Source: Diphasiastrum complanatum (Eukaryota > Streptophyta > Lycopodiopsida > Lycopodiales > Lycopodiaceae). From it: a DNA stretch of 64,000 nucleotides. Each line of letters begins with the position of its first letter. Within the stretch, counting starts at the first letter, position 1. Made by a program: the position numbers and the translations under genes. Below are positions 1-64,000 of this stretch, piece by piece. The stretch covers positions 45,360,050-45,424,049 of the forward strand of contig CM055097.1 of assembly GCA_029204225.1 (NCBI GenBank). Direction: 5' to 3'. Under the pieces are notes generated by a model. The model was given only the letters and a program-made list of their open reading frames with translations. It was not told where the DNA came from and searched no databases.

Positions 1-480
1 GGCATTTGAAGATTTGGTGTACACGTCACTCTTTCAGCCACATTGACCCAAAGTACTTGCATGTTTGTACTCATGACAATTAGCTTGACATTCAAGGTCC
101 CAAGAAATGTAGATCATGATGCATTATGAGATAGAATATTAGAATAGTTAAAATATTCAGGAATAATTTCCATTTGTTAAGTTACATAGTGCATGGCAAT
201 GCTTGCCTTTACCTTACAATGGGATCTTCAAAGAATCCGAGTGATCGTCAACATCTGTTGTTCATTCATGCTGCTCTCAGATCATAACAACCCAGTAGAG
301 ATCTATTCATCATAGAGTTTGTAACACATATTGAGAAGAAGTTGCAGAAAATTTTATGCTGTATATCTATTTTTCAGAAGATCTTCACTATGCATACATA
401 GTGAGAGCCTAAGATGCCACGGTTATAAGAAATAAAGCTGTGTTCATGTCCGTTGCAAGCTCACCCATTCGTACCGACCT
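1..480. repeat. Dispersed repeat, copy 1 (inverted partner at 19735-20213)
   Basis: This block reads as the reverse complement of 19735-20213 over essentially its whole length, with point differences and small indels. Position 480 pairs with 19735, and the window start pairs with about 20213, so the repeat probably continues to the left. The partner contains ATGGTATCTTAGGCTC, which resembles a tRNA-Met primer site with two or three changes, so the block may come from an LTR and leader region. I see no open reading frame with recognisable homology in it. Confidence 0.85.
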
Positions 481-2658
481 TCTAGAGGAACCCCATTGAC
501 GAAATCGAAATTATACCTGCAAAAGTAGACAACGATCCAAATGTTTTTCAATTGGATGACTACGGTTTATGGAAGAAAAGATGCTCTAAACTCTAATTAC
601 TGTCACGTGGTTATTTCATTTTGCAACCTTGCGGACAACTGTCTCTGCTGCTGTTGTTCCGATGCGGCAAAGAAATTTTCAATATCTTCTGGGCAAGGGC
701 TGTCAAGAGCTTTCTGCAGATTGTGGAATTTCGATTCGCTTCATCCTTTGCCGTACGGTGGGAATGTCTGCAGGACAAAGATCTCGATTCATTTGTTCGA
801 GCTGGTTTCTGACTGGCATAGTTGGAAGCGGGATTCTTCTCACGCATACTAATTTCTGCTTCGTGACTATAAAACACATTGCAAAATTTCAGCGAAATCA
901 CTTCCAATCTGGTCGTTATGACGATCTGGATAACCCAAGCTATATAAGAAAGAGTCATTCGGCTACAAATCTAATATTGAGTATAAAACACACCTTCCAA
1001 GGACGTCAAGATCAGCAGGCAGGTTCTTTCTCAGAGTCTCCGTCTGTTGCAACCGGGTTACAGATCATGAGTACCGATAGAAGCTTTTAGTAACGTCTCA
1101 GATACTTTGCTGTATAATTTGCCAAAATCTGAATATATATTCATCGATTGCGTCTAATTAATGCTGAAACATGAAAGTCTCCATAGAATCAAAGAAATTT
1201 TTTGAGACACTGGCATTCGACAAACTACGAAAGGGATGGTTCTAAAGGTTTCGCCTACAAGAAAGGACGAATATCATCGGTTAAATGTTTAACTTGTAAA
1301 TAATAATTTACCCGTTTTTGCTAGTATCCTACTTTCTCGTATGATCTCTAAACATTATAATATCATAGTTAAGTATTGACGCAAACTTTCCATAACTTGT
1401 TGATTACCCAAATATTCTATCTCTACTATGTTGTGGGTTATCCTAGAATAAAGCCTCTGAGTCTGAATATTGTTCCTTGGTCATTATTACGGTGCTTTTT
1501 AATGAACTACTTATGAAATTTCTCAATCGCTAGCTTACTGTATCCTCTTGTACAAGTTTGTACCCCTCGTCGACCGCATCGACGGACTTTTCTTTGAATG
1601 CAAAAAGTGATGAGAAACAATGGCTCATTGAGGTCGCCGCCCCAAATACTATCAATGATCCAACTGTTTCTGAAGAGACGTTCGTAGGTTTGTCATCAGA
1701 ATGACTTGCATTTTCTCCGCACTTGTTTATGGCACATGCAGTAATCTGGTTGAAATTCGAATTGTAAGCGTAGCTGTTTGCTTTGTAGATCTGATTCTTG
1801 GGACATATGGTCATGCTTAGATTAGTCTTCTCCAGCTTCCTTTTCGTAGGTCGTGGGAACAATAATTTGCACGTCTTGCAGACTGCTGTCCCTTACAGTG
1901 AAGTTTGGGCATGGATGCTTTTCCGCTTCGTCCAAGTGCCAGGGTTCGCACCTTGTCCTCACGCCCTGGAAGAGTTTGACGCAGCAACCGAATTAACCCA
2001 ATCTCTTGACCTTTCTCATGTGCTTGCCCATAAGCTGTCGACTTCAGCGGACGTTAGTGCACATGAGACGACTAAAAAGCTTTAGCGGAAGCTCATATAT
2101 CTTCAATGTAAGATACACATAGCAGTTTTATTTTGAAGAAAATTCACGAAGACATGAATTAGAAGTCGACGTGGAAAAAAAGATGAAAATGACGATAGGC
2201 GTCTTCTGTGTCGTCCTCCGCTAGCATTCAAGCCATCGTTAAAATTGTTAGCCTAGGTAGTTGTAAGCTCCTCAGCACTTCCATAGATTTACACTCAAGC
2301 GGAAATTATGGTTTGTGAAGGTGGAAGACAAAGCAAACTAATTAGTGGATCTTAAAGCTTTTGAAATGAACAGGCTGCAGCCAAGAATTTGAATATCTAA
2401 ACTGCATATCGATCATGTGGATCTACAGCAGCCGACCTCCATTGCAAGTGAATTGAAACAATTCCAGGTTCAATCTACGCTTGAAGGGGCTGGAACGGCT
2501 TAATTTGCGCTACACGACTACAGCGTGCAACAAAATCCAGAGGCGATAAGTTGTATAACAGATGCTGCAACGCAGCTCGTAAGTCGAAGCGTGGGAAAAC
2601 AAGATGGCTTATAAGGCACTGCTTGAAAGTCAGTAGTCGAACCCGCAACTAATTTCCA
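481..2658. other. No gene recognised
   Basis: Open stretches exist on both strands (for example 629-1090 plus and 1530-1862 minus) but none shows a family motif, a repeated copy elsewhere in the window, or coherent splice sites. The minus-strand stretch 1530-1862 ends in a fairly protein-like tail and could be a decayed exon, but I cannot assign it. Confidence 0.5.
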
Positions 2659-3261
2659 GTGTGCGAAGAGCTTGAGTCTAATACTTCTCATAATTCAGCA
2701 CTGACACACAACAAAACTCGTCATGTTCCTTCTTTGTGTCAACACTCCATATTCTTTCATCACCAAGAGCAGCAAATAAAAGGCCATAAGAAAAGTAGAC
2801 TTCCGACCAATAATGTGACGATCATAAGAAGTACAGAGAGTCTGCAAGTGATCAGATCAGGTGGAACAAAAGAGGTGGGTCTCGCCTCAAAAGCAAAGCT
2901 GCACACTAGCGAAGCGAGAGTTGCCCCCTTTCCGTCCCGGCTATGGCGAGGAGGAGGCCTCCGATGTCTTCCCCTCGCTGATCTCGCTACACAATATAGA
3001 AAAGAGAGCAGCGATCTTCGGATCCCGATTCTCGGGAGAAATAGACGACGCAAAAAATGCAGGACAAAAATTAGCGAAGAGAAATGCAACAGGGAAAGGG
3101 ATGAGTACAGGGGCCCAGCGTGGCCGGGGCCTCAGGAGTCGGGGTCGGGGAACAGGTACCCACGATGTCGTGATGCCGGGGGCCCCCGTCAAGCTTATAA
3201 CTTACAGTTCACAAGGCTTTACGTTGAAGCTTCCCATGAGATGGTGTGGCTAACTCACTAG
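2659..3261 (+). other. GC-rich open stretch, unassigned
   Basis: A locally GC-rich segment is open in two plus frames: 200 codons from 2659 and 130 codons from 2861. The second frame contains an Arg/Gly-rich patch (RGRGLRSRGRG) of the kind found in RNA- or DNA-binding tails. Two overlapping open frames in GC-rich DNA often arise by chance. I recognise no domain, and no second copy occurs in the window. It could be a lone exon, but this is weak. Confidence 0.15.
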
Positions 3262-4129
3262 CCTAGCCTCAAGTGCTATTCACTAACTACATATTGTCCT
3301 CGTGATATCACTTCACACAGAACAATGATCCGTCATGAAGTTCTATCCCCATGAGCAAGTTGAGAAGCTTGCTTCAGTGAAGAGTGGCTTTGGGGCGCCC
3401 TTCTATCCACTCGGCTAAACGGCCTCAACTTTAAAATAGTGAACCGAGTTCCAATCCCTGTTTCTTGTCCACAGGGATGTACTCTATGCATATTCATAAC
3501 TGTGGCTGCCATGAAGTACTACTAGCTACATATCATCATGCACGTGGCGTTATTCAAGAGAAGGCCCGATTATCATCCGATCCCCTAAGGATTCCACCCT
3601 ACATTGGCAATGTGCCAATGGGGCAGGCCCTTCCCCCCACATGATAACTTCACAAAAGATGCCATGGTAATCATGCAGCACAACCATCTCTGGCAATGGT
3701 TGATGCCTAATAGCATCACAAAGATCTCTCAGTAAGGAGCATATAGATTCCTGTGGCTAGAATAGTATTCATAGGCTACTTTCCACTTAAGAGCATCACA
3801 AAAATCTCTTAAACACCCATATCCTCATCCTAGTTCACACATATTGTGTTGTGGGTGTTAATTAGTGACTTTGGGACAAGTCACAATGTGGATAACGATT
3901 GTCGAATTAGGCATCAAGCTTGGCAACTGCAAGTAGCAATGCACATCAACATCTTATTTCTCTTTGAAAGAAAGGCAAAAGACTTAGCAAAGTGTAAGTG
4001 AAAATCTATTTTTCTAATTGAAAGTTGATTTTGAAATTTTTTTAAAATAGTCAATGTAGTGTCCTTATACCATGGTTGTTATGTTATTCATATATAACAA
4101 TCATGGCAACACTTAACCTTACCTTGTTA
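3262..4129. other. Intergenic, no gene seen
   Basis: AT-rich DNA with no coding signal. A tRNA-like patch near 3398-3450 was examined and not accepted (see the rejected list). A sentence-like repetition around AGCATCACAAA (about 3712 and 3792) suggests small local duplications. Confidence 0.5.
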
Positions 4130-6045
4130 GTGTTACTTTAGACTCTTGGTGAGATGCAACTGGAAAGCATGGATATGCTCAGAAGTATGGACAATAGTGC
4201 ATGACATACCTTACTCTGTAAGGGTCACTTGGATTAGTATAGCATGGATTTGCTCTGACACCAGCACACGTGTCCACACCAGGTCTTTTGGCTAAGAAAA
4301 ACATTAATGGTTAAAACCTTTCATACTCTTCTATGATTAAAAGGAACTGATATGGACCAATGGCCAGCATGGCACTCGCCCTGATATGGTAATAAACGAC
4401 GTGGCCTATCACAAAATTTGCTTGTTTGAGAAGATTGGACTATGATATAATTTGATAATTAAAGTTGTCAAGTAAGTATAACTTCTTTTGGACATGAATA
4501 ACAACTGACTTGCATAACCATTATGAGCGATATGTATATGTATGCAACGATAGACAAAGATGGCCGCACTTGACTGATAATCTAACATTATTCCTTGATC
4601 TATGAACAATTGTGGTAGTAGACAACAAAAGAAACATTGTCAATAGTGTTAACAGTTGTATGGAAACATGCACACTCATCTTGAATGCTTCATACTGATA
4701 GCTCAATAACTACACCACTGTTGCTTTGAGCTAAACACGCCATTCCAGCATAATGACATTTGGTTATGTGAATGTGGTTCTAAACTACCTTTGATCAGTA
4801 GACCAAAGTTTCTATAACTATCTACCTTTCACTTCTTTGTATAACAGATACTATCATGATAGCTTTAGCTAAATTTGTTAAACAGAATGTAACTTCGTCG
4901 TGAAAGGTGATTGCAGTCAACGTTATCGAGACGTAACTCTAAGTATTCGATAGAATTGAAACTTACACCAATCACGGGTACTACACTTCTGCCCTATGCT
5001 CCTATAGAACAAATGAAGAAGTTGTTATAATCTATCATACATTGATAGATAATATTGGCAAGAAATTGATGACGTACTACTTCTTCAACTCTATTGTTGC
5101 CATAATAATAGTAACTTATCGATAAAATCTTGTTGTTTTAACTCATCATTTAAGTCTGGTTGTGGTAATGCTTGAAGAAAACGATAGTAGCGAATACACC
5201 ATGGCATATTCACAGGATTACGCTTCTACCATCATCCAAGTATGAGCTCTGTCATAAGTTAGCAAAACATATCACCACCTCGACTTAATTGGAGACATCA
5301 TAAAAACAATATTCTACTTATGTTCGCTCTTTCTTAAAACATAGTTTTCCTCGTTATGTCTATCTTTTTGATTACACGTCGAGTTTCAAATGATTATTGA
5401 ACTAACCCAATACATAAAATCGTACTCGTCCTTGGCTTAAAATACTCTTGGATCACATGGATTTGTGCAAGGGTTGTTATAGTCTCTGATGTTAGAATGG
5501 CATGGATTTGCCCTAAATTGTCATTGAGATTGTACAAGCCAAAGATTTTTGCCTTATTTCTTAAAACGGCAGCTCAAATAAATTTGTAATTTTTGCACAT
5601 GCCCTTTCAATTTTACAATAGTAATTAAAACTAGTAATCGAGCTTGAACATCCTTGGAAAGCATGGATATGCTCAAGGGGTTTTGACACCATCACACGAC
5701 ACTTTCATGGGTCCACGAGTTAGTATGGCATGGATTTGCCCTAAACCGTTGTACGTGTGTCCTTGCTCAACCTAAAAATCTTTTCGTGAAAACAATTTGC
5801 ATGTGTTTAGCAAGCGTCCTTTCATTTATTTGATTAATTATTGATATGGACTAACGCCTGTTACACTGATCAGCATGGATTTCATCTTGATATGGTAATA
5901 TGATGACTTAGCCTATCGCTAAAATTTACTAGTGAGAATGGGAAGATTAGACTATGTATTTTTCATTTTAACCAAGCTGTTAAGTAGCAATGCTTATTTT
6001 GTACATGGATAACAACTGACATTCAGCATTGTGTCTTCTTCACAT
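4130..6045. repeat. Degenerate duplicated block with recurring GCATGGAT motif
   Basis: The core GCATGGATATGCTC or GCATGGATTTGCYC recurs at about 4167, 4242, 5490, 5660 and 5727, with variants at 4368 and 5873. Longer stretches also correspond. Around 4340-4530 and 5850-6040 both copies run through TATGGACYAA, CAGCATGG, TGATATGGTAATA, GCCTATC, AGAYTGGACTATG-like text and GACATGGATAACAACTGAC-like text. This indicates an old tandem or segmental duplication with a period near 1.5 kb, now strongly diverged. There is no coding content. Confidence 0.6.
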
Positions 6046-6298
6046 ACTAACTCACGTGGTTTTGTGTTGTGGGATGGTGGCAAGTACCAGCTGGATGTCT
6101 TAAAATAATTCTTGCTTTATGGTGCTTTATTGTACTATATTTTACTTCTCAGCTATACTTTACCTTGTTGGCTTATGAATAAAGGTTTCAAAGGGTTTGG
6201 TCTTGCTTAAGCAAGAGGAACTATGTGAATTCTTTACTCTCTCTCATCCTCATTGTTTGCCATGGATTGTCTAAGGGCATCGCGTGGCCAATCAAGTG

Positions 6299-7309
6299 TC
6301 ACGTCCTTGGGTAGAAGGGCGAGGTCATGTGGGTATGGTTGTCTTCTATGCCCTCTCCTGAAAGTGGCTCAAGCAGTTGTTCTATGAGCTTTGGTCTTTT
6401 CATATCTCGAAATCCACTTTTGCATTTCTTCACTATTAAGAATGCAAAACTGCAAGACATCACAAAAGCATCATCATTTGCATCTTGCACATCCAAACCA
6501 TCCTCATCAAGAGTAAGATTACCTTGCTTGTCTCCTTGATCTCTCTTCTTCTTGTAGCACTCACTTGCAAAGTGTCCTTTGATGCCACAATAGAAGCACT
6601 TGAGCTTTGATCTATCCTTCTTTTTGCCACTTGAAGAAGCATCCACTTGATCTTGCCCTTTAGACCACTTGCTTTTGGTTTTGCCCTTTGTGAACATAGA
6701 ATCCTCTTGAAGTGTCGATGTAGATCCACCTCTTGCTTGAAGCATATATCCCTCATTGATCAAGATCTCTTGAAGATTTATCAAACTTGGCAAAGTCTTT
6801 TGAATAGCAATACTTTGAACAATGTTAGCATGAGCATCCAACAAGCCATTAAGAATCACTTGAATAAGCTCTCCTTCCTTAATGCTTTCATCTATGCAAG
6901 CTAACTCATCATTCAATGCTTTCATTCTCAAAACAAAAGTACTTGGACTTTCTTCATTCTTTTGCAAACAAAAAAAGATTTGCCTTCTTAGAGTCAACAC
7001 TCTAGAAGTAGACTTGGATTCATAAAGCTTCTTCAATGAATTCCAAGCTTCCAAAGATGATGTGCACTTACCAACTTCCTTGAGAAGTTCATTGGTAACA
7101 TTCATCTTTATCATGTGTAGAGCCTTCTTGGCCCTCTTGTCATACCTCAATTGATCTTGTTGTGTTGCTGGTCTCTCCTCCAAACCTACAACAATATCCA
7201 AAACATCATTCATCTCAAGAAGTGACTCCATCCTCACTTTCCATAATGAATAGTTACTTGAGGTAAGCCTATCATTGGCTTCCAACATGAATCCAATTGA
7301 GGTTGCCAT
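6299..7309 (-). CDS. Ty1/copia Gag polyprotein segment
   Basis: A 336-codon open frame reads like the Gag of plant copia elements. The N-terminus has the usual NYSLWKVRM segment (about residues 19-27). The body has the KLYESKS and LLDAHANIVQS helices typical of the UBN2/DUF4219 Gag region. A CCHC zinc knuckle, CFYCGIKGHFASEC, lies near residues 237-250. Gag packages the element RNA into cytoplasmic particles. The start ATG lies about 590 bp downstream (minus strand) of a primer site and LTR at 7898-8545, as expected for an element reading right to left. The frame ends without protease, integrase or RT following it, so the element is truncated on its 3' side near 6290. Confidence 0.85.
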   Translation of the reverse strand: MATSIGFMLEANDRLTSSNYSLWKVRMESLLEMNDVLDIVVGLEERPATQQDQLRYDKRAKKALHMIKMNVTNELLKEVGKCTSSLEAWNSLKKLYESKSTSRVLTLRRQIFFCLQKNEESPSTFVLRMKALNDELACIDESIKEGELIQVILNGLLDAHANIVQSIAIQKTLPSLINLQEILINEGYMLQARGGSTSTLQEDSMFTKGKTKSKWSKGQDQVDASSSGKKKDRSKLKCFYCGIKGHFASECYKKKRDQGDKQGNLTLDEDGLDVQDANDDAFVMSCSFAFLIVKKCKSGFRDMKRPKLIEQLLEPLSGEGIEDNHTHMTSPFYPRT

Positions 7310-7897
7310 GTAACAATGACCTGATCTTCTCTTTCAACCTGTTTCAATGCACAAAGCACTCCTTTGAACAACAACAAATGCTTTCAAAAGAAATCACCAA
7401 GATTTGAAACTATCTCACAAATTCTCTTCTAGCACTTATCCAAGCAAATCAACACATAGAATCATGGAATCTTGATCAACCTATGATCTATCCTCAATCT
7501 AATGACTTTTGCCACTTCCTAAGATTGAAACACACTCAAATGAAGTCCAGCAACCTCACTATCTAGAGATCCAATCAAAATTAGGGTTTTGACAAAATCA
7601 CAAAAAATTGACTATTTCAAATCTACATGCAAATGCTGAAAATTTGATATGCAATCTATAAGCCACCACTTAGGCTGAACCAATGATCCAAAAATCGGCC
7701 AAATCCAGCATGTGAATTCAAAAAACGGAATTGAACAAGTATATTGACCTATTTAGTGTTTTGATCTACAAAAGATCCAATCTACAAAAGCAAAAAATCC
7801 GATTTTGGTGTAGAATCCTCTCTAGCATGCTCTAGACTTGATATCTTCACCAAATCATTGATAGATCTGATTTCCTCCTTCATAACCTGAAACACAA
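7310..7897 (-). other. Copia leader between primer site and gag
   Basis: Non-coding leader of the minus-strand copia element. Related leader sequence on the plus strand precedes the copia fragment at about 40780-41100 (shared text such as GGTTTCACC/GGTGAAACC and GAGTGTGTTTCAATCTTAGG in the two orientations), which supports its assignment. Confidence 0.6.
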
Positions 7898-7909
7898 GCT
7901 CTGATACCA
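7898..7909 (-). other. Primer-binding site (initiator tRNA-Met)
   Basis: On the minus strand this reads TGGTATCAGAGC, the exact 12-base complement of the 3' end of plant initiator tRNA-Met that primes reverse transcription in most plant copia elements. It directly follows the LTR end. Confidence 0.9.
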
Positions 7910-8545
7910 TGTGAAAGATTTCAGATCCTTAAGATCCAATCTACTTGAATGATCTTTGGTTAGAAAGAGAAATACACTACCAATTTCACCAATGTAGAAA
8001 AATCAGCATCCACACACAATTTGAGATGCAAACACTAATAGAACTTGATCAAACTTGAATGAAATGATTATGTACTATTGCTTGTCCATACAAAACCAGC
8101 AAGCTACTGTATTTCACACGTGTGGATCCAAAAATAACAAATATAGATCATTCTACACATAGAATTGCAAGCAATCACCAAGATAGTGCACCAATGGATA
8201 GTAGAATCCAAGAGAACCATGTATAAGCATGAAATGAGATAGAGAAGAGAGAAGATGACTCTCTCCACGAGTTACATCCTTTTATAACAGGTCCAAACCC
8301 TATTTGGCCACTTGGCTTTCCCACCAAAATGCTAACCCTACCAATTTTGGGTCTAGATTCAATGTACCCAACTTATTCAAATTGAATCTACTCAAACTCG
8401 CATTCTATCTTTCCAACACTTTCAAAAAGTGTTTATTCAAATGAAATTTGAAAAGTCAACCTCTAAGTCTAAAACAAGTTTTGGCCTCAATATGCCAAAT
8501 ATGGAAATATTGCAAAATGTGATGAAACTAGTTGAATCTTTCACA
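7910..8545 (-). mobile_element. Copia 5' LTR
   Basis: A 636-bp LTR bounded by the inverted ends TGTGAAAGATT and AATCTTTCACA, abutting the primer site at 7898-7909. A diverged relative of the same LTR is present at 25121-25631 plus 33275-33431, where it is split by a DNA transposon. No matching downstream LTR is visible below 6299, so the element is incomplete. Confidence 0.85.
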
Positions 8546-9443
8546 TATCCTGGATCAATAATAATTACATGCATAAGAACAACATAATTTACAGGTTCTT
8601 GATGTATGTAGTGAGTATGATCACTCATCACAATAAGAACATAATTTGAGCTCCAAATTGTCAAATGTAGTGAGAGCTCCATAGGTTGTCCTCAAAATCC
8701 AAGCTTTGTCTTTGGTAGGTTGTTGAATGATCACCTTGGGTTGCAAAATGTGAGTCTCCTCCTCAAAATAAACATGGAAAGTAGCAGCTTTCCATAAGAT
8801 TCAACTTTTGTATGGAGCACATACAACCAAAGCTTGAGATATCACCATCTTGACTTTATCCACCAAAACAGTGAACTCCAACTTGGCATCCTTCCAATGA
8901 AAGTCTTCATTCCTTGGAAATTCAAGAGTGAATGGATCACAAGATGAGGCCTTTGAACACATATTTGAAACTCCAATCAAAGTAGTAATGATCACTATTT
9001 CATCATCATAAGATATAGGACGAAAACAATGTTCATACTAGCATCATCAAAGGACTTTGTCAAATACATGACATGTTTTCTATCAAACACAAAATAAGAT
9101 GAGTAAAGGGAGATATGAATAAACTTCCTTGCCACTCCTTTCTCTTTATCCAAACCTTCATATTGATGTAGATTCAGGTCTCTTTTGCTTTGAAACAAGT
9201 GCTCCTTCTCGGGTTCTTCCTTGATGTCTTTTTTCTTCATCATGCTCACTCCCTCTTGGTGTTGATGATGAAAACATGGATCCAAACCATGATCTTCTAC
9301 AAGACTCTCAAGGACTTTGTTTTCAAGTCTCCAAACCTGAATGTTCTCCTTCTCAATATGATCTTTCAAGTTAACAAAACAATCACCAAGATTATTTATA
9401 CCAAATTTACTAGTGCACAATTGCTTACCACTAGCAATTTGTG
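8546..9443 (-). other. Copia-associated repeat, partly open on the minus strand
   Basis: The part 8636-8840 recurs at 63755-63960 in the same orientation, and text near 9560-9590 recurs at 63965-64000, so the second copy lacks about 700 bp between them. In both copies the minus strand stays open through a segment containing LVVCAPYKSW/LVVCASYKSW and FEEETHI. In this copy the Trp codon of YKSW is TGA. The preserved reading frame suggests a decayed coding region of a retrotransposon, but I recognise no domain. Confidence 0.45.
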
Positions 9444-10091
9444 TTACATACTTGTTGAACTTGAAACTAATGAGGCCAAATACTCTTGTATGGATATAAG
9501 TGTAGGCTTCAAGGATGATTCACTTATTATCATACAAGGTTGACAATATGCCTCTTTGAAAATGAAGTCAAATTCTTTCAACTTATGAATGAAAATGTCA
9601 TGCTTACTTCTAGCACACTCAAGAGTAAGTAGATATGACAAACACCTTTCATTCCATACTTTAGAATTCAAAGGGACTTCATTACAAAACTCAACAAATG
9701 AAGTACAAAATGTACCCCCCTTTCCAACTTGCCTTTCCTTGTCCACAAAAATGGGCATTGATAGCTCCATCTTTCCTCTTGTGGCTCTCCTTGGAATAGT
9801 TGAAGCTCTTGGATTTTGCTCCTCCTCTTGATCAAGCTCCTCCTTGATCTCAACCATATCTTTTCCAATATGATTCTTAGAGGATTCCTCATTCAAAATT
9901 ACAAACATTTTCACTCTACCATTGCTCTTTGTGCTAGCAAAATGTACATCCAAATGAACCAACTTAAGAGGGTGAGTAGTCTTAGTGATAGTGTTAGAAA
10001 AAGGCAACCTATGTGCTTTAGCCAAAGCACATGCTTCAAAAACTTTTTCCTCCTTTTCCATGGATCTTGGAAGGCCTAGAGCAAGCTCCTC
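9444..10091 (-). pseudogene. Copia integrase start, internally deleted
   Basis: The minus frame begins with CALAKAHRLPF and LVHLDV, the zinc-finger end and core start of a copia integrase (normally CE.C...K..R.PF then L.L.H.D). It then jumps to a Glu-rich stretch that resembles the linker after integrase. The DDE catalytic core is missing. It continues the gag-protease piece at 10092-10955 after a stop codon. This is non-functional. Confidence 0.6.
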
Positions 10092-10955
10092 CTAGCATGT
10101 GGCTTCCATAGACTTGGTGTTGATGTGACCAAGCCTCTTGGGCCACAAATCATTTGTGGTCAGTTTGTCCTCCTTGGCTACCATCACAAATTGGTTAGGA
10201 TCAACAAAAGCATCAAGCCTAAACAACCTCCCAAACCTTCTTCCTCTTGCTATGATCTTCCCATTCTTCTTGATGTTGCATACATTAGTAGAGAGCTCCA
10301 CAATGAAACCATGATCTAAAAGTTGGCCAACACTAAGCAAATTCTTAGTGATGCTAGGAATGAAGAGAACACCATCTATCTTAGTCTTATTGGAGAATCC
10401 TAAGCATAAGGCCGGAATGGATCCCACACCTTCAGCTTTACATTCATGATTATTTGCTATAAAAATGGACTTTATAGGTCCTACATAAGGTGTGATTTGA
10501 GAAAAGTACTCCCTTTTACCCGACATGTGGGAGCTAGCCCCACTATCTATCCACCAAGGATCTTCACCTTTGACATTTGATGATGAAAAGGTTGACATCA
10601 TGAGTGAGTCCTCATGATACCTCTCTTCCTCCTCTTGTCCAATGTTGGCTTGGCTTTGATCTTGCTTCCTCTTGAAGCATTCCAAGGCATAATGCCCCAT
10701 CTTGCTACAATAGTAGCACTTTATCTTAGATTTGTTCTTCTTGGACTTGACTTGTGATGATGAGGATGTGGATCCTCCTTGATCTCCATCCTTTGCTTGC
10801 TCCCTTTTGAATGCTCCTCCCTTGGTCTTTGCTTTGCCTTTGCTCTTGAAAAATAAGGCTCTGTCATCACCTTCATTGATGGAGAGCCTCTCCATCCTTG
10901 ATTTGATATGAGCCTTCCTACTCTCCTCGGCCATCAACACATTGTAGGCAAGTTT
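10092..10955 (-). pseudogene. Copia Gag C-terminus, protease and GAG-pre-integrase
   Basis: Reading right to left: the Gag end with the CCHC knuckle CYYCSKMGHYALEC; the aspartic protease active site WWIDSGASSHMSG with the downstream LLSVGQLL helix; then the GAG-pre-integrase motif WPKRLGHINTKSME. Normal copia proteins have LWH.RLGH, so His is replaced by Pro here. The frame stops at 10092. The upstream end is cut at about 10956-10961, where plus-strand Ty3 sequence begins, so two retrotransposons meet at this junction. Confidence 0.8.
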
Positions 10956-10961
10956 CCCATG

Positions 10962-13734
10962 ATGGCAGGAGAACCAGAAAAGATTGTACAAGTGGGATCA
11001 CAACTTACTCCTGAACAGTATCAAGCACTCCGTTTGCTACTTATTAAGTATCAAGATTGTTTTGCATGGACTTATCAAGATTTGAAGGGTTTTCCGACAT
11101 CAGTCATTGAACATACCATACCTTTAGTACCTGATGCAGTACCAAAGGTTACAAAGTTCTATCACTGTAATCCTAATGTGGCAGATCTGATAAAGAAATA
11201 ACTGCAGAGATTGCTTGACGCCGATTTCATTTATGAGATCGAGCATACCGAATGGATTTCACCGATTGTCATTGTTCCTAAGAAAAATGGGAAATTGCGA
11301 ATCTGTGTGAATCTCAAAGCATTGAATAAAGTGACACGAAAGGATCACTTTCCGTTACCTTTTATTTAAAGCATTTTGGATCGCCTTACTAGAGCGGAAG
11401 CTTATAGTTTCCTGGATGGATTTGGTGGTTACAACCAGGTTAAGATTGCACTTGCCGATCGCCACAAAACTGCTTTTGCAACATAATGGGGCACCTATGC
11501 TTACAAAGTAATGTTGTTTGGACTCTGTAATGCACCAAGTTCATTCCAAAGAGTAATGCAATTTGTCTTTAAAGATTATCTGCAGAAATTATTTGAAATT
11601 TACTTGGACGACTTGGGAGTTCATAGTACAGATACAGACCACCTAGATCGATTGGAGAAAGTCTTTGAAAGATGCCACAAATATCAGATTTCTCTAAATC
11701 CAGAAAAATGCCAGATATGGGTTTCTCACGGAGTGGTGCATGGACATGTGATATCAAGACATGGTATTTCCACCGATTATTCTAAGATCAAAGTTATTGT
11801 GAAATTGCCACCGCCAGCAACAATTCGAGGAGTTTATGTGTTTATGGGTCATGCGAACTACTATCGAATTTTTATTATCTTCTTTGCGGATTTAGCACGA
11901 CCTATATACATATTAACTATTGTTCCTATTTGGACAGTAGAGGCGTTAGAAGCCTTTGAAAAGTTAAAAAAAAAAAAGCATTATCTTCAACACCAACACT
12001 GCGTTCTCCAGATTGGACACTGGAGTTTCATGTTCATACGGACGCCTCAAAATACGCCATTGGATCAGTTTTGACGCAGCCAGGTGACTATAAGAAGGAT
12101 CATACTATACGATTTGCAAGCAGACAGCTTACAGATCCAAAGAAGAATTATTCAACAACAGAATGTGAAGCGCTAGCCATGATTTTTTCTGTTCGAAAAT
12201 TTCGTCACTATCTCATGGAAACGCACTTTGCATTTTATACGGATCATCAACCATTACTTTACTTGGTAAATAAGATGTGTAATACTGGACGTATTGCAAG
12301 ATGGTTATTATTATTGACTGAATTTGACTTTCGAATTGTGGTCAAAAAGGGAAAGCAACATTATCTAGCCGATCCGTTTCACGAATTGAATCCACACCAA
12401 TTAATACTGAAGTGGATGATGAACTGCCAGATGTTGTGTTGTTCTATGTTGAAGCAGTACCTGAGTGGGCGGCAGATATTGTTGAGTACCTGATGCTAGG
12501 ACAACCGAATGACTCTTTGACAAAAGTACAGAAAAGAAAATTGATTCATAAGGCTCAACCTTATCAATTAATTGCAGGACAATTGTATCGTCATGGATCA
12601 GATAATATTTTACGAAGATGTGTTTTACCGCATGAAGTACCAGATCTAATCATGTTTTCACATGATGGCATGGGTGGAGGACACTTCTCTACAGATATTA
12701 CTGTTCGCAAACTTTTGCAATCCGGTTGTTGGTGGCCTACGTTTCATAAGGACATAGGAAATTTTATTCAAACATGTGATGTCTGCCAGCGGGCACGACG
12801 ACCTACTCGACAAAATTATGAACCCTTACATCCGGTTTTATCGCAAGCACCGTTTGAAAAATGGGAACTGGATTATGTTGGTCCTATTCATCCCGCTGCT
12901 CAAGGATCTCAGACTCACTACATTATTGTCGCAACTGATTATATGACCAAGTGGGTTGAAGCCAAAGCTGTCAAAGTAGTTGATGCGAAATCTACAGCTA
13001 AGTCTTTATATGAAAATATTATAATCAGATTTGGATGTCCAATTGAAATTGTCAGTGATCGGGGTACACACTTTGTTAATCAAACAATAAAGTGTTTACC
13101 GGAAGATTTTTTTGTTATATACAGATTTAGTACTCCCTATTATCCCAGAGGGAATGGCCAAGCTGAATCTTCCAATAAGATTCTCTGCACCATTATGACA
13201 AAGACAGTTGAAGCGAGTCGGTCTGATTGGGAACATTAACTGTATGCAGCATGATGGGCATTCAGAACCGCTTACAAAAAGAGTACAAATCAAACACCTT
13301 TTCAACTGGTTTATGGTCAAGATGTTGTTATGCCAATTGAATTTTTAATCCCATCTTTACGCATAGTAGCAACGGAATGATTAAATGATGATCAGTTTTT
13401 ACAACTTCGCCACGATGCGTTGCACAAATTATGTGAAACCCGATTGATGGCATTTCATGCCTTAGTAGCAGAGAAAGCCTGCCGCAAGGCATGACATGAT
13501 CGACAATTGCATAAGAAAGATCTGGAAGTAGGAGATCTTGCATTGCTGTACAAAACCAAGCTGATCAAGGGTAAGTTGAAGTTTAATGGAGAAGGCCCGT
13601 ATAAAGTGAAGGAAATCTTGAGCTATGGCGCAATAATTCTTGAGCACTTGGATGGGAAACGATTTGATATTCCGGTAAATGGCAGTCGATTACGCAAGTT
13701 TCGGCAGCCTGCTCCGCCAGTTCAGCAAGCCTGA
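10962..13734 (+). pseudogene. Ty3 retrotransposon pol (RT-RNase H-integrase)
   Basis: Successive plus-frame pieces read as a Ty3/gypsy polyprotein. The RT domain has PIVIVPKKNGKLRICV near 11263-11310, LFGLCNAPSSFQRVMQ near 11515, and YLDD at about 11600. RNase H follows with FASRQLTDPKKNYSTTE near 12110 and FYTDHQPLLYLVNK near 12235. The integrase has the HHCC finger (H...H near 12661-12690, CDVCQRARR near 12778), a core with WELDYVGP and VSDRGTHF, then a tail near 13550-13700. In-frame stops at about 11201, 11370 and 11485, plus frameshifts near 11965-12070 and 12400, destroy it. Gag and protease are absent because a minus-strand copia piece abuts its left side. The sequence style resembles the plant Tat group, which is an inference. 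Confidence 0.9.
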
Positions 13735-14527
13735 TCTCAAAATATTTTTTCATTTTATTTGTTTTCAATTTTTTGTGTTCAGTATTTAATTTGCTGACTT
13801 TTTTTTGGAAAAAAATAGTGAAAAAAAATAATAAGAAAAGATTGATGAGCAAAGTCAGGAAGTCATCAGCATAAGGAAACGGAAGCACAATATTTTTATA
13901 GAAAATGACTTAGAAAACCACTATTTTGGGTCGATTTGGGCAATACAGTATCAGAAACCTTCGCTGAGCTCTCAGACTGTACATCCACCCTTGATTTATC
14001 CAAATTGAGATGGGCAAAGGTTTCTAACAAGAGAAAATTCAATTTTTGAGTCAGACGAATGTTCAGTGATATGCCATTTTGAGAACCTTCGCCGAGCATC
14101 ATAACGTCATTATGAACCTTCGCCGACCTGTTAGATGATCTTAAAATGTCAAAATTAGGTTGTCCATAGGTTCAGATTGTGAAAAGGCATTTATGACAGT
14201 ACCTGGGCGAAGGACCCTCCTAAGCGAAGGAGCCCTGGAAAACGTTTTCCTGATAGGTTCAAATTCCTAGAAACCTTCGCCGAGATTTTTATAGCCTATT
14301 TTTACAGTACTGTACATGCCTGCAAATTTTTGTTCAGAACTGATCAGCCCAACTACTATTCAGTGTAATGGACCCACCAAATTCACCTATAAGTTGGTTG
14401 AATTCGATTCATTCCTCACTTGTGCTAGCGAAGCTCTTGCGAATTTTTCTTGCGACCAAAGCCTTCCAAATTTCCTACATTGCCTTCTGATACATTCTCA
14501 CGCGGTTATAATTCCTTTCTGATCATC
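13735..14527 (+). repeat. Spacer after Ty3 pol with recurring AACCTTCGCCGAG
   Basis: This is the non-coding gap between pol and the next ORF. The motif AACCTTCGCYGAG occurs near 13956, 14094, 14117 and 14273, with GCGAAGG, its inverse core, near 14208 and 14225. It is AT-rich otherwise. The recurrence is too frequent for chance and may mark a regulatory or structured leader for the downstream ORF. Confidence 0.5.
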
Positions 14528-16766
14528 ATGTCTTCTACCGATACTTCCTAGTCTCCGCGCTATACTATCCATCGTGATGTCCCATCTGCAACGGACATCA
14601 TGATTCTTCCTAGCACAAGCATGGTCACTCAGTGGATGACCCTTGCGGAGCCTCTACTAACTGCAATGGGTAGTCATGAGAGAGCCTTTTCGGGATGCAT
14701 CAATATGGATTTCATCACTCTTGCCTTCAGTACGTGGAAGGAAGAGAAATCCAAGTTTTACATCACCTTCCAAGGAGCCACACACAAGGTCACTGAGGCC
14801 ACACTTGCAACTATAGAAATCTCATCTGGTACGCACACCTCACCCAATCACAGGCACGCCAAACAGGCCATCAAGCCATACATTGACCTCACCAACGATC
14901 TGCATTGGACTAATGATGGTTACCTTTTGGAAGCCATCACTGCGCCTTCCATCCACGCCGCTGCCCAATTGTTGAATCATTTCCTGATGATTGGCAACCT
15001 CAGGAAAGATCGCATCACATCTCAAATACTTCACAAGATAGTGGAGTCCCACATCAAGTTGGCCAAAGCCCCTCTTGAACCATATAATCGGTTCAAGACT
15101 ATTTCTGGTGAGCTCAAGTGAGCTATTAAGGCCAATACAAAGCAACAGTTCGTCGCTGGCTCTCTATTGTCCCTCTTAGCCACTTCGCACATAGAAAACA
15201 GAATCCATGGCTTCCACCTGGATTCTGTGCTTTTGGTTTACAAAGAAACACCAGCCGAGTCATCTCACCAGGCCTCAAGTTCTCATAGTCGTCGTCGTCC
15301 ATGCAGCAAGATCGTAATTCTTGACTCGCCTTCCGCGTCACGACGTCGTACTAGGCATACCTCGTCAGTTGCGCTTCCACCCCCTGCTGCTGTTCGCACA
15401 GAACTTCCCATTTTCCTCGTCTCTGATGCTTCCCTCGCCTCTGCTCCCATACAAGGACAGTCTATGACCATTGGGCCTACCATTCCCATCACAGCTGTCT
15501 AGGCCACCTCAACCGCGCACACCGAAGCAACCTCACCCAACACACAGTTCTTCATGGATATGTTCGATGATTCAGACCCCCTTGGGGCCACTAAAATCTT
15601 TGAAATGCCCCAGAGCCCAGCACCCTTTGAACCCCAATCCCCTAGAAGAGGGTTCGGGCATATCCATGAAGCTACTGTTGGTGTCGAAGATGCCAGTCAG
15701 CAACCACCCACACAGGGTAGCCCAGCCACATTTCGGGTCGACACAGCTGTCAAGTCACCAAAGTAGTTCGATGCCACGGTGCTTGAAGGGTTTGAAGACG
15801 AGGATATTTTTGAAAAAGAAGAGACTTTGGCACCTATTCCATGCCTACCACGAACAGTACCATCAGGGTCTCCTATTGCTGCCACCTCCACAACTATCGA
15901 TTCTGGTCATGCTCTCAGGTTAGTTTCAAGCCTTGGGCAAGTGACCAAGTCTATGCTGGATAAAAAAAAAGAAATGGAACAGATGATCTCTGTTTTAGAA
16001 TCCGAAAACACTATGATCAGCCAATTGTCCAGCTGGATCGAGAGGTGAAGATAGCCAAGCAACATGAAAAAAAGGCTGAAAGAGAAAAGACATTAGCCCA
16101 GCAACAAGCTGATCGCTTGGAAACCTACATCAGCTTTCTATAACTGGGAGAGCAGCCGGCATGGAGAATCACGATTTTTTAGAAAACTCCGGAATCAATT
16201 CGGAGTTACGTCGCCAGCCCTCGCCAGTTGCGGATAGATCCTTATTATGTGCCAATGCCGCGAAGACAAAAATGGAAAGATTTGGGATTGGCTATGGATA
16301 AAATCACCATCTATACACCCAATTGGCCAATCATCCACTAGCCTTACAGTTGGAATATTTCAGTGGATTTCCACCGGGCCTTACAAGCATATCAGAGAGA
16401 GTATGTCCACTCTCCGGATCCAACGTGTGACAATCGGCAATGTTTGCAAAAGATCTAACTCTGTTGGCATGAGTGGCAACAAAATGGGACGATTGCCTTC
16501 CTACCCTGGCATTTGATCCAAATAAGTCGATGGCCTCAGAGCAAATCAAAGATCAGCTGCCGATTGCTCGACTATATTTCCGTGCGGCTATGATGGGAGG
16601 CTCTTGGGAATCCCGCTTCACTTCATGGACAACTTCCAAGTGGATTGCCGGAGCCCCTTGTTTCCTACCGCATAATTTGGATTTCACTACTGCACGCCTT
16701 GACTTTATGGAGAAGGTGTAGTATCATTTGATTAAGATTCGGCGCGAAGCCAATAAAAGTCCCCAA
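14528..16766 (+). pseudogene. Extra ORF of the Ty3 element, after pol
   Basis: One reading frame stays largely open from ATG 14528 to about 16048, broken only by single stops near 14549, 15119, 15500, 15764 and 16046. Decayed text then continues to about 16740. The predicted protein has an N-terminal globular part (about 200 residues, with FITLAFSTWKEEKSKFYI and VTEATLATIEI), a Ser/Pro-rich middle, and a coiled-coil segment (SMLDKKKEMEQMISVLESEN near 15950-16010). It lies between pol and the 3' LTR, where some plant Ty3 elements carry additional ORFs of unknown function. I see no membrane segments that would suggest an envelope-type protein. I do not recognise a family. Confidence 0.6.
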
Positions 16767-16807
16767 TAACTGCATATTGCAGTTGTCGTGGAACCGCCAC
16801 CAGTTTT

Positions 16808-16819
16808 GGTGGGGGATAC
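16808..16819 (+). other. Polypurine tract of the Ty3 element
   Basis: GGTGGGGGATAC lies immediately before the putative LTR start TGTTGGAGGG. This is the expected position of the primer for plus-strand DNA synthesis. Confidence 0.6.
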
Positions 16820-17460
16820 TGTTGGAGGGTTTGCGGATCCCAAGGCAACCCTAACCCTAGTTAATAAGTGAGAGGGATCTGGCACCCTACGTGTGTAAGT
16901 CCAACCCGATGATCACATAGTTATTTGATTGATTAATTAAAAAGTTAATAAAAGGACTTTAGGCCTTTTTACGGGACTTTTAATGTCGCAGGGCCTAAAT
17001 GTCAAGTTAGTGAATAAAGCTGGATTTCCCTCCAATTTTGATGGTTTCCGCATTTTTTTTAAATTTGAATAAAAAGAGAGGCAAGACTGGACCAATAGGA
17101 TTCAGAGGCCAGGGTCCTCCTCTCTACTATAAAAAGGGACCAACTTGAGTTGCTCCTCATGTTCATTTCCTCATTTCAATAAAGCATATTGGTTCTCTTT
17201 AGAAATGGATTGGTGAATGTCCTTGCTCTTCCTCTCTTTTCCTCCATTTCTCATACTTTCTTTGGATTTTGCTAATTGTTGGATCTGATCATTATTGGGA
17301 TTGCTATTTCTTATGCTTTTTGTGAGAGAGAAAGGGAGAGAGAGAAGAGTAAGTTTCTATCATTGTTGTGGATTTAGGGTTAATGGAAGTAGGGTTAATG
17401 GATGTAGTGTTAATGTTTAGCATTAATGGATGTTAGTGTTAGATCCTCCATTCATGTTGA
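16820..17460 (+). mobile_element. Ty3 3' LTR (right edge uncertain)
   Basis: Begins TGTTGGAGGG right after the polypurine tract. It contains a TATA-like TACTATAAAAAGGG at about 17135 and an AATAAAGC polyadenylation-type signal at about 17178, the order expected of U3-R-U5. The right boundary is not certain because no second LTR is visible for comparison. CACTA-derived sequence begins by about 17469. Confidence 0.6.
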
Positions 17461-17468
17461 AATCTGAA

Positions 17469-18107
17469 CTATACTATCGCTCTCATGGGAACGAACCTAC
17501 GCGTGACAACTAACTCCGTCTCTTTGATGCTAGATTGACTAGATCTTGGATTCATATTAGGCAAGGAAAGAAACCCACTACATCGATCCATCTGAAGATT
17601 ATGCATCACGATCAATATCATCATTTGCTTGTGAAGCATGCACATCATCTTAAAATGTGTCATCGAGTTAATCATCACGATGTTGTTCAGGTGCATCAGT
17701 TGGTAGCACCATGTCCTCCATGACATCGCTATTCTCAAAAATTGGTTTACTTCGAAGAGCGACTTGAATTACGTACCACTATCAAGGATCTAAACAGTCG
17801 AGGTGAGAGACCACTAGTAATTGATCGATGTTTCCACAAACATTGACTTGTAATTAGTATATATACTACAATTGCTTGGGTATACACATAATATCAATTT
17901 TTTGTATACTGAAAATCATTTGATTGACATAAAAAGAGCATTGACTACTTGAAGACATACATACTTACACACATTGTTGAGGAAAAACAAATATATCTCT
18001 TTAATCTATCCAAAGCTTGGTGGAGTCAATGGCAAAATAACCAATCTCATCTTTTCTCACAGTTGCATTGGGACCATTACAAATAACTTTGAACCATTTG
18101 ACATCAA

Positions 18108-18110
<3 letters not shown>
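17469..18110 (-). pseudogene. CACTA (En/Spm) transposase tail, DUF4216-like
   Basis: Read on the minus strand, 18110-17990 gives IFDVKWFKVI, KDEIGYFAID and DIFVFPQQC. This matches the DUF4216 pattern (FDV.WF.V ... DPF.L..Q..QV) found downstream of the catalytic part of plant CACTA transposases. A low-complexity acidic tail with several stops follows to about 17469. The catalytic domain is not present. A second, diverged copy in the same orientation lies at 18924-19669. The function in an intact element would be transposition in the nucleus. Confidence 0.65.
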
Positions 18111-18111
<1 letters not shown>

Positions 18112-18188
<77 letters not shown>

Positions 18189-18255
18189 GATTAAGATTTA
18201 GAGTAGTAGATGACTAGATAGTGTTTGATGGTAATTGTATGTTTGATTTGTATGT

Positions 18256-18346
<91 letters not shown>

Positions 18347-18425
18347 AGGGTAGTAGATGAATAGATAATGTTTAATGATAATTAATGTATGTTAGATTTG
18401 TAATTTAAGAGAGAGAGAAAAAAAA
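18112..18425. repeat. Compound GA/TG microsatellite with duplicated spacer
   Basis: (GA)n at 18112-18140, (TG)n at 18141-18185 and (AG)n at 18257-18341 (about 42 units), with a short impure tract near 18408-18420. The spacers after the first and second blocks are similar: both read AGRGTAGTAGATGAMTAGATARTGTTTRATGR. This suggests that a unit of spacer plus repeat was itself duplicated. Confidence 0.95.
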
Positions 18426-18923
18426 AGAGCAAGCATAAAATGAGAGAATTTGAGGTAGATTAGAAGAATTTGCTTATAATAATGGTTCAATTGTGTAATA
18501 TAGTGCTATTTTTTAATTGCTTGTGCATGTGACAAAAATATTTAAGCAAAAGGGAGAGAGCGAGCATTAAATGCAATTCATCATTTTCATTTTGTTCAAA
18601 GCAATATTGTATTTTACCTCATACACTAGCAATTAGTTAATATGCAAAGGTGAAATGTAGATAATTAAAATTCCCAATCCTAGGAAGGTGTGTAGCCCTT
18701 ACTTTTCTCCCGTTAAAGGCAAGGTTCTGAATTTTCCAACTTGCATGGAAAAACCTACACGCCGTAGGGAGGGAATATGTGGTGACATTATGAAATAGTA
18801 CATAACCGCAAGGTTCGGGTATTATAATTATCACATTCAACTCTATCTATAAAAGTATACATAAAAAGTATTGCGATGAATATAAAAAAAAAAATGAGTG
18901 CAAGTGAATTTAAGTATTAATAA
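18426..18923. other. AT-rich spacer between CACTA pieces
   Basis: No coding signal. It lies between the two CACTA tail relics. Confidence 0.5.
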
Positions 18924-19669
18924 TCATAGATCATTCTCAGCATTTACGTCATTCTCATCATCACACAAGTCTTGACACTCATCTAAATCTAGGTCTAGGT
19001 ATAATCGTAAATTTTCGATCGTGTCTCTTTGATGATGTGAGCTATCCTCATATTTAATCTCCTCTTCTTCTAATTCTATCTCATCCAAACGTGGGGGCCT
19101 CAAATTACCCCCAATTTGGTCTTGTACAATCGTCGGAATCTTATCATTTCCATTTGTACCTTCTTCTCCCATCATTTCGACATCATTTGGAGTTTGAATG
19201 AGTGGTTCAGGTTCTTCCAAAATGCCGCCAAAATTGGGTGGTGGTTCGTCGTGTGTATCCAATTCAACAATATCTTTTCCTTCAAACACACGTCATTTTC
19301 TTGCATTAAGTTGGATCGCATACCACCATCTCGGGTCTATTCGATCTGGATGGAATATAATATGCCAAAGATTAAAAAAAAAAAATTAAGTTAGTCTTAT
19401 AAGAATGATACATAAACAACTGGATTGCGAATATTAATGACATTGGAATCTTAGAGTCTCACGTGTTTGCAATGTCGTGGCAATATTAAAGGGTCATGAG
19501 AGTCCATCGATATACATTCGGTTGAGTTGATTTGAAAAAACTTTGAGTTATCATTTCTAATCGTGGCGATGCTTTCACTATAAATGACCTTAAACCATTT
19601 TACGTCAAAAATAAAGTATTTGACGTTAGTCTCATAATCGACTTCATAAATATGATGCAATGTGCCCAC
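18924..19669 (-). pseudogene. CACTA (En/Spm) transposase tail, second copy
   Basis: The minus strand gives YFIFDVKWFKVI, STECISMDSHDPLILPRHC and KHVRL near 19660-19451, again the DUF4216 pattern. After a broken stretch, a 121-codon acidic open frame (19289-18924) is rich in Asp, Glu and Pro (LEEPEPLIQTPND, EIELEEEEIKYEDSS). Such acidic disordered tails are usual at the C-terminus of plant CACTA transposases. It shares VKWFKVI with the neighbour at 17990-18110, so these are two relics of one family in tandem orientation. No catalytic core or CACTA terminal repeat was found. Confidence 0.65.
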
Positions 19670-19734
19670 ATAGTCTAGGTCGCCCGAAATGACATTAGGG
19701 TCCCTCGCACTAGAACGACTCTCTTGTTAAAAGT

Positions 19735-20213
19735 AGGTCGGTACGAATGGGTGAGCTTGCAACGGACATGAACACAGCTTTATTTCTTGTAACCATGGTA
19801 TCTTAGGCTCTCACTACGTATGGAGAGTGAAGATCTTCTAAAAAATAGATATACAGCGTAAAATTTTCTACAACTTCTTCTCAATATGTGTTACAATCTC
19901 TATGATGAACACATCTCTACTGGGTTGTTATGATCTGAGAGCAGCATGAATGAACAACAGATGTTGATGATCACTCAGATTCTTTGAGGATCCCATTGTC
20001 TTGTAAAGGCAAGCAGTGCCATGCACTATGTAACCTAACAAATGGAAAACATTCATGAATATTTTAACCATTCAATATCATATCTCATAACGCATCATGA
20101 TCTACATTTCTTGCTACCTTGAATGCCAAGCTAATTGTCATGATTGCAAACATGCAAGTACTTTGGGTCAATCTGGTTGGAAGAATGATTTGTATACCAT
20201 AACTTCAAATGCC
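19735..20213. repeat. Dispersed repeat, copy 2 (inverted relative to 1-480)
   Basis: The reverse complement of 1-480. It starts AGGTCGGTACGAATGGG and ends near CTTCAAATGCC. It includes ATGGTATCTTAGGCTCTCAC at 19797, a possible degenerate tRNA-Met primer site. If so, the left 60 bp is an LTR end and the rest a leader. Confidence 0.85.
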
Positions 20214-22290
20214 TTGTCACATTGATGGGTTTTTATGTCTCCAATGTAAGGATCATTTGCTAAAAGGTCACTGTCTCTTTGAGGTGTGTTTGAGTATTAA
20301 AGTGCACAATTTCGTTTACATCTTATAATCGTTTCGTATTGCAATATTTGATTTTCTTATTTCCCACAGTAATTTGAATGTTTCTTAAGCATCCATACAA
20401 GTGTAGACAAAGCTTCTTGTGGTCTTTGAGATGGAGTGGTTTGTTATGTTACATTGATGGTCTTTTGTGTTTACCTTGACAATGATTATTTTTTAGTATA
20501 TGTTTTTCTCAAAATATAATCAGTTGGCCATGTGGGTTGCAAGATGTTGGCATGTCATGCTAATAGCCTAGCCGCCTACCACTCAAGCAACCACACAAGG
20601 TTGGATTCAAGGATTAGAGTGCATGATTGGTTTCTTGTTATCATGTGGGTGGTTACAAGCCTCAATGTCACTTTTTGACAATGGAGACCCTACGTGCCCC
20701 TCTCTAATGCCTCACGTGCCTAGTTTCATGTTCTTGACTTATCTATGCTAGCATGCCCCATTAAGCGAGTAGTTAACAAACCACCAAAGAACATATTCAC
20801 ACCTAATTTTGTGTGACTTGCCATGGGTGCACTACGAGTCAAGCTTTGATACCATGTCAAAATATTTACATTTGACCATGTTGGGAACCCAACCCCAACT
20901 AGCTAGCCATGCATCACTTATACATCCCCAAAGGGTTGGTACAAAGGACGAAAGTGTAGGATTAGTGTATTCTTATATGTGAAAGTATACAAGGCTCAAT
21001 AATGCTTATGGGTAAACAAAGACCTTATGGAGCCCTTTGTGGTGCTCACTTTGACTAGTTTTTTGTGTGCAACTTAAAAAAATCTAACAAAAGCCAACTC
21101 AAAAAAGGTCACAAATCAAAACTCCAAAAAACTCAACTCTGAGAAAGTCTTAAAATTGGAATTCAAGTTAGTAGAGTTTTGACCAGAGTTGAAGAAGTCC
21201 AAAAGGGCTAGCACAGATAAAGTCAAGTCATTTTTTGCAAAATTTGATTTTTTATGTATCACTCAAATTGAAAATCTTGCAATGCCTAAGTCATTCTGAC
21301 CATCGCTTTTCAAGTTACGGAACATATGTGTCAAAGTTTCGTTGTTGCACAACAAAAACTTCACTCACTACCCAAGTACATCTCAATGCATGCTCTAAAC
21401 TAGTTTAAGTAGCTACATTAATCTTTGTTAGTAACTAAATTGAATGTTCTAAACTTTGTTAGTAACTAAACTGAATGTTCTAAACTATCTTCACTTTCTA
21501 TATATACTTGTAATAAGAGGACAAGAGATATGTAATGCAAAGAGGGTGAGAAAAAAGGGTCGATTGAGTGCATACCAATAGATTGTGCATAGCACACCTA
21601 ATTTTGGAGCTTCATAATGATATAATAGTTGATCGCTCTCTTAGCATTGAGTTAGAGCTCGTTCTATTCATATTTGACCTACTATACAAGAAGTAGCTAC
21701 AAAATACATTTCAGATTATTTACTACTTCTGTTTGTCTGATGGTATCAGTGATTATGTTCTTTACAATTGTATACTTGTGTAGTTCTTGGTTACTAATGC
21801 TTCTTCTCTTCCATTATAGTATCACACTTCTTCCATGCCAGACTAGCTTGGTGAATACAATTTCTATTTTCAAGATTCTTCCTACAAGAATCACAAAGTT
21901 TCCTATTTTGCTACTTTGCAAAACTACTCTCATTCTGTGTGCAGAATAATGCTTGGCAAAACACACGAGTTTCTGCAAGCAGCTCGACAACCTGCAATTT
22001 TTACACAGAATTGAATCCAATCAGCCGAACTATTTGAAAGTCGACTTCATCAACTTTTTGACTAATTTACATCAAAGGGTATTCATTCCCGTCTAATTCT
22101 ACATTCGAATTGCAAAGTATCATGAAGAACGTCAAAGGCCTGATCACCCTCGACTTCTTCAACAAACAAGTCACTTGACATCAAAGTCTTCGAAGTCCAC
22201 GACTTCTTTAATCAAGTCTCCGAAGTCTCCGACTTCCTCGACTTCTTGGACTTCCTTAACTTCTTCAACAATTAAGTCTCCCCTGAAACT
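20214..22290. other. Intergenic, with a possible LTR primer site
   Basis: No gene is recognised. On the minus strand 20854-20843 reads TGGTATCAAAGC, one mismatch from the tRNA-Met primer site. It adjoins TGTCAAAATATTTACA at 20855, a plausible LTR start for a minus-strand element. I could not find the other LTR end. Near 22140-22280 the plus strand has CCGAAGTCTCCGACTTC-type repetition. Confidence 0.4.
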
Positions 22291-22294
22291 AGAA

Positions 22295-22719
22295 GATGGT
22301 GATCAAGCAAAGGCATGGAAGATCAAAGTTCAAAAGCCTTAGCATGTATCACACTCAATCTGGCCGACTCCCAAATATCCCATGTTACCATGTGGAAAAC
22401 CTCTAAGAAAGCACCGGATTTGTTATCAAGTCTATACGAGACTCAAGATGTATCCACTAGATTACACCTTAGAAGGAAAATCTTCACACTTAGCATGACT
22501 GATTCTACTGCCATCACTTCTCACATCAACAGGTTTAAGTCTTTAATGGATCAGTTATTAGCTGGCTATCCTGATGAGCATAAAGCTTACAAAGTTTATG
22601 ATCCATCCAGCAATGTAGCATTTGTCTCTATCTATGTAATTTTCCAAGAACATACATACTATGATTTTAAACAACCATCGATAAACAACATTGTCTCAAT
22701 CAATTTTGGACTTTATTAA
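22295..22719 (+). pseudogene. Copia Gag piece fused by deletion to integrase tail
   Basis: The frame from 22315 reads ALACITLNLADSQ, SLYETQDVSTRLHLRRKI and TSHINRFKSLMDQLL, a copia Gag (UBN2-type) core. Near 22590 it changes abruptly to VYDPSSNVAF and VIFQE, which is the end of a copia integrase region (usually Y.CYDP...V..SRDV.F.E). A deletion has removed everything between. No promoter or LTR is visible next to it. Confidence 0.7.
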
Positions 22720-23006
22720 TACTTGTGGATTATTTTTTGGATTTGGCAGCTCCATGTTCCATGCTCCATCCGTCCCGGAAGAGGGAAAAAAAAAATATTT
22801 GAAACTTTTTTTTTTTAATATGGGAGGTTCCACCCATCACGACGGGTGGACACCTCCCACACACCTTTAACATAGATATTATATAATATATACAATGGTT
22901 TAATTGTACACCCCATGCATATGCATGAGGTGAGGGGATATATGGGGCTATACATCCTATTTTGACATGTTTTTTTTTATTGTTTCTTTCTGTATGGGGA
23001 GGGTGC

Positions 23007-23010
<4 letters not shown>
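22720..23010. other. Spacer with two imperfect palindromes
   Basis: No gene. GGGAGGTTCCACCC and GGGTGGACACCTCCC face each other at about 22823-22859, and CATGCATATGCATG is a palindrome near 22915. These may be remnants of a small hairpin-forming element. Confidence 0.4.
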
Positions 23011-23086
<76 letters not shown>

Positions 23087-23121
23087 GTGCGTGCACGCGC
23101 CCACACACACACACACACACA
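23011..23121. repeat. (TC)n microsatellite followed by (CA)n
   Basis: About 37 TC units at 23011-23084, a short GCGTGCGTGCACGCGC alternation, then (CA)n at 23102-23121. It borders the telomere-like array. Confidence 0.95.
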
Positions 23122-24800
23122 TTATATGCTAAGGGGCAACAACTAAGGACCAAAGATTAAGGGTAAAGAGACAAGCCAAGGGCTAAGGGTTAAGGTCCAA
23201 GGGAGAAGGGCTAGGGCTAATGACCAAAGCATAAGGAACAAGGGCTAAGGATGAAGGGCGAATGGCGAAGGACAGATGATCAAAGGCTAAGGGCCAAGCG
23301 AGAAGAGTTTAGGGTTTAGGATTTAGGGCTAAGATTTAAGGTTTAAGGATTTAGGATTTAGGATTTAGGGCTAAGGGCTTAGGGTTTAGGGCTTAATGTT
23401 TATTTTAGGGCTAAGGGCTAGGATTTAGGGTTTAGGGCATAGGGATAGTGTTTAGGATTTAGGGTTTCAAGTTTAGGGTTTAGGGTTTAGGATTCAGATT
23501 TTAGAATTTAAGGTTTATAGTTTAGGGTTTAGGGCTTAGGGCTCAGGGTTTAGGGTTTAGGGTCTAGGGTTTAGGATTTAGGACTAAGAGCTTAGGGCTT
23601 AGGGTTTAGAGTTTATGGTTTAAGGTTTAGGATTTAGGGCTTAGGGCTTAGGGCTTAGGGCTTAGGGTGTAGGGCTTATGGCTTGCAATTTAGGGTTTAG
23701 GTTTAGAGTTTAGGATTTAGGGTTTAGTATTTAAGGTAAGGGCCAAGAAATTAGGATTTAGGGTTGAGGTCTTAGAGTTTAGTGTTTAGGGTTAAGGGCC
23801 AAGGGTTTAGAGTTTAGGGTTAAAGGGCAAGGGTTTAGGATTTAGGGTTTAGGCTTTAGGGCTAAGGGCTTAGAGTTAAAGGCCAAGGGTTTAGGGTTTA
23901 GGATTTAGGTTTTAGAGTTTTAGATTTTAGGATTTAGGCTAGCTTAGGGTTTAGGGTTTAGGGTTTAGGGTCTATGGTTTAGGATCTAGAATTTAGGGTT
24001 TAGAGTTTGAGGCTTAGGGCTTAGGTTTAAAGGCTTAGGGTTATGGGCTAAGGACTTAGGGTTTAGGATTTAGTGTTTAGGATTTAGGGTTTAGGGTTAA
24101 GTGCCAAGTGGTTTAGGGTTTAGGGTTCGGGCTAAGGGTTTAGGATTTAGGGTTTTGGGTGTAGGGTTTCGGGCTAAGGGTTTAGGATTTAGGGCATTGG
24201 GTTTAGGGTTTAGGGTTAAGGGCCAAGGGCTAAGGTTCAAAGACCAAGAATCAAGGGATTAGGGTTTAGGGTTAAGGGCTAAGGGTTAAAGGCCAAGGGT
24301 TAAGGACCAAGGGTTAAAGGTTAAGCACTAAGGGCCAATGGTGAAAGGCCAAGAGCCCAGACGAAGGACGAAAGGTTAAGGGTTAATGGATAAGGGCAAA
24401 AGATTAAAGGACAAGAATTATGGAGACATAAGGAGCGAGGGGCCACGAGTTAAGTTTTAGTGGCCAAGGGCTAAGGGAGAACGACTAAGGGACAATAGCT
24501 AAGGGCTAAGGGCCAATGACCAAGCGTTCAAGCGAAGGGCTAAGAGTTAAGGTCCATGGGCCAAGGTCTAAGGGCTAAGGAAGAAGAGCTAAGGGCCAAG
24601 AGTCAAGGATAAAGGGCTAAGGAACGAGGATTAAAGGACAAGGGTTAAGGGTTAAGGGCAAGGGAGAAGGATGAAGGGCCAAGCGTCAAGGGTCAAGGTT
24701 TAAGAATTAAGGTCCAAGGGCCAAGGGTCTAAGGGTTAAGGTCCAAGAGGCAAGGGTTAAGGGCCAAGGTTTAAGGGACAAGGGTTAAGGCCAAGGGCCA
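23122..24800. repeat. Interstitial telomere-like array (degenerate TTTAGGG)
   Basis: About 1.68 kb. The central part (about 23310-24260) is dominated by TTTAGGG and one-step variants (TTTAGGA, CTTAGGG, CTAAGGG), including short perfect runs of the plant telomere repeat. Both flanks grade into the related but looser unit GGGCTAAGGGCCAAGGGTTAAG. The G-rich strand is plus throughout. GA/TG microsatellites sit at both edges. The same looser unit reappears at 33805-33935. It could be an old telomere or fusion remnant, or satellite growth from telomere-like seed sequence. Confidence 0.85.
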
Positions 24801-24828
24801 AGAGAGAAAGAGAGGAGACAATATTAAA

Positions 24829-24830
<2 letters not shown>

Positions 24831-24890
<60 letters not shown>
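24831..24890. repeat. (TG)n(AG)n microsatellite
   Basis: TG units at 24831-24864 followed directly by GA units to 24890. Confidence 0.95.
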
Positions 24891-25120
24891 CACTTTATTA
24901 ACATCTTTTGGGCACCCGTGGGTACATAAGACCAAAAAGAAAACATGTACAAGCAACAGCGGATCCATAGGAGGACATGGCCATACAACATTATAAACTA
25001 GCTACAAATGAAAGTAGAAGAAAGCAGAAGTGAAATAAGCCCACAACTTGGGCTAGGTAGAGAATATGTACATATCAACGAAAGTAAGCGTGAAGTGTCC
25101 GCTGAGTGGAGTGTACAATG

Positions 25121-25449
25121 TGTGAAGAAATATGGATCACTAAGATCCAAATTGATCCCTTGATCTCTGGCTATGGAAGACAACACAATTAGCACCATTG
25201 GCAATGTAGAAATGTAATATCTACTTCATAAAAGAGATGCAAACTCAACAAGATCTTGATCAAACATGAACAATATGATAAAATGAAGTTGTTGTCCATA
25301 CAATAATAGTACCTTAACACATTTCACATGTGTGGATCCAATACACAACATAAATAAGCATTCTACACACAAGATTGCAAGATATCAATACTATAATGCA
25401 CCAACGGATAGATGAACCCAAGAGAACTCATGTATAAGCATGAAATGAG

Positions 25450-25501
<52 letters not shown>

Positions 25502-25631
25502 TGTTTTTCCATGCTTGTAAACTATTTATAACAGCTCCATGACCTATTTTAAATGTGGTTATCCTCCATAGAAACTCCTATGGATTAGATTCAATGTACC
25601 GATCATTCAAATTTGAATGGGTCCAAAATCA
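25121..25631 (-). mobile_element. Copia-type LTR, left part (interrupted)
   Basis: Diverged relative of the LTR at 7910-8545. Shared blocks in order include GTGTGGATCCAA, CATTCTACACA, ATGCACCAAYGGATAG, GAACYCATGTATAAGCATG and GATTCAATGTACC. It starts TGTGAAGAAATATGG and contains a (GA)n tract at 25453-25497 not found in the other copy. It is cut at 25631 by the TIR element and resumes at 33275. No primer site adjoins its left edge, so it is a solo or damaged LTR. Confidence 0.8.
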
Positions 25632-25666
25632 CATTAGAGGAGTTCTCAATATCAAAAAGATCCTTT
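25632..25666 (+). repeat. Left terminal inverted repeat, copy 1
   Basis: Starts CATTAGAGGAGTTCTCAATA and matches the reverse complement of 33240-33274 at 34 of 35 positions (one C/T difference). The same start occurs at 45297 (diverged) and 52383. Confidence 0.9.
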
Positions 25667-26027
25667 GTGAAGATACTTTTATTTTTTTTCTTTAGTTTCG
25701 ACCATCACTAGGCCCAATCAAAATGCACAGATTTGAAATCTACGTAACGTAGTTCAAATTAACTGAGAAATAGAAATGCAATATAAAAAACTTTGAAATT
25801 TGTGTCCGGGCAGCATGGATGTATCCCATTGGTTTCTTCTTCCTGCCTGACACGTGCTAATCTGCCCGACGTCAATACCTCAAGTTAAATCTACTTGACT
25901 ATGCTGGTTAGTATAATGTAATTTTCTAACTATACTAGTTACAGTTATAGAAATACAGTATGTACAGTTACATAAAATATGGTATACGTAGTAACTGTGA
26001 CTATGTTGGCATTCACATAGGTGAAAT

Positions 26028-27468
26028 GTGATACGAAAAATTGAAATTAAGTATCATATCAGAGAGATTTTTGGCGCCCAAGCTTTGAAAATAGCAATGG
26101 CAAGGAGACCCAGATCTACAATCGAGTCTGTGATTCTTTACAATGAGAAAGATGAAGCTGATAATTGGAAGCCAATAAAATATATGAAGAATTCATGGGT
26201 ATTGCTGCATCCATCATCAAAGGGCAATTTTCGACAAAAGAAAAGAGCAAAAATGACTTACAAATCTTATTGGAATGCAAAAATTTTGGAGTTTAAACTA
26301 CCCCGGGAGGTCAATCGATATCGGAAGTCTTAGTACAACATTTATATATGCATTCAGAAATCAAAGTACATGATATCAATCCTCATGATCATCAAAAATG
26401 TGATTGTAAGTATATCAAAACATATGCACTCTACAACAATCATAGGAGATTTTTTTTATTGGTGCTCTTCATATTATGATTTAAATGCTTCAACATTGTT
26501 TTTTTTCATTCAGATTTATATCCATCATGCATAAGTGAATGGGAGCCCGCACAATCACTTGCAGGAATATTAGACGTGATTCACTCTGATGTTGAAAAGC
26601 TGCAATACAGAGAAAGAAGTCCAAAGGAACTTGCAGATTGTGGTATCTATTTTTATGAATCTTTATATATGCCACAAACAGATGGAGGTTTTGGCAAGCT
26701 CGAAGCTGTTCCATTTTCTAGTTTTCAAAGTGATGAGTGGCCTACTCCTGACAGTATTATTTATGAATCCTTGAGATGCAAGCTACTCATTGATATTAGA
26801 AATGCTATGAAGATAAGCACAGGCTCAAAAATTGTTCACCTAAGTTGGTTTATCTCGTTACATATAATTCTTGATTTTTTCTCGAGTGCTAGTGTTCGTA
26901 GGACACCAACTTATTTGTTTGCAAGGATTTATCAGATGAGACTTTGTCAAATCTCATGGATCAAGGCTAGGATAGTAAAACAAATAATGACATAGAATGC
27001 AGGATTAAAAAGTCCTCAATGATCTTTCGTTATCATATCGAAAAGCAAATGCTCAGTCTCACATTTAGCTACCAGAGATACAAGAAAATTAAAGGTACAT
27101 GGCTACCACTGGATCAAGACTTTGAACTAGATGGTCACACAAACCGAATGGAGATAAGCATTATCTACAATGAGGAATATTTGACTATGGTTGAGGTGGA
27201 AGAGCATTGGAAGCTTGATTTTATCAGAACAGAGCTCATGCTATTACAAACCAATCTACCAACATATTTCAGATTTATCATCAACGGAAGACTCGTAAGT
27301 ACTTTATGTTTATTGCCATTTCAAAATAGATCAAAATAATTGAAAATGTCACCATTTACAACTGAACATTCACTAATATTTGTCATGTCATAGATGCAAA
27401 AAAGACAAGAGCTGATAATGTGCTGCAAAAATCTACTTACAACAATCACCATTGTGGGAGAACAATAG
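26028..27468 (+). pseudogene. Gene A1 of the TIR element, unknown protein, copy 1
   Basis: The plus-strand gene nearest the left TIR. Conserved blocks occur in order: KIEIKYHIREIFG and ARRPRST (26030-26115), SEWEPAQSLAGILD and HSDVEKLQYRERSPKEL (26535-26635), PDSIIYESLRCKLLIDIRNA (26750), DLSDETLSNLMDQG (26925), and TWLPLDQDFELDGHTNRMEI with VEEHWKLDFIRTELMLLQ (27090-27250). An intron is visible: GTAAGTACTTT after 27293, with TAG acceptor before 27395, then the final exon to TAG 27468. Copy 2 at 45626-47120 encodes the same blocks, so the region is protein-coding. In copy 1 there is a stop inside DQG-DSK and a damaged donor near 26448. I recognise no domain. The start is uncertain: ATG 26028 or 26097. 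Confidence 0.7.
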
Positions 27469-27637
27469 TTTCAAATAAACTTTAGTAAAAATCTATGTAT
27501 ACACTCTTTCATTCAATAAATGAAAGCCCAAGTTGGGCATCAATACATGTATTTTGTGCTCCCAAATTCATAAAATGGAACAACATTTGATATATCAATG
27601 TATATTTATCTATGAATTCTACACATGTATTTTTGTT

Positions 27638-29420
27638 CTATGCTATCTGTATTTGTTCTAATCTTAATTTAGTATAGCTACATCATCCTTTGCACCATCA
27701 TCAATAGCGGGAGGCTGAAGCCTTGCCCTAGCCACTATACTCAGGATAATTTCTTGTCTAAATTTGTACACCTGGCTTGATGTGTACTCAGAAGTGTAAA
27801 CTGCAAGATAGAACATTCATGTATTAGTAATAGCTAAAAACATCAACAAAATAGAAAACTAATCATGATTCCAAGAATAAGAATAAACAGAATTTATTAC
27901 CTTAGAAATATCAACATATTCCTGAAGGTTGAACCAATTAAAAAATAACTTGACATTGTATAATGTGTACCACCCACAACTGAACGAATCATTTTGCTGG
28001 GGTGACTGCAAAAAAATTCAGCACACAAGAAATCAACTATGAAAAAGAATGAATTAGAATGAAATAAATACATTAGAATACTGATTTCAGATTGCTATTA
28101 AGAAAGACAAAATTTACCTCCAAACTGATGATCTGCCAGTCCACGGAATAGGGAACATCTGTAGGAATATATTTACTTAAATATGGAAGGTATATATCTA
28201 CATCCTTATGCGTATTGCTCGTCAAATTCATCTTGACACAAAAACCTTTAATACTATTATCTACAAATCTCTTAATAGAAATCATGTTTAAACTCTAGTG
28301 GTCACTGCAAAATAAGATTGTAATTTCTTTAGCTGCAATTCTGAGAACTATTTCCATTGACAATGCCAATGTTAAAGCATTAAACGACAAGAAGCATTTA
28401 ATATATCTTACTTGGTATGATAAGAGATGAGCAGATACTTTGTTGCTGGTGTGAATCCACTAGTCAGACATTGTGACAATGTGTCATTATTCTCCTTGAA
28501 GGCCTGAAGCAAAAAGTTACTCATCACCAGCAACTCAGTGGTTGAATCTCTTGCAATGTCATATTGCAAGAGTGTAAGCCTGGATTCTATCACATGATCA
28601 CTGATAGAAGCCCATCTGTCTTTGAGATCCAAACAATCAAGAACTCTATAATTTATACTAAAATCAAGTTCATCTAGTCTAAAACAAAATAGAGTACCAA
28701 TTGTATCTATAGCATCGGATATGTCCTTCTCAAATTTAAGATAATCATCGGAATCTATATATGTATAAAGATTTGGAGGAGGAGGAGGAGGTGGATGTGT
28801 AGTATCTATAGGAACTAAAGGGGTATCCAAAACAGATGTAGGTACATTTACAACATTATCAAGAGCAGCGTTATCTACAATTGATTCCGGATTAGGCTTC
28901 ACAGATTCTATGGTGTCTACCCTCCTTACTTTCTTTGGAGCTCTCTTGGGAGCTGCCTGCTTCCTAGGACGCTTGGTAGAAGATCAGTCCTATCTAGAGG
29001 AGTTGGTCTAGGAGCAGCAGGCTGAGATACGTGTAACTTGCAAAACCTCTCCCTCATTCTTATCAGGAGCTGAAAATCCTTGGGCATTACGGTGACTCTC
29101 TTGGAATGCATTGCAAGCAAAAATGAATCTTCAAAAAAATGGCTCATGTAATCTTCAGCAGCCTCTTGAAGGCACTGAAGAGCACTGCGTGTGAATCTAA
29201 CCAGCTATCCGAGATCATTTCTAGTTATGTTTTGTACATCACGGTAGAATGGTGCTCTTGGAATCAATAGAGCGATTGATCTCTGATACTTACGTATTTC
29301 AGAGAGCCATTTATTGCGGTTGCACGTTCTAGGTCTAGCGGGAGTTGTAATGGCAATCGCAGGAGCTGAGGACAAGCCAGCAAAGAAGAAGTCCCTCCTT
29401 GTCTGCTTTGTCCTATCCAT
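27638..29420 (-). pseudogene. Gene A2: histone H3-Ulp1-like protease fusion, copy 1
   Basis: Exon 1 (29420-28412) opens MDRTKQTRR, like the H3 tail. An H3 fold follows: EIRKYQRS (residue 41 on), PRAPF, SALQCLQEAAEDY, and HSKRVTVMPKDFQLL (about 105-119). The tail is some nine residues shorter than normal, and loop 1 is one longer. After a basic and proline-rich linker comes a C48/Ulp1-type domain: RWASISDHVIE in exon 1, NDH-stop-SLNMISI in exon 2 (28304-28118, where the family has HW), SPQQNDSFSCGWY in exon 3 (28005-27901), then exon 4 from 27800. The introns are GT-AG. Such proteases cleave SUMO. The position of the catalytic Asp appears to hold Asn (CVKMNL). Defects: TAG for Gln72, a frameshift near residue 146, TAG at the Trp site, and a frameshift in exon 4. 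The ancestor was about 490 residues, probably nuclear. Confidence 0.85.
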
Positions 29421-30217
29421 GGAAGTGTACTATGGGATATCGGACTTGTGCGTGACGACTAGGATGAGCAGGGAAGGATGATAAAGCCCTTGCAGAGAAC
29501 CGATATGTACGGATAGAATGTACGGTATATCAGACCTGTGCGAGCCGAATATAAGAGAGATAGATTAGTATAGAAGAAAGACGCAAAAGTGCGATACGAG
29601 GAGACACGTAGGCAGATGTATTGGACCTGTGCGCATGGAAGGCGGTAGGAAGAATATCGATTGTGAAAAATGTGCACGTGCGACATGCGGAGCAAAAAAA
29701 AAAGTGAAAAAAATTCATCAAAGTTTGTGATTTTACATCGCAGTTCGAACGTGCGAAAGAACGTCCTGTCACTCGTGTGGGACTTGTACGGTCAAATGTG
29801 AGAGCGACATGTGTCACCCTGTCACTTTACACATGTGGGATTTGTATGGGAAAATGTGAGAGCGACACGTGTACAGGTGTCATTTCACACGTGTCCAGGT
29901 GTCACCTCACACGTGCTAGTGCCTGTAGTCCAATTGAAAGTAGACACGTGTCCTTTGACCGTTGACCACACGTGTGAAAATTTAGTATAAATGGCACGAA
30001 ATCCGATTAATTTTTTACCTTTTTTGTTCTCAAAATTCATGGCATATCACTCTTGTGCGCGTGCATTGTTGTTTGTTTGTTTGCAACGATACCTACTTGT
30101 GCACAAGTGCGATATTCGGTATCTACCTGTCGTACATATCTCTCTTGTGCACGATCTTGAGAGTTAGTTTTGTTTCAGTTCTCCCTCGCGCACAAGTGCG
30201 ATATCTACGTTACTTCC
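29421..30217. promoter_or_regulatory. Bidirectional promoter between A2 and A3, copy 1
   Basis: About 800 bp between divergent starts. A G-box cluster (ACACGTGT or CACACGTG at about 29865, 29886, 29908, 29943 and 29967) lies before TTGACC pairs and a TATA box, TATAAATGG near 29986, facing A3. On both sides the element GTGCGATAT or CTTGTGCG recurs (29444, 29535, 29587, 29627, 29671, 30050, 30098, 30145, 30188). Its best form is the palindrome CGCACAAGTGCG. The same architecture is present at 49525-50374. Confidence 0.65.
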
Positions 30218-31525
30218 ATGACCTCTTCCTCAGGATCCTCATGAGATTCAGGCTTGAGTTCATTTTTTACTGAATTTGGGATTACTGAAAATCTAGACTA
30301 CTTCCACAGCCTATTCAGACCATATCTACATGTTTTCAGGACTGCACAACCAAATTTTGACATATTTTATGAACATTATGTTAGATTCATAGATATACTT
30401 AGTAAGCATGTTTTCTCCATAGATTCACTCCAGTACATGCCTTATACTGATCTTGTTCATTTCTTCTCAGCTTTCAGACATAGACTAGATAGAATGTTCA
30501 CCAAATTGTTTGAACTTTTCAAAAGCAGTTCAATGTGTCCTTATTGCAACAAGAAATGTCGATTGGTTGAATATCAGAGTGATTTCATACTTTTCATGTT
30601 AGTTCAGATCCCAGATGATGAGGAAGTTTCTATTGCTGACCCTCTTACTGCATCATCCTCTGTTCAGTCAGTTATTAAGGATATCTGTCACTTCCTTATC
30701 GACACTCCTGATAAGGAAAGTGACTTTATTGATATAAATACTGATGTTCTCCGGGATTCTTTTATTGGCCAAAATACATATGTTGATGAATCGATCCCTA
30801 TAGAGGAGTCTAAATGTCTTTTCAATTTGCTTGTATATTATATTAATGACGATGTATATTTCACTACTGCTGATTTATGTAAATTTTTTGACTATCGTGA
30901 AGATGAGGTTCTATGTTTATTATTCGGCACAATTTCCAAATTCTTCGACTTTGTAGATTTTGAAATAGATGACCTTGTTGCTGGTATTGATTTTGATGAT
31001 AAGGAGGGACTTATGACAGGTGAAGAATGCCTGAGTAAGACTTTATCAAATATTGCTGAGGATGGGCGAGGCAGACCATCCGATGAAGAATTCACGGCAT
31101 TTCAATTTCAGTTTGGCTTCCCTCATCCATCATTAATGCATTTCACTGATGATTCCACTTCAGTACGTGGTCATTATATTGATCATCCTGATCTGGTTGT
31201 TGCTGATGATGAAGAATGTGTAAGTGTTTAAACTTCCTTGCCTTAGAATGTTTTTAATCACTGAATGTGTTTTTGCTAACATATTTTCTATTGCAGGATG
31301 CTCTCATAATTGATGATTTTGCTGGAACACGACGTGGTTTCAAACAACACGCATCCTCGTTCCAGAGGGATAGTGGACTTGGCCACTGTCTTAGGCATTT
31401 CCTGAAGAATGAGATCTGTATTGCTCATTCCAAGTTGAGCCCAGTTGGGGAGAGGCTTATAATGGTAGTTAAAGCTTTATCAATTTGCCTAGGAGGACAT
31501 AAATTGTTAAGACAAATAAGATCAT
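30218..31525 (+). pseudogene. Gene A3 of the TIR element, unknown protein, copy 1
   Basis: ATG at 30218 is followed by TGA eight codons later (copy 2 has CAA). The frame is then open to 31219: FFTEFGITENLDYFHSLFRPYLH, a CPYCNKKC zinc-ribbon-like half site near 30535, Asp/Glu-rich segments (QIPDDEEVS, FIDINTDVLRDSF), and DYREDEVLCLLFGTIS. The donor GTAAGT is at 31220 and the acceptor TTGCAG ends at 31296. Exon 2 (DALIIDDFAG, LRHFLKNEICIAHS) continues until about 31525, where it runs into inverted gene B sequence, so about 120 C-terminal residues are missing. I recognise no family. The protein is acidic and probably soluble. Confidence 0.7.
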
Positions 31526-32701
31526 TCATAGAATGTGACAATGTATCTCAGCAAGTAGTTTAGATCAGCAAATAACTTGTTTAATGAATTATAGAATATC
31601 GATTTTCCATCAGTTTCATACACCTCCTCAATATGAAATGGAGTTCCAGTGATCTTATGCATACCTATGTTTAATGTATCTCTCTCTTTCTTCAAGTGAT
31701 ATGTCCTAGGGATTGGGACTTTTCTAATTTGAACTTGCTTAAAAGCTTCTCTAATAGTTTAAATATTGTTGCATATGCTTCCATGCTAATACCTGCAAAA
31801 TCACAAGCACCCTGAACTATAGTCTTATCTAAAAAAATTTGAATGTCCACCATCAAAGACTCTGCTATTGAACTCCTATTGTTCATCATGATACACTCAG
31901 TGGATTTGCAAGTCAATATTGTGCCCAATGACATTCCTAGTAAAGCATTGTCTTTAATATTCCGAGGAGCTACTAATGCAGATCTGCAAAAAAACAGATA
32001 GGTTAACAGAAAATCACCATAGCTGAATTAAATCCAAATGTCATTGAAAAACTTACAAAAATCAAAATATGCTTACTTGAATGCACAGATCCTTCTATTT
32101 CGATAACCTCCTTTTGAAAGCGTTTGAATATCCTTGCAACTTTGTCGCTTTTGCTTCTTACTTTCAACCTTCTTTTTTGCCCAATCCACATCCTTCAATA
32201 ATTGTAAGTTTTCAATACGAATAGATTGTAAGACTGATTGCATTTGCTCTAGTTCTGATTTGATATTGATTGTTATCTTCTGTAATGATTCATTGATTTT
32301 TTTAAGTAGTTCATTTTCTTCTAATGTCTTTTGGAGATGACAATCTCTATTCTGACAATAAGAGGATATCCGAATTAACTCAGCTTATAAAAAGTGAACT
32401 TATTTCATATAAAGTTGCTTTCCACGGTTCTGCAATCTTTCACAATATCCTAGTAATCCACTATGCCCATTGCATATCCATGTAACTAAATGAGTTATTG
32501 AAGAGAATGTGGATGTGTCAAAGTGCTTGAATCTTGTGGATATAATGTTCCAGCTATCCACAAATCCAAGTTTTTTTTTCCTTCTGCCCTGTAACGAGAA
32601 CAATCCTCAGCATATATTTGAATTCCTTCACCTCCTCTTCTCTGCAAAGGTGCCAAATCCATAAGGATATCCACATGTAGATGATACAATGTCATCATCA
32701 A
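31526..32701 (-). pseudogene. Gene B of the TIR element, possible transposase, copy 1
   Basis: The minus-strand gene next to the right TIR. The start MMMTLYHLHVDI at 32701 matches MMTLYHLHVDI in copy 2 and MTKLYHLHVDL at 38768. A coiled-coil segment follows, rich in Glu, Lys and Leu, then a basic patch, an intron at about 32073-31987, and an exon with SLGTILTCKSTE and AYATIF. It is truncated at the A3 junction near 31526. Frameshifts occur near 32540, with stops near 32385. The role is inferred only from its position by the terminus and its conservation in three copies. No DDE motif can be traced with confidence. Confidence 0.6.
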
Positions 32702-33239
32702 AAAAATAATAGAGTAATCAGTTGCATCAAAGTACTATGACCAAATTTTATGAAGCAAAACAAAATACTCATATTTGATTATATTATATAATATGTACGA
32801 TCAATCCAATCTCCATGCTTGTATGCTTGATTCAAATTTGAAAATGCCGGTCATTTTTTCATTCCAATAGGTAGTTGGCGCTCATATTTCCATTCCAAGG
32901 TGATGATGGTGTTTATAATTGGAGATGGCACCCATATTTCCATTCTCGTAGAAGGAATGCATATGTAAACATTTTGCAATTTTTCCTGATTCGAATTTGG
33001 CGATGGCAGTCATATTCTAGATCCATTGAAAATATTGCCCTTTTCGTAACCAATGGAGGGAATATTTTTGAATTTAGTCAAGTTATACTGCGGACTGTTT
33101 ACAGTTCTTAACTGTGACTATAGACACTTTGGTTAGATCATTGGGAGTTGGGGAGGCCTCGGGAGTGGTGGGGGCAAGCAAATAAACAATATTGTTATTT
33201 TTATTTTGATATTTTTCTATATCCTACATGGCACTCCTT
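32702..33239. other. Subterminal region at the gene B end, copy 1
   Basis: Non-coding. It contains repeated text GATTCAAATTTGRARATGCCGGTC near 32829 and GATTCGAATTTGGCGATGGCAGTC near 32989, a further GATGGCACCCATATTTCCATTC unit, and TAACTGTGACTA at 33109. The last also occurs at 25992 near the other end. Repeated subterminal words are typical transposase-binding sites. Confidence 0.6.
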
Positions 33240-33274
33240 AAAGGGTCTTTTTGATATTGAGAACTCCTCTAATG
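33240..33274 (-). repeat. Right terminal inverted repeat, copy 1
   Basis: The reverse complement begins CATTAGAGGAGTTCTCAATA, matching 25632 onward and 52383 onward. Confidence 0.9.
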
Positions 33275-33431
33275 GCTACCTACCTTTTCTTCACTTTCCA
33301 AAAGTGTAATTCAAAAACATTTAGACTAAAATATCTTTCTAAGGTCTATCTCTAAGTCTAAAAATGCATATTGGCCTAAATTGCCAATTTGAACAATCTT
33401 GGCTACACTAAACTAGTTGATATTTCTCACA
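33275..33431 (-). mobile_element. Copia-type LTR, right part
   Basis: Continues the LTR interrupted at 25631. It aligns with the end of the LTR at 7910-8545: CTTTCCAAAAGTGT, CTCTAAGTCTAAAA, TTGGCCTMAA, AACTAGTTGA, and ends TCTCACA. Confidence 0.8.
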
Positions 33432-33804
33432 CATCGGTCTCTGATGGAGGCAAGTGGCAACTACATTTGGGCTTTTTCCACGGTGGCACATGGATAGGAA
33501 TCTCATCGTCGAAGTCATCAGCATGTGCTCGAGTCCGAAAGATTCCAGTTTGAAGTAGTTGTTGGGAGTCTAATCCCATGTGATCCGGTACAAGCAGATG
33601 AGACTAACGGAGAGTAAGCATCTCACGAACAAGAAGTCCCAAGAAACGAGCATCATGATAGGAGAAAAAATTGTGAACTGTATGTGCGCCATCGTGAAAG
33701 AGACAATAATACCCCCCCCTTATCTCGTAATATAATAGACATCTGGGGAGGAAATGTGCTTCATCTTCCACCTCCTACAACAAGCACAAGCGACATAGAT
33801 GACG
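33432..33804. other. Spacer, no gene seen
   Basis: Unique-looking sequence between the LTR end and the small piece of telomere-like repeat. No coding signal. Confidence 0.5.
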
Positions 33805-33935
33805 GAATAAGGGCTAAGGGCTAAGGGTTGAGGGATAAGAGCTAAAGGCCAAGGGTCAATGATCAAGGACTAAGTGCCAAGGATTAAAGGACAAGGATTA
33901 AGGGCCAAGGGCTAAGGGATAAGAGCTAAGAGCCA
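33805..33935. repeat. Short block of the TAAGGG-type array
   Basis: Repeats of GGGCTAAGGG, GCCAAGGG and ATTAAGGG, the same loose unit that borders the array at 23122-24800. Probably the far side of that array, separated by the retrotransposon and TIR-element insertions. Confidence 0.8.
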
Positions 33936-33954
33936 CGAGACCGATTCACTTTGG

Positions 33955-36191
33955 TCGGAAGCATGTAGTGCGGCAACATTCTTGCAAAACAGGAGCCCTA
34001 CAGTTGCGGTTCCAAATGTGACTCCCGAAGAAGCATTTACAGGAATAAAGCCAAAAATCAACAAGTTTCGTGTCATTGGGTGTAAGGCCTATGTACATGT
34101 GCCAAAGGATGAACAAAAAAAACTTGATGCCAAAGCAATCAGGTGTATCTTCGTCAGTTATGACGAGAGGACAAAGGCATACAGGTGTTTTGATCCTGTA
34201 ATGAACAAGATTCACATAAGTAAAGATGTGATCTCTGATGAGATGCATAGGTATGAAGATGAAGACCATGCAAGTGGTGAAAGCATTAAAAGACTTCCCA
34301 CAATTTTGGAAGAAGAAGACAAAGAAGACGCTCCACAAGATGATGCACGTGAAGATGAGAATCGGGAGGGCGAGTATGAAAAGACACCACCTATTCAAGA
34401 GCCTAGCAGAAGGTACTTGCCAATAGGAGCAATAAAGAAGAAACCGATTGGAAGTAAGAGACATTACTTGGACACTCCTTGGGATACATACTCTCCACGT
34501 AGTGTATCACCTGAATCTAAGATACCAAAATGGTATGAGAAGATCATGAAGGACGCAAAGCTAAATCAACCAGGATCTAGCACACAAGGAGAAGTGAGAA
34601 GATCAACGCGGGAAAGGAAGTCTCCCGATCGTTATCATGTGAACTATGCCCTAATGAGTGACATTTTGAAGTGTCGAGAGCCATCAACCTTTGATGAGAC
34701 AAAAGATCACAAAGAGTGACAAAGGGCAATGGAAGAGGAGATGGAATCCATCCACAGGCATGATACATGGGAGTTGGTTGATCTACCACTTGGAAAGAAA
34801 TCCATTGACAACAAATGGGTGTTTAGAACAAAGTTTCATGCAGATGACACGATAGCAAAGCATAAGGCACGCCTAGTAGTGAAGGGTTATGAGCAAAATA
34901 ATTGACTATGAAGAGACATTTGCTGCAGTGGCTAAGTGGACTATGCTATGCCTTATCATTTTCCTAGCATCTCATTTTGGGTGGAAGATCCTCAAATGGA
35001 TGTGAAGTCCGCATTTTTGAATGGTGACCTAGAGGAAGAAGTTTACATGGTCCAACCGCAGGGCTTCATGGCAAAAGGGCAAGAACAGACGGTATGTAAA
35101 CTACACAAAGCACTTTATGGCCTTAAGCAAGCGCCAGGCGCATGGTATGGACGCATTGACAATTACTTTCTTTCTCATGGGCTTGTAAGAACAAATTCAG
35201 ATCCAAATCTTTATGTTCTTATAAATGAAGATAACATTGCCTTGATTGTACTTTATGTTGATGATATCATTATCATGGGCAATAATGAGAACCTCACTCA
35301 TTCTATCAAAGCCAACTTATGCAAGCAGTTTAAGATGACAGATTTAGATCTTATGCACTACTGCTTGGGTGTCGAAATATGGCAAACTGGCAGTGATATC
35401 AGCTTATGTGTGCGTGAGGTATTGAGAGATTTCACATGACAGAGTGCAAACCTTCCATCACCCCTTGTGAAGCTGGTAAGAAATTATCACGTATTTACGA
35501 TAGTGCACATGTTGACGCTACTCTATTCCGTTAGCTAGTTGGGAGTTTGATATATCTTATGACTACACGTCCTGATATCCACTATGTTGTAAGTTTGATT
35601 AGCCAATTCATGTCATCACCCACTATGGACCATTGGAAAGCTGCAAAAAGGATTTTGAGGTATGTGAAGGGTACACCTAACCTTGGCCTAATTTACAAAA
35701 GACAAAGTGTTTTACCTAAGTTGCAGGGTTATGTTGACGTTGATTGGGCAGGAAGTGTAGATGATAGAAAGTCAACAATAGGTTATGCTTTCAAGTTTAG
35801 TAGCGGTTGTTTTTCATGGTCTAGCAAGAAGCAAGATACTATTTCTCTTTCTTCTACAGAAGCTGAATATAAAGCGTTAAGTTCTGCTACCCAAGAAGCT
35901 ATTTGGCTACGTAAGTTGTTATGTGAGATTGGCATGAAGCAGGTAAATCCTACTGTTATTTTTTGTGACAGTCAAAGTGGAATACAATTGGCTAAGAATC
36001 ATGTCTTTCACGCAAGGACAAAATATATTGAGGTAAAATATCACTTTGTGCGTGAGAAACTACAATATGAAGATATAAGCATTGTACATTGTTCTACGTT
36101 GTTACAAATTGCTGATATATTTACGAAAGCTTTATGTAAAGAGAAGTTTGAGACTTTTAGAGCCAAACTTGGCTTAGATATGGTTATGTAA
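33955..36191 (+). pseudogene. Copia integrase end, RT and RNase H
   Basis: The plus strand reads integrase C-terminal text (TPEEAFTGIKPKINKFRVIGCKAY split over 34020-34095, then RCIFVSYDERTKAYRCFDP). A linker follows, then RT with NKWVFRTKFH, LNGDLEEEVYM, YGLKQAPGAWYGRID and the YVDD active site at about 35262. RNase H carries VDVDWAG, SSTEAEYKAL, FCDSQSGI and H.RTKYIEV, ending at TAA 36189. Stops at 34717, about 34903 and 35438, and a frameshift near 35440-35547, disable it. The region before 33955, including gag and protease, is missing. Confidence 0.9.
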
Positions 36192-37797
36192 AAAAAAAAA
36201 AAAAAGCCTTAACTTGTAATACTATCATGGAGGTATGTTCCATGAATAGAGGAAACTCTAAAATAAAGAGAGATGTTGATCATTGAGGGAGAGAGTTAAA
36301 ATAGCAATGATCGACTTATACAGTGCTTTCTTATTTCGATGGCACTTTTGAAAATCAAGAAAATCATTGCTCATGCTATTTTTTAGTGAAATTGGTTGTT
36401 TTCCTTCCAATGATGGGTGTGTTTCTCTTTTCAATAGTCCTTGTCTTGTGTAGGTGTCTTGTAAAATTGTTCTATTAATAGTTAATTTTTTGCTTCTTGC
36501 AAAATTGACTAGTTGAAACCAAATGGCTAAGTAGTGGAGATCAACTTGCATCAACTTCCTATTAAAATTTGCTATTAAAAGCTAAATTATTTTCAACTTT
36601 AAGCAATCAATTTGTTGCTCATGCAATATTGGCCAACTAAATTTAAAAACAATCGATTGGTTAATGGGCTTTGTCATGTTATTGCAAGCATTGAGCCACA
36701 TAAAGAGTCATTCAAAAGAAAAGTATGGTCTTATGGCGCACATGTGGCCTAAAGAGTTCACAACAATCACCTTGGCATATGAAAACCTTATAAGTGTCCA
36801 AAGTTATGTCCTAATAAAATGCAAACCAATGTTCCAAAATCTAGTTGTACTTATTTCATAGATTCTTTCATGGAATTTCAAGTGTTCTCTTGTTATAATA
36901 TGTATCTAACGAATGTACTGATTTGTATATAATTCACATTTAAGAGTCAATGCAATTCCTTGAGATAGGAAATAAAACCAGTAGTTTAAGAGAGTTTTGA
37001 TGCTTCAAAAAATTTGTTTCCTATGGCAACGACAATTTAAGCTCCCAAAGAGAGGAGTTTGTACATGATAATTTTTTAATTGTCTTTAACTCTTTTGTAT
37101 TGAACATTATGGGGAAAAATACAAAAGATTCTCACAATGTGAGAGATGTTAGACCTTTAGATCTTGCAATTCGCTATTTGGTGAAGATTTTGCAAAATGC
37201 ATATACATCTACTAGTCAACATTATAACTAGTAGTCATGAATTCCTTGGCAAGTATATCGACATATGCGTTGCACATATTTGAGTAAGTATCACACGCTT
37301 AATTTATCGTTTACATATATTCACCTCTAAATGTGTGGTCTATGGCATTGATTGTTATCTTCATGACATGCAATAATCTATGCCATCAAATAGATATCCC
37401 TCTATCCAAATGTTGGAGGTTTTATAGGTAGGCAATGTCAATGGCAACTTCCCATAGGGGCTAGGGGCCATATGTAGGACGTAGTCTAGTACCTCTCATG
37501 GTTGCAACTATGTGACCTTGCCTAGTAAAATCTTCAAACGTGCTTTGAAATTAAGTTATGTTTCACTATTCATTCATATTTTACTTTAGTCCTCAAAATC
37601 ACACATGATTGATACACAACTATTGTATATTATCATTGAGCAAATCACTTTTATGTGACTATCTAATGCATCAATCATATTCTATTTCATGTAGCATGAC
37701 ATGTACATGTGTAAAATTGTCACATTCTCAAAGCGAAGAATGCAGCCAAGCAACCTAATCAACAAGCAAATACAACTACAGCATCTCCTCAAGTCGA
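36192..37797. other. Spacer, no gene seen
   Basis: Begins with a poly-A tract. A purine-rich TTGAGGGAGAGAG near 36280 could be the polypurine tract of the preceding copia, but I cannot define an LTR. The rest is AT-rich with no recognisable coding content. Confidence 0.5.
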
Positions 37798-38513
37798 ATG
37801 GATGAAGGCACTTTTATGATCAAAGACAAATACGTGAATTCAGATGATTCGTGGTTTCTGGATTCTGGAGCTACTCAACATATGACCAATCATCATGAGA
37901 TTTTCCAATCCTATATGCCTTACAGCACAAAGAAGTATGTTCATCTTGGTGACGATAGTACTCACACTAACGAAGGTGAAGGTACTGTAAGATTAAGATT
38001 CCAGCATGATCGATTCAAACTACTGTCAAAAGTCTTGTATGTTCCTAAACTCTCTACAAATCTATTATCAGTAAGTAGAATTACAGATTTAGGCCATATC
38101 AATGCAAAATTATCTATAGGAGTAATAAGATCCTTGCACTCGGCAAGAGGCATTGATACTTATATAGATTGGCACATTGTTATTCTAAAACTAGTCAAGC
38201 CTTGAAAACCTCTGTTTTTGTCAATAAAGCATTACTATGGCATCATCGCTTAGGACACTTGAATTATGCATTTGTTTCGAACACGTCTAGACAATCCATG
38301 GCTCTTGATCTCGACTATCCTTCTAGTAAAGTCGATCTCCCTGTCTGCCATAGCTGCATCCTTGGAAAGCAGACTAGGATTCCTTTTAGATCAAGTCATA
38401 GGCATGCAACAAAAGGTTTGTTAAATGTTGTTCATACAGATATATGTGGACCTATGCAAACTCCTTCATTACTAGATGCAAAGTATTTCATTACCTTTAT
38501 TGATGAAGTTTAG
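37798..38513 (+). pseudogene. Copia protease, GAG-pre-integrase and integrase start
   Basis: SWFLDSGATQHMTN (about 37850) is the aspartic protease active site with its downstream LSTNLLSVSRI. After a frameshift near 38170 the text LLWHHRLGHLNY is the GAG-pre-integrase, and VCHSCILGKQTRIPF, VHTDICGPM and YFITFIDE begin the integrase. The sequence stops at a TAG at 38511, where a different repeat begins. No catalytic DDE remains. Confidence 0.85.
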
Positions 38514-38767
38514 TCACATCAAACTTCACTGGTGCTTAGCCATAGTTAAAATATAATTTTCAAAATGGAGAAATATTCCCTCCCAATAGTTGGGAACACT
38601 CAAAAATTTGAATTAGAAGTGACATTTATGAAATAAAGCCTACGCCATCTCTATCTCCAAGGTCAAAAACAAGTATTTAGCGCCATCTCTATCTCCAGCA
38701 GAGTCGTTAGCGCCATCTTCAACTTTGTTATTGTCATTGTGTTGTTTGTTACTATACTACTGTACTG
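38514..38767. other. Upstream region of a gene B relative, with subterminal-type repeats
   Basis: GCCATCTCTATCTCCA occurs near 38644 and 38682, with GCGCCATCTTCAAC near 38711. The spacing resembles the subterminal words at 52640-52825. No CATTAGAGG terminus is seen here. Confidence 0.45.
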
Positions 38768-40470
38768 ATGACAAAGCTTTATCATCTTCATGTGGATTTG
38801 TCACCAGAATATGCTCCGCTCAGGACAAGAAATTCAACGCAACCCAAATTGTCAACTTCTGATATGGTCTGATACAGGGAGGAAAAGCTAAAGCATGTAG
38901 ATTTATGGTCATCAGGAATATTGTATCCTATTCATCCATGTTCATTGCAACATCCAGATTTTCATTCGGTGAGTCAGTTAATAATCTATATGTGTCATGG
39001 TAAAAATGGCCTTTTGGGTTACTATGAGAATTTGATGCTCTATGGGAATGCACATTCAATGCAAAGAATACATTATTTGGAAGAGGAATCAAGGAAAATA
39101 TCAAAGGAGTGCGAAGAAAAATCTACAAAGTTGAAAACTTGTTTGGATGAAAATGAGATGCTCAAGAAGGAGATCCAAAGGTTGAAATCTTCTTTGCATC
39201 ATTATACAACTAGTAATGATGAGATAAAAACTGCATTTCAATCCATGCGTATCTCGTATTTGTCTCTTGTTAAAGATATGGATGTGCTCAACAGAAAGGT
39301 CCAAAGCGACAAGAGGAAAGACTGGTAAACAAGGATATATGTGATCTATCATCCAGAGGACTCATAGAAAAAGACGAATCCATGCATTCAAGTAAGTTAT
39401 AGCTTATTTGGTATTGAATATTGCTTGAACTTTTTGATTCATTCATAATTACTAATTTTGTTATTTATTCATTTCAAATTTGCTTATTATATACTGTTGT
39501 GAATACTATGAGTGTCCTAATTTCTACTAACATTTTCATGAACATTATGTTTGCAATGTAGATCAACATTGGTTGTTGAAGACCATTTGGCCGATGAGAT
39601 TTCAATTGGAAACTCACTAGGCTCTATCTTGACTTCTAAATCTATGAAATCAATGTTAAACAATAACAAAATGAAAAAGATTAAGGCTTCAGTTACTGAT
39701 AGCATTATGGATGAAGTTGAAAAAATATTAGACACTACATTGCTTCAGGAGGCATGTGAACTTTCTAACATCAGCAGGGAAGCATATGCAACAATGTTTA
39801 AGATGATAAAGAAGGCATTTGCACAGCAAATATTAAAAAGCTTCCAATCCCACGACCATTTCATCTTTTAAAAAAAAGAGACATGTTAAACCAAGGTATG
39901 CCGACAATAGTTGGCAATCCATCTCATATCAATGAAGTGTATTGCTTGAAAGGAGAAAGTCTAGCTTATAACAATTCCAACAATTTATTTATCGACATTA
40001 ATCAGCTATTAACATTCATCATAAATTTTTACGGTATTACAAATGAGAATGTCAATAACAAGTTGATAGTTGTTCTCAAGTTAGATGAGTCTGAAATTAT
40101 AAAAGGACAAAAAATGGAAAGAGTCAGTCTCACGATCATGAATGGAGCACTTTCAAATTTAGAAGACTCAGAAGGCCTCAATTTCAATGTTCAATCAGAA
40201 AATGATATCTGGTGGTTGGCAGCATTTTAGGTATAGCAGTTCCTTCACATAATAAATAGGGATAATCATTTAAATATGGATTTCATTTGGAAAATCTTCT
40301 CTGTGTTAATATTATGAGGCTAATCATGTTTTTGTATTCTCTTATAGGTGATGAAAGAAATTCATGACATTCTCTCATGGATATTTAATAGAACATCATA
40401 TCATGCCACCATAAAAAATCACATGGAGCAAGTTCCACTCAAAATCATGAATTTCACTCACTTATCTTGA
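38768..40470 (+). pseudogene. Third, diverged copy of gene B
   Basis: ATG 38768 starts MTKLYHLHVDLSPEYAPL, aligned with the start of B in the TIR element. Exon 1 runs to 39391 (donor GTAAGT) and includes HGKNGLLGYYENLM and a Glu/Lys-rich coiled coil. Exon 2 (39562-40230) has SLGSILTSKSMKSML, EACELSNISREAYATMFK, NNLFIDINQLL, VLKLDESEIIKGQKMERVSL and QSENDIWWLAAF. Exon 3 starts at 40348 (KEIHDILSWIF). The intron positions match copy 2. Stops interrupt exon 1 (38877 and 39328) and exon 2. The level of divergence marks a separate subfamily. Function unknown. The conserved LDE..I..GQKMERVS block could be part of a nuclease fold, but that is speculation. Confidence 0.7.
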
Positions 40471-40502
40471 ACATTGATGCATGAAGATCATACCTAAGGG
40501 TG

Positions 40503-40514
40503 GCTCTGATACCA
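40503..40514 (-). other. Primer-binding site (initiator tRNA-Met)
   Basis: The minus strand reads TGGTATCAGAGC. It abuts TGTGAAGTTTTCACA at 40515, a plausible LTR terminus of a minus-strand copia element whose interior is gone. Confidence 0.75.
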
Positions 40515-40760
40515 TGTGAAGTTTTCACATGTGTGAAGACCTGTCCAACACCCACAATGATCTTCTAAGGTAATTTGTGATTGCAATATCACATAGATTC
40601 CATCCTACAATCTTCCTTGATTGATTCTAAGACAAGAGCACAATTTCATTCATAATGAATCCACATTCAATTGGCGCTCAAAGCAATCAAAGTACATGAA
40701 AAAGTTAAGTTCCCAACATGATTTTAGAGAGATAAAAATATCCTACTCTCTTGGATTTTA
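40515..40760 (-). mobile_element. Putative copia LTR (right edge uncertain)
   Basis: Starts TGTGAAGTTTTCACATGTG next to the primer site. The sequence style and position match copia LTRs. The far end is not defined. The plus-strand copia at 40780-43954 begins nearby, so the two elements are juxtaposed or one has been inverted. Confidence 0.45.
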
Positions 40761-40779
40761 AAGCATCATAAATTCTATG

Positions 40780-43700
40780 TCGATTTGGAGGTGTTGGTAG
40801 ATCAAATCTTGCATTTTTCAAGTATAGAAAGTGGATCTGTGTGGTCCAACCATCATTTTAGGTCAAATCACTTGTGGATGGATGATTTTTGAAACTAGTT
40901 ACTGGAATGTGGAGATAGAAATTGCTCATGATTGTGGATGATACATTCTATTAGATGAGATATCTAGATTCTAGCTTTTGCATGTCGATTTTGCTTGATT
41001 CAATATTTTGCATTTTTGGTGAAACCCTAAATTTGATAGGATCTCTTGATTTTCAGGTTGCTAGACTTTTCAAGAGTGTGTTTCAATCTTAGGTGTTTTC
41101 AAAATTTATGTAGGGATGGAATCCTTCCTAGAGATGAATGCTTATGCAAGTTGTTCTTAATGGCTTGTTGGATGATCATGCTAATCTTGTTCAAAGTTTT
41201 GCTATTAAAAAAACTTTTCCAAGTATGGTGGATTTGCAAGATATTTTGGTGAATGAGGAGTTTAGGCTTTTATCAAGAGGAGGTGCATCTACTACATCTC
41301 AAGTTGATGGAGAGGAGGTTATGTTCATCAAAGGCAAATTCAAGGACAAGGACAAAGGCAAATGGTCAAAGTGTCAAGATCAAGGTGAGCCTTCCACTTT
41401 TGCTGGTAAGAAGAAAGATAGGTCAAAGTTAAAATGCTTCTATTGTGGAATCAAAGGGCATTTTGCAAATGATTGCTTCAAGAAGAAGAGAGATCAAGGT
41501 GAGAAACAGACCAATCTAACTAATGATGAAGATGTTGTTGATGAATAAATTGTCAAATGATGCTTTTGTTATGTCATCATGCTTGTTGGCTAATCATGGA
41601 GACATTCATACTTGGTGGATTGGTAGTGGAGCTACATCACATATGACATTTCATGAGGAGTATTATTCATACTTGATGGCTTTTGAAGGTGACAAGAAAG
41701 TTATCTACACGACCAATAATGGTGAGTGTGCAATCCAGGGGATTGGCACAATTCCTATTTCCCTCTCTACTAATACGAATATCAATTTGAAGGATGTTTT
41801 GTTCATTCCATCTATTACTAAGAATATTCTTAGTGTGAGTCAAATGCTTGACAAGGGATTCAAAGCGGAGTTTGTTGGTGATGCTTGTTTGATCAAGAAA
41901 GAGGATGAATTGATTGCAAAAGGAAAGAGGCAAGGGTGCATCTGCGTACTTTCAAACTTTTGTCAAATTAAGTTCTTCATCACTTGTTTCATACCCAAGT
42001 GGCACTAATATTTTTTGCTTACAGCATGTTAAGTCTGTGTGTGGACTGGACAACACAGGTGCATGTCGATCTACATATGCCAAATGCCTCCTAACTATTT
42101 GTGGGCTCCGCATTGGACAATCCAAGCATGGATGGTTAACTCCGCATTGCCTACACATAGGTTTGAATGTTGATGGATCACCTCGATGTGGACATTTGGC
42201 TTGACAATGTCTACCTCCACATCCAAAGCATCATACCGTGTGTAGTATACCATCTCCTCTAGTTGATAAGCATACACAAATTGTTCAAACTTGATGCTTG
42301 TGTTGTTGCTAACCAAATTGTATGCATGAGAAAAGAGCAAATGTCAATGCAAGAGGTATGGCACAAGAGGTTGGGACATCTCAACTACAAGTCATTGGAG
42401 GTGATGGAAAAATGGGAAGTTGTTTTTGGCCTTCCTAAATCTCTTACAATCTTGAATCATGTTTGTGAGCAATGTGCTTTATCTAAGTCACATAGGTTGC
42501 CTCATAAGAGATCTATATCTAGATCGACAAAGCCTTTTCAGGCTGTGCATTTGGACATTCATGGTGTTACTACAATTACAATGAAGGTGCTAAAGTGTAT
42601 GTGACTTTCATTGATGACTTTAGTAGATTTTGTTGGGTCTATCTACTAAAAATCAAAGATGACGTGTTGGATGTCTTTTTCAAGTTCAAGATTGCAAGGG
42701 AGGTCCAATTCTCTACCAAGATCAAGTGCTTGAGAAGTGACAATGGTGGTGAGTACATTTCTACCAAGTTCAAGGCTTTTTGTGATGAGCATGGGATCAA
42801 GAGGGAGTACACAAGTCCAAGGATACCACAACAAAATGGAGTGGCCGAGAGGAAGAATATAACCTTATGTGAAGGAGCTAAAGCCATGAGGTTAGGTGAA
42901 AATCTTCCAAAACCATTTTGGGATCAAGCTTTGTTGTGTGCTAATTTTCTATGCAACAGGTGGCCGAGTGCTATATTGGATGGAAAAACCCCTTTTGAGG
43001 TATCGTTTGGAAGAAGGCCAAGTGTCAAGTTCTTCAAACTTTTGGATGTATATGTTATATCAACATCACTCTTGATTATAGAACCAAGGAGGATCCATCT
43101 TCATAGAAAGGTGTCTTTGTGTGCTATAGTGAAGTAAGCAAGGCTTACAAAGTTTTATTTCTTCAATTAAGAAAGTGGTCATTGGAAGAGATGTCATTTT
43201 TTATGAGGGAAGCTTTCCAAAAGTGTCTTCAAGTGGTAGTGTGGATGTTGGATCTAACATTCTTGATGATGGCATTATTGATGATACTTTGGATGTTGAT
43301 ATTGAAGAGCCTACTTCAAATCAAAATCCAAGGAGGACATCAAGGCAAAGGGAACAACCTTTGAGACTCACTTATGATGAGAAAGGTAGGCAAGTTGTTG
43401 GTGGTATAGACTTTGCTTCCTTAACCTCTTTGATGAACCTACATGTGTAGATGAAGCAAGACAAAAAAGAGGAGTGGATCCAAGCAATGGATCTTGAGTA
43501 TCAAGATATTATAAAGAATGAGACATGGAGATTGGTGCAACTCCCAAAGGACAAGAAAGCTATTGGATGCAAGTGGATCTTCAAGGTGAAGAAAAACCAA
43601 GATGGATCAATTAATAGGTACAAAGCAAGGTTGATGGCAAAAGGATACGCACAAGAGTATGGAATTGACTATGATGAGACCTTTGCATCCCTAGAAAAGA

Positions 43701-43954
43701 TGGTGACCATGAGAGTCATTATTTCACTTGATACACTTTTTGGATGGGATCTATGGCAATTGGATATCACAAATGCATTTTTGAATGGCGATCTTTATGG
43801 AGAGGGGTTCATGGAGCAACCCGAGGGCTACATTTCACATGGCAAACTAAAACATGTTTGTTTTCTACAAAAGAGTTTGTATGGTCTTAAGCAAGCACCA
43901 AGGAGTTGGTATGATAAGCTTAACACATTTCGTCTTTCTCAAATTTTCAGATGA
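40780..43954 (+). pseudogene. Copia gag-protease-integrase-RT, decayed
   Basis: A leader (40780-41100) related to 7310-7897 precedes Gag. Gag text VVLNGLLDDHANLVQS, the CCHC knuckle CFYCGIKGHFANDC and a Lys-rich tail end at 41548. Protease WWIGSGATSHMTF (about 41610) has Gly for the catalytic Asp, so it would be dead. Integrase: WHKRLGHLNY (42360), CEQCALSKSHRLP, FIDDFSRFCWVY, SDNGGEY (about 42740) and QQNGVAERKN (42830), so the core is recognisable. RT: CKWIFKVKKNQDGSINRYKA (43570), DITNAFLNGDLYGE and YGLKQAPRSWYDKL (43880). It is lost before YVDD at 43954. An insertion of unrelated text at about 41990-42260 separates protease from pre-integrase. Confidence 0.85.
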
Positions 43955-44450
43955 GTAGTTGTTATGCACATGCTTTTCTTTATCTTGAATGATATCGAAT
44001 GTTTTGATGTCCGATCGTTGTATGTACATCTTCAGCTGTTTATTCTTATTCCACACACTGGCTCATTTTTGTTGAATGCTTAAACAAATTAAAACATAGG
44101 TCAACAATGTCTATCTACACTCTGGAAGATTGTAGATCTGATCTAGCAGTAGCCACCAGTCAAAATTAAATTCTATCCGAGTCTATCGAAGAGAAGAGAG
44201 TGCGAACCCGAATCCCTTTTGGTTTCATTTCGTGCATCAAATCGAGATCAACAATGATATTAAAATTGCTCACGAGACGAAGTCAATCTCTTTCTTTCAC
44301 TTCTCAATAGTGGTATCATATCTTATAACAGTTTTAAAGCCAATTGGAGTTTATTACAGCAAAAAGCCAATAAGAGTCTATCAATTATTTGAAGGTTATT
44401 AGATCCAAGAGATCATACATTCAAAACAAGGAGCCAGAAATCTCACAACG
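43955..44450. other. Spacer, no gene seen
   Basis: AT-rich sequence between two copia pieces. CAATAGTGGTATCATATC near 44307 vaguely resembles a primer site but does not match well. Confidence 0.4.
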
Positions 44451-45296
44451 ATGGCATCTATAAGCAGCATACAGTCGAAGATCTGCACCATCGTCGACTC
44501 ATCCGGGTCTAACTTCCTAGCATGGAAGATAAAGACCTCTCTCATCTTGAAGGGAGAAAACTTATGGCCCTAGGTGGACAACACCAAAGAGATGCCTACA
44601 ACCACAAGTAGAGAGCTATGAGAATGGAGAGAAAGAAACGACAAGGCAGTAGCCGTCTTATCCTCCTCCATCGAAGATAGCCTAATGCTTGACCTCGTGA
44701 CACTCTCTAACACAAGAGAGATGTGGGATGCATTACTGGCTAGGTTCCAAACAAAATCACGGAGCCAGATAATGCTTCTCGAAGACAGCTGACTAACCTA
44801 TGATGGGATGGCAAGGACCTCACATCCTTTATCAGAAAGATGAAGGATCTGTTCCTTTCATTACACAACACCGGAGCAGACAATGTAGTTTCAACAGAGA
44901 AGCAACTCACCTACTTGCTACGAGCTTTACCAAGATCCTTCTAGACTACCCGAACATTGCTAGCCAAAGATCCACAAATGACTCTAGATAAGTGATAATC
45001 GAGATTCAAGAAGTAGAAGCCCGTGAGCATCTTAATCATAAGGACACCTCTGATCAAGCTCTCTATAGCAGTAACAAGAAGCCGAATAAACCGTTCAGAC
45101 CTAAGAGGGAGTCAGACCGAAATCAGCAGGCGGAGGCAGTCGCCAAAGGCAAATGGAAGAGAAAGGCAAGCCAAGACGGCAAGACGACGGAAAGAAAACA
45201 TGCGTGAGATGTAAGTGAGAAGGCCACATAGTCGAAAATGTGTTCGCTAAACCCGAAGATCGAATGTATCTATTGTCACAAGAAAGGTCATGCAAC
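44451..45296 (+). pseudogene. Copia Gag, cut in its zinc knuckle by the TIR element
   Basis: ATG 44451 starts MASISSIQSKI, then SGSNFLAWKIKTSLILKGE, a typical copia Gag N-terminus (F..WK). LSSSIEDSLMLDLVTLSNTR and MWDALLARFQTK follow, then a Lys/Arg-rich tail, and finally CIYCHKKGHAT, the first half of a CCHC knuckle, ending where CATTAGAGG begins at 45297. Several stops (about 44571, 44619, 44790 and 44989) and frameshifts show decay. The remaining part of the knuckle was not found beyond the inserted element. Confidence 0.8.
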
Positions 45297-45625
45297 CATT
45301 AGAGGAGTTCCAAAATAAAAAAAGATTCTTTGTAAAGATATTTTTATTTATTTTTCTTTAGTTTTGACCGTCACCAGGCCCAATCAAAATGCACAAATTT
45401 GAAATCTATGTAGCGTAGTTCAAATTAATTGAGAAATAAAAATACAATATAGAGAACTTTGAAATTTGTGTTCGGGCAACATGGACTTATCCCATTGATT
45501 TCTTCTTCCTGCCCGACACATGCTAATCTGTCCGACGTCAATACCTCAAGTTAAATCTACTTAACTATGCTGGTTAGTGTAATGAAATTTGCTAACTATA
45601 CTAGTTACAATTATAGAAATATAGT

Positions 45626-47120
45626 ATGTACAGCTACATAAAATATGGTATACACAATAACTGTGACTATGTTGGCATTCACATTAGATCAAATGTGATA
45701 CAAAAAATTGAAATTAAGTATCATATCAGAGAGATTTTTGGCGCCCAAGCTTTGAAAATAGCAATGGCAAGGAGACCCAGATCTACAGTCGAGTATGTGA
45801 TTCTTTACAATGAGAAAGATGAAGCTGATAACTGGAAGCCAACAAAATATACAAAGAATTCATGGGCATTGCTGCATTTATCATCAAAGGGCAAATTCCA
45901 AAAGAAAAGAGCAAAAATGACGTACAAATCTTATTGGAAAGCAAAAATTTTGGAGTTTAAGACTACCCCGGGAGATCAATCGATATCAGAAGTTTTAGTA
46001 CAACATGTATATATGCATTCAGAAATCAAAGTACATGATATCAATCCTCATGATCATCGAAAATATAATTGTAAGTATATCAAAACATATGCACTCTACA
46101 ACAATCATAGGTGATTTTCTTTATTGATGCTCTTCAGATTACGATTTAAATGCTTCAACATTGTTTTTTTCTTTCGGATTTATATCCATCATGCATAAGT
46201 GAATGGGAGCCAACACAATCACTTGCAGGAATATTGGACGTGATTCACTCTGATGTTGAAAAGCTGCAATATAGAGGAAGAAGTCCAAAGGAACTTGCAG
46301 ATTGTGTATGAATCTTTATATACGCCACATACAGATGGAGGTTTTGGCAAGCTTGAAGCAATTCCATTGCCTAGTTTTCAAAGTGATGAGTGGCCTACTC
46401 CTGACAGTATTATTTATGAATCCTTGATATGCAAGCTACTCATTGATATTAGAAATGCTATGAAGATAAGCACTGGCTCGAAAATTGTTCACCTAAGTTG
46501 GTTTATCTCATTACATATATTTGTTGATTTTTCTCGAGTGCTAGTGTTCGTAGGACACCAACTTTATTTGTTTGCAAGGATTTATCAGATGAGACTTTGT
46601 CAGATCTCATGGATCAAGGCTGGGATAGTAAAATAAATAATGACATAGAATGCAGGATTAAAAAGTCTTCAATGATCTTTCGTTATCATATCAAAAAGCA
46701 AATGCTCAGTCTCACATTTAGCTATCAAAGATACAAGGAAATTGAAGGTACATGGCTATCACTGGATCAAGACTTTGAACTAAATGGTCACACAAACCGA
46801 ATGGAGATAAGCATTATCTACATGAGAAGTATTTGACTATGGTTGAGGTGGAAGAGCATTGGAAGCTTGATTTTATCAGAACAGAGCTCCTGCTATTACA
46901 AACCAATCTACCAACATATTTCAGATTTATCATCAACGGAAGACTCGTAAGTACTTTATGTTTATTGCCATTTTAAAATAGAATAAAATAATTGAAAATG
47001 ACATCATTTACAATTGCGCATTCACTAATATTTGTCATGTCACAGATACAAAAAAGACAGGAGCTGATAACATGCTGCAAAGATCTATCTACAACAATCA
47101 CCATTGTGGGAGAACAATAG
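45626..47120 (+). pseudogene. Gene A1, copy 2
   Basis: The same protein blocks as 26028-27468, with a longer intact first exon: ARRPRSTVEYVILYNEKDE, KRAKMTYKSYWKAKILEF, VLVQHVYMHSEIKVHD and KYNCKYIKTYALYNNH to the donor at about 46110 (AG then GTGATT). The second exon begins near 46181 (DLYPSCISEWEP), and GGFGKLEAIPLPSFQSDEWP is clean. DLSDETLSDLMDQGWDSK keeps the Trp that is a stop in copy 1. A one-base loss near 46820 (IIYNEEYL region) breaks the frame. The last exon ends at TAG 47120, 160 bp from the convergent end of A2. Unknown function. Possible starts are ATG 45626 or 45764 (MARRPRST). Confidence 0.7.
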
Positions 47121-47280
47121 CTTCAAATAAAGTTTAGTAAAAATCTGTATATAGACTCTTTCATTCAATAAATGAAAGCCCATCAGTACATGTATTTTGT
47201 GCTCCTAAATTCATAAAATGGAGCAGCATTTGATATATCAATGTATATTTATCTATGAATTCTATACATGTATTTTTGTT

Positions 47281-49524
47281 CTATGCTATCTGTATTTGTT
47301 CTAATCTTAATTTTGGTATAACTACATCATTCTTTGCACCATCATCAATAACGGGAGGCTGAAACCTTTCCCTAGCTAGTATACTCAAGATAATTTCTTG
47401 TCTGAATCTATACACCTGGCTTGATGTGTACTTAGGAAGTGTAAACTGCAAGATAGAACATTCATATATTAGTAATGGCTAAAAACATCAACAAAATGGA
47501 GAACTAATCATGATTCCAAAAATAAGAATAAACAGAATTTATTACCTTAGAGATATCAACATCTTCCTGAAGGTTAAACCACTCAAAAAATAACTTGGCA
47601 TTGTATAATGTGTACCACCCACAGCTAAATGAATCATTTTGCTGGGGTGACTGCAAAAAAATTCAGCACACAAGAATTCAATTATGAAACAAAATGAATT
47701 AGAATGAAATAAATACATTAGAATACTGATTTCAAAATGCTATTAAGAGAGATAGAATTCACCTCCAAACTGACGATCTGCCAGTTCATGGAATCGGAAA
47801 CATTTGTAGGAATATATTTACTTAAATATAGAAGGTATATATCTACATCCTTATGCGTATTGCTCGCCAAATTCATCTTGACACAAAAACCTTTAATACT
47901 ATTATCTACAGATCTCTTAATAGAAATTAGGTTTAATTGTTTAAACTCTAGTGGTCACTGCAAAATAAGATAGAAATTCCATTAGTTGCAATTCTGAGAA
48001 TATTTTTGTGAAGTTTTTAGCACGTGTGAACTTCATCAGACACCCTACAGGATCTTACTGAGGTGTTGTGATTGCACAAGATTGATCAAAGAATAGTATG
48101 CTTGAAAGATCTAAGGCAAGAGCATAATGGCATACATCTGATGGAAAAATCTAACTCTTCACTATGAGAAATGAATGCTCATAAAATTGCCTAGACATGT
48201 GTAGATCACAGAAACTACTTTGCATGTTGCATGCACTGATTGCATGTGGCTTGCATGCATACAGTAAGACTTTGCATGCTATCAAAACATCTGCATGTCA
48301 TTACAATTGAACCTATCTAACTCAAATTCGAGCTACACTAGAAGGATATGTGCTCAATTCACACTCCTTATATGTACAACATGAAATCTAGTGGAAATTA
48401 TCATGGACATGACCCCAAACTCGAGATAGGAAGATAATATTTTAATAGTCTTCACAATTTCCATTGATAATACCAATGATAAAGCATTAAACATCAAGAA
48501 GCATTTAACATATCTTACTTGGTATGATAAGGCACGACCAGGCATTTTGTTGCTGGTGTGAATCCACTAGTTAGACATTGTGACAATGTGTTGTTATTCT
48601 CCTTGAAGCCCGAAGCAAAAAGTTACTAATCACCAACAATTCATTGGATGAATCTCTTGCAATGTCATATTGCAAGAGTGTAATCCCAGACTCTATCACA
48701 GGATCACTAATAGAAGCCCGTCTATTTTTAAGATCCAAACAATCGACAACTCTATAATTTATACTAAAGTCAATTTTCTCTATTCTAAAACAAAATGGAG
48801 TACCAACTCTATCTACAACATTGGCTATGTTCTTCTCAAATTTAAGATAATCATCGGAATCTATATATGTATAAAGATTTGAAGGAGCAGGAGGAGGTGG
48901 ATGAGTAGTATCTACAAGAATTATAGGAACCAAAATCGATGTAGCTATATTTACAATCTTATCTAGGGCAACATTATCTACATTTGCATCCGAGTTAGGC
49001 TTCGCAAAGTCGGTGGGATCTACCCTCCTTACTTTCTTCGGGGCTCTCTTGGGGGCTGCCTGCTTCCTAGGATGCTTGGTAGGAAGATCAGTCCTATCTA
49101 GAGGAACAAGTCTGGAAGCAGCAGGATGAGACATGTATAACTTGCAAAATCTCTCCCTCATTCTCATCAATAACTAAAAGTCCTTAGGCATTATGGTGAC
49201 TCTCTTAGAATGAATAGCAAGCAAACATAAATCTTCAAAAAAAAGGCTCATATAGTCCTCAACAGCTTCTTGAAGGCACTGGAGAGCAGAGGGTGTGAAT
49301 CTAACAAGCTGACCAAGATCATTTCTAGTTATGTGACAGACGACATGGTAGAATGGAGCTCTAGGAATCAACAGAGCGGTTGATCTCTTCTACTTAGGAA
49401 TGTGATAGAGCCACATGCTGCGGTTGTGCCTTCTAGATCTAGCCGGAGTTGTAATGGCAACCGTAGGAGTTGAGGATGAACCAGCAGAGAAGAAATCCCT
49501 CCTTGTCTGCTTTCTCCTATCCAT
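47281..49524 (-). pseudogene. Gene A2: histone H3-Ulp1-like protease fusion, copy 2
   Basis: ATG 49524 begins MDRRKQTRR. The H3 fold is recognisable: PRAPF, FTPSALQCLQEAVEDY, FEDLCLLAIHSKRVTIMPKD (even closer to canonical H3 than copy 1). The linker has KHPRKQAAPKRAPKKVRR, a basic stretch that could be a nuclear signal, and PPPPAPSN. Protease part: LDLKNRRASISDPVIESG, a frameshift near 48605, NDH-stop at the HW site, CVKMNL, QQND..S.CGWY near 47645, and the last exon FTLPKYTSSQVY to TAG 47281. Stops: TAG at Tyr45 (next residue Gln46 is Lys) and TAG at Gln117, both intact in copy 1. The TAG at the HW site is shared. The gene is therefore real and ancestral but dead here. Confidence 0.85.
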
Positions 49525-50374
49525 GGACGTATACTCAGGGATATTGCACTTGTGCGTGACAAAGAGGATAAGAAGGGGAGGATTAGGAAGCATTCGCAGA
49601 TGAGCTGTATGTACAAAAATAATGTACGGTATATTGGACATGTGCGAGCCAAATATAAGAGAGATCGTTGAATATAGAAGAGAGGCACACAAGTCCGATA
49701 TGAGGAGACATGTAGGCAGAAATATCGGACCTGTGTGCATGGAATGCAGTAGGGAGAATATCGATTATGAAGGTGGCGCACAAGTGCGATATGCGGAGCG
49801 AAAAAAAAAGTGAAAAAAATTCATCGAAGTTTGTGATTTTATATCGCAGTTCGCACGTGTGAAAGAACGTCCTGTCACATGTGCAAGTCGTCTAGTCATC
49901 AACATGTGGTGACAAGTCAACGAATGATCATTCGACACATGTCAATTTGTCATTTCACACATGTGAGATTGTACGGCCAAATGCGAGAGCGACACGTGTT
50001 GTCCATCCCACTAATGAGCACGAAATACCTTGTGTCATTTCACACGTGTCCAGGTGTCACCTCACACGTGCCAATGCCTGCAGACCAATCAAGAATGAAC
50101 ACGTGTCCATTGACCGTTGACCGCACATGTGAAAATTCAGTATAAAAGGCACGAAATACGATTAATTTTTTACTTTTTTCTTTCTCGAAATTCACAGCAT
50201 ATCGCTCTTGTGTGCGCGTTTTGTTGTCCATTTTATTCATCGATCCCTACTTGCGCACAAGTGCGATATTCAGTTGCTACCTATCGTACATATCCCTCTT
50301 CTGCGTGATCTTTATAGTTAGTTTTGTTTCATTTTGTCTCGCTTGCACACAGGTGTGATATCTGCCGTAGTGCC
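49525..50374. promoter_or_regulatory. Bidirectional promoter between A2 and A3, copy 2
   Basis: Repeats the copy 1 layout: palindrome GCGCACAAGTGCGATAT at 49776 and at 50253, a weaker form near 50346 (GCACACAGGTGTGATAT), several GTGCG words on the A2 side, ACACGTGT boxes near 49995, 50042, 50066 and 50098, TTGACC at 50110 and TATAAAAGG near 50140. Preservation of these words in both diverged copies supports function. Confidence 0.65.
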
Positions 50375-51879
50375 ATGGCCTCTTCCTCAGGATCTACACA
50401 AGATTTGGGCCTAAGTTCATTTTTTACTGAATTTGGGATTACTGAAAATCTAGACTACTTCCACAGCCTATTCAGGCCATATTTACATGTTTTTAAGACT
50501 GCACAACCAAATTTTGACGTATTTTATGAACATTATGTTAGCATTTCAGGGATATACTCAGTAAGCATGTTATCTCCATAGGTTCACTCTCGTACATGCA
50601 TTATAATGATCTTGTTCATTTCTTCTCAGCTTTCGGACATTGACTAGATAGAATGCTCACCAAATTATTTGATTTTTTAAAAGCAGTTCAATGTGTTCTT
50701 ATTGCAACAAGAAATGTCGATTGGTTGAATACCAGAGTGGTTTCGTACTTTTCCTATTAGTTCAGATCTCGGATGATGAGGAAGTTTCTGTTGATGACCC
50801 TCCTAGTGCATCATCCTCTGTTCAGTCATCTATTAAGGATATCAGTCACTTCCTAATCGACACCCCTGATAAGAATAGTGACTTTATTGATGTAAATATT
50901 GATGTGCTCCGGGATTCTTTTATTGGCCAAAATACATCTGCTGATGAATCGATCCCTATAGAGGAGTCTAAATGTCCTTTCAATTTGTCAGTATACTATA
51001 TAAATGACGATGTATATTTTACTACAGCTGATTTATGTCAGTTTTTTTGACTATCGTGAAGATGAGGTTCTATGTTTATTATTTGGCACAATTTCTGAAT
51101 TCTCCGACTTTGTAGATTTTGAAACAAATGACCTTGTTGCCGAAATTGATTATGATGATGAGGAGGGACTTATGACCGGTGAAGAGTGCTTGACTAAGAC
51201 TTTATCAAATATTGCTAAGGATGGACGAGGCAGAATTCATGGCATTTCAATCCCAGATGGGCTTCCCTCGTCCATCGTTAATGCATTTCACAGATAATTC
51301 TACTTCAATAGGTGGTCATTATATTGATCATCCTGATCTGGTTGCTGCTGATGATGAAGAATGTGTAACTGTTTGAACTTTCTTGCATTAGAATGTTTTT
51401 AATCATTGAATGTGTTTTTGCTAACATATTTTCTATTGCAGGATGCTCTCATAATTGATGATTTTGCTGCGAGACGAGGTGGTTTCAGACAACACGCATT
51501 CTCCTTCCAAAGGGATAGTGGACTTGGCCACTATCTTAGGCATTTCCTGAAGAATGAGATCTGTATTGCTCATTCGATGCGGAGCCTAGTTGGGGAGAGT
51601 CTGATAATGGCACTTAAAGCTTTATCATTTTATCTAGGAGGACATAAATTTGTTAAGACAAATAAGATCATTTTTGTCAAAAGATCTTATGTTTTAAACA
51701 TTCTAGGTTTTACTGATGGGAATGTTCCTTTAAGGAGCTCCCATTATTCATTGTACTCTACTTATATTGAACTTAGTGGAAATAAGGAGAATGAACATCT
51801 ATTAGATGCATACTCTAGCAGAGAATTTCTTCATGACAATACTGCCATAGAATCTGACACACAAGCTGATGATGAATAG
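50375..51879 (+). pseudogene. Gene A3, copy 2 (full 3' end)
   Basis: ATG 50375 gives MASSSGSTQDLGLSSFFTEF, without the early stop of copy 1. CSYCNKKCRLVEYQS is near 50692. Acidic stretches follow, with a frameshift near 51040 (poly-T). Exon 1 ends near EEC at 51366 and exon 2 starts at 51442. Exon 2 is intact to TAG 51877-51879 and supplies the C-terminus absent from copy 1: IIFVKRSYVLNILGF, SSHYSLYSTYIELSG, and an acidic end DTQADDE. Frameshifts also occur near 50550 and 50640. I do not recognise the family. Confidence 0.7.
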
Positions 51880-52382
51880 TGGGCACTTTGTATTTTGTTA
51901 TAATACAATCAATACATTTACATTGAGTATTTCTCCTCTCTCTTATTCTATGAATTTGCATGCAATTCTGAACATGTCACATATTTACATTGAGTATTTC
52001 TCCTCTCTTGTTCAATGAATTTGCAAGCAATTCCGAACATGTCATGATTTGATGACAATGATGATTGAATGTCTTTGTTATCTTCTACTCAACAATCATC
52101 TAATTTTCTCTTCCTATATGAACTTGCATGCTTTTCTAAAGTTGTTGTATTGTGTGGACTTTGTTATATATCGACTATGAACTCTGCGGTAGAACCACTT
52201 AAACAATTGACAAATGTAATTTCATTTTTCATTGGTTCCTCCATGTTGTGTATTTCGATAAAATGCTGCTTGTGCTTGCCAATGTGACTTCTCCATCCCT
52301 TGTGATGACCATACACTCAAGCTTCCATATGTGTTTGCAAAAAATGCTATATGATCTCTTAGTATGTGCTGCATATGTCAAA
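51880..52382. other. Spacer after A3 with a 65-bp tandem duplication
   Basis: ATTTACATTGAGTATTTCTC followed by CTCT..., then GAATTTGCATGCAATTCYGA and ACATGTCA, occurs twice in tandem (about 51918-52044). The rest is AT-rich with no gene. It holds the unresolved join between the A arm and the inverted B arm. Confidence 0.6.
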
Positions 52383-54597
52383 CATTAGAGGAGTTCTCAA
52401 TATCAAAAAGACCCTTTAAGGAATGCCATGTAGGATATAGAAAAATATCAAAAAAAAAAAAATTGTTTATTTGCTTGTCCCCACCACTCCCGAGGCCTCC
52501 CCAACTCCCAATGATCTAACCATAGTGTCTATAGTCACAGTTAAGAGTTGTAAACAGTTCACAGTATAACTTGACTAAATTCAAAAATATTCCCTCCATT
52601 GGTTACGAAAAGGGCAATATTTTCATTGGATCTAGAATATGACCGCCATCCCCAAATTTGAATCAGAAAAAATTGCAAAATGTTTACATATGCATTCCTT
52701 CCACGATAATGGAAATATGGGTGCCATCTCCAATTATGAATGCCATCATCACCTTGGAATGGAAATATGAGGGCCAACTACCTATTGGAATGCAAAAATG
52801 ACCGGCATTTCCAAATTTGAATCAAGCATACAAGCATGGAGATTGGATTGATCGTACATAGTATATAATATAATCAAAGATGAGTATTTTGTTTTGCTTC
52901 ATAGAATCTGGTCATACTACTTTGATGCAACTGATTACTCTATTGTTTTTTTGATGATGACATTGTATCATCTACATGTGGATATCCCTATTGATTTGGC
53001 ACCTTTGCAGAGAAGAGGAGGCAAAGGAATTTAAATATCTGCTGAGGATCGTTCCCGTTATAGGGCAGAAGGAAAAAAAAAACTTGGATTTGTGGATAGA
53101 TGGAACATTAATCCACAAGATCCAAGCACTTTGACACATCCCACATTCTCTTCAATAACTCATTTAGTTACATGGATATGCAATGGGCATAGTGGATCAC
53201 TAGGATATTGTGAAAGATTGCAGAACCATAGAAAACAACTTTATATGAATAAAGTTCACTTTTTAGAAGGTGGATTAATTCGGATATCCTCTTATCGTCA
53301 GAATAGAGATTGTCATCTCCAAAAGACGTTCGAAGAAAATGAACAACTTAAAAAAAATAATGAATCATTACAAAAGATAATAATCAATATCAAATCAGAA
53401 CTAGAGCAAATGCAATCAGTCTTAGAGTATATTTATATTGAAAACTTACAATTACTGAAGGACGTGAATTTGGCAAAGACAAAGGCTGAAAGTAAGAAGC
53501 GAAAGCGACAAAGTTGCAAAGATATTCAAACGCTTTCAAAAGGAGGTTATCAAAATAGAAGGATCCGTGCATTCAAGTAAGCATATTCTAATTTTTGTAA
53601 GTTTTTCAATGACATTTGGATTTAATCTCAGCTATGGTGATATTCTGTTAACTATCTGTTTTTTTTGCAGATTTGCATTAGTAGCTCCTCGGAATATTAA
53701 AGACAATGCTTCACTAGGAATGTCATTGGGCACAATATTGACTTGCAAATCCACTGAGCATATCATGATGAACAATAGGAGTTCAAATGTAAAGTGTAAA
53801 ATAGCAGAGACTTTGATGGTGGACATTCAAAATTTTCAGATAAGACTATAGTTCAGGGTGCTTGTGATTTTGCAGGTATTAGTAGGAAAGCATATGCAAC
53901 AATATTTAAACTAATTAGAGAAGCTTTTAAGCAAGTTCAAATTAGAAAAGTCCCAATCTCTAGGACATATCACTTGAAGAAAGAGAGAGGTACATTAAAC
54001 ATAGGTATGCATAAGATCACTGGAACTCCATTTCATATTGAGGAGGTGTATGAAACTTATGGAAGATCGATATTCTATAATTCATCAAACAACTTATTTG
54101 TTGATCTAAATTACTTGTTGAGATACATCGTCACATTCTATGATATAACCTATGAAAAGGTGAATGGCAAAATAATCATAGTACTTAAGTTAGATGAGTT
54201 AGAAATTGTGAAAGGGCAGAAGATGGAGAGGGTTAGTATAACTCTCATGAATGGTGCTCTATCACAAACAGAGAACCAAGAAGATTTTAGATTCAGTGTC
54301 CAGTCAGAAAATGATATATGTTGGTTGGCAGCGTTTCAGGTAACTAGCCTCATTATTACATTACACTGTCATTGAATAGTATTAATTCATTGTAAACGAA
54401 GTCTGATTAATTCTTTTGGATAGGCGCTGAAGGAAGATCATGATATATTATCATGGATATTCTCAAGGACATCTTATCCTAGGATCATCAAGGACCATAT
54501 GGATGGAGGACTTCTCAAGATTCCAAGAGTTGGAGACTTCAATGTTGAATGGCACTTAGCAGGTGATTTGACAACATTGAAATGTATGTATAGTTAA
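52383..54597 (+). mobile_element. TIR element, copy 2, B arm (inverted)
   Basis: Starts CATTAGAGGAGTTCTCAATA and corresponds to the reverse complement of 31526-33274, extending about 450 bp beyond the junction of copy 1. In copy 1 this arm points inward from the right end. Here its terminus points left, toward the A arm. So either the arm was inverted, or it is the left end of a separate truncated insertion. Confidence 0.8.
52954..54597 (+). pseudogene. Gene B, copy 2 (most complete)
   Basis: Exon 1 (52954-53576) starts MMTLYHLHVDIPIDLAPLQ and contains ICNGHSGSLGYCERLQ, a coiled coil (LKKNNESLQKIIINIKSELE) and a basic end (SKKRKRQSCK). Exon 2 (53671-54339) has SLGTILTCKSTE, KAYATIFKLIREAFKQVQI, NNLFVDLNYLLRYIVTFYDI, VLKLDELEIVKGQKMERVSI and QSENDICWLAAFQ. 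Exon 3 (from 54424) has EDHDILSWIFSRTSYP, VGDFNVEWHLAGDLTTLKCM and a stop at 54595, probably where the arm is truncated. Defects: a stop near 53030, a frameshift around the poly-A near 53075, and a frameshift near 53835. Three genomic copies with conserved introns make it a true gene. A transposase role is likely by position but not shown by motif. Confidence 0.7.
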
Positions 54598-55691
54598 GAA
54601 AACACCCGACCGGATCAATCACCACAGCACAACATCAAGTGCAACAAGACAAGACAACAGAATTGCTCTCCACAAACTGTATATTCAACTGATAAGTAAG
54701 TACAAAGATAAAGCTACTTAAAAAGCACTCAAAGGGCTCATACCCAATACTTCCACAATACATAAGTTACTATAAGAGCAAGGCACACAAAGCTCACACA
54801 ATTTAAAGCTCACAAAGTCCATATTGGCCCTAGTGTGTATATTGATTCCCCCTTGCTATAAGCAGTGCTGAAATTGACATTTAGTGTTGACCTTTATGCA
54901 ATTTTGACATGATGTCTATACATTTTTACTACTAATTTTAAGTATCAGTGGCATAAAGGGCATTATGCCCTAGATGCCCATTGGCTTCGGAGCATAAGCC
55001 AATTTATAGATGACAAATCTCCAACAAAAATTTGTCATGGCATTTCATTTTGCATTTGTAAATTGCATGGGATTATGCAAAGAGAGTAGTTCCTCATAAA
55101 TATACAAGTTACAAAGTCATTGTTGTTTTGCGTGGATTTCATGATTTGTGTGAGCCCACTACTGCGACTAGAGTGGTGATGCTTAATACGCTGATCTAGC
55201 CCACTCTCATCTAGTGGTGGAAATGCCTCCATGACAATGAAAAACCATGATGGCATCTATTCTAGAGTTGGATGAGGGTGGGCACTATTCATGGTTAAGT
55301 ATTATGAGTGGCATATTGTGCATCATGTATATAAGGGCCATTCTAGACGAGCATCAAGTACCTTGGCCTAGCCCTTTCACTTGTCGCCCATTTTTGAACC
55401 TTGGCAAGTGACAAGCAATGGACCACCCTCATTTCAGACTTGGTTGGTAAGTGCCAAATGGAGGGCTACAATTCGATTGGCTAATTCGAATCCCTATCAT
55501 ATGATTGGTCCATTTTTCTTAACTTGCCCTTGACAGCACAACATGCTAGGCAATGCCCTTGACAACTCAACATGCTAGGCAATGCCCCAAGTCAAAGAAA
55601 TGGGCTTGAGTTGCCCCTATGTGGCAAGCGTCCCATGCCACTTCATAATGGCATCTCAGCACAAGTTTGAAAGCGGGGGATACTCATTTTT
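54598..55691. other. Spacer, no gene seen
   Basis: No coding signal. ATTTGTCATC/CAAATCTCCAACAAAAATTTG near 55010 and a GACAGCACAACATGCTAGGCAATGCCC duplication near 55535-55585 (split here as GACARCWCAACATGCTAG, then GCAATGCCC) are local repeats only. Confidence 0.5.
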
Positions 55692-56150
55692 TCTCCTTGG
55701 ACCAATGGGAGAATTTCACTTTGAATGAGGGAAGTGCTAGGCAGTGTAATCTGAGACGACTCGAAGACCATGAACGATTCTAGTCATAAGATGGGGGTGA
55801 TGGATTTAAATCACAAGATGAGAGTGAAATCTTTCTTGCAACTTTCACTTTCAATTAGGAATATAATTTTTTCCCTGGACCAATGGAAGAACGTCATTTT
55901 GAATTTGGGACTTGCCAGGGAGTGTAATCTTGAACGACCCTAAGACCATGAAGGATTCTAAATCAGGGGATGAGGGTGACCTATTTAAATCACAAGATGA
56001 GAGTGGAACCTTTCTTGCAAGTGTCGCTTTCAATTAGGAATATAACTTTCTCCCTGGATTTCAATTAGGAATATAATTTTCTCCCTGGACCAATGGGAGA
56101 ACTTCATTTTGAATTTGGGACTTGCGAGGGAGTGTAATCAATTAGGAATA
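55692..56150. repeat. Tandem repeat, period about 180 bp
   Basis: CTGGACCAATGG.AGAA starts units near 55693, 55872 and 56082. Each unit continues CATTTTGAATTTGGGA, AGTGTAATC, GACCATGA, TCACAAGATGAGAGTG and TTTCAATTAGGAATATAA. The third unit is preceded by a 31-bp partial duplication (TTTCAATTAGGAATATAA). It ends about 400 bp before the MOSC exon. Confidence 0.8.
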
Positions 56151-56566
56151 TCCCTCATTAATCCACCTCACATAGAGTCAATCACTCTCACATTCTCAAT
56201 TATAAATAGAGTCACTCTCAATTTGGAATATTGCAAAGTTACTCAGCTCTCACATTCTCAAATAGGAAGAGTGGCACTTGACTATAAGCTAAAGCCATGT
56301 ACTATTTCTTTAGTGTTTGTTTGCTCCATCCAACTTTTGGTAGCAACAAAATCATTGAGCTTGGCTTTGGCAGGCTGTCGATCGATGCCAATAATTATTC
56401 CCATATAATTGAACTGTATCTATTCTATTCATCGGTAATAATGCAGCTCATGGATAGCGACTTCGCATTGTCGGGGGCAGAAAAGAAGAAGAAGAAGATG
56501 GAACATGAAAGGTATGAAGAAAGAAAGATTGGGTTTCTGTTTAGGAGTGAGTGAGGTTGCACAAAG

Positions 56567-56809
56567 ATGTCGTCGGCTCAAGGATTTTGGCCCATCGGAT
56601 GGCTCAAGAAGTGGATCGATTATAACAGCAACAATGCATGTGATGCCTCAAAGAAAGAAGAAGATGGGATTGGAGCAGAAGAGAATGAGGATGTAAATGA
56701 AGTGGCAGCAGCAGGGGAATGTGTGGCCACTGTCTCGGGTATTTACATTTATCCTGTGAAGTCCTGTGGCAGAATTTCTCTATCGCATGCTCAAGTTGTG
56801 CACAAACAG
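56567..56809 (+). CDS. MOSC-domain protein, first exon only
   Basis: ATG 56567 opens 81 codons: an N-terminal MSSAQGFWPIGWLKKWID, an acidic spacer (KKEEDGIGAEENEDVNE), then VATVSGIYIYPVKSCGRISL, the start of the MOSC N-terminal beta-barrel domain. Plant members relate to the mitochondrial amidoxime-reducing component, a molybdenum-cofactor enzyme reducing N-hydroxylated compounds. The exon ends CACAAACAG and GTTGGTTT is a good donor, at a position where plant genes of this family are split. No next exon is recognisable in the following 7 kb, so either the intron is very long and filled with transposons, or this is an exon fragment. It is the best host-gene candidate in the window. Confidence 0.75.
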
Positions 56810-57600
56810 GTTGGTTTATTTTGTGTTTATAGTTGAATCTGTTCTGTTTGCATTAAGAATCATGTGTTTTCTAGCAGGTCCAGTTATTTTCTATCTTGAC
56901 AACTTTAGTCCCGTGTTGATTTTCTAGAGGCAGTGTATTTAGGAACTAGATAATGTGGGCTTAGAGACATATCATGGAAATTATAGGAAAGTCTTCTCAT
57001 CCAGCTGTGGTAGCGCAAGACAAGAGTACCATGGCTCGACGAGAGACGTGCTGTAATTCCCATATATCAAGAGTACATATTATCAAGCTTAAATGTGTTG
57101 CGAAAATGGTGCCCAAAAATTCTCTGAGGAGGTTGAAAGATTCCATCCAATGGGGCTCTATAGTTTAAAATTCCATCCAGGAGTGATCCATATTTTCAAA
57201 TTATATCCACGAGGCCTTTGTATTTTCAAATTCAATCCTTGTGGGCTTCATGTTTTAGATGCTAAAAATCACAACCATTGAGCAATGAAAAAATCAAGGC
57301 TGAATGCACATTGGATAATGAGGACCAGCTTGCGTGATCTACCACCCAATCATGTAAAATTTGAACTGACACATAATAACGATTCAGTGCATAGCATATG
57401 CTACACTTAGCGCATTTATGTTGGAGTGTTCTCTTGTCGTCCATGTGCATATCCAGCAGCAGAATTTGAAAAAATTCTTTTAGCTTATTGTGATCATCGC
57501 CAGCGATGAAGAGCTCATTGGAAGCTGCGAAGAGTTCGCGAAGAGAACTCTTCATATGTTAACGGCACAACTATTTACGTTTTGTTGTATGAGAGACAAC
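56810..57600. other. Putative MOSC intron, no exon seen
   Basis: Follows the splice donor at 56810. It contains a local duplication in which AAATTCCATCCAGGAGTGATCC-like text repeats three times (57167-57255) as ATTYCATCCAGGAGTG, ATATCCACGAGGCCT and CAATCCTTGTGGGCTTC. No MOSC continuation. Confidence 0.5.
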
Positions 57601-57606
57601 ATGGCT

Positions 57607-58144
57607 TGCCGACATTATAGGGTTTCGTAGATGCAGATTTGGCAGGAAGTATTGATGACAGCTCACAGGAGATCCACCACAGGTCATTTTTTTCAGTTTA
57701 GTAGTAGTGCTTTCTCTTGGTCAAGTAAAAAGCAAGAACAATTGCTCTATCCATTACAGAAGCAGAATTAAGGCCTTATGTTCGGCAACACACGAAGCAA
57801 TATGGCTGCGACAAATGCTAGAAGACATTAGAATATTGCAGGTTGAGCCTATCATCATCAAGAGTGATAGCCTGAGTGCTATACAACTAGCATGCAAACC
57901 TGTGTTTCATGCACGCACTAAGCATATAGAAATCATGTATCACTTCATTAGAGAAAAGCTTTTATCTAGAGGAATTGATGTGATACCTAAAGATCAGCTA
58001 GCTAACATTTTTACTAAGGCTTTAAGTTTTGATAAATTTGAGTTTTTTTTAGAGAAAAGCTTAATGTATGTAGAACATAGATGCGTGGCGGTTCAGAATA
58101 ATGCGTTCCGAGAGCTTTTTGGTTCTTTTGGGTTTTTATTTTAA
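57607..58144 (+). pseudogene. Copia RNase H fragment
   Basis: Broken text VDADLAG-like, then FSWSSKKQEQ, followed by a clean frame ALCSATHEAIWLRQML, KSDSLSAIQLA, HARTKHIEIMYHFIREKL and LANIFTKAL. This is the copia RNase H domain and C-terminus. A frameshift near 57750 removes the SSTEAEY segment. It lies in the putative MOSC intron in sense orientation. Confidence 0.85.
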
Positions 58145-58662
58145 CTGTGTGTTGGGGGTGGGGAAAAACAACATGTAGGGATGTAAAAGAAATTTCAAAC
58201 ACATTGCAAAGCATAGCAACCACTAACTTGTCAGTACTACTAACTGAAAATGGATAACGGACACAATAGCAACAGAAAGTCATACTTAGAAAAAATACAC
58301 GCAAATGAGTATGACAGAGATGTGGAGGACGTGAAAGTAGCCGATAGTTAGTAACTTCTGAAGATCGTGGCCAGCAGCACCTGTTTTTTTTTTTTGGAAA
58401 AATGTTCCGACCCAGCACGTTCCGGAACGGAACGTTCCGACCCATTTTGCTCGGAACGGGCTTCTAAGACAGGACCATACTTGATTTGTTTTCTAAATTC
58501 TACCCAAGAGTATGATCTCTTAGTATTCCTTACCCATAATTGTGGCGATATTTACAAGTTGTCCTTACCTAAAAGATTAGATTTGACACCTAGATTTAGT
58601 GTGAATCGTGATCAATATGGATCAATCGATATAGCAAGACATGTAGGATGACATGGATCTAT
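58145..58662. other. Spacer with a GTTCCGGAACG-rich hairpin patch
   Basis: Near 58400-58465 the words GTTCCGACCC (twice), CGTTCCGGAACG and GGAACGTTCC alternate, a strongly palindromic patch resembling the ends of the hAT-like element at 62373-63120. Possibly an internally deleted relic. Nothing else is recognisable. Confidence 0.4.
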
Positions 58663-59088
58663 TGTTAGGAATTAATGGTTAATTAATCAATTGTAGAGGC
58701 CAGTCTGCGTGCTAAAAGGCCTATTTCTAATTTTAGTATATTTTTAGTATAGGTACTATCTATTTTTAGTTCAGGTACCTCAGTCAGTACCAATTTTGCT
58801 AGAATAGTATAGAATACTATTTTATATTTATGCATACATTGCTATTTTTGAGATTTAGTAATTAGCACAATTGCTTTTGCCAAACGGTATTTCAGGCAAG
58901 TAGCTTTTGCCTTAGAGTTAGTCAAGTCTGTATAAGAGCAGATGGGCACCCTCCTTCATTATTCATTCAATATAAATCAGTTCTGTTAATTGCTCTTGTG
59001 ATTCATCTTCTTCCTCTTGTGTTTGGTGTTTTGTGAGTACTAATAAGATTAGTCTACTCCTAGTTTTAGAATCACTTAGATTCTATCA
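58663..59088 (+). mobile_element. Copia LTR (plus orientation)
   Basis: Starts TGTTAGGAATTAATGG and ends ATTCTATCA, directly followed by TGGTATCAGAGC. It has a TATAAATC-type region near 58971 and the leader CAAGAGGAAGAAGATGAATC in its complement. An inverted relative lies at 63217-63725. Confidence 0.85.
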
Positions 59089-59100
59089 TGGTATCAGAGC
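59089..59100 (+). other. Primer-binding site (initiator tRNA-Met)
   Basis: TGGTATCAGAGC follows the LTR end immediately. The interior continues for only about 150 bp before minus-strand copia sequence starts. Confidence 0.9.
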
Positions 59101-59252
59101 ATGGTTCCTAAGATCGGGATCTACAAAAGAAGATTTGGTGCAGGTCACATCTGAACTTCAATATGCTTTGACCTGCTATGAAACACTGGATTCTTCGCAA
59201 GCTGAATGCAACTCTGATTGTCCAACCAAAGAACTGTAGGTTCTTGTTCTAT

Positions 59253-60770
59253 GTGAATATCTTTTAGAATCCTTCGTAACCAGATTGCTTCACAAGTTGT
59301 TGATGTAGTAGCCCTATACTCTGCCTCTGTAAAGCAATTGTTGGTTGTTTTTTACTACTCCAAGATATGGCTCCTGTTCCAAGATTAAATGCATATCCTG
59401 TAGTCGATATTCTATCTTCTGCATTTCCTGCCCAGTCAGCATCAACAAAACCCTCAAGTTTTATTTTTGTTCCTTTACCATAATAAATGTCATAAGTGTC
59501 CCTTTGACATAACGCAAAATCCTTTTTGCCGCTTTCCAATGACAAGCTTTTGGTAAAGACATGAATTGAGTCACCATGCTCATTGCATATGAAATGTCTG
59601 GTCGAGTAGTCGTTAGATAGATAAGACTACCTACAAGCTGCCTATAAAGTGTTTCATTCACACTTTCAGAATTTTCCTCTTTTGTAAGCTTTAAACTTGG
59701 ATCATAAGGTGTAGAAATGGACTTACAATCAAGCATGTTAAACTTCTTGAGTAACTCTCTTGCATACTTTGCTTGTGATATGAAAAGATTTTCCTTTGAC
59801 CTCCAAACTTCAATACCCAAACAATACTGAAGTTTCTCCAAATCTTTCATATCAAACTCCTGTGAAAGATTGTTCTTTATGTTCTCTATTAGTGACTTAT
59901 TTGACCCTATGATAATAAGATCATCTACATAGAGAACAATAATGACCATGTCATCCGAATCCTTCAAAATATATAGTGCCATGCTTTTATGAAAATTCTG
60001 CTTCAAAAGATAATTGTTGATGCGAGTATACCATGCTCTAGGCGCTTGTTTCAACCCATATAGTGCTTTTGTTAACTTGCAAACAAAGTGCTCTTTGCCT
60101 TCGACCTCATAACCTTGGGGCTACTCCAAATAAACCTCCTCTTCAAGGTAACCATTCAAGAAAGCACTCTTGACATCCATTTGCTGAATATCCCATCCAA
60201 AATGAGATGCAATTGCCAAAACACTCCTCAAAGTATCCATTTTAGCAACATGTCCTAAAGTATCTTCGTAGTCAATTCCTTCCCTCTGAGCATATCCTTT
60301 GACCACTAATCTGGCTTTATACTTATCTATAGAACCATCAGACTTAAACTTGGTTGTATAAATCCACTTGCAACCAATTGGTTTCTTACTTGCTGGAAGT
60401 TCAAAGATCCCACGTCTTGTTTTTTATAATAGAACTGTACCTCTTCATCCGTAGCCGTCTTCCAAACTTGTTCCTTTGCAACATCTTTATAAAATAAAGG
60501 ATCCTTTGAATCCAACACTGAAGCCATAAACGCATAATGCGTTTCTTCACCATCTTCACAATAGTTGACACTAGAACGTGTCAATCTCTTAGCTCCTTGT
60601 TGACTCGATACGAGAAAAGTTGGAGAGTGGCGAAGTAGAGTTGATCTACTGCGACACCAGTGATCAAGTTGCAGATATCTTCACAAAAGGACTTGTGGAA
60701 GCGCCACATATTGAATATTTTGGTGTCTTCCTGCATAGGGACGATGTTTCCGAGATCTATCAACCTCTAG
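59253..60770 (-). pseudogene. Copia RT and RNase H start, minus strand
   Basis: Reading leftwards from about 60584: a linker, RT with [54 protein letters not shown], the active site VLYVDDLIIIGS near 59928, LVGSLIYLTTTRPDISYAMS and the RNase H entrance GFVDADWAGNAEDR. Frameshifts or stops lie near 60415, 60310, 60120 and 59460. It points opposite to the LTR at 58663-59088, so LTR and interior come from different elements or from an inversion. 60581-60763 has further copia-like C-terminal text (CDTSDQVADIFTKGL on the plus strand near 60650). Confidence 0.85.
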
Positions 60771-61173
60771 GGTGGCAATGACTGGCGAGTATATGTTTAC
60801 TCATATTCGAGCTACCATTGAGGAGGTGGGGCCACAGCACGTCATATAGATATAATCAACAATCAATCAGATTCCAAACAAAATATTGCAATAAACATTT
60901 ATATGAGACTTGAGCTAATTTACTTATAAGTTTTGATCAAGCCTAGATTACGTTTCCTTATACTTCCAATTTGAAACTTTCAACTTCGAAGTTCCAAGAC
61001 TCAAGTTGCCATAGACTCATATTAAACTGCGACAGTTGACTCGTCGCTCTAGTATTTACTAACTTCTAAGATTTTGAAATTTGATGTGCTCATTGCTCAA
61101 TGCTTTGTAATATGTATAGTGTTCATTGATGATTGTTCACAACAATTGACAATTTGACCATGTTGATTGAAGT
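60771..61173. other. Spacer, no gene seen
   Basis: No coding signal recognised. Confidence 0.45.
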
Positions 61174-61392
61174 TTGATTCTTGAATGTTCAATACAAGTT
61201 GTCACGGACAATGTGGCATGTTGCGTTGCCATGGGTAGGCTCGTTAATGAGACCTACCCCCACATCTTTTGGATACCTTGTGTTGCACATTGCCTAGACC
61301 TCCTTGTTGAGGATGTCGCCAAGGTACCATGGGTCAAGGGGGTGCTTAACACAGAACGACGCAAGATGGTCCTTGGTTTCACAAGTGATTGA
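61174..61392 (+). pseudogene. hAT-type transposase fragment (DUF659-like)
   Basis: The frame reads VVTDNVACCVAMGRLVNETY, HIFWIPCVAHCLDLLVEDVA and VPWVKGVL. This matches the segment of plant hAT transposases in which VVTDN.A.....G..L......I.W..C.AHC..L...DI follows DUF659. The Asp of TDN and the CxxH box are present. Only about 60 residues remain, and the dimerisation domain is absent. A nonautonomous hAT-like element lies 1 kb downstream, but there is no evidence that the two are linked. Confidence 0.8.
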
Positions 61393-62364
61393 AAAGTACA
61401 CATGGAGGACTTAAAGGGGGGATACCACTGCATGGTAAGGAAGTCCCCAACACAAGACAACTATCTCGACTCTCTAAACTCAAGTGCCATTATTGTGGCA
61501 CTTGTCACAGTAGCATGAACACATAAATGGAAAAAATTTGCTAATTAATGCAAAGCATGATCATAATATAAACAAGGCTTACACTATATCTAACATTCTC
61601 CCCTAAGCCCTAGTTTATTCTACATCTAAGTAGCACCGGAACATCGTTCAAGACCCCTACATTCCATAACTTTGGAAGGTTGTTCCCAAAAAAATGGAAA
61701 TATTTTTGTTAACAGCTCCATGTCTCCAAAAGTCTCATAGTTGCAAAGAGTCACCTACCAAAGTAAAGCTACTGCTACCTATGAGAAAGCTTGCTCCTAG
61801 TTTAGTCATTATTAATTTTTAAGGAGTTCTCATTACTATAGCCAGTTTCTTCTGATTAACGATTGTCGTTGCTCAAGGATTTGTTTAATTGCCATCTCAT
61901 CAAACTAGATCTTGTTCAAATCTAAGCCATCACCCTGTCCAAGTGTATCAAGTACAACCAGATTACCGAAACTCACATCCAATGGTGTTGTACAAAAATC
62001 TTACTAACTAGGGATCGTATAATCACCTCCGAATCTTGCAACTAATTGTCTGAAATTAATATTGTACCTTCCATTCACTTATGAATGTGCCAAATATTGA
62101 GACCTGATATGTCAAAGTAAATTGTACCCTTTGTCATGGATTTCTTTGATGATTGTACCAGAGTTGATTGATGTACATGTACCTTTAGTACCATCTGTAG
62201 TCACTGATAGCTTGACTTGGGTCCCATACTTAATAATACCATCTTGATCTTATATTTGCAACCGCTATACATCCTTATAACCCCATCATTGAGTCACTTC
62301 TACTTACTTGAAAGTACGTTGTTGTACCCTTGGTACCAACGAGATCTACATCCATAAAGTTATG
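61393..62364. other. Spacer, no gene seen
   Basis: AT-rich. TTGTACC-containing phrases (TTGTACCCTTGGTACCA, TTGTACCTTCCATT, TTGTACCCTTTGTC) recur several times between 62060 and 62340. No coding signal. Confidence 0.45.
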
Positions 62365-62372
62365 GATTGTGA

Positions 62373-63120
62373 CTTGTGTTGCAGCGGATCGCGATCCGCT
62401 GCAAAAACGTTTCGGATCGTGTGATCTGGAACGTCAGTGATCCGCGACCCGGATCGCAAATTTATTTATTTATTTATTTTTATTTTTTTGTGGAAAAAGG
62501 AGTAAAGGGTTTTTTTTTTTTTTTGAGTTTAATACTAACTAAATCAGTTTTGAATGGTGTTCTGATGCCAATGGTTTGCAGATCTACTGATTCCGTTTTC
62601 TGTTAGAAAATGATAGAAAGAGTTAGAAGGAGCCTTCCTTAGATTGGTAGGAATTGTATACTTCTTTTGGAATAGCTGAAACAGGGGGTTTGGGGGGCAG
62701 TAGCCCCCCGAGAAACGGGGGGTTCGAAGGGTGGTAGCCCCCCGAGAAACAGGGGGTCCGGGGGGCGGTAGCCCCCCGACGGTAAGGCCTCTTCATGATT
62801 TGGCCTTCCAACTCCCTGAGTGAAAACACACTTTTTGGTGTTTCGCACCCGAAACAGTCGACAGACTACACAGTCCAAATTTTTGAAACCATATGAAAAT
62901 GCAGCCAGTTTTCTTAAACCATCTACTGATGTCCAGATTTCTGATCAATGTAGCCCGCAGCCATCTGAAACCAAGCAACAGATCTGCACAACAATTGCTT
63001 TTTTGATATCCTTTCACATGATACCCATATTGGCAACTATACAAAAAAAAAAAAAGTTGCGTTCCGGGAAACCCTAATGGGAAATCCCGGATCGCGTTCC
63101 AGAACGCGGACTGCAACCTT
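62373..63120. mobile_element. Nonautonomous hAT-like element
   Basis: 748 bp flanked by the perfect 8-bp direct repeat GATTGTGA (62365-62372 and 63121-63128), the duplication length of hAT transposons. The ends are imperfect inverted repeats, CTTGTGTTGCAG and AAGGTTGCAG (read inward), each followed by palindromic GGATCGCGATCC or GGAACGCGATCC text. There is no transposase inside. The middle carries a G/C-block tandem repeat (62692-62782) and homopolymers. Confidence 0.75.
62692..62782. repeat. Tandem GC-block hairpins
   Basis: Three units of about 32-37 bp. Each has a self-complementary core GGGGGGCAGTAGCCCCCC, GGGTGGTAGCCCCCC or GGGGGGCGGTAGCCCCCC, linked by GAGAAACGGGGGG-type text. The cores can fold into 6-7-bp GC stems with 4-base loops, and the G6 blocks could also form quadruplexes. 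Confidence 0.85.
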
Positions 63121-63216
63121 GATTGTGATTAGTGATATCCAAGTTGTAAGAATATCTTATGGTACACTCAGTCTATCTGAAATTGCCTTGGTCTAGTTGG
63201 AAGTTGTACCGATAGA

Positions 63217-63725
63217 TGATAGAATCTGAGTGATTCTGAAACTAGGAGTAGACTAATCTTATTAGTACTCACAAAACACCAAACACAAGAGGAAGAAGAT
63301 GAATCACAAGAGCAATTAACAGAACTGATTTGTATTGAATGAATAATGAAGGAGGGCGCCCATCTGCTCTTATAGAGACTTGACTGACTCTAAGGCAAAA
63401 GCTATTTGCCTAAAATACCGTTTGGCAAAAGCAATTATGCTAATTACTAAATCTCAAAAATAGCAATCTATGTTAGCATACATATAAAATAGTATTCTAT
63501 ACTATTCTAGCAAAATTGGTACTAACTTAGGTACCTATACTAAAAATAGATAGTACCTATACTAAAATTTGAAATAGGCCTTCTAGCACGTAGGCTGGCC
63601 TCTACAATTAATTAATTAGCCAGTGCAGCTGTCTGCACACGTGTGGCATCTATTTACATGGCCTTCTTGCCAATTACAATGCATGTGACCAAAAATGGTC
63701 AAGCTAGAATTGTGAAATTTCAACA
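63217..63725 (-). mobile_element. Copia LTR (minus orientation), inverted partner of 58663-59088
   Basis: From TGATAGAATC at 63217 to about 63620 it is the reverse complement of 59088-58680. Beyond that the sequence differs and ends TTTCAACA at about 63725, so the U3 end belongs to a variant. No primer site adjoins it on the left. Confidence 0.75.
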
Positions 63726-63744
63726 CTCACAATTTAGCTTGATG

Positions 63745-64000
63745 AGACTATCCTGGATTAACATAATTTGAGCTCCAAGTTGTCAAATGTAGTGAGAGCT
63801 CCATAAAGGTTGTCTTCAAGATCCAAGCTTTGTCTTTGGTAGGTTGTTGAATGATCACCTTGGGATGAAAAATGTGAGTCTCCTCCTCAAAATAAGCATG
63901 AAAAACAACAGCTTTCCATAAGATCCAACTTTTGTATGAAGCACATACAACCAAAGCTCTCTTTAAAAATAAAGTCAAAATCTTTCAACTTATGAATGAA
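63745..64000 (-). repeat. Second copy of the copia-associated repeat at 8636-9600
   Basis: AACATAATTTGAGCTCCAA, GTAGTGAGAGCTCCATA, GTTGTTGAATGATCACCTTGG and TTCAACTTATGAATGAA match 8640-8840 and then 9575-9593, so about 700 bp present in the first copy is absent here. The minus frame keeps YKSW, which is YKS-stop in the first copy. It runs off the window end. Confidence 0.8.

Follow-up and report, generated by a model that had tools for sequence, protein, structure and literature searches.

A histone H3 joined to a predicted Ulp1-type protease on a RAG1-like transposon of the clubmoss Diphasiastrum complanatum

Can a plant transposon encode its own histone H3, and can that histone be joined to a protease in a single protein? 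The question is raised by a locus in a 64,000-nucleotide stretch of the Diphasiastrum complanatum genome (the window), for which a preliminary description proposed an H3 histone on the minus strand at 27638..29420, continued through GT-AG exons into a Ulp1/C48 protease and lying within a TIR element. These proposals are upheld by the analysis reported here, which adds two features that had gone unmentioned: a RAG1-like transposase on the element and a second family of elements that carries H3, with no protease found.

The gene, H3-ULP, occupies positions 27664-29420 of the minus strand in four exons, with GT-AG borders at all introns; the coding sequence runs from a short H3-like tail through an H3 histone fold and a basic, proline-rich linker to a Ulp1-type protease. 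Exon 1 (28412..29420) comprises the MDRTKQTRR tail, the H3 fold, the Lys/Pro-rich linker and the start of the C48 domain, as indicated by its PF00125 matches and by homology to L019, an open copy elsewhere in the genome. The catalytic-His region of the protease falls in exon 2 (28118..28304), the PQQND-SCGW segment with the Gln and catalytic Cys region in exon 3 (27901..28005), and the C-terminal end of the protease in exon 4 (27664..27800). An in-frame TAG divides exon 1 into two pieces, both of which exceed the PF00125 cut-off of 26.4 bits (28.2 and 53 bits). Exon 3 by itself reaches 17.9 bits against PF02902, below the cut-off of 20.7, and hence the window sequence alone is no proof of a protease; that proof is supplied by spliced L019. 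The protease motifs originally reported can be read in part: QQND and S-CGW are present in exon 3, but the HW site is unreadable in the window copy, in which a stop codon stands beside the His. Given this stop, a further one within H3, a linker that changes frame and a one-base indel in exon 4, the window copy of H3-ULP is a pseudogene. A second and more decayed copy, with an insertion in intron 1, lies at about 47296..49534, also on the minus strand.

The L019 copy, on contig C7, is open in all four exons and yields 470 amino acids when spliced, of which residues 1-327 correspond to exon 1 and residues 27-123 to the H3 fold. Both Pfam families by which the fusion was to be checked on spliced exons score above cut-off in this protein: PF00125 with 97.3 bits (E=1e-27, cut-off 26.4) and PF02902 with 42.2 bits (E=1.1e-10, cut-off 20.7). 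The PF02902 match begins at residue 316, that is, within exon 1, and a weak SENP2 alignment (E 0.0099) sets in some 60 residues ahead of the exon 1 end; one exon therefore encodes both H3 and the beginning of the protease. The His, Gln and Cys motifs of the protease align with those of Ulp1/SENP structures (6dg4, 1euv, 1tgz), and DHW, PQQN and the Cys of CGW are present in seven of the eight complete copies, the Cys being absent in L034. Differences from the known Ulp1/SENP proteases lie in the fusion to H3 and in the catalytic acid, which is not aligned: the alignment is gapped at the C48 catalytic Asp site, where KMNS is found, with no clear counterpart. Computation thus shows the fusion, together with its splice signals, in the open copies. 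In family A, the group of elements to which the window copy belongs, the H3 gene continues into a Ulp1/C48 domain, giving what is predicted to be one spliced protein of 470 amino acids.

Intact copies had been named as a point to follow up, and the 1.74 Gb of genome searched do contain them. Of 26 aligned family A copies, 8 are complete in frame, in all splice sites and in the final stop, a proportion that is not a random rate, as 24 of the 26 (L014, L015, L017, L019, L026, L028 and L031-L048) were chosen for open or nearly open frames and the two window copies are the only unchosen ones. Twenty-seven family A copies were seen; L027, with exons 2-4 missing, was excluded before alignment. Exon 2 is 187 bases long in 22/26 aligned copies and exon 3 is 105 bases long in 24/26. 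A genome-wide search with exon 1 scored 122 of 9915 loose candidates, each of which is 84-100% identical over 311 or more of the 327 residues; 24 are stop-free and 98 contain at least one stop. The scored copies are found on every contig from C1 to C23 and on smaller contigs, and H3-ULP is therefore not a contaminant. Most premature exon-1 stops read TAG, which would fit C-to-T decay at CAG (CHG) sites of methylated copies.

Codon constraint was estimated from nine open copies, namely the eight complete ones and L042, from which the final stop is absent. Among them, the H3 fold has an NG86 dN/dS of 0.31 (CI 0.20-0.50), the protease one of 0.30 (0.20-0.46) and the linker one of 0.46 (0.31-0.67); with the full set of 26 rows the values become 0.22, 0.44 and 0.46, in that order. 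When context-dependent mutation rates are used, the ratio of amino-acid changes to the synonymous-site expectation is 0.49 for H3, 0.41 for the protease, 0.48 for the linker and 0.48 for the tail, so that in this corrected measure the H3 fold is not more constrained than the linker or the tail. An intron-based expectation gives weaker constraint (H3 0.69, protease 0.60, linker 0.68, tail 0.63). There is thus moderate evidence for constraint acting across the entire fusion protein, and neutral decay following insertion presumably makes this constraint look weaker.

The element that carries the window gene spans 25632..33274, is degenerate and internally deleted, and is read in the orientation of H3-ULP (minus strand). 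Homology to other copies stops at both of its 35-bp TIRs, the 5' one (33240..33274, minus strand; CATTAGAGGAGTTCTCAATATCAAAAAGACCCTTT) and the inverted 3' one (25632..25666, plus strand), which are identical at 34 of 35 bases; in a second element the TIRs agree at 35/35, and similarity between copies likewise stops at a 35-bp TIR. Family A TIRs start with CATTAG, apart from one end with CACTAG, and the first 29 bases of the pattern (CAYTAG...) have 1295 exact occurrences, against none for a reversed control pattern. No 5-bp target-site duplication was seen in seven end pairs, for four of which the origin of both ends from the same insertion was assumed from orientation and distance; one possible 3-bp duplication (TCA) was noted. 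A complete family A element (L030+L019) measures 8.7 kb from TIR to TIR and encodes the transposase (+), gene X (-), H3-ULP (+) and gene Y (-). Compared with L029+L026, the window element lacks about 1.8 kb, the transposase core included. A second family A element, nested or rearranged, occupies 45297-54592 of the window and carries the H3-ULP copy at 47296-49534; a further TIR start lies at 52383 (+), with a 5' part of the transposase in the opposite orientation.

Upstream of H3-ULP, and divergent from it, a 328-amino-acid open frame (30245..31231, plus strand) is read as the first exon of gene X, presumably joined to further exons; the 328-residue frame matches no Pfam family above cut-off, and it is the exon after it that has a significant relative on family B. 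The region between the two divergent genes (29421..30270) contains six CACGTG and six GCACAAG/CTTGTGC motifs and is a candidate two-way promoter or protein-binding array. In the complete family A element, 6/6 CACGTG motifs fall between X and H3-ULP, alongside GCACAAG/CTTGTGC repeats. Both kinds of motif are absent from the remainder of one complete element. Gene Y survives in the window as remnants of several exons (26025..27339, plus strand), with a family B relative about 30-35% identical. No Pfam family was found above cut-off for the pieces of either gene, and the assignment of gene Y as a BAH-domain gene, suggested by a resemblance seen by eye, was dropped, Pfam support being absent.

Of the transposase gene, the window element retains the 5' part (31526..33274, minus strand), with the catalytic core deleted. 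The transposase fold matches the RAG1 core (PDB 4wwx, 6b40, 6pqr), and D-D-E residues plus a C2H2 zinc site (CxxC, HxxxxH) occur at RAG1-like spacing, a likeness to RAGL and Transib transposons (PMC7204232). Computation thus shows a TIR transposon with a RAG1-like DDE transposase. Its TIR start, CAYTAG, may correspond to the CACTWM given in PMC7204232. It differs from RAGL/Transib elements in that no 5-bp target duplication was seen and no RAG2-like gene recognised among the Pfam matches of genes X and Y, in carrying H3 and in its plant host. The Pfam matches of the transposase pieces include no MULE family, and membership in CACTA (EnSpm), hinted at by one CACTA-type end, was set aside because the transposase is RAG1-like. 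A search of PDB sequences with the transposase profile matched nothing. Relatives of the RAG1/Transib-like transposase occur in many public assemblies and in the fern Ceratopteris; in viral contigs, none of 16 pattern matches was confirmed.

The PF00125 search also uncovered a second family, B, with 13 loci (L009-L013, L016, L018 and L020-L025) in which a long Pro-rich protein ends with H3. The complete element L021+L072 extends over 784-9834 (9.05 kb), with TIRs that start CATTAGGGC; as in family A, the family B TIR begins CATTAG. Gene order is identical in the two families (TIR-transposase-X-H3-Y-TIR), with X and H3 each flipped in orientation. At the DNA level, similarity between them is confined to simple repeats and a few pieces of at most 282 bases, none across the H3 gene. 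Protein identity in the printed alignment rows is 31-61% for aligned pieces of the transposase (up to 7 loci), 31-34% for gene X (10 loci), 49-53% for H3 (13/13 loci) and 30-35% for gene Y (up to 12 loci). No Ulp1 protease was found on family B in the 11 of 13 loci searched (L011 and L023 omitted), a search in which the family A positive control worked. The simplest reading would be that H3 entered the common ancestor of A and B and that the protease was gained later in A. The locus pairs L009/L013, L010/L011 and L012/L022 are 97.8-99.2% identical and lie on different contigs or at a great distance on the same one; they are either recent copies or duplicated segments.

What kind of H3 the two families carry can be judged from its fold and residues. 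An AF2 model of the window H3, with TAG read as Q, has a mean pLDDT of 78 and predicts helices aN, a1, a2 and a3 at 33-47, 55-70, 78-106 and 113-130, and the 50 fold matches listed for it all come from nucleosome structures. Equivalents of H113 and R116 are retained in the aligned rows and that of D123 in every row except L028, whereas the equivalent of C110 is lost in family A and retained in family B. With respect to canonical H3, loop 1 is one residue longer in family A and of equal length in B, and the Gln of helix 1 is lost in both. The full modifiable tail of canonical H3 (K9, K14, K27, K36) is absent in A and B: family A starts MDRRKQTRRD and family B MARTKQTARD, each followed by unrelated sequence. 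The H3 of both families thus shares with core H3 and CENH3 a complete histone fold, at about 50% identity, but differs in that most of the tail is replaced and the fold is fused to another part, which is a protease in A and a long Pro-rich N-terminus in B. An MxRxKQTxR-type start occurs in 8 of 13 family B loci, and in six of those eight it is exactly MARTKQTAR. In the H3 tree, A and B are grouped at 94/89, with a long-branch warning; P0005, P0008 and P0013 were excluded from the first tree, and P0006 and P0011 as well from the second.

The window element is a decayed copy of a transposon that is bounded by TIRs and carries several genes. On balance we lean towards the view that its H3 part would serve as an element-encoded chromatin handle, with the family A protease acting locally; the H3-ULP protein is probably an element-encoded chromatin factor. 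It would be expressed, bind nucleosomes or H4, be active as a protease and have an anti-silencing role. The H3 part could pair with host H4 or, complexed with element proteins, mimic H3; the handle might mark or open chromatin at the element or its target. The family A protease, in turn, may strip SUMO or a related tag from silencing factors or neighbouring histones where the handle sits, a role that by analogy would be comparable to that of KIU/VANC, the anti-silencing genes with Ulp1 in VANDAL elements. Since no protease was found on family B, the role of the fusion is not the function common to both families. A more ambitious reading, in which a RAG1-like lineage in vascular plants encodes its own H3, assembles nucleosomes or H3-H4 units peculiar to the element by which the transposase is steered and, in one family, delivers a SUMO protease to the element's chromatin, is conceivable and rather doubtful.

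Several other explanations bear on the same evidence. A host H3 fragment and a protease might have been acquired by chance and copied without function, captured gene sequences being frequent in plant transposons according to PMC13317346; the stops in 98 of 122 scored exon-1 copies would agree with this, as would a constraint on the H3 fold no stronger than that on the linker in the corrected measure. We nonetheless deem such passenger capture quite unlikely, in view of the retention of H3 on two very diverged families with identical gene order, the deficit of amino-acid changes in all protein parts and the lengths kept by exons 2 and 3 in most aligned copies. It is also improbable, if less so, that the locus chiefly makes a shorter product, an unspliced transcript stopping in the 5' splice site (YHTK*) to give H3 plus linker, and the protease in minor amounts or never. 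Exon 1 is followed by AAGTAA or AAGTAG in 9/9 rows compared, and family B has H3 with no protease found, but the C48 match starts within exon 1, the splice sites and lengths of exons 2-4 are mostly intact, and the codons of the protease show constraint.

A captured CENH3, used for centromere targeting or kinetochore disturbance, is suggested by the missing helix 1 Gln, by the motifs AEDY (in family A) and FEDS, and by a chain of the fission-yeast centromeric nucleosome as the rank 2 fold match. A constrained clade of A, B and CENH3-like sequences has a log-likelihood 3.95 above that of the free search, but with a p-AU of 0.725 and long branches. The comparison with P0069 (D. complanatum O6H91_03G120200), which resembles the host CENH3 (RWTAEAL, AEDY, a longer loop 1), argues against capture: the element H3 is 48% identical to it, no higher than to canonical-type H3, and LIPRAPF is missing from P0069 and present in other H3-like rows. 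Centromere targeting had been considered for dense TIR clusters on C1 (64.97-66.68 Mb and 95-99.6 Mb), as read from the first 100 of 1295 places, all on C1, but flanks are common to 10/10 sampled ends in the first cluster and 4/4 in the second, and hence these clusters are duplicated segments and not targeting; of 30 GC-flanked ends taken genome-wide, none lies inside either cluster. We rate the CENH3 origin as having a poor chance. Much the same holds for the H3 part as a decoy or ligand, and not a nucleosome subunit, whose tip (ARTKQTAR in B) might be read by an element or host protein. The PHD of RAG2 reads H3K4me3, and RAG2 serves RAG-like elements as their reader of histone H3. Such a role would by analogy suit a RAG1-like transposase and a start that is exactly MARTKQTAR in 6/8 cases with the remaining tail replaced, but the entire histone fold is retained and not the tip alone, the tip is altered in L013 and L024, and the MDRRKQTRR start of family A should yield no free H3 N-terminus.

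The preferred reading, an element-encoded chromatin handle, can be set against known systems. Transposons counter silencing with DNA-binding anti-silencing proteins (PMC13317346). In VANDAL elements, the VANC genes that bear Ulp1 (KIU) target short motifs in the non-coding portions of related copies and bring about hypomethylation of these, with the role of Ulp1 itself given as unknown (PMC13317346). The likeness to KIU and VANDAL lies in a Ulp1 domain within a multi-gene plant DNA transposon (PMC13317346). On the other hand, the vehicle there is a non-TIR MULE, as opposed to a TIR element with a RAG1-like transposase, and the word "histone" occurs 0 times in the main text of that paper, whereas here H3 itself is carried by the element, on two diverged families, with a SUMO-type protease in addition on one of them. 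Should the protein enter chromatin, it would become directly testable whether a selfish element can set its own nucleosome composition; if true, this would be a mobile element bringing its own chromatin state. Fungal KDZ transposons carry TET/JBP genes and are thus alike in having a chromatin-modifying gene on a DNA transposon, with a different transposase and a different gene. The clubmoss transposase and its relatives, in addition, bear on the age and spread of V(D)J recombinase ancestry.

Among the titles and abstract openings listed by searches of open-access papers, there was no histone-encoding transposon, H3-Ulp1 fusion or RAG1-like land-plant element. A large protein search, based on precomputed domains and of limited sensitivity and length range, gave 13 matches among 4565 candidates; PF00125 is present in every one of the 13 and PF02902 in none. 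Within that literature and this one search, we regard the H3-Ulp1 fusion in a transposon as new. The top entries of the search, P0001 and P0002, are each two ordinary H3 copies in one protein, and P0006 was provisionally rejected as a second H3-Ulp1 fusion, its C-terminal part giving E 0.16 against the family A profile, a score reached by 468 of 1000 shuffles, with no Pfam C48 match. As a separate observation, the TIR-dense clusters on C1 (64973700-66677524; 95-99.6 Mb) have near-identical flanks and occur in both orientations, as amplified segments containing an element end. P0005, P0006, P0009 and P0013 are H3-like proteins with long extensions; P0006, which has the LIPRAPF stretch of families A and B, may come from a related element.
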